In this document: positions 1-32,387 of the stretch, in pieces
Layout of the letters: the number at the start of each line of letters is the position of its first letter
How positions within the stretch are numbered: the first letter of the stretch is position 1
Assembly (NCBI GenBank): GCA_019155205.2
Contig: JAHNZQ020000004.1
Span: 2,616,095 to 2,648,481 of the forward strand
From: Gracilaria vermiculophylla
Lineage: Eukaryota; Rhodophyta; Florideophyceae; Gracilariales; Gracilariaceae
Direction of reading: 5' to 3'
DNA: 32,387 bases
The notes under the pieces: generated by a model
Told to the model about the DNA's origin: nothing
Databases searched by the model: none
The model's input: only the letters and a program-made list of their open reading frames with translations
Program-made: the position numbers and the translations under genes

Positions 1-1571
1 TTCAGTAGAGGCAGCCGTCGGGGCATCGGGTATAGGAAGTCACTCCTTTGTCCGCCGCTTGGAGATATGCCATTATGGTGCCTACCACAAACTCCGTCGA
101 GGTGACAGACATGACGAACCGTCCTAAGGAGTCATGTGGATCCAGAACCTCCGAGGTGTCATACGCGAAGGTTATGGGCGTCGCCACGCAGAGATGCGGG
201 GAAATCCAATGGTCCCTCCAGGAGTCGTTCACCTTCAGGTAGTACTTTGGACGTTGTCCGGAGGGCATATCATGGAATTCCGTGTTGTGTCATCCGTATA
301 AGTACCCGAACGAGGTGCGTACGCGAGTTACGTCCGCGAGGTGCGTCCCCCATCGATTCCGAGTGAGCCAGTACAAACGTTCGTATAGGGGATTGAAGGG
401 TAGCACCGCAAGGGCGGAGCGTCCGTCGGCAAGGCTTCCCGCTCGCCCCGCTCTCTGTTGAGAACTCTTCTTATGGAGCAAGACTTGGAGTCGCGCCTGG
501 ATCTCCCGTTCTTCTGCGCACCTCAATTAGGGAGTATCGCAATGTCCGACCGTGGTTGGAGCGTTTTCACCATGGACTGGAGTGTGGAGCCAATGGGCGC
601 GGTACGCATCGACGCGGTTCATCTTCTGGTCGTTCCACGCAATCTCCGTGACGGCGCAGAATCGCATCGCCTGCAGGTACGGCCCAAAGTGGTGAATGTA
701 ATCCTCCACTGGACACGGCAGACTCACGCGCCTATCATCGACCGGGACGAACACCCGCGTGGCGCGATGATCGAAGTGCTCTTCTGGACGGAACGGTTCT
801 CCTGTCGAGGTGTGATACATCTCAGGATTGGAAGGGGATGTCGGCGCCGGAGTAGGAGAGGACATTCCGAAGGTGTATGCAGCAGGGTGGATGGCGACCG
901 AACGCGTGGTTGCACCTGAGGAGAGAGACCTGACACCACTAAGGGATCGTTTCAAAGCTATATGCACCACCGCGGAGGGACCCGTATCGAGCCGCCACCG
1001 TGGAATCCGAGGCGAGGCCGAGCGACCGACATCGGGCGAGTTCTGGAGCACCATCGCGGGGCGCGCACTCATATCCAACGGAGAACGGCGGAGGTGCGGA
1101 CGAGAAACTTATGCGTCCAGCGCCTTCACGGGGATAGGATGAGCGGACGCGAAGAAGAGGGTGTTTCCAAAAGGAGTAACCTCGGAAGAGTCAGAGTGGC
1201 TAACGCCTCCAGGGGGTCGGTATCCTCGCGGGACTGACCCACGGTCCGACCACGGGAGTTTCGCGCTTGCAACGCGCGCGATGCGCCGGGGGATGCGGAC
1301 GTTCACGCTGCAGACTGACGCAGCAGCACCGAAGGATGACACCAAGAAGGAGCGGATATCGCCCGGTAAAGGAGAAACCGAGACCATGAACGCCGCAAGG
1401 AGTGAAACGCGAACCCACGGCAACCCGCCACGCGGGAGTATGGAGAAGAGAAGGAACGCTCGAAGGAAAGAACGGGAGAGCCGCCGGAGGCCGCACGTGC
1501 CGCAACACCGATAGGAGCCACCCCAGGGATCAAGAAAGCGGAGGATACACCTCGAGGACGTGGTGCAATTT
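1..1571 (-). pseudogene. Antisense ORF (aORF) of element E, partial and degenerate
   Basis: This region reads on the strand opposite to element E, from the polypurine tract outward. Frames open at 1303-1533, 1109-1423, 527-1078, 290-526 and 2-268 (all minus) form one broken protein. It matches the plus-strand protein at 28931-30461 block by block. Shared landmarks include IPGxAPIGV at the start, SLSSGATTRSVAIHP, PCPVEDYIHHFGPYLQAM, NAPTTVGHC and DSWR. Stops differ between the copies: one codon is Trp (TGG) here and TGA in D, and a few codons on the reverse holds, so the ancestor was open at both. No known family is recognised. It is not Gag-like and has no zinc knuckle, protease or polymerase motif. 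The copy runs off the left edge before the Pro-rich part seen in D. Confidence 0.75.
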
Positions 1572-1582
1572 AGGAAAGGGGG
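1572..1582 (+). other. Polypurine tract of element E
   Basis: AGGAAAGGGGG lies two bases (TA) before the TG that opens the LTR at 1585. A purine run next to the 5' edge of a 3' LTR is the plus-strand DNA primer of LTR retrotransposons. The same tract lies at the same place in element D. It fixes the sense direction of E as plus, so the coding region to its left is antisense. Confidence 0.8.
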
Positions 1583-1584
1583 TA

Positions 1585-2136
1585 TGTAGTAAAATAGCTC
1601 CTACGGAAATATGGTTGTTTGGCCTTAAGGTATAATATTCCTAAGGAGGGTTCGTAATTTATTAGCTGGGCCACGTGGTGCACAATCTCGCCCGCGTGCG
1701 CTACAGTATCCTTGAGGCACGGTAGAATTTAGTATTTATTTTAGATATTTTATGCGGGTAATTAGCACAGTAGTGCAAACTGCCGAGGCGGGCTCCCGGC
1801 TTGATATTTAAGCTGCCGCTTGAGCTCCACCTCTGGGGAAGTAAAGAGAAGCACCCTTGAGTCTTCTTCTACATTTTCCGGTTGGAGTCTCTTGTCTATT
1901 CACGCAGGTTTCTAGGCCGCCGACCCACAGGTCGCATCATAGCAGCGCCTGTAGGAGCAGTGTCCGCCCAGTGAACCTCCCCCTCCGCTTGGTGTTGGCG
2001 GATCCCTTTCAGAATTCCCCAGGCTCGCGACAGCGGATACCGGAGACCACCTTTAGGAATACGCGCCTTTGGAGTCACCAAAAACTCCTAACGGACGTTG
2101 TGCTTTAGTACCTCGACAGGAGGGCTGACAGTACCG
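1585..2136 (+). repeat. 3' LTR of element E (about 552 bp)
   Basis: The LTR starts TGTAGTA and ends around GTACC. It is closely similar to the inverted copy at 28327-28879 and more distantly similar to 8439-8965. A TATA-like TATTTAA at 1805-1811 is followed downstream by a conserved block (1840-1875) that all three copies retain, so promoter and U3/R/U5 order agree with plus orientation. Similarity between E and D continues leftward past the LTR into the antisense ORF but stops at 2136. That stop marks the outer edge of the element. Confidence 0.8.
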
Positions 2137-3170
2137 CATTTGGGGGTAATTGCCATTATGCTGACCCCACGTTTGCCATCTGGGTTCTAGTTGGGCACAA
2201 TGAGTCCGACGTCCGATTTTGCATTAAACATCTTAGGTAGTCGATTCCGCTTCAGCTTCCAAGGTAGCGATTGCATCATGTTCACTACGGTCCTACACAT
2301 GAAGGAAGTGAGACAGTCCTGCAGGGGCGGGTAGTGATAATTCGACGACAGATACTTTTTGAAGTCGTAAAAGCGATTCTTTCAGGTTTGCAAGAACTAC
2401 CAGGAAGGGAATGTTCGGAACTATTGCCACAACGTCATTCGCCATCATCAGGTGCTGCTTAATCTTCAAATGCAGACTCTGCTGTCGTAATTAGAGACCA
2501 GATGTAGAGGTCTGCATCCAAGATTAAACCTGAATCCTCGCGGGTATTTCGATACTCTTCACCACCCGGAGCTCATTCGCCTGTGCCTTCTTTGAAAGAT
2601 TATTCAAGTAACGCGCGCTAGCGTCCGGTCCCGGAAATGTGGACCCAATGCGTACAGGCACAGCGTCGTAAAACGTCGTGTTTCTCGGGCGTGGGTTTAT
2701 TTCAAATACATACCGATCCATAGTGGAAGCGCCCAATATGCATCGTGCTGCCAGGTTGGTCGCCATGAGGATCCACATCTTCACCTGAAAGCAGCCGAAC
2801 CGAAAATATTGGGGTAGCTCTCCGAGGATGTTCAATGCTCTACGCAACGCGTCTCGCACCGTAAGGAGCGCACCAATCCTCCGGGAGCCAAAAGAAGATC
2901 GCAGAAACACAACAGCGTGTACCAGGTTGAGGACATCTCCGGTGTCAAGGATAGCGCGCACGGTTGTGGAGGCAATTGCGGAAAAACCGATAGAATTAAA
3001 CATCTCTTATTTGTCACGGCGGAGCTTACAGACAGAGTCCTTGAAGGTGGCGATGCAGTCCAAATGGGGTTGCAGGCTCGCCGATTATGCGTCGACTGCG
3101 CATATGGCTTCGTCTCCTTTCCAAAAGACGACGTCCATTGGGCTGAGGCTTGACAGTAAATAGCCATGCA
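2137..3170 (-). pseudogene. Gypsy B protease and linker into RT (broken)
   Basis: A frame open at 2524-3003 holds an aspartic protease-like stretch with LDTGDVLNLVH. The family signature is D-T/S-G-A, so Asp has replaced Ala. The rest matches the protease of element F (27476-28303), for example ELRVVKSIEI here and KLRVVKSIEI there. Past a stop at 2524 the linker goes on to about 2137 (NDVVAIVPNIPF matches NGIIEIVPNIPF in F). The expected RT core is absent because the LTR of E begins there. In F the mirror mutation occurred: DIGA, with Thr lost but Ala kept. Confidence 0.7.
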
Positions 3171-3684
3171 GAGCCTTTACGCGTGACCCCGCGTGCTTTT
3201 CTGGTTTTCAGGGATCTGAGTTCAAGTGGGAGACGGCTCTCACAGTTGAGCATTGCGATGCTCCGTGTGCCCCGGAGGTGCAACCGGTTTTAGTGCCAGC
3301 CCTTGCGCAGGGAGCACAAGTGCCAATGGAACAGGCTGCATTCCAATTGGAACACGGTGACCGTTAGGTTCCTTGAGGGGAGCGGATATCGTTGTTTGCG
3401 GTGCGATAACTTTCACCCTCCCTCAGAGTTTCCTTCAGGTTCTGGAAATCCTTCGCCCGTTCCTGCAGGATGGCGACCCCCATTGTAGAGGTAAAAGTAG
3501 TATAGTGTACTGGCTCTCGAGACATGTAATTCCTGCAAAGCAATGGATAGCCTTGAGGGTTTGCGAATATAACAGTCCTCTAAGATCCTTCCGAATCGTG
3601 CAAGGTAGGAGACGAGGGTGCCCTCGTCCTAGACAGTGCTCCCTGCGATGAGGCATATGTGAGAGCAAGACCCTCTTGCTCTCT
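3171..3684 (-). pseudogene. Gypsy B gag C-terminal part (degenerate)
   Basis: This minus-strand stretch lies between piggyBac-1 and the protease, where the end of Gag is expected. Frames open at 3435-3668 and 3026-3283 overlap it but neither gives a clear zinc knuckle. A short charged segment around 3430-3500 looks helical. It also holds a perfect 10 bp hairpin at 3661-3683. The gag assignment rests on position more than on motifs. Confidence 0.4.
3661..3683. repeat. Short perfect hairpin beside the piggyBac-1 end
   Basis: Ten-base arms GAGAGCAAGA and TCTTGCTCTC pair perfectly around a CCC loop. It lies 1 bp outside the inferred left end of piggyBac-1, in the flanking gag. It could be chance, or a preferred insertion structure. 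Confidence 0.5.
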
Positions 3685-3699
3685 CTAGTTTCTATCCGA

Positions 3700-3752
3700 C
3701 CGGTGCGCTGACCTCATATGAGGTCAAATGAACCTCATATGAGGTCGGCGCC
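3700..3752. repeat. Double-palindrome end of piggyBac-1
   Basis: The 16 bp perfect palindrome GACCTCATATGAGGTC (3710-3725) is followed five bases on by AACCTCATATGAGGTC (3731-3746). The pair lies in a larger inverted repeat that is now imperfect (GGTGCGCT left, GGCGCCCC right). Copy 2 keeps the perfect form at 18679-18731. Confidence 0.85.
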
Positions 3753-3875
3753 CCACCGCGCAAAAATTAAAAAAAAAGAGTTTGACGCGTAGGCCAATGT
3801 TTTCAAATTTTTAAAATTAAAAACATGCTCTCTAGGATTGCCAGTGAACAATAAATAGTCGTAGACGACGCCGTA

Positions 3876-3950
3876 AGCTATCAAAGCAGCTCAGTGGTCA
3901 TCAGAATACATGCGAGCAACTAATCTTGAGTTCGAACCTCGCTGAGTTTC
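3876..3950 (+). other. tRNA-like segment in piggyBac-1
   Basis: An A-box-like GCAGCTCAGTGGTCA (3886-3900) and a B-box-like GAGTTCGAACCTC (3928-3940) lie about 40 bases apart, as in tRNA genes and tRNA-derived SINEs. The T-arm pairs over only 3-4 bp and no good acceptor stem forms, so this is not a working tRNA. The same block, inverted, occurs in piggyBac-2 (18481-18556), so it was part of the element before the copies separated. Confidence 0.55.
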
Positions 3951-4249
3951 TAAAAACTGAAAAACTCCCTCGGGAGCTCGACTAATTCTAAAAATATTTA
4001 ATCTCTCAGTGCTTTTTCAACACCCACTAGAACAGCAGACAGAATAAGGTGACATCTGTTACACGGGTAGTTTGGTGATAGAGCTAAAGTAATCTAGCAA
4101 GTAGAAATAATGCGGATTGAATTAGTAGGGGGCTTTTGGGTAAATGACCTTTTGCTGAATTATTGCATTGAAATGTTGAATTTTACTTAGAAAAACGAAT
4201 GTTGTCAACGCTGTTGACACTTCTTATAGATAGTATGCTTCTCTATACG

Positions 4250-6130
4250 GTGAGACTCCTCAATGTGTTTCATGAAACAAACTCTGTTCGTGCCATTGTG
4301 ACATAAAGAAACTTTTTTCTTTCCTTCAAATAGCATCAAGAACATAAAAACTTCATTTTCGTATTACCACTGCAATAATTGCATCTTCCTTGATATCAGG
4401 TTCTTGTAATCATTCAAATTTTCGTTTTTTTTATCCCTTGCTTTGCATTAAATGCAAGCCAGTACCAGCCAACATTGGCTGTTCATTATTATTTTCATTT
4501 TCTGTTTCAAACCAGTGGTGTCCCAAGTATTTCTTTAAATTCATAATCCAGCTCAAAATAAAAATGTTGTGGACTTTTAACGCTCCTGCTTCCATTTGCT
4601 CCATTATATAGTTTCCATGCTTCCAAAATGCAAATTGCTAAAAGAGAGCAATTAACTCGAGATGACCACTCTTCCACTTCTATTTTCTTTTCTAGATCTA
4701 AATCATCTTGTCGGGATTTGTTGTGGCGATCAATCATTGAACATGTATTCTAATATTCTTCACCAATCTCAGGAGCTGCAACCTCAAATTCCATTTTCTT
4801 AGAAATAGTTCCCTCTCGTTTCTATTTCTCCCTAACAATAGGAGTAGCTAAAGTAACTGTGCCCGAGGTTTAAATAAAGAACTTCATATCTCGATCTATC
4901 CACATTACGGCCATCATGTCACTATTGGGGACTATTTCTTTTTGTAACCATAGTGATAAAGTCGCCTCTTTTCCTTAAAGTGATTTCAAATAAGTGTTCT
5001 AGAAAACATTCCCGGGATGTATTTTTGATTACTCAACTAAATCTCCGCCATTCTTCTATATGTGCTGTAGTGGTTTTGATGGATGCAAAAAAAAATCAGT
5101 GCATACCAAACGATCTGATCTAAATCACGGTTGTACTAAACGGAGTAGAATAGCCATTTCATGAGCATTATGGAATCAAAATCCTATTCCGGATTATTAG
5201 CACCCATATTGAGTTCAATATACAGCAGTATACCACTTCGTCCATAGCAGACAGCTTTAATTTCAAGACCATTTTCGGGCTTTCTATCCAATGCTGTATA
5301 ATGGGGAAGCCCCACATCAATCCAATGACCTCCAAATCCATACTTCCCTGACATTCCTTCGTCCACACATAAAGCACGTGATGGCGTGACAAAAGAAAGG
5401 CGATGATTATTGATCGCCCTCACAAAATCGGCCATAAACGACCAACTTACGATTCCATGCTCTTGAGTCACACCATTTCCACTAAAACACATGCAACTTC
5501 GAAGCGATTCAAATATGTTTCGTGACATACCAAGCCCCATATTTGGTTGTAAAATGAACTTGGAAAAACTCTTAATGTTTAAAAGATCACGTCTGTTCGA
5601 AAACTCAATACGAGTCATTAAAATAAGAACCTCAAAAATTTTGAACACCTCCCCTCCTAATGTCCTCCGAGTGCCTTTGATTTCTAGTCTAGTATTTGTT
5701 TTGCTCACGATAAATTATAAATGATGCATGGGAAACATCTAGAAATAGAAATCCAATGCAGTCACTACTGAAGGAGTGTCACGTGGTGAGATAAAATCTC
5801 CTGCTGGACCAATAACTTTCCACTGATGCATTTGCATACAACTATTCAGAGGACTTAACGTCGTGCAGGTTTCTCATTTCCGACTATGAGCAATAGCTGA
5901 TTGGCATATTCATGCAGATTCTGATCATCTGGCTGCTCTTGAAAATTTTACATATTCGGTGGTGTAACAATAGCTTCACCTTCAGCAAAGTCGATGATAC
6001 TCGGGTCAATCGCATGATTTTGTTCTTCGGCAGCATGTGGGGTCTCTTCAACTCTGGTACCGAGTTTTAAACTAGACAAAGGTAGAGCAACCTCTTTCTC
6101 ACGATTGGGTAAACTGAAGATTATCGTCAA
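4250..6130 (-). pseudogene. piggyBac transposase (DDE_Tnp_1_7), broken
   Basis: The remnant spans several minus-strand frames: 5948-6130 (acidic N-terminal part), 5184-5708, about 4985-5160 and 4507-4737. Landmarks in order are KTNTR, then CVDEGMS near 5355 with the first catalytic Asp, KPENGLEIKAVCYG, VCTDFFFASI near 5085-5115 with the second Asp, and CSMIDRHNK near 4735 with the third. Next come the KEW/EEW-R-NCSLLA helix region and a C-terminal Cys/His stretch (LCHNGTNR, CFMKHIEES) that matches the family's cysteine-rich domain. The family cuts and pastes DNA without leaving a footprint at TTAA. All three catalytic Asp residues survive, but multiple stops and shifts separate them, so no transposase can be made. 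Confidence 0.8.
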
Positions 6131-6484
6131 TTATATGAGATCTCGATTATGGATTCTGCGAACATCAACATTTTGAACTATTCCTCTGACCGTTGTGGAC
6201 TCCTACAAAGATCTGTAATAGCGATTACATTCCGTGTCAATAGTTACCAGGGGCGCGTGGCTGACGACAGTTGTTCCAGCAGTTCTGCGAAGATCTGTGG
6301 ACGATGCCATACTTTACAAATGTTGTTCACGGCTCTGATTGATGTAACAGTCACAATTCTTCTTTTGATGTTTTGGACACAGTTCAGCGCTGCCGGTGTC
6401 GACAACATGATGAGCATATCAGAACGAAAAAAAAAAAAGGGAAAAGTTTTCAAGTTTTCAACCAATTATAAAGTAATTAAAATT

Positions 6485-6500
6485 GACCTCATATGAGGGC
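6485..6500. repeat. Palindrome at the other end of piggyBac-1
   Basis: GACCTCATATGAGGGC is one mismatch from the 16 bp palindrome at the left end. Only one palindrome remains at this end, followed by GCGCTGGTCAGATAAACATTAG, the diverged inverted terminus. Confidence 0.75.
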
Positions 6501-6520
6501 GCTGGTCAGATAAACATTAG

Positions 6521-8416
6521 AGCGTGAGCTCGGCAGCTTCCCTTGCAGTGCTGGAGTCAAACGTCTGGACGGATACCCGATAGTTTCTTAAGGTCGTTGG
6601 TTTTTCCGAAAGGGGAGCGTGGCTGCGACAAGCGGCGCGGTGGGTATCCCAACAGGATTCCGCGAAATGTGCTAGCTCCGTATGAGTGATCTTCGGGTGC
6701 GTTTGCAAGTGATCAAGCACCCTGGCGCGGATCGAGAAGAGTAGTCACGCGACAAAAAACGACTTCAGCCGCTCTTCGGAGTACACGTTCCCCCACTTTA
6801 ATACCTTGGTCCACAGCTTCTGTAAGAAATCCATTTCGGTCATTCCTGTATCCTGACTATAGTAGATGACTTCATCATTAGTATTGGCTAGCACCTCATC
6901 CGTTACGTACCTTTTAAAGAGTACATTCACAACCTCGTGGTACGTCGTCAAGATCTCCGTTCCAGGGTCATCCGCAACGGTGCTCTCCCCCGTGAGTTGC
7001 GGCTACACCAGCGAGTGCACTCGGCCTGTAAGATAGAACTGAAAGTATCAGACGGCGACATATTCATGGAAATAATTGGTATCCACGCTGAATGGAAGCA
7101 TTTCGCAGAGTTCGATACCGAGATGCAGTCTTCACCTGAGATGGATTGCTTCTTTATTTGAATATCTATGCGGCGCTGGATCTTCGTAAGTAGTTTAGCG
7201 TCCGACGTGTCTTAAAACGTGGAGCAATCATACATGCGATAGATGTCATAATCCGCCACTTCGGGGAAGTGGTCATTAAGCTGGACGACCTTCCTGACCC
7301 TTCTGCTTTTCTTTTTAGGAGTTATACTGTTCTCCGAGCTGGAGCTGTTCACGGACTCAGAATCTGAGGTTCTCTTCGAACCGGCCTCTTGCTTTCTGCT
7401 TTTCTCCTTCCTTTAATTTTAGCGTCTTTTCTATAGGTTGTCTGGGTACATGACGATACTCCCGCTATGACAATTCACCCGAGGAGTATCCTGTCTTTTT
7501 CGCCTTGGGTGCAGTATTTTGCGACTGTTTTGCTATCCTGCCCCGTAGAGCTCCAGGTCCAGACGGGTCATGGCAATGTTCTTGAGGTGTTCCCGTTTCC
7601 GTACGGCAATACGTTCTCCTCCTCTGGGGTAGAGGACGTCAATACCCTGTTCTTCTCTGCCCGGATCAACTAAGGTGTTTTCAGCGGACACCTTTCCTGT
7701 AAGGAATAGTGAATTTGAAAAGACCCTCTGACGAGCAGCTGCGCGGTTCAGTTACGAACCTTCACACGGATAAAATCTCAATTCACCTCTGGGAAGGGTT
7801 CCAAATCCAGCAAGGCATCCACAGCACTGTGAGCACTCTCCGTGGCGTTTTAATTCATAAGGGCAGGGCGGCGCGCTCCAAAGCGTGCGTCAAAATCGGC
7901 AGGAATTCTTTCAACCAGCTCTTGTGAATGATAATCTGTAAGGCAAGGGGCCACGCATTTCAGGAGGGAGCTGGCCTCCCAGAGTTCCCGTCCGTGCAAC
8001 TTCTGAGGTGGTGGCTGCGATGCCATGTGCGGTTCTTGAACCTCCACGTTGGCATTCTTCAAAGGTGTTGCGGAGATTTTCGCTCACCTCCGATCGTGCA
8101 GTCTCCAACGGCAATCCGTCAAACGCTCCATGAGGGAGCCATGGTTCCTAAGGGGGCTTTCAGGATCCTCCACCCTGATGACCAGTTCCTGGGGACCGCT
8201 GTGAGTGCTGCACCCTCCAACGGAGTCAATTGCTTGAGTGTCCTGTAAGGGGGTTTTCATCGCGGATTCCGGGGGGTACATAATGAAATAGGTCGGGGGT
8301 GATTTTCTTCCTCTTTCGAATCCTGTAGAGGAAGAATTCCACTGTTGGATTCCGAGCGATACAAATCAAAAACATTGTTTTGTCGTGACTCTTGTGATTT
8401 CTTCTTGAAACTGACC
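6521..8416 (-). pseudogene. Gypsy B gag (broken)
   Basis: The minus strand reads as a Gypsy Gag/capsid in several frames. A basic KKKSRR stretch near 7300 is followed by FSGEDCISVS-like remains near 7110. The best-preserved frame is 6745-6951 (TTYHEVVNVLFKRYVTDEVL, LQKLWTKVLKWGNVYSEE), continuing after a stop at 6721-6745 into 6521-6720 (RARVLDHLQTHPKITHTELA, HFAESC). This order, LKRRF-like helix then Y-SEE-FV-GL-IR and a closing FA helix, is that of retrotransposon capsid proteins. The 5' leader and N-terminus (7700-8416) are poorly preserved. The reading frame is lost at 6520 where piggyBac-1 begins. Confidence 0.65.
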
Positions 8417-8434
8417 CTCTCAGTCGGGAGACCA
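8417..8434 (-). other. Primer binding site of Gypsy B
   Basis: On the minus strand TGGTCTCCCGACTGAGAG lies four bases after the LTR end. A PBS starting TGG complements the CCA tail of a tRNA primer, here one ending in GTCGGGAGACCA. I cannot name the tRNA without the host tRNA set. The site fixes the sense direction of this LTR family. Confidence 0.6.
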
Positions 8435-8438
8435 GTTT

Positions 8439-8965
8439 TGGTACCTTCAGTTCTCCTTTCGAGGTGGTTGCAAACATTGCCTTTTAGGAGTTTTTGGTAT
8501 TCCACGGGCACGAGTTCCTAAAACTAGTTTCCGGTTATCACGGTCACGAGCCGGGGAATCCTGAAAGGTGGTCTGCAAGCACCAAGCGGAGAAGGGGGTT
8601 GATTGGGCGGACAACGCTCTGGCAGTCGCCTCTATGAGGCAACCTGGGGATCAGCGGCTTTGAAATCCGGAGGCGGTCGACAAGAATCCCTAACCGATAA
8701 AAGTTGAAGAAGACTCAAGGTTGCTTGGTTTACTTTCCGCGGAGGTGGAGCTAACCCTGCAGTTTACGTACCGTGCCGAGAGCCCGCCTTGGCAGGTCTC
8801 ACTTCTGTAAACTACTTTGATCAACTACTCTAATTATTTAAAATAAGCCTAAATTATACAAGTCCTCAGGAGTACTATACTCAGGTATTAAAATATAAAC
8901 ATTCCTTGGGAATACCCCGTGACAAAACCAGAAGACAATACCACCTTAGGATCCACCGTACTACA
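8439..8965 (-). repeat. 5' LTR of Gypsy B (about 527 bp)
   Basis: Read on the minus strand it starts TGTAGTACGGTGG at 8965 and ends GGTACCA at 8439. It aligns with the LTRs at 1585-2136 and 28327-28879 over its full length, but with many substitutions and a lost TATA-like box. Beyond 8965 the similarity to the other copies stops at once, as expected for the outer edge of a 5' LTR. The flank starts CGGCC, the candidate target sequence. Confidence 0.8.
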
Positions 8966-10814
8966 CGGCCCGTGACCGACGGACGAATCAGACATTTCAT
9001 ACACTAACAGGATCGCAGGGACAGTGAGACCCCATATATGCAGAAACATTGGCGGCAATGATTAATGCATGTACGCATTTGGCGATTTGGGCGCGCGCAA
9101 GACCGCAGGCGTTGACTGATGGCACAAGAACAGTGCTCAGGATAGTAGCGCTCAAACTACTGACGGATTGAACACCAAATTTGGCGAGCAACTCGGGGCT
9201 AAGAAGTCTGAAAGCACGGGATGGGCTTGCGCTGGACGAGAATGTTGAAGTACAGGAACCAAGAAAAAGTCTTCAAAGGCGTCTCGTTGGCCAATTTATA
9301 TGGCATGGGCCAAGCTGTATCAATTATCTGTCAACGGAAAAGAAAAAATACACTGTAGAAAGTGTAAGGCGTTTCTCGTCCACAGGATTGAGTAGCATTA
9401 GTTGCCTCGATAAGTGTTGCTCTGAATAACTATATTAGTCGAGTCACAATTTTTAACTGGCGAGACGATGAAAGCACAATGAAAGCTCTTTTCAAAGATG
9501 AAATGATCTACAAAACGCCGGGGCTGCTCCCTTTTGCCTCAATTCTGGCCATACCAATTCATCTGAAACACAGTTATTTTTTTAATGCACAATGAACTGT
9601 TTCAACTTTCAATATATGTCCCTTGAAAAGATTGGTCTACCGCCACTTGATCTTACCGTCTTCCCTCCAATTGGGTCGGTTATTTCATTTAATGTTTCAA
9701 ACCGTTCCTGCCATAGTTCAGTTAAGACCGGCGTTGTCATTGGAGTTTCCCTTAGGTTCCTTCCGGGGCTCTGGCTGTAGAATGCCGTCTATTACGTCGA
9801 GTTTTTTCTGGGCCTGGCAGGTAGGGGCATCGTTCGTTGTCGGCTAGGAATTGAAGTGTTACTCGATTCTATCACTGAACTAGAAAAGCTTTGAAGTTAT
9901 AGTTGTCAACAGCTCAGCGTGATACAAAAGAGATTTCTCTAGACCTTCGATTATTAGGCAATCGTGAAAGGTAAGTAAAGGCTCTCACGATCTATTACGG
10001 TACTGTGTGCAAGCACTGACCACCAGTATTCTCCTACACAGAGCTAGCGTCTACCACATCTCTAAGGGAGTACACGACTGTGCCAGGGTCCGACTCAGCG
10101 TCCCACCAGATGCATTGGAGGACGAAGTGAATCCGGGGCGTAGCGAGCCAGCGCGAGAACCGATGTTAACGTCCACCGCCCAAAACATTGATAAAAAAGC
10201 CTTGCCATGTCTATGATATCCAACTGCAGAGCTGCTGCGAACTCGAGGTTCACTTCAATAGTAACAAATATTGTCGCATGGTGCGCTGCCTTTCATACCA
10301 GAAGACAAAAATCTGGTCTTGTGTTTGCGATCTAAGATTCCTTGTTACCCGCGATCCACAGATGCAGGTCAACAGTTGCTGTGATCACGCAGTCCTACTG
10401 AACAAAAGTGAATCTCTAAGCTACATATGTTCCGGACGTCTTGCATATTTGTTTATCAAGTCGCATACTATCAATATGACGTACCCATTTGTGGTGCAGT
10501 GCCCCAAAGGAGAAAGTACTACGAAGGATGATCGGATCCTTCCTCTCGCGAGGTGGTTCAGAGGCAGAGCCTTCCTCGGGCGAGGCACACAAGCCGAGCG
10601 TAACTCCGGGCCCAAGGTGTCGCAACTGGTGCAGGAGGAAGAGAAAGGAGGAGAAACCGGAGATCCGGTAAGTCCTATGATTGAGGTAGTTTCCGTGAGT
10701 TCGGTGAAATTTCTCTGTAATATTTCGGGCTATCTCGGCGTGGCCGGGTAATATATTGGGCCGCGCGGGTATCGAGCAAGCTGCGATGAGCGCGTGGCGG
10801 CTCGCGCTTCGAAC
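8966..10814. other. No recognisable gene
   Basis: About 1.85 kb between the Gypsy B LTR and the first mariner. Short frames exist on both strands. The longest is 10188-10751 plus, which begins at TTG and has no recognisable motif or repeat partner in the window. It is probably old element debris or intergenic DNA. I see no tRNA, repeat array or promoter I can defend. Confidence 0.4.
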
Positions 10815-11765
10815 AGCTTGAAATCAAAAAGCTGAGACCCACTGAAAACACATATGCAGAAATTGGCCCACTTTTGAACCTCCATCCGGTTACAATTCTC
10901 CATTTTCTTAAAGCTTTAGCAACCTGTGGACTACTGCAATGTACGGGGCGTCCAAAATTCTTCGTCCTGCAGGTAAACGCAGTGTAAAACGGGAATTGTG
11001 TCGCAGAAACGTTTTGTGTAAGAACATTGCAAGAAAGGTAGACCTTGATATCTTTAAATCACCAATATGGCGTGAGATCAATAATAAAGAACTGGTTTAA
11101 ATATAAAACAATTAAGAAAGCATTTGTTCTAGAAGATCATTATAAAAAATGAATATATCGTCGTATACACACGTAGCGTACTCGATATGGTAACGGCATA
11201 CTGTCGTTGTTTTAACGAAAAATATTCAAGTTGGATGTCTCGGATTGATAATAATATTATTAGCATGAATTTAGTATAACTTCCTCTGGACATTGGACTA
11301 GAAACTCTACAGTAGGGTTTTCAATGATATGTGCTGGTATATTAAAATATGGAAAATCAGATATTGCATGTATTGATGCCAGTATGAACTCTGCATGCTA
11401 CCAAAATGATTTATATAATTTTATGCTACCTCCTGTGTATTTTGTACGCGGAGAAAATTTCTTTTTCAATGAGATAATGACACTGTTCAAAATTCTAAAC
11501 TAGTGTCAGAATGGCTACAAAAAGCAAACATAAAGGGGATGAAATGGCCAGCACGCTCACCAGACTTAACCCAATTAAAAAAGTATTGGGTTTATTATCA
11601 AGAATAGTTTGTGGCCATGGAAGGTAGTTAAGCACAGTTTTTGATTCGAAAAACTGTATTAAGAATTGTTGGGACAATATTTCAATTTCGAAAATTAATG
11701 GCCATATCAATTCGATGCTTTGACGCTGTACAGTGCGTTTCAAAATCATATCACGCCTATTCTAA
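10815..11765 (+). pseudogene. Tc1/mariner transposase remnant 1
   Basis: The plus strand starts in the N-terminal helix-turn-helix (EQLEIKKLRPTENTYAEIG, then LATCGLLQCTGRPKF) and runs through many stops to the catalytic end. A DNDTVQNSK stretch near 11490 stands where the family has DNAPxH-SK. MKWPARSPDL near 11540 is the SPDLNPIEN landmark, and near 11670 comes VGTIFQFRKL, the common C-terminal helix. The second Asp motif is recognisable and the last is changed. The 5' terminal repeat is missing and the 3' end runs directly into remnant 2. Confidence 0.75.
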
Positions 11766-12581
11766 AAACTCCAGCAGCCTGTAGAACAAAAACATTTACA
11801 AGGCGTGTACACCTCTCAAGTTCTGCAAATAAACGTGTTAGAAAACGATAACTGTGTCAAAGAAGAGATTCATGCAAAACGATTGCAAAAACCTTAAACC
11901 TCAATACTTCTAAATCAACTATTCGACATATGATCAGTAAAACAAATTGTTCAAGTGTAAAAAAAAATTAAACTTTTTTTAGAAGAGAACCGCAAGCAAA
12001 AAACAATATATTTGTATGCAAACATGGCGTACTTGACCAATCAATAGAATACAATAATTTTTTGTGACGAACAAAATATTCAACTTGGATGTTACAAATT
12101 GTTATAAATGTTATTGACGTGATTTAAGAAAGGAACGCTCTGAATTCCGGACATTAAACTCAGGAGGCGGTTTTATAATGGTCCGTGCAGTCATATCAGA
12201 ATATAGGAAAACAGATATTGCCTTTATTTACACTCATAAAGACTTTGCATGCTATCAAAAAGTTATTTGTAACTATAGGCTATCTGACAGACACTGTGTA
12301 CACGGAAGAAGTTTTGTTTTCCAGCGAGATAATTAACAGGTATACAAATCTAAAGTAGTAACAGATTGGATGGAAGAAGCAATTATTACGGTAATGGATT
12401 GGCCAGCACGCTCCTCTGACGTAAACCCCATTACAAATGGATGTAATTTATTATCAATAACGGTTAATGGTCATGGAAGGCCGTTTAGCGTTGTTTTTTA
12501 TTTGAATAACTATTTTAAGAATTGCTGGGACAATACTTCTATTTTTAAAATTAATGACTAAATCACTTTGATGCCCAAACG
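11766..12581 (+). pseudogene. Tc1/mariner transposase remnant 2
   Basis: It follows remnant 1 head to tail in the same orientation and begins in mid helix-turn-helix (TFTRRVHLSSSANKRVRK). It ends in a better-kept catalytic part: KSKVVTDWMEEAIITVMDWP, then ARSSDVNPIT and NGHGRPFSVVF (12350-12490), with the stop after KIND at 12559-12561. Many stops precede this. Same family as remnants 1 and 3 but a distinct subtype (MDWPARS against MKWPARS). Confidence 0.75.
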
Positions 12582-12983
12582 CTGTATTTTTGTTATTCAG
12601 CAAAAAGGTGGAAAACCTAGTTACTGAGTTGCCAAAAGACACTTAAACTTAATAAAGTTGTTATGATTTTGAAACGGTTTTTGGCCTTGAATTTATTTTA
12701 AATCTTGATCTCGTAGTCGTACAGTACCAAATTCACAAATTTTGTATTTCGACACCTACGTGTTATGATTTTGAAACAGACTGTACTTTATTAGCATTAT
12801 TCAGCAAAAAGGTGGAAAATTTAGTTATTGAGTCCCCAAAAGAGACTTAAAGTTGATAAAGATGTTATTATTTTAAGATGGTTTTCGTACTTGAATTTAT
12901 TTTAAATCTTGATTTTGTATTCGTACAGTAACAAAATCACAATTTTTGTACTTTGACAGCAACGTGGTATGATTTTGAACAGA
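12582..12983 (+). repeat. Tandem ~200 bp duplication of mariner 3' end
   Basis: Unit 1 is 12582-12780 (199 bp) and unit 2 is 12781-12983 (203 bp). Both open with CTGTA, then TTCAGCAAAAAGGTGGAAAA, and close with GATTTTGAA(A)CAGA before another CTGTA. One further copy, inverted, ends remnant 3 (15827-16025). The unit is thus the element's 3' non-coding end with its terminal repeat, doubled once here. Confidence 0.8.
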
Positions 12984-13753
12984 CTGTAAAGTATGTAATG
13001 GCAATCAAGCTCACCATTAAAGACGATGAGCGGTGTTTCGTGCGACCGCGCAAAAAGCCAATGCTGGGTTTAAAGTTGAGGGCTAAAGGCACATGCACTA
13101 ATCATCTACTCTCTGTGGCACACTTCCACGTCGCAAAAGTGATCTGTACACAGTCCTTTAGGCATTGCCAGGTCGCGATAGCTTCTTTCCCGTCATGTTG
13201 CATGATGGAATCGTGCTTCGAAAACGTCAACATGGCAAAAAAACAGAGCCATGCGCTGTAGCATGCTTTCTCAACAGTTCAATTCTCTGTCTCAACGGTT
13301 CAATTCTCCGGACGACCATAAAGCAAGAAACCCCGAGCACGCGGTGTGGCACGGATGTGCTTACGAAAAGAATAGGTGGACATTGTTGTGGACCAAGTTC
13401 ATTCTCCACTGCAATCTCCGATTTGCTCTCGATTATTCCTGTGTGAGGCTAGGCACATCAAAGAGGAACACAACAGAAAGGGTCAATTCGTGCTTTGTTG
13501 AAGTGCAATTCGCAAAGCGTTGTTGAGGGCTGCTACAGGCAACGTCAAAGTTTTATAACCGATTCTTTCATCAGCCGGCTTAGCAAAATCTTTGAAATTC
13601 AGATATATTTGATTGTTTTCCTACCCTGGAAACATAATGTTTTGGATTCAGTTTCAATTCCGATCTCTTTGCGTAGTACCATTTGAACTTGCTCACAGCG
13701 ATCCTAGTGTTCTTCCTACTGATCATTGTCGCCATAGTCTCTGCTCAGAGTAT
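12984..13753. other. No confident gene; small duplication inside
   Basis: Frames at 12953-13261, 13165-13446 and 13251-13526 (plus) overlap but show no family I know. A 21 bp unit, CTCAACAGTTCAATTCTCTGT, is repeated at once with two changes (13270-13290, 13291-13311). The stretch lies just downstream of the host gene and probably includes its 3' untranslated region. Confidence 0.35.
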
Positions 13754-14830
13754 TCAGTGGTGTTGCGGTATTTCTTCATCTTCAACACTCTCGATAGCCT
13801 CCCGAGCGATGTTACCAATACTGGTCAAAACCGCAATGGTAGCAATCAATCCCGTAACAACTAGCCATGGGTTCATGGAGCCTTGACCATCATGCAGGTC
13901 GGTAAGGGCGTTAACAGCCGCCCCCGCGCTCACGTAAGCAATTGTGCCTGGCAGCATTCCCAACCATGAGCCCAGCATGTAGTCGCCAAGTCGTACTGAT
14001 GTGAGACCATACAGGTAGTTAGAAATGGCGAATGGGAATAACGGTGACAGGCGCAGCAACAGAACGAACTTGAGACCCTCGCGTCCGATGGCGCGGTCGA
14101 AGACACGGAAGCGCGTGTTTCGTTCGGCTATCCTGGATACGCTGGCTCGGAGGCCATAACGAGCAATTAAGAATGACACTGTGGCGGCCACCGTGGACGC
14201 GATGGAAACAGTGATGGTGCCGTCCAGCAATCCGAAGAGATATCCGGATCCAAGAGTAAGCGGAAGCGCTGGCACAGCGATGAGCTCCAAAACAAAGTAG
14301 AGTACGCCGTAAAGATATATTGCATTTGGACCCAGTTGCTCAAACCAACGCGCTATGTACAACAGAGCGTCTGGACTCACGAATCCCGTAGCAGCTGCAA
14401 CGCTGCCTAAAACGAGACATGTGACAAGAAAGCCACCGGCGGCGACGAGGCGGGAGTCTATTGGCTCAGTTGCAGCGGATGTGGATGGGCTGGCGTCCGA
14501 GTCAATTTCAGAGGACGAAGGAGGTGGGGCGGAATGGTGGGCGTGTTCAACGTCTGAACTTCCGTATGTCGGGGTGTCACACCTGGATGGTGGTGCATCG
14601 CCAGATGGCTCGGATGACATACATGTGCTGATTGCGCGGGCGCGGCAAAGAGGGAATCGGTAGATGTGCAGAGGAAGGGACTGAAGGGCAGCCCGTTGCC
14701 ATAGGGGGGAAGCGTGAAAGCGAATCTGAGAGACGGAGTGAGTGAAAAGAAGATGCGCAGAAAAGCGCATTTCGAGATGTGACGCGGGCCTCAACGGATA
14801 TAGGTTCTGCCGCAGAGCACGCCGCAACAC
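13754..14830 (-). CDS. TVP38/TMEM64 family membrane protein (VTT domain)
   Basis: A 358-residue protein from one uninterrupted exon. The SNARE-associated/VTT (DedA-like) domain lies at about residues 170-310. Its landmarks are ELIAVPALPLTLGSGYLFG (182-200), with the family's acidic residue before a Pro-rich re-entrant loop and G-x-LFG, and FVLLLRLSPLFPFAISNYLYG (from 255), with the conserved Arg-Leu-Ser-Pro and Asn-Tyr-x-x-Gly. Membrane segments are likely near 128-150, 170-188, 205-224, 285-305 and 320-340. Family members act in ER, Golgi or plastid membranes in lipid scrambling and membrane homeostasis; this one's site is unknown. Residues 1-70 are rich in Arg, Ser, His and Leu and poor in acids, like an organelle transit peptide, followed by a Ser/Pro-rich linker. 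Met71 (14618-14620) is an alternative start giving 288 residues. No stop or frameshift, unlike everything around it. Confidence 0.9.
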   Translation of the reverse strand: MLRRALRQNLYPLRPASHLEMRFSAHLLFTHSVSQIRFHASPLWQRAALQSLPLHIYRFPLCRARAISTCMSSEPSGDAPPSRCDTPTYGSSDVEHAHHSAPPPSSSEIDSDASPSTSAATEPIDSRLVAAGGFLVTCLVLGSVAAATGFVSPDALLYIARWFEQLGPNAIYLYGVLYFVLELIAVPALPLTLGSGYLFGLLDGTITVSIASTVAATVSFLIARYGLRASVSRIAERNTRFRVFDRAIGREGLKFVLLLRLSPLFPFAISNYLYGLTSVRLGDYMLGSWLGMLPGTIAYVSAGAAVNALTDLHDGQGSMNPWLVVTGLIATIAVLTSIGNIAREAIESVEDEEIPQHH

Positions 14831-15814
14831 ATTACAATGTCATAGCGAGGAATTCAAGTCGCTACGATGCAAGTGTACATCGTGCACCGCGAACGCCACT
14901 CTAGGAAAAATTGACGCATATTCATCCAAATCTGAAGCTTCTCGCGGAGGCACTCCTGCTCGCATCCTTCGTCGTCCGCCACGTGTCGGGGTCAAGTCGG
15001 TTTCCTCCACCGGCTTGGTATTGTGGGGCCAGGCACCACTTGCGCATGTCCCTTCCCCACTTCGCGTTGTAATCGTAGAAAAGTCGCGATTCAGGAAAGT
15101 TCTGCTTCTCAAAATTGCTTTCGAAGAGTGAGCGTCGGCTCATCTCATATACTGATACGCAGTCGGTGGCTCCAAATGGGGCTTTCGTGCCAACACTACC
15201 TTACTATTGCAAAAAACGACGAGTTAAGTTTGCAAAAATTCATATAATTTCTCGTCTTGAATCTCAGAGAATCATCCATTCACACACAATGTTGAGTCTA
15301 CGACACATTAATAATACACGTTAAGATGTTGTTGAAACTATTCTATACCAAGTGGAGCCCATGCTTATCTGTAAAAACTGAAAAAAAATAAAAACATCAC
15401 TCCACGGTGGCTGAAAATGTCTGGGTTAGAAATCGGGGGTTTCATGGAGTTGGGAAACGTGGTGTCACATAGTTCGAACGTAAGTCAAAAAGTCTGGCCT
15501 GAAATGTGGCAGATTTCACACTTTTATTGATGGCAAAGAAAACAGGAGGACATCATCACTTTGGAAAATGTTGGCTCTCGCAGACACTGATGTCTGCTGC
15601 CGTTCTCTTTCAGAAGAAACTTTTACACATGATAAGAACCCCGAAAATTAAATAAACCCACCATCGGAATTGCTCTAATGCTAAACAATGTAGTTTTCAG
15701 TCCCATAGCCAGTCCACTACGATCCTTTAAACCCTTTGTAGACTATAAAGAACACGGCATTAGACAGAACAATAAATGTAGTCATCACACACAACATTTA
15801 CAATGCGAAATTCA
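14831..15814. other. Upstream region of the host gene; no gene seen
   Basis: The first 300 bases are GC-richer, like the gene itself, and probably hold its promoter and 5' untranslated region. Open frames there, such as 14742-15131 plus, overlap the gene's 5' end and look like antisense shadows. From about 15200 the sequence becomes AT-rich with no motif I recognise. Confidence 0.4.
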
Positions 15815-17010
15815 AAATACAGCCTGTTTCAATATCATATCACGTTGGTGTCAAAGTATTAAAATTGTGATTTTTGCTACTGTACGACTACAATCAATAT
15901 TTAAAATAAATTCAAGTACAAAAACCATTTTAAAATAATAACAATTTTATCAATTAAGTCTCTTTTGGCGACTCAATAACTAGAATTTCCACCTTTTTGC
16001 TGAATAACGCTAATAAAGTACAGAGTCTAGGCATCGGATTAATGTGTCCATTAATTGCCGAAATTGAAATATTGTCCCAGCGATTCTTAATACAGTTTTT
16101 TAAATCAAAAACTGTGCTAAACTACCTTCCATTGCCATAAACCATTTTTGATAATAAACCTTATTTATTTGCAATGGGATTTAATCCTGGTGAGCGTGCT
16201 GGCCATTTCATCCCCTTTATGTTTGCTTCTTACAGCCATTGTGACATCAGTTTAGATTTGCCAATCGGTGCATTATCTTGTTGAAAAAACTTTCTCCGTG
16301 TATATATTACACATAAGGTAGCATAAATTTATAAAACACTTCTTGGTAGAGTACAGAGTCAATATTGTCATCAATAAATGCAATATCTGTTTTTCCCTAT
16401 TTTGATTTACCAGCCCGTTCCATACTGGAATCTCTTCTAGAGGTTTTTGTTCCATTTTCAGAGGGTTTTAGTCTACGATCATGCCAATAATATTTATAAC
16501 AATCCGGACCATTCAACTTGAGTTTTTTCGTCAGAATAAATGACATAATGCAGTTGCCATATCTCGTACGCTACGTGTGCATATCATGTTTTTTTTAATG
16601 TAACGATCGATTAGAACGAATGTTTTCTTAATTGTTTTATATTAAAACCAGTTCTTATTATTGATATCACGCCATATTGTTGATTTAGATACATCAAGGT
16701 TTACTTCTTTTGGCAAATTTCTTGCACGAACCTTTTCTGCGACATAGTTCTCGTTTTATACCGTGTTTATCTGCGGGACAGAGAAATTGTAGACGCCCTG
16801 TACATTGCAGTAGTCCATTGGTTGCAGGATGTTTAAGACAACGGACAATGGTGACCGGACGATGTTTCAAACGTTGTCCAATTTTAGCATGTGTTTTCAT
16901 TAGCTTTTAGTTGTTTGATTTCAAGCTGTTCGGAGTGCGAAAGAGGTGATCTTCGAGACAAATTGATGAATGGTATTGAAGTACGCCCATTTTTCCGGGT
17001 ATTTCCGCAC
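15815..17010 (-). pseudogene. Tc1/mariner remnant 3 (inverted relative to 1 and 2)
   Basis: In minus order, the helix-turn-helix region (LSHSEQLEIKQLKANENTC, then a frame at 16694-16900 with IGQRLKHRPVTIVRCLKHPA and KHGIKRELCRRK) matches remnant 1. A QDNAPIGKSKL stretch near 16280 is the second catalytic block, followed by MKWPARSPGLNPI near 16200, where Asp of SPDLNP has become Gly. The 3' non-coding end (15827-16025) matches the ~200 bp unit at 12582-12983. Several stops make it dead. Remnants 1-2 and 3 flank the host gene in inverted orientation. Confidence 0.75.
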
Positions 17011-17220
17011 ATGGGCTCGTACTGCGAAAACCGCCGGAGAGGATTAATATGACTAAGTACCGTGGAAGCGATCGGCGGCACACGTCTTATACGTCGGTGT
17101 TTTCGGAATGCTAGTTTGACAATCAAAAGAGAAAGAATTAAAATGGACGGATATCGACTCTTAAAACCCACTTATGAATGAATCAATTTCCATTAAAATA
17201 TTTTCACACATTCAACACTG

Positions 17221-17245
17221 CTAGTTTTTTGAAAGTAAAAACTAG
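17221..17245. repeat. Short AT hairpin
   Basis: CTAGTTTTT and AAAAACTAG form perfect 9 bp arms around a 7-base loop. It lies 60 bases before the assembly gap. Nothing else supports a function. Confidence 0.4.
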
Positions 17246-17301
17246 CAAACCCATTCACATTTCCAAGTTATTTCGGACCAAAAACTGAGTCTGGACTCCA
17301 T

Positions 17302-17401
17302 NNNNNNNNNNNNNNNNNNNNNNNNNNNNNNNNNNNNNNNNNNNNNNNNNNNNNNNNNNNNNNNNNNNNNNNNNNNNNNNNNNNNNNNNNNNNNNNNNNN
17401 N
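17302..17401. other. Assembly gap (100 N)
   Basis: Exactly 100 N, a size commonly used for gaps of unknown length. The 5' half of piggyBac-2 is missing at this point, so at least about 1.3 kb may lie here or the element may be truncated. Confidence 0.95.
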
Positions 17402-17412
17402 GAGAGTTTCCT

Positions 17413-18117
17413 ATGAAGCACTTATCTGAAATCACTTTAAGGAACAGAGGCGACTTTATATCTATGATTTCAAAAGGAAGCGTCCCTAATAGTGACATGA
17501 TGGCCGTAATGTGGATGGATCGAGATAGGGAATACTTTATTTCAACCTCAGACACAGTTAATCCTGGTACTTCTATTGTAAGGGAGAGATGGAGGCGGGA
17601 GGGATCTATTTCTAAGAAAATGGGATCTGAGGTTGCAATTCCTGAGATTTGTGAAGAATATTACAAAACATGCTCCATGATCGATCGCCATAACAGATGC
17701 CGACAAGATGATTTAAATCTGGAAAAGAAAATAGAAGTGAAAGAGTGGTCATTTCGAGTCAATTGCTCTCTTTTAGCAATTTGCATTCTGGATGCATGGA
17801 AACTGTATAAGGCAACAAAGGGATATAAGAGCGTTAAAAGTCCCCATCAATTTTATTGTGAGTTGGCCGATGAATTAATGGACAATACTTGGGACACGAC
17901 TGCTTTAATGAAAAGACTTGAACCGGAAAATGAAAATAATACTGAACAACCAATATTTGCCGGCACTGGCTTGCATTTAATACAAACCAACAGAAGAAAT
18001 AAAACAAAAAATGGAATGATTACAAAAGCTTTATATCAAGGTCTATGCAATTATTGCAGAGTTAATACGAAAGCGAAGTTTTTATGTTCTGGATGCTATT
18101 CAAGGAAAGAAAAATAA
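17413..18117 (+). pseudogene. piggyBac transposase C-terminal half (DDE_Tnp_1_7)
   Basis: A 234-codon open frame, the longest intact transposase piece in the window. It covers ITLRNRGDFISMI, MMAVMWMDRDREYFISTSD (the family's V-W-D-x-K strand), CSMIDRHNRCRQDD with the third catalytic Asp, the EWSFRVNCSLLA helix, and the start of the cysteine-rich domain (LCNYCRVNTKAKFLCSGC). The stop at 18115-18117 cuts that domain. The same frame continues with VFLCHTGTNRDCFIKH and EEC, the expected second half, so this is a premature stop. The first two catalytic Asp lie in the missing 5' part. Confidence 0.8.
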
Positions 18118-18480
18118 GTGTTTTTATGTCACACTGGTACGAACAGAGATTGTTTTATAAAACACATTGAGGAGTGTCACGGTATAGAGGGGCATAGTAT
18201 CTAAAAGAAATTTCAACAACGTTGACAAAACTCGTTTTTTAAGTAAAATTCAACATTTCAATGCAATTATTGAGCAAAAGTTCTTTTACCTTAAGCCCCC
18301 TGCTAATTCAATCCGCGTTATTTAGACTCGCTAGATTATTTAAACTCTATTACGAAACTGCCCCTTTAACAGATGTCATCTTATTCTGTCTGCTGTTCAA
18401 GTGGGTGTTGAAAACGTTCTGGAAGTTTAAATATTTTTAGAATTAGTCGAGCTACCGAAGGAGTTTTTGAGTTTTTAGAA

Positions 18481-18556
18481 CCTCAGCGGGGTTCGAACTC
18501 AGGATTAGTTGCTTGCATGTAGTCTGATGACCACTGAGCTGCTGTGATAGCTCAGG
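18481..18556 (-). other. tRNA-like segment in piggyBac-2
   Basis: On the minus strand CAGCAGCTCAGTGGTCATC (A-box-like) and GAGTTCGAACCCC (B-box-like) match the copy at 3876-3950. Both boxes are conserved better than the sequence between. The arms do not fold as a full tRNA. Confidence 0.55.
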
Positions 18557-18678
18557 GCGTGTTCTACAACCATTTATTGTTCACAGGCAATCCGGGATAA
18601 CAGGTTTTTAATTTTAAAATTTCCAAAATATTGGCCTACGGGCCAAATTCCAATTTTTTATTTTTAGTTTTGCGTGAT

Positions 18679-18731
18679 GGTGCGCTGACCTCATATGAGG
18701 TCAATCTGACCTCATATGAGGTCAGCGCACC
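18679..18731. repeat. Perfect double-palindrome end of piggyBac-2
   Basis: Two 24-base arms are perfect inverted copies of each other around a 5-base spacer (AATCT): 18679-18702 and 18708-18731. Each arm contains the 16 bp perfect palindrome GACCTCATATGAGGTC (18687-18702 and 18708-18723). Either each palindrome or the whole 53 bp could fold back. Confidence 0.95.
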
Positions 18732-18748
18732 GGGCTGATAGACACTAG

Positions 18749-19224
18749 CTAGCGTTAACTAAAATAATTAACAGGCTCTGCGATTCCCTCCTTGCACCCA
18801 TTGTGCACTGTGCACTATATCCACACTCCGGCCTTGTCTATGTCATCCACGTGTAGCGTGACCCTTCCGCCGCAGCAGCTGTGCAATTAATCATAGACCG
18901 ATGTAGACCGGAGTTACGAGAGGAATATTAAAGAGGGACAAAACAACCTCACAGAGGGCGTGTACCTCAGGTTCAATTTGGCCTCTCCTTCTTTATCAAG
19001 CCACTCTTGTGCTATTTAGACCCAAGATTTCCTTGTGTCTTCCAACCGCTTCGGTATGCACCATTCGCTGTTACACACGTACAAACAATAAGTTCCAACA
19101 TGACGTGGTAACTTTTTTATTATGTCTCACAACGCTGTAAACCAAAATTGCTTCACATGGCCATCTAAAAATGCAACTTAAAAACATGATCAAGAAAAGA
19201 AGTCATATTTCTCGTTGACAAAAC
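18749..19224. other. No gene; possible solo Copia-type LTR
   Basis: On the minus strand a stretch opens TGTTGGAACTTATTG at about 19101 and could end ATTAATTGCA near 18886, about 215 bp. TGTTGGAA is a frequent Copia LTR start. I find no second copy and no target duplication, so this stays a weak candidate. The rest shows nothing. Confidence 0.25.
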
Positions 19225-19255
19225 ATTACCCTTGACAAGCGAGATGGATATCCAT
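19225..19255 (-). pseudogene. Stub of Gypsy F integrase beyond the Copia insertion
   Basis: After the left Copia target duplication, the minus strand keeps the integrase frame that stopped at 24604 for about nine codons (DIHLACQG), then a TAA. The family's expected sequence downstream is missing, so F is truncated here. It ties the two sides of the Copia insertion together. Confidence 0.5.
19252..19255. repeat. Left target site duplication of the Copia element
   Basis: CCAT directly before the LTR, matching CCAT directly after the other LTR (24600-24603). A fifth base does not match (T left, A right). Confidence 0.65.
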
Positions 19256-19377
19256 TGAAAGGATCGTCCGCTTGACTCCGGAGAGTCGGGCGGGACGGAA
19301 CCGCCGGCCGTTTCTTTACTTTGCACTGTCGGGTGGAACTGGTGGATACTGTTGCCCGTTCCAGTGAGCGGCCAGCA
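19256..19377 (-). repeat. 3' LTR of the Copia element (122 bp)
   Basis: Minus-strand start TGCTGGCCGCTCACTGG, end GGACGATCCTTTCA. Same length as the 5' LTR, with about nine differences by eye. An AAAGTAAAGAAA stretch stands where the other copy has AAAATAAAGAAA, a possible polyadenylation signal. Very short for a Copia LTR. Confidence 0.85.
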
Positions 19378-19622
19378 TCTGGTTATTTACCGTCCCTCGC
19401 AAACATAATAACTAAAGCATGTGTTGCATACAAACTACAGTACTCAACGTAGCGTCTACCGTTAAAAACCTTTGCCGTGATAAATCCCTTTGGGACAAAA
19501 CTCATGACATGAGAAAAAGGTAGAGCTCTCAAAACAACTTAAAGACAAAAGGATACATCCAAAACAAAGATATGAGAAACGCATAGCAATAGACAAAAAT
19601 AAATATAGTTAGTAAAAAAACC
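19378..19622 (-). other. Copia 3' untranslated region
   Basis: Lies between the pol stop (19623) and the 3' LTR. A purine-rich GCGAGGGACGG lies about 12 bases before the LTR on the minus strand, a poor polypurine tract. No frame of note. Confidence 0.5.
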
Positions 19623-20426
19623 TTAAGCTCTCAAGCCGCAAAGCAGACGGTATTTTTCAAGCTTATCAGCTTTCAAAGCTTTTGTTAACACATCGGCGGG
19701 TTGCAAACTCGTGTCGATCTTATTCAATTGCACAACGCCATTCTTCACCAGTTCTTTGACATGGTCGTACTTCAATGCAATATGTTTCTTCCTTTCAGAA
19801 GTCTTTGGCTTCGCAGCAATAGAGGCTGCTGTTGTGCTATCGCAGTACAATGCGATTGGGTACATCCTAGGTTCACATTCACTTAGCACTTCATCTGTGC
19901 GCATTTTGAAGAACAATCTTTGCAGCCAAGTTAATGTCTTACAACAATAAGAGAGCGCAATGTACTCAACTTCTCCTGACTACAACGCAATTAACGTTTG
20001 CTTCTTAGGCGTCCATATGATCGGTGCTTCATTCCTCTTGATCAATATGCCAGTCGTAGAACTTCTTGTCTCACGACAACCGGCCCAATCTGCATCACAA
20101 TATGCTTCCATTGGCGCCGATACATCAGATAGAAAGAACAAACAAATACCCTTCGTACCCTTTAGGTACCTTAACACTCTCATGGCTAAACCCATATGCC
20201 TCATGCACGGGTCGTGAACCTGTATTGCCATCATTGAAGCTGCAAACATGATGTTCGGACGTGAAAAAACAGTCAGATACATCAAATGTCCTACCATCTT
20301 TCGGTAGCGACCGTGAAGCGCAGGCGATATACTCTTCCCATTGTCGCCACGACTGCTCACGTCACACGGAGAGGGCAATGGCGTCCTAGCACAATTAGAG
20401 TTGGAGAGCCCATACTCTTTCAACAT
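19623..20426 (-). pseudogene. Copia RNase H and end of RT
   Basis: Minus frames 19980-20426 and 19623-19916. The first holds YLTVFSRPNIMFAAS and YLKGTKG, the usual RT-RNase H connection, then AYCDADWAGCRETRSSTTG, with the first catalytic Asp residues of the Copia RNase H. The second holds ALYCDSTTAASIAAKP, ERKKHIALKYDHVKELV and QPADVLTKAL, the closing landmarks. The two frames are joined by a short broken stretch (19917-19979). RNase H removes the RNA strand during reverse transcription. Confidence 0.85.
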
Positions 20427-21624
20427 CTTATCGACGTACCTCGGTTGCTGGGCCTTAATACCATTCCTACTCCGTTCAATTTCAAGCCCTACAAAGGACT
20501 TCGCTTCACCTTAGTAGTTTCACTTGAAAAATTTTCTTCATCTCTTAGTTAAAGTCTTTGAGTAGAGAGAATGAATTAGACAACATCAATATGTCATCTA
20601 CAACCACAACGAGGGACAATGTTCCACTCCTAGATTTGTACGTATATAAGCTGCGGTCGGTACTGGACTGTTTGAAACCATGTCCAAAGAATTCCCGGTG
20701 CAAGAGGGAGCCCCATACTTAACCAGCCTGTCGTCCGCCGTAGATAGACGTCTTTAGTAGGCACACCTTTCTAGGGATGTAGGATGAACCAGACGCATTC
20801 TGTGGTTGTACCATAATAAGAGTTTCCTCTAAGCCGCCACAGAGATATGCGTTGCTGATGTCCATAGATTCCATAAGTAGTCCTTTTGACGCTGCCTTTA
20901 CAATAGCAAACCGAATGGTTTCCAGACGTGCCACAGGCGCGTAAAGATTATCCAGAACAATGGATAGATATGGGCGTTGCATATCGCCACGAATAAAGCA
21001 GCGGGCTTTGGACAGAACGCTTGGCGGGTTGGTGCTAACATGCTTCTCCAAAAAGGTCCAGAGGAACGGGAGAGGATTCATCCCTGGCTTCGTATCCACA
21101 AGTGCCCATGTTCCTCTATTTGTTAGAGCGTTGTACTCTCTGTCAATGGCTTCGACCCATTCAGGCATAGATTTTGCTTCCTCGAAATTCCAAGGGACCC
21201 TGCTGATGTCGCCTAGATCTTTGGTGCGTGATTGAGTGACCATAGAGAGAGCCAGTGAAGCGTCCAAATGCTCTTTGTCGTCCTCTTCCATCTCCTTCTC
21301 GGCTTGATGCCGGTGAAGAGAAGAGAAATCGATGAGCTTGTTAATGGATGGAAGAGATTCCCTTGAAACCTTGAAGTCCCTTTGACGACAGTGAATTACT
21401 TTCCCGAAGGGCGGAACAAAGATCTGTAGTAGCGTACGCGGACTTGGCATTCCGACAAAGTATCCGAGCACGGCTCGAGGGAGAAGATCCTTGTTTGGGA
21501 CAGTTTTGGATCGGTAGATAAACGTATGACCATTTCGTCCGAATTTGAGTATGTTCGTGAAGTTCGGCCTAGTTCCAAACCAAAGTGTGAATGGAAGTTT
21601 CATTTCTACACGAGAAGTAATCAA
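20427..21624 (-). pseudogene. Copia reverse transcriptase
   Basis: A 301-codon minus frame (20719-21624) holds the RT N-terminal half: MPEWVEAIDREYNALTNRGT, WALVDTKPG, KARCFIRGDMQRP (family: KARLVARG) and MESMDISNAYLCGGLEE (family: MDVKTAFLNG), with the first catalytic Asp, then KVCLLKTSIYGGRQAG before a stop. The active-site VVVDDILML lies at 20590-20604 in another frame, so a frameshift separates palm motifs. The enzyme copies the element's RNA. Both halves of the YxDD motif remain but the Tyr is Val. Confidence 0.85.
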
Positions 21625-21639
21625 ACGGTTTCGTATGTA

Positions 21640-22260
21640 TTTTGCGTGTGATATTGCTTCCTCTCAGAGAGTAAAAGGGAGTTGAGAAGCATATAGGAGG
21701 GTACGAGCCATCTTCCACTAGTCCTAGGTGATTTTTTCGGCAGCCCCGTTGGATTGATGGGCGTATGTTGGACTATACTCTAACACCATTCCGTTTTCCA
21801 AAGCCCATCGGACGAAGTCGTCGGATCGGTTCTCACCCGCCCTGTCAAGGCGAACGCGGTAAACGCAGTTAGGCGTTATTTCATTTTCCGCGCGAGCCTT
21901 GTACCATCTAATGCATTCGAAGAATTGGGGCTTTGAGCTCAAGAAGTAAAGTGAGCAAGACCGTGTGTTATCGTCCAGAAAGACCTGAATATTTTTAGAT
22001 CCTTGTAGACACGGAGGGTTGATAAGCCCTGTGAGGTCCGTGTGGGTGAGTTCCAAAGGGCAGGAAGCAACAGATGTTGAAGTTCGAAGTGGGGCACGCT
22101 TGGTTTTAGCGTCCATGTATAGCGGACAGTAGATGTTTTCCACTTCTGGGGCAGATAGACGAGGTACTCCGTCGCATTGTTCCCCAGTGATTAACAACTT
22201 CTCCTTGCCAAGGTGTCCAAGGTTTTAGTGCCAGTATTTGGCTGTGTTCCCCGGTGCGGA
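21640..22260 (-). pseudogene. Copia integrase
   Basis: Begins with a GAG-pre-integrase remnant (HxxLGHLGKEKL near 22225, zinc site ending CPLY, where the second Cys has become Tyr). The frame 21724-22197 holds LELTHTDLTG (first Asp), VFLDDNTR (second Asp region), RLDRAGE and SPTYAHQSNGAAEK, the family's SPPYTPQQNGVAER. The DDE residues are mostly recognisable, but a stop ends the frame at 21724 before the C-terminal part. Integrase inserts the DNA copy into the host genome. Confidence 0.8.
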
Positions 22261-22784
22261 TAAAGCTGCTTGTGCGTGTGGAGGTCCTCCAGGTGGTATA
22301 GGGCTCTGCGACGGGTAAAGCCCGTCCTTTGGTGAAGACCGGTAAAGCTCTTGGTTGTTAGTTGGGTCTTTGATTAAAAACCCTGGGCCATGCGAACCGT
22401 TTGAGAATTTCGCTTGTGTGTGCTTCGTTAGCAATGATATAGAGATTCCGTTAGAGTCAAAGGAGGGCGTGTGCTTGGGCGGAAGTATTATTCCGTTTCC
22501 TAATGGTAGTTTAGTTGTGCCTTTTCCGATGATCTCTGATATCTGGTCACAAGTTCGAACAGTTTGACGTGCGATGGATCAGTAACCCGAGAATAGGTGT
22601 TTGTCTCTAAGAAATACATGTGTCGCACCGAAGTCCAACCTGGTGTTGTCTTTTTTTTGTGTGAAAGCTTGGCACGGGCTACTGTAACGAAGTCCCGTGG
22701 TGTACCATCTTCACGGTCGTTGTTGTCGCGGTTCTTGTTGTTCCGCTGGTTATGGTTTTGACCACTGTTATAAGAACCACTTCG
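22261..22784 (-). pseudogene. Copia protease and gag-protease linker
   Basis: On the minus strand at 22600-22635 the sequence reads DFGATHVFLRDKHLF, matching the Copia protease DSGATxHM-xxx-LF except that Ser has become Phe. An Asn/Arg/Asp-rich stretch (22680-22784) links it to the Gag zinc knuckle but in a shifted frame. Further down, frames at 22225-22434 are short. The protease would release Gag, integrase and RT from the polyprotein. Confidence 0.7.
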
Positions 22785-23651
22785 TTAATCCCGATTCCTA
22801 TTGGAAGAGTACTTGCGATTTTGACCTCGTCCTCTTGAACGACTACCATGTTGGTTGGATGTCTGGTTGTTATTATTGTTTTGGTTGCGAGACCAACATT
22901 CGGAGCGAATATGACCAATTCGTCCGCAGTTCCAGCATTCGACACCCTTTTTGGTTTTCCGTAAACGTGATTTCCGGTTTGTACTTGACTTTTGTGCGGC
23001 AGGGTAGGGATGTGTGTGATCCTTCCTCGCATCAGTAGGCTTTGATTGCAAAGCCGTTGATCGATGTGCTCGGCGGTCCATTTCGGAACGTAGCAAGGAG
23101 ACAATTTGATCGTACGCCATGTTGTTTGCGTCCGCAATTAATGTAATTGACATAAGGGAGTCCGGTAATGTTCGCAATAGAGTTGCGGTTCGCTTGCGGT
23201 CGGTTCACGGATCACCAAGTCTGGCCAATTCGAGGAACGTAGATTCCATTTCCAGGAGGTGTTTCTGGATATCATCAGCATCGTTGAATAGAAATGTGGT
23301 CAACTTCTGTCTCAAGTTCATTTTGAACTGATTGTTGTCCTTCTTGTACGTTACCTCAAGCTTAGTCCATACCTCTAGAGCGGAACAAGACTCACGTTCA
23401 AGTAGTTCCGAGACAATGACGATAGGTTGGATGCCAAGGTTTTGCACAATAGCAGATCGTGCCTTACGATCGGCATCATCCCAACGTCGGCGAGCTTGTG
23501 CGGTACCATCCTCTGGCCGAGGTTCGGTCAGAACGAAAAGGGATTGCAAGGAGTTCATGTAGTCTCGGATATAGATACGCCCAGTATAGTAGTCGGCGGC
23601 ACCTTTGAGCTGCGGGACACGTTTCGACTCGTGCTCGTCAGCTCCTTCCAT
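22785..23651 (-). pseudogene. Copia gag with CCHC zinc knuckle, one internal stop
   Basis: A 289-codon frame with one TGA at 23205-23207. The start Met (23651) opens MEGADEHESKRVPQLKGA. The capsid region holds EVWTKLEVTYKKDN and LRQKLTTFLF, the family's W-L...-Y. After the stop the frame goes on with ATLLRTLPDSL, a highly typical Copia Gag sequence, so the stop is recent. CWNCGRIGHIRSEC near 22865-22910 is the CX2CX4HX4C knuckle that binds RNA, followed by an Arg/Asn/Gly-rich tail. Without the stop this would be the best-preserved Copia gene here. Confidence 0.85.
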
Positions 23652-24461
23652 CGCGGAGTATAGTCAACACGAGAGGGGTTTGACAGGTGATGAAGTTCTT
23701 CGCCAGTTTCCTACTGGTCAAGGGATCATTCTTCTTCGCCAGTCGGCTACTGGTCAAGGGATCCTTCTTCTTTGCCGACTTCTTCAATAAAACACACTGC
23801 AGGCCTAAGTGCTGAGCGGTAGTTAGATGCGTTCGGATACTAAACACTATGCGGCAGGACCAAACCATACTTCAGTGTCGTTTTCTTACAGCGAATTGCA
23901 CCTTGGGCCAGGAGTAGTTCCCTTTTTCAGGGCCCCGTGTAGGGATGCTGGTGCAACTTCACCACCGACAAACCACGACACACTACGCAGTCTTTTCGTA
24001 GGTGAGGCGGGACGTTTTTCTCCTACTGCAGTAACGTAAGCAGTGGAGGCACGTTGTCGGGTCGTCGCGCGGGGTGCGCGTCGGAAAAAGTAGTTAGCTT
24101 GCGGCACGGTCCGAGTGGTAGTGATAATCCAAAGACGCAGAGTAGCGTCGGGTGCAGTATAGTTGCAACCCGCTTTAGTGCAACGCGTGAGCGGCGGTGC
24201 AGCACTTACGAGTCTGCGGCGGCGGAATATCCAAAGCGCGGTGGTGGCACACGGTGCTCGCAGTGATGAGTGCGTGGCGACGGTGCGGGAATGCGAGTGA
24301 AACGATCGCGGCGGCGGTGGTTGCAACGCGCGGAGTGGCGCTGTCACCATGGAAGAGGTGTCGGTAGGCGCGCGCGGTGGTGACGTGAATGTAATGTGAC
24401 GAGGGTGTGCGCACAGCGGTGTCGCCGTCGAAAAAGGGGTGGGGTGCGGTCTGAGGAGATC
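23652..24461 (-). other. Copia 5' leader, GC-rich, with 36 bp repeats
   Basis: An 800-base leader, long for a Copia element. A 220-codon minus frame (23886-24548) starts inside the 5' LTR and fills most of it; it is rich in Arg, Thr, Pro and Ala and matches nothing I know. The GC-rich stretch may keep frames open by chance. Next to gag lie 36 bp tandem repeats (23695-23785). Confidence 0.5.
23695..23785. repeat. 36 bp tandem repeat before Copia gag
   Basis: Two full units (23695-23730, 23731-23766) and a partial third (23767-23785), each with CGCCAGT, ACTGGTCAAGGGATC and TTCTTC. A period of 36 keeps any reading frame, and on the minus strand it reads KKxDPLTSxxLA twice. Confidence 0.85.
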
Positions 24462-24477
24462 GGTGGGGATGGTACCA
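24462..24477 (-). other. Primer binding site of the Copia element
   Basis: On the minus strand TGGTACCATCCCCACC follows the 5' LTR with no spacer. It opens TGGTA, like the initiator-Met-tRNA sites of many Copia elements, but the rest does not match the plant version (TGGTATCAGAGC), so the primer is uncertain. Confidence 0.6.
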
Positions 24478-24599
24478 TGAAAGGATCGTCCGCCTGACTT
24501 CAGAGAGTCGTGCGGGACGGAACCGCCGGCCGTTTCTTTATTTTGCACTGTCGGGTGGAACGGGTGGACACTGCTGCCCGTTCCAGTGAGCGGCCAGCA
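24478..24599 (-). repeat. 5' LTR of the Copia element (122 bp)
   Basis: TG...CA ends, direct repeat of 19256-19377. Contains AAAATAAAGAAA, a possible polyadenylation signal. Its end meets the PBS at 24477. Confidence 0.9.
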
Positions 24600-24603
24600 C
24601 CAT
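24600..24603. repeat. Right target site duplication of the Copia element
   Basis: CCAT, partner of 19252-19255. Beyond it lies the integrase of Gypsy F. Confidence 0.65.
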
Positions 24604-25283
24604 ATGGAAAGAAGTAGTCCCCATGGAGCGGCGCACTTGCAGATTGTATGCCTACGTGAGGGGGCTCATATATGCGTCCCAATACTTCTGGCGGTCTGCG
24701 ACATGGTGCTTCGGCCTCGAGGCGGTGGTCTTCTTAAACCTCCGCTATTTCGTTGGTCTTGGGGTGATAGGCTGTTGTTAACAATTGTTTATTTCCCAGC
24801 ATTCCGAAAATGGCGCTGAACAGCCTCGCCGCAAACTGCAGCCCGTTATCCGTAAGGAGATACAACGGTGTCACATATGGGGAAACCCAGTGCTACACAA
24901 AGGTGTCGGCAATTATTGATGCAATGGTGCTCTGGAGGGATACGACGCGCGTGATGATCGAGAACCGATCAGTGATCACAAGGAGAAATCAGTACCCTCG
25001 CTCTTTTTTGGGGAGAGGACCCAAAAGATCCATAGCAAGGAACTCCGAAGGTCCTCAAGGCGGGAACAGAGTGAGCGGCGTCCGGTGCTTACAGATATAC
25101 CCAATACCGGCTGCGCACAAAAAACAGTCCGCCATCGTTTGGAAAACGTCATTAGTTATGCTCGGCCAATAGAACTCCGTCCGCATGGTGAAATATATAC
25201 TTGATCCAACGGGGTGCCCGATAGTGGAGGGCAGAGTGGCAAGGGAAAGTTGGAAGGATATTAAGAATGTTCGTCAGCTCTGG
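24604..25283 (-). pseudogene. Gypsy F integrase (N-terminal and catalytic core)
   Basis: In minus order: H-x-x-H zinc remnants with GHPVGSSIYFTMRTEFYWPS near 25180, then C-x-x-C in TMADCFLCAA, LAMDLLGPLP near 25050 (first Asp), LLTDNG near 24860 (second Asp), and AYHPKTNEIAE near 24740-24780 with the family Glu. Then YWDAYMSPLTYAYN and SMGTTSFHM up to the Copia target site. The motifs lie in different frames, with a one-base shift after EIAE. The C-terminal part and any chromodomain are lost. Confidence 0.8.
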
Positions 25284-25843
25284 CTTGGATTTACATTGCG
25301 GTGCCTCGAACACGACTTATATAGTGACTCAGTCGCACCGACTCGGTTGCATCAGAAATTATACTAAAAAGGCGAGACACTCAATACTACCAATCATATT
25401 GTAACATGACATAAATATACTAGCCACAATTCAATAATGCTTACAACAGCAAGGCACAACAAGGCATGACAGTTTCGTACACTCACGAGACCATGACAAT
25501 GCACAAATTCACTCAACCACCTTACACTCTCCGTATTCCGCCACCACTCGTGTCCATACAGCAATGTGTGTGTATAGTTACCATGACGAGGCACATTACA
25601 CCAGACCATATCTGGTGTACATTACGCTGAGTATGCAATGTGTACACCTGGAAACCATATGGGAGTCAACAACAACCCGAATAGCACAGCTGCACACGTG
25701 TACCACACAGATTCAACATGCAACACAGCCAATGGTCCCCGGAACATTTAGTTGTCAGTAACAGCACAGTCACTTTATCCAACACCCGGCGAGGCGAAGA
25801 TAGTGTGAGTGATAGAGCACCCTCACCCGTAAACTTGTCGGGT
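25284..25843 (-). repeat. Probable solo LTR inserted in Gypsy F
   Basis: About 560 bp separate VLVRRALSWMELSKWW (end of the RNase H linker) from the integrase zinc domain, where Gypsy elements have only a few codons. Its base composition is more AT- and TG-rich than F. On the minus strand a TATATAAG box (25313-25321) lies near one end. An 8 bp perfect inverted repeat ACACCAGA/TCTGGTGT lies at 25599-25619. I cannot fix TG/CA edges or a target duplication, so it could also be an unrelated insertion. Confidence 0.45.
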
Positions 25844-26480
25844 CCACCATTTGGAGAGCTCCATCCAAGAGAGAGCGCGGCGTACAAGTACGCCATCCCC
25901 GTCGACATCCAATGACGATGTAAGGCTCCACATAGTGGCGAGGCACTCCTTGCAGTACGCATCTGTACTCTGCTCCTTCAGAAACTCCGATATGGTGATG
26001 AGGAAAACTTCTTATTCTTCTTCAACAAGGGCCATCACCTCAGGGAGCCAACTGTATTTTCCTCCAGCTTCACAACGTTCCAAGAATTATCCATCGGAAC
26101 CTTCTTTACCGTCATCATCCTGAATGACCAGACACGGAATTATGTCCTCCAAAAGGTGTTTTGTCTTCTCCTCCGGTGGAGATTCGCAAAAGCGCGTCCG
26201 CTGCCTGTTGTTTTCAGTCAGGACGATGGACGATGTCAAACTCGAACTCCAGGAGGCGTAGCGTCCACCTTTCCAAGCGGTCGAAACAATCGGTCAAGGA
26301 CAGTTTCCACTTCAATGGTGCGTGGTCTGTCCTCAGAATGAAACGCGTGCCTTTCAGATATGGGCGTAAAATCAAAACCGTTCAAACGATGGCGAGACAT
26401 TCGCGCTTCGAGGTGAAGTAATTCTGTTCCGTGAATGTGAAGCTGCGACTCCAGTATCCGATGGGTTGAAGTCCAACTTC
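25844..26480 (-). pseudogene. Gypsy F RNase H and linker
   Basis: Minus strand near 26150-26460: LKGTRFILRTDHAPLKWKLS, then RLERWTLRLLEFEFDIVHRP and ADALLR. These are the last landmarks of Gypsy RNase H (family: GRxFxVxTDHxxL, RLxRWxLxLxEFxFxIxHRxG, ADxLSR), with the catalytic TDH Asp kept. A stop lies after the HRPD. The linker (about 25850-26000) reads EEQSTDAYCKECLATMW and DGDGVLVRRALSW, typical of the stretch before Gypsy integrase. Confidence 0.75.
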
Positions 26481-27475
26481 AGGTTGTTACTGTAGGAGGG
26501 CACATCCGATTTGGTACTTACCAGCGTCTGTGTCCAATACCATTCGACCGTGCTGCTTCGGGAGTGCCAGGATCGGTGGCTCTATTAGTCCACTCTTCAG
26601 TTTTTTAAAGGCTTCAAACTCCTCGTCCGTCCAGATAGCCAATATCCTTGGCTTATCTTTCTTCAAGAGGCGATTTAACGGCGCCGCTGTACGGGAAAAG
26701 ATCGGGAAAACCCTCTGGAAGACGTTTCAAAACCATAGGAAGGAGCGGAGCTCCGTCTGGTTTGTGGGAGGGCGAGTTTCCTTCATGGCGTCTTGCGTTT
26801 TTCTGGAAGCCTGCAGGCAGCCCAGGAGCACAACGTGCCCCAGATAGTCCACCGAAGACTTGAAAAAGAAACATTTCTCCAGCTTCAAGGTGAGTCCAGT
26901 AGGCTTTAGGAGTTGGAGCACGTGCTTCACATGAATGAAGTGTTCCTCCACGTTGCGGGATTATATGATGAAATCGTCAATATACACCAAGGAATACTGC
27001 CACTTCACCATCGCCATGATTATGCCCACCGCTGGTTGGAACGTAGCGGGTGCATTCTTAAATCCAAATGACATCTTTAGGAATCTGAAAATTTCACAGT
27101 GCGAGGTGAACGTTTTCTTATCCGTATCGGAGTTATACATATTAATTTGCCAGTAGCCCCTGTTGGCATCCGGAATGGAAAATACGGACGCACCACCTAA
27201 GGAGTCAATGCATTCATCCATACGGAGTATCGGGTACGAATCACGTACCTTCATCTCGTTGAGGCGTCTGTTGTCAATAAAGAATCTCTAGGAGCCATCT
27301 TTTTGCCACGAAAACACCACCGGGGAGGCCCATTCGGAATTGAAAGGCTCGATAACGCCCCCCTCCAGCATACGATGGACCTCATCGCGTTCAAAATCGC
27401 GGGCATGGGGCCCGGCCCTCCTAGAGAGTTGATGTACCGATTTTGCATCCGGTGTGAGCTAGATCTTGTGCCTGA
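26481..27475 (-). pseudogene. Gypsy F reverse transcriptase
   Basis: In minus order: HRMLEGGVIEPFNSEWASPV near 27380 (family: LLxxGxIxPSxSPWASPV), KDGS-RFFIDNRRLNEMKV near 27270 (family: KDGxxRxCVDYRxLN), then the frame 26961-27254 with DSYPILRMDECIDSLGGASV, FSIPDANRGYWQI with the first catalytic Asp (here DAN), FGFKNAPATFQ and SLVYIDDFII, the YxDD active site (26965-26985). After a stop, 26727-26951 holds HVLQLLKPTGLTLKLEKC and YLGHVV. Motifs are well kept, but stops at 26961 and several shifts break the frame. Confidence 0.85.
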
Positions 27476-28303
27476 TCAGGCTGACCTGACCCAGGCGACC
27501 AGAACACATGTCTTCAAAGGCGAATAGCATTTCCACAATCCTATGGCGATACATTTCGAAATGTTCGCCAATTTAGAGCTTCTCCAACCAGGTGGCAGGA
27601 GTCTCATCCTCTGGAGCTGTTGCCTGAAAGGAATGTTCGGGACTATTTCAATAATACCGTTCGCCACCATGGGATGCTGCTTCGTCGTCAGATCTATACT
27701 TCTCTTAAAGAATGAAAGGCCAAATGCAGAGATCTGTACCCAAACTTCGGCCTGACTCCTCGCGAGTATTTCGATACTCTTCACTACTCGGAGCTTATTT
27801 GACCGCGTCTCCTTTGAAAGATTATCCAAAGGGCACGCGTTGGCGTCCGGTTTCGAAGATGCGGACACGATACGTACAGGGTCGGCGTCATGAAATGTCA
27901 CCTTTCGCAGGCGTGAGTATATTTCACGTACGTACCCTTCCACAAAGTAAGAGCCAAATATGCACTGTGCGGCGAATTTGATCGCCAAGAGGAACCACAC
28001 TTTCACCTGTAAGGAGCCCAACCGGAGATACCGGGGAATTGCGCCGAGGGTGGTGAATGCTCGACACGACACATCGTGCACCGCAGGGAACTTGCCAGTA
28101 CGCAAGGAGCCGAGAGCAGACCGCGGGAGCACGTCGATGTGCACCAGATTGCAGCCAGCGCCAATGTCGAGGACAGTGTGCAACGTAATGCAGGCGAGCG
28201 GGAAAGTTACAAAAGAGACGAACGCTTTGAAATTATCACGTCGAAGCATGCAAACAGATTCCTCCGAGGCGTTGGACGGGTCCAACGGGATGGGGGAGCC
28301 CAC
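27476..28303 (-). pseudogene. Gypsy F protease and linker
   Basis: A 275-codon frame. LDIGAGCNLVH near residues 46-56 stands for the aspartic protease LDTGAxxNLV, with Thr changed to Ile. It aligns with Gypsy B (2524-3003) and continues into the linker NGIIEIVPNIPF. The frame ends at 27476 and the RT begins in another one. Immediately upstream is the LTR of element D with no room for gag. Confidence 0.75.
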
Positions 28304-28326
28304 CGGTTCTGCCTCAACGGAGCATA

Positions 28327-28879
28327 TGGTACTGCCAGCCCTCCCTCTCGAGGTGGTAAAGCAAAACGTCCGTTAGGAGTTTTTGATAGCTCCAAAGGTG
28401 CGTGTTCCTAAAGGTAGTCCCCGGTATCCGCTGTCCTGAGCCTGGGGAATTTTTTAAGGGGATCCGCTAACACCAAGCGGAGGGGGAGGTTCGCTGGGCG
28501 GAAAATGCTCCTACAGGCGTTGCTATGGTATGAGCTGGGGATCGGCGGCTTAAAAAACTGTGTTGATCTACGAGAGAATGCTACCAGAAAAGTAGATGAA
28601 GACTCAAGGGTGCTTGTCTTTACTTCCCCAGAGGTCGAGCTCAACCGGCAGATTAAGTATCAAGCCGGGTGTCCGTCTTGGCAGGTCTCACTACTGTACT
28701 AAATACCTGCGTAAATTAACTAAAATAAATAATAATTCTACCGTCCCTTAAGGATACTGTAGCGCACGCGGGCAAAATTCTGCACCTCGTGGCCCAGCTA
28801 ATAAAATACGAGCCCTCCTAAGGAATAGTAAACCATAAGGCCATACCACCATTTTTACCTTAGGAGCCACTGTACTACA
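28327..28879 (-). repeat. 3' LTR of element D (about 553 bp)
   Basis: Minus-strand start TGTAGTACAGTGG at 28879, end GGCAGTACCA at 28327. Nearly the same length as the E LTR and closely similar over its full length. A TATA-like TACTTAA is at 28649-28655 (minus). The homology to E stops at 28327. Confidence 0.85.
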
Positions 28880-28881
28880 TA

Positions 28882-28892
28882 CCCCCTTTCCT
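28882..28892 (-). other. Polypurine tract of element D
   Basis: AGGAAAGGGGG on the minus strand, two bases before the LTR start, identical to the one at 1572-1582. The antisense ORF starts about 40 bases on the other side. Confidence 0.8.
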
Positions 28893-28930
28893 AACTTGCA
28901 TCACGTCCTCGAGGTGCATCTTCCGATTCC

Positions 28931-31394
28931 TTGATCCCCGGGATGGCTCCTATCGGTGTTGAAGCCACCGCGGCCTCAGGCGGTGGGCCCGTTCTCTCCT
29001 TCAGGCGTACCTTATTGCCTTTATGCTCCTGCGCGGCGTATTGCCGTGGGCTCGCATTTTATCCCTTGTGGCGTTTGTTAGCCCTGCTCCTTCTTAACCC
29101 GGCTTTTTCTTCTCCTCTTGATGTCACCCGTTGGTGCTCCCGCACCAGTCGGCGGCGCAAGCGTCCGTGCCTTCTGGCGTGCCGTGCACGGTGCAAGCGC
29201 GCAACGTCCGTGGATGGAGCGTGGGTCAGTCTATAGGTGATACGGGCCCCCTGGAGGCACTCATCACCCCGCTTTCTTCAAGACTTCTTCTCTTGGAAAC
29301 ACCCGCTTCCTCGCGTCCGCCCATCCAATCTCTGTGAAGGTGCAAGACTCATACTACTCTCGTCGGCATCCCCGTCGTTCTCCGTTGGATATAAATGCGT
29401 GTCTCGCTACGGTGCTCCATATCTCGCCTGATTTCGGTCGCCTGGCTTCTCCTCTAATTCCGCGATGGCGGCTTGACGCGGCTCCCTCCGCGGTGGTGCA
29501 TATAACTACGAATCGTTCCCTAAATGGTGTCAAATCTCTCTCCTCAGGTGCTACCACGCGTTCGGTCGCCATCCACCCGGCTTCGCACATCTTCGGCATG
29601 TGTTCTTCGACTCTGGCGCCTACATCTCCTTCAAATCCTGAGGTATATCACACCTCGACCAGTGCACCGTTTCGTCCAGGTGAACTCTTCGATCATCGCG
29701 CCACGCGGGTATTTGTCCTGTTCCACAATAGATGAGTGAGTCTTCCGTGTCCAGTGGAGGATTACATTCACCACTTCGGCCCATACCTTCAGGCAATGCA
29801 ATTCCGCCCCGTACCGGAGGTTGCTTGGAACGACAAGAAGTGGAACTGCGTGGATGCATATCGCGCTCACTGGATTCATACTCCGGTACATGACGACAAC
29901 GCTCCAACCACGGTGGGACACTGCCGCACTCCATGTATGAGGTGCGCTGAGGAAGGACACGTCCAGGGGCGACTTCAGGTACTGCTCCACAAAGAGAGCT
30001 CGCACCAGCAAGCGGGGCAAATCGTAAGCATTGCCGATGGGCGCTCTGCCCCCGCGGTGTTGCCCTTCGATCCCTCATACGATCGCCTCTACTGGCTCAA
30101 TGTGAATCGATGAGGGACGCACCTTGCGGACGAGACTCGAGTAAGCACCGCTTGTGGGTACTTCTAGGGCTGGCATAACACGGAATTCCATGGTATGCAT
30201 TCCAGGCAACGTCCAAACTACTATCTCATGGTGAATGACTCCTGGAGAACCCACCGGGTATCCCCGCACCTTTGCGTGGTGACGCCCATGACCTTCGCGT
30301 ATCATATCTCCGAGGTCCTGGATCCCCATGACTCTCTAGGGTGGTTTGTCATGTTTGTCGCCTCGACGAAGTTCGCGGTCGGCACCCTGGTGACGTATCT
30401 CCAAGCAGCGGACGAAGGCGTAACCTTCTATACCCGATGGCGCGACGGCCGCCTCTACTAGGACTCGCCATATCAGCCGACCGCCGGGCGTTTGCTCCCC
30501 TTGTCGGCGTCCATCCTACAGGTCCTGCGCTTCTTTGGTATCCAAAACCTGGTTAAGGGTACCGCATGGAGTGAGTCCGAGGCAAAGACGCTGTCGGATT
30601 TCAACCTCCAGGTGGCGTGGAATGACAAGCCGTGTTTCTTCTGGTACGAATACAGCGAGGACATGTTCCACCCCAATGTGAGGAGTCCGAATGAAGACGA
30701 TGACGGGTGAGCATACCGTGCCTTTTCCCCGTTTTGCGTTTTCTCTGTTTGTAAGGTGCCACGGCTCCGAATACCCGACTACGACCCCTTGATGGAGAGC
30801 TTGGCGCATGATGGGCCCCGTCAGCTACCGGCTCCGTCCCAGGATATGGGCGCACCTCTTGAGGTCATAACTCCGCGGCCCGCCGCAGTGCCGAGTGCTC
30901 CCGCAGTGGTAGCCGCTGTGTCTCCTATGGAAGAGGAAGAGATTGCTCCCGTCTCGGTACTTTCGGCCCCAGTGGCGCAACCCCGACTGCGAAGCCTCCC
31001 TGCGCCTATTCCTCAGCCTCGCCTGCGGAGCGTTCCAGTTCCCGCGCCGCTGTCACCTCCGGTGTCAATGACTGCGTCCTTGGCTTTGCCGCCCTCCACT
31101 GTAGAGCTTGTGGAATCCCGCCGGAGAGCCCCTGTCTCAGCTGGTCCGCCGTCTACGGCTCCTTCCGTGGCGGTTGTTGTGCCGTCAACGGAGGTGGCCA
31201 CACCGGGTGCACCGTCGGGAGGAGTCTCCCCTGGGGCTCTGGAGGTTTCTTTTCAGGAGTTGGTGCAGGTGTGCCTAGTGATAGGCCGTCCTGCTCCGGC
31301 CTCTCCTGAAGAGGCTCTCCGTGAGGCGCGTGCTTGGGTCTTAGAGCGCCACAAGGCCCGGACAGACCGAGCCTCGATGGCGGCCCTCAAGTAA
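28931..31394 (+). pseudogene. Antisense ORF (aORF) of element D, near full length
   Basis: Reads plus while D's gag-pol reads minus. Conserved with E from IPGMAPIGV at 28934 (preceded by TTG in both copies; ATG at 28943 is not shared, so the true start is unknown). Long frames are 29334-29735 and 29736-30113, separated by one TGA, then 30195-30461 and 30492-31394, the last with one TGA (30708-30710). Up to about 30700 the protein is Trp/Tyr/His-rich and looks globular. From 30800 to 31230 it is Pro/Ala/Ser/Val-rich and disordered-looking with QPRLRSLPAP and QPRLRSVPVP repeats. After that comes a charged helical tail. Helical remains past the TAA (SEFFDSQVLTAKASLEAEYS) reach about 31480. The total would be about 850-900 codons. 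No known domain is recognised. Confidence 0.75.
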
Positions 31395-31724
31395 AACCTG
31401 TCCGAGTTCTTTGATAGCCAGGTGCTCACGGCAAAAGCGAGCCTTGAAGCGGAGTATTCAACACGCTTCGGTGACCTGTAGGTGATAGGACCCTGACAAA
31501 TAAAAGATCCTTTGGGTGGAGCAAAAGCTCCATGAACGGTAGTTCGAATATGCCTCAGGCCGTGCCCGCGTCCTCAACAAATCAAAGTGCCGCCGTGGGA
31601 GCATGCGAAAAGCGAGCAACAGCATCCTGGATGCGAAAAAGATAACTCCAGGTAGGGGATAGACGGCGGAGACGAAAAACATCTCCGGTTGGGGGCCCCC
31701 TTCCCCTTTCCTTAACGGAAGCCC
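31395..31724. other. Convergent region between aORF and integrase
   Basis: About 330 bases. The first 90 continue the aORF frame after a TAA with a helical, charged sequence. Beyond that, stops fill all frames. Integrase (minus) ends at 31725, so the two genes converge without clear overlap. Confidence 0.5.
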
Positions 31725-32387
31725 CTATGTGGAGAGGCGTTTCTGCACCAGATTGGCGTGGTATCGCCTACGAAAGTTCTCCGAGATATGTTCCTGAGGT
31801 TCTTCCATGTCATCCTTCTAGGTGTACCCATACCAGCGGACGCGGTACAGGATTCCTGCAGGGGTTTTTCTACAGGAGACGATATGGTCCAACGCGTAGA
31901 GGATGTCACCTTCAGGGTTCAGGATGGCATCGGGAGCTTCCGGTAATGGTTCACCGAAAGCGGTGATGTGGTTCCCGGTATCCCGCGGAGTCGTCGCGCC
32001 TGAGGTGGTCGGATGAGGAAGTTCCGCGCGTTGTCCCTAAGGTGTGGTTGCTGGCGATCCTAAGAGGCTCGGCGTTGGGACTTTTGTTACCCTATCACGG
32101 AAAACGACGTCTCTGAGCCCGTTGACCTCAATCGCGACTGTATCCCTATAAGTGGCCAGGACTTTGTGGGGCCCTGAGGTGGTCGGCGCTAACTTGCGCG
32201 TGACGTCCGGCGGTTCGTTGGATGTTTCCTCGGGTTTGTCGAGGAAACCCTCGTTGCCTTCCTTCAGGTGAGATCCTTCCATCACCTTACGGTCGACATC
32301 TTGCTTTTATCTCTTCTGCGAGACATTGAGTCTCTCCTTTGCGATGGAGAGTGCGTTCTCAAACAGCCTTAGGATGGAGCGTATGGC
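31725..32387 (-). pseudogene. Gypsy D integrase C-terminus with GPY/F and chromodomain
   Basis: Minus frame 32037-32285 holds KLAPTTSGPHKVLATYRDTV followed by GLRDVVFRDRVTKVP, the GPY/F module of Gypsy integrases. After a stop, another frame (about 31725-31910) reads ILYALDHIVSCRKTPAGILY then RVRWYGYT and EEPQEHI, which is a chromodomain (family: Y-VE-I-DHR...G--YLVRW-GY----TWEP--HL). The Trp before EEP is Met and one TAG interrupts it. A chromodomain marks chromoviruses and directs insertion to modified histones. The final stop is at 31725-31727. Confidence 0.8.

What the first reader, a model, noticed from the sequence alone, without database searches (positions are those of the whole stretch)
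28931..31640. A large antisense gene between integrase and 3' LTR of a chromovirus
Element D carries about 2.5-2.7 kb of coding sequence on the strand opposite to gag-pol, convergent with the chromodomain integrase and starting next to the polypurine tract. Sense direction is fixed by four signs: polypurine tract, TATA-like box, PBS of the related element B, and the integrase with chromodomain. Antisense ORFs at this place are known in some plant Gypsy lineages (Ogre/Retand type), where their function is unclear. A globular Trp/Tyr/His-rich half, a Pro-rich half and a helical tail, with no recognised domain, in a chromovirus that is probably algal may be a new case.
Basis: partly seen in the sequence, partly recalled or inferred. 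Interest (0 to 1): 0.9.

Follow-up and report, generated by a model that had tools for sequence, protein, structure and literature searches.

The report
Antisense accessory gene in algal chromovirus
A jumping gene of the Ty3/Gypsy chromovirus type, probably from a red alga, carries a real protein gene written backwards between its integrase and its 3' end; natural selection kept much of that protein nearly unchanged while the element was active, although its role is still unknown.

Summary
In 21 copies (the window plus 20 of the 39 other scored genomic places), the strand opposite to gag-pol has one frame without shared stops for 708 codons (window 29355-31478). The first shared ATG is 29391 and the stop 31479-31481. 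The window's copy is dead (six stops, first ATG lost); copy L019 is open over all 708 codons.

Fixed differences between two element families fall 14/8/75 on codon positions 1/2/3. In the core they fall 3/0/43 (omega-like ratio about 0.05). So the antisense protein was under strong purifying selection. The ~500 nt next to the polypurine tract show no such signal: the gene is 2.1 kb, not 2.5-2.7 kb. The integrase carries a chromodomain. Of 32 integrase-anchored copies checked, 31 keep the antisense gene's 3' end.

Pfam, PDB, NCBIfam and PHROGs gave no accepted match. One related 130-aa protein of unnamed origin was found. A weak Transposase_28 echo (E about 0.2, two copies) is unproven. AlphaFold models were unusable.

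Best reading: an accessory regulatory gene, analogous to Grande/Retand antisense genes, but in a chromovirus and with a new protein family. Its function is inferred, not shown.

The parts
28325..28879 (-). 3' LTR of element D, about 555 bp (sense TGTAGTAC...GTACCACA; the outer TG is kept in 14 of the 17 copies shown, not in the window)
   Evidence: outer and inner edges in the copies; an extra same-strand copy of exactly 28327-28879 in L022
28880..28892 (-). polypurine tract, sense AGGAAAGGGGGTA
   Evidence: aligned in all 21 copies, identical in 11 of 21
28893..29390 (+). non-coding leader / candidate promoter region of the antisense gene; no ATG shared by half the copies
   Evidence: fixed A/B differences 11/19/9 by codon position; shared ATG 0 where about 2 would be expected, not significant
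29391..31481 (+). antisense gene (aORF), about 696 codons; broken in this copy by six stops and loss of the first ATG
   Evidence: shared-stop-free frame; open 708-codon frame in L019 4048-6171; selection
29707..30707 (+). conserved core of the antisense protein (W/Y/H-rich); L019 4400-5400
   Evidence: fixed differences 3/0/43 by codon position; syn 39, nonsyn 4, expected syn 13.6
30735..31214 (+). Pro-rich linker (21% Pro in L019 residues 461-620), weakly constrained
   Evidence: composition; omega-like about 0.5 for L019 5400-5950
31215..31478 (+). Ala/Leu/Glu-rich C-terminal tail, likely helical
   Evidence: composition; the helix is inferred, there is no model
31499..31504 (+). AATAAA just after the antisense stop, candidate poly(A) signal
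   Evidence: 15 of 21 copies
31725..32387 (-). C-terminal part of integrase with chromodomain, stop 31725-31727, continues beyond the window
   Evidence: shared minus-strand stop; PF00385 E 2.2e-06 in the L022 fragment, not found in L015 or in the window fragment 31818-32036
1..1105 (-). part of the antisense gene of a second, inverted copy (its LTR at about 1585-2139)
   Evidence: tblastn residues 2-368; inverted repeats I1, I4, I6, I7, I9, I10

Best explanation
The element is a Ty3/Gypsy chromovirus with a third gene, encoded on the opposite strand between the chromodomain integrase and the polypurine tract. The gene is read from a promoter in the ~500-nt leader next to the 3' LTR (or antisense out of the LTR), starts at ATG 29391 (or 29409), stops at 31481 and is polyadenylated after AATAAA 31499 (promoter and poly(A) use inferred). 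Its ~700-aa protein has a strongly constrained core, a loose Pro-rich linker and a probably helical tail, and was kept by selection while the element was active (shown). Most likely it is a trans-acting accessory regulator working in the nucleus on the element's own DNA or RNA, as proposed for Grande/Retand antisense genes and known for HBZ (inferred). Because the antisense mRNA would be complementary to the 3' part of the genomic RNA, the two are probably not abundant at the same time (inferred).
For: Single shared-stop-free frame of 708 codons. A natural copy with no stop over 708 codons, and 3 more of 63 tblastn rows without stops over their matched part. Third-position excess between families, net divergence 0.014/0.012/0.084. 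97 fixed differences 14/8/75, chi2 p 3e-19; 68 synonymous against 28 expected, while four of the five other frames give 9-13 against 26-28. The fifth, a minus frame sharing the wobble position, gives 53 against 27 but has 17 shared stops inside the gene. Robust to thresholds 0.6-0.8 for the whole gene and core. Pol shows a similar third-position excess in a rougher comparison. Constant position: 31 of 32 integrase-anchored copies checked keep the gene's end. A related protein, 52% over residues 93-194. Analogues: Grande gene23 nuclear and with its own promoter, Retand antisense ORFs (passages of PMC7264820 and PMC11963269).
Against: No RNA data and no recognised domain. Both AlphaFold models unusable (mean pLDDT 41 and 44). 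No shared TATA box in the region searched. A 19-residue hydrophobic stretch (mean KD 1.92 at residue 331, with a Glu in it) would also allow a membrane protein. Nuclear regulation rests on analogy alone. Single-sequence search of 5.8 billion proteins found nothing.
Confidence: 0.5

Rival explanations
1. Anti-silencing factor: the antisense protein counters host silencing of the element (as VANC does for Hiun, recalled), rather than tuning its transcription or integration.
For: Constrained core and a large family (1124 first-look candidates, 63 scored); an element whose accessory mRNA is complementary to its genomic RNA would gain from it. Inference only.
Against: No domain similarity to any Pfam family; nothing here links it to methylation or small RNAs.
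Confidence: 0.2
2. Structural or particle role (a second capsid-like, chaperone or membrane protein) that happens to be encoded antisense.
For: A hydrophobic stretch in the core; Pro-rich plus helical regions occur in Gag proteins (recalled).
Against: No CCHC knuckle in L019, no Pfam gag or env hit; the one strong hydrophobic stretch has a Glu in it.
Confidence: 0.12
3. Captured second element or host gene now decaying: not a part of the element's life cycle.
For: All 21 copies studied are old (mean pairwise identity 86%).
Against: Its end is kept in 31 of 32 integrase-anchored copies checked; it occurs in three diverged families and was under purifying selection between two of them; no PBS-like TGG at 28880 (sequence).
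Confidence: 0.03
4. Only the antisense RNA matters (copy-number control through double-stranded RNA) and the open frame is incidental.
For: Antisense regulatory RNAs are discussed for LTR elements (PMC7264820 passages).
Against: An RNA function does not predict 75 of 97 fixed differences at third positions and an omega-like ratio of 0.05 in the core. It may act in addition.
Confidence: 0.03

Closest known systems
Antisense ORFs of plant Retand/Grande elements (TRP28, PF04195)
   Same: Antisense gene between pol and 3' LTR, present across the family; some also encode SMC-like parts; Grande gene23 product nuclear and with its own promoter (passages of PMC11963269 and PMC7264820)
   Different: Retand is described there as a non-chromovirus lineage found only in flowering plants; here the integrase has a chromodomain and the protein does not reach the PF04195 cut-off (best 12.6 of 26.2 bits; none over cut-off in the genome)
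Boty/BcGypsy1 brtn antisense gene of Botrytis
   Same: Antisense additional gene in a fungal Gypsy element (named in passages of PMC7264820 and PMC8365987)
   Different: Original paper not seen; no sequence comparison was made; whether Boty is a chromovirus was not checked
HBZ of HTLV-1 (antisense genes of retroviruses)
   Same: Antisense coding, nuclear localisation (PMC11963269 passage)
   Different: HBZ is a bZIP protein (recalled); no Pfam domain here
Red-algal pol proteins (Agarophyton chilense, Chondrus crispus)
   Same: The only organism-named proteins among the 120 pol hits listed, 48% and 47% identity
   Different: The profile search with the antisense protein listed none from them, but it is word-limited and scored 7995 candidates only

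Membership tests
Chromovirus (Ty3/Gypsy) | RT, RNase H, integrase in Gypsy order | tested here: met
   L015 natural 971-codon frame: PF00078, PF17917/PF17919, PF17921, PF00665 in that order
Chromovirus (Ty3/Gypsy) | chromodomain at integrase C terminus | tested here: met
   L022 fragment PF00385 E 2.2e-06, 27.9 bits over cut-off 25.1; not found in the two other fragments covering the place, L015 and window 31818-32036. 9 of the 10 best pol relatives carry PF00385
Chromovirus (Ty3/Gypsy) | RT phylogeny inside the chromovirus clade | not tested
   no tree was built
Retand-type TRP28 antisense gene | antisense gene between pol and 3' LTR | tested here: met
Retand-type TRP28 antisense gene | Transposase_28 domain (PF04195) over cut-off | tested here: not met
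   E 0.17 (window) and 0.22 (L030), profile positions 10-30 and 9-29 of 69, in 2 of 9 short fragments; 0 of 33 in A1 and 0 of 11 in A2, not all of which cover the place; two other places in the genome score higher and no antisense-gene copy is listed
Retand-type TRP28 antisense gene | non-chromovirus Gypsy lineage | tested here: not met
   chromodomain present
gag of a second, opposite element | own PBS after 28879 and CCHC knuckle | tested here: not met
   polypurine tract and no TGG there (sequence); no CCHC in L019
HBZ-type antisense regulator (works like) | antisense transcript and nuclear protein | not testable with these tools
   no RNA or localisation data

The most novel reading that the evidence does not exclude
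Antisense accessory genes at the pol-3' LTR junction are an ancient part of Gypsy elements, shared by red-algal chromoviruses and flowering-plant Retand elements. The conserved helix here (GRLLP...VL in many copies) has the spacing of G21, P25 and L34, three of the six conserved TRP28 positions listed in PMC11963269 (P46, N47 and F55 are not matched), and would be a remnant of a common TRP28-like fold. The alternative is that the same niche was filled twice independently.
Probability: 0.12. Interest if true: 0.85.

Novelty: new variant of a known kind. Interest (0 to 1): 0.62.

Why it matters
Antisense genes of LTR retrotransposons are described mainly from flowering plants, and the two papers whose passages I saw say their role is unknown. 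This family gives clear evidence that such a protein, in a chromovirus from a probably distant lineage, was kept by selection (core omega-like about 0.05). So the protein, not just the RNA, mattered to the element. With hundreds of candidate copies in several families, the question becomes testable: find a naturally intact element in a sister species, remove the antisense gene, and see what fails.

Tried and rejected
Homology: phmmer and profile searches of 5.8 billion proteins, Pfam, PHROGs for L019 and NCBIfam for L019 and L011 (91, 92), PDB sequences, GTDB and IMG/VR contigs (63, 64): one short relative (P0001) only. Two AlphaFold jobs gave mean pLDDT 41 and 44. Fold searches were not run because the models are meaningless, except perhaps one helix pair (residues about 240-287 of A3's first row, block means 59-81) that covers the Transposase_28-like place. 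The Transposase_28 echo was examined and kept as a lead only. An upstream exon or start in 28893-29390: rejected, no shared ATG and no significant codon signal (11/19/9, p 0.12); the lack of ATG is itself not significant (0 against about 2). Loss of the core as a feature of family C: rejected, since L041 is one deleted copy and L042 keeps the core. Splicing of the antisense gene: no need seen, the frame runs through.

Limits: the 21 copies were chosen by similarity to the antisense region, so their having the gene is not evidence; one search is the fairer test, but its 40 integrase places are those most like an element that has the gene. 19 of 20 hold the gene's 3' end; one (L047) of those has only about its last 100 nt beside an LTR, and L045 has none. 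The probes do not show that the rest of the gene is present. The pol comparison uses one window element as outgroup and does not subtract its private decay. In one search, 97 of 139 fixed differences lie in the frame; 90 of the 97 could be classed synonymous or not.

Full report
What was asked.

Family and element anatomy. The region recurs in the 44.8-Mb genome that holds the window: of 582 first-look candidates 40 were scored, giving the window itself, 39 other places at 81-88% identity and one further piece. I read 20 of the 39 with flanks. All 21 copies are old: mean pairwise identity 86%, range 84-89%. In 18 of the 20 loci, sequence like the window's 28327-32387 is followed by sequence like its 24596-27622, so the two belong to one kind of element. 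In the window, D appears to have been inserted into a related element (24596-28324), which had itself been hit by a Copia-like element (inferred from coordinates). The 3' LTR is about 28325-28879. It is followed by a polypurine tract (sense AGGAAAGGGGGTA; 11 of 21 copies identical), not by a primer-binding site. Pol lies on the minus strand. One copy (L015) has a natural 971-codon frame with RT, RNase H and integrase. A fragment of L022 has a Chromo domain over Pfam's cut-off, while two other fragments covering that place do not show it. Pol ends at 31725-31727 and the antisense gene at 31481, so the two are convergent with about 240 nt between their stops.

The antisense frame is real. Counting stops shared by at least 60% of the 21 copies, the other five frames have 23-34 shared stops each in 3.5 kb, while the plus frame of the finding has none between 29352 and 31479. 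The chance at the other frames' rate is about 3e-8. The stop at 29352 is TAA in 18 of 21 copies and the end stop TAG in 18 of 21. The first shared ATG is 29391 (16 of 21), the next 29409 (17 of 21), and AATAAA follows the stop in 15 of 21. Copy L019 is open for 708 codons, though its first ATG is changed too. In a six-frame protein search, 63 places were scored of 1124 candidates, and 4 of the 63 have no stop in their matched part, L019 itself included. The window copy has six stops.

It was selected as a protein. A second family (7 copies, L033-L039) was aligned with the 21. Subtracting within-family divergence, the net divergence between families is 0.014, 0.012 and 0.084 at codon positions 1, 2 and 3. 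Of 139 differences fixed between the families at a 70% threshold, 97 lie in the frame, split 14/8/75 (chi2 p 3e-19); in the core 3/0/43; upstream 11/19/9. Of the 90 that could be classed, 68 are synonymous against 28 expected. Four of the five other frames give 9-13 against 26-28. The fifth, a minus frame that shares the wobble position, gives 53 against 27, but it has 17 shared stops inside the gene. The omega-like ratio is about 0.13 from the ATG on, 0.05 for the core, 0.5 for the Pro-rich part and 0.34 for the tail. At thresholds of 0.6 and 0.8 the whole gene (0.14, 0.10) and core (0.05, 0.04) stay much the same; the Pro-rich part and tail rest on few differences and vary. Pol shows a similar third-position excess in a rougher comparison. 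This separates a functional protein from an accidental frame or an RNA-only function.

It is a constant part of the element. To lessen the bias of having searched with the gene itself, I searched with 601 nt of integrase/chromodomain from L021 and took the 40 scored places of 455 candidates. Twelve have the antisense gene next to them in the lists. Of the other 28, 20 were probed by 161 nt at the expected distance: 19 of 20 hold the gene's 3' end, one (L047) of them only its last part beside an LTR, and one (L045) has something else. A third, more diverged family (L042) also keeps the core.

What the protein is. Neither L019 nor 11-member and 33-member sets of natural fragments match any Pfam family above cut-off. 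L019 matches no PDB sequence, PHROGs or NCBIfam family, and the 11-member profile no PDB sequence (16, 37, 91, 92). A profile search of 5.8 billion proteins (7995 candidates scored) found one relative: P0001, 130 aa, 52% identical over residues 93-194, on a 1166-nt contig of a source labelled 'lgn'. Two AlphaFold runs failed (mean pLDDT 41 and 44). This is expected: each copy carries its own decay, and the alignment lacks deep diversity. Composition shows a W/Y/H-rich core, a linker with 21% proline, an Ala/Leu/Glu-rich tail, and no zinc knuckle.

The Transposase_28 echo. Two fragments from different families (window 30462-30707 and L030) match PF04195 at the same place and nearly the same profile positions (10-30 and 9-29 of 69), at E 0.17 and 0.22. 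PF04195 is the domain carried by antisense ORFs in 97% of plant Retand clusters (abstract and passages of PMC11963269). The spacing of G, P and L in GRLLPLSASIIRVL equals that of G21, P25 and L34 named there; the other three positions named (P46, N47, F55) are not matched. Against it: seven other fragments and all 44 do not match (not all cover the place), and two other places in the genome score higher than these fragments. I treat it as a lead.

How it most likely works. Shown: a selected protein gene, antisense, convergent with pol, constant in the family. Inferred: own promoter in the leader or LTR, polyadenylation after AATAAA, and a regulatory role in the nucleus as proposed for Grande and Retand (passages of PMC7264820 and PMC11963269). 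Since genomic RNA must run through to the 3' LTR, the antisense mRNA would be complementary to it over its whole length; the element therefore pays for this gene with possible double-stranded RNA, which makes its strong conservation more telling.

Host and literature. Among 120 listed pol relatives of 6491, two carry organism names, Agarophyton chilense and Chondrus crispus, both red algae. The host is therefore probably a red alga; this is not proven. In the listings of my searches of the paper library for antisense ORFs with Gypsy, chromovirus, chromodomain, red alga and Rhodophyta I saw no report of an antisense gene in a chromovirus of algae. The brtn gene of Boty in Botrytis is the nearest non-plant case. 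Most subscription papers are not held, so this is not proof of absence. I saw the abstract and passages of PMC11963269, and passages of PMC7264820, PMC12477816, PMC5408684, PMC8365987, PMC3605345 and PMC12786077; the rest were listings.

Noticed in passing
window 24596-28324 and 19256-24599: Apparent nested insertions: element D inside a related chromovirus, which is interrupted by a Copia-like element (RVT_2 hit, CCHC motif seen in the 22785-23204 minus frame, 122-bp direct repeats 93% alike).
   Followed up: partly
window 3685-5705 and 17413-18748: Two inverted piggyBac-like copies (PF13843; one piece over, one just under the Pfam cut-off) with GACCTCATATGAGGTC palindromes near the ends; 40 genomic candidates scored, up to 95% identical, so probably younger than the chromovirus.
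   Followed up: partly
window 13754-14827 minus: Host-like gene with a VTT domain, E 1.2e-23, amid transposons.
   Followed up: no
L041 673-1822: One copy with the conserved core (about residues 133-458) deleted while N- and C-terminal parts remain.
   Followed up: partly
L016 8533-9898 minus: Open octopine/nopaline dehydrogenase-like frame (PF02317, E 6.8e-30) beside a copy.
   Followed up: no
L009 293-2960 (plus-strand coordinates): Two LTR-plus-antisense-gene pieces in tandem, 76% alike, one truncated at the other's LTR: the family seems to insert into its own relatives.
   Followed up: partly
window 29352: A shared in-frame TAA (18 of 21 copies) separates 29095-29352 from the main frame; the three exceptions are TAC, GAA and CAA, each one step from TAA.
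   Followed up: partly
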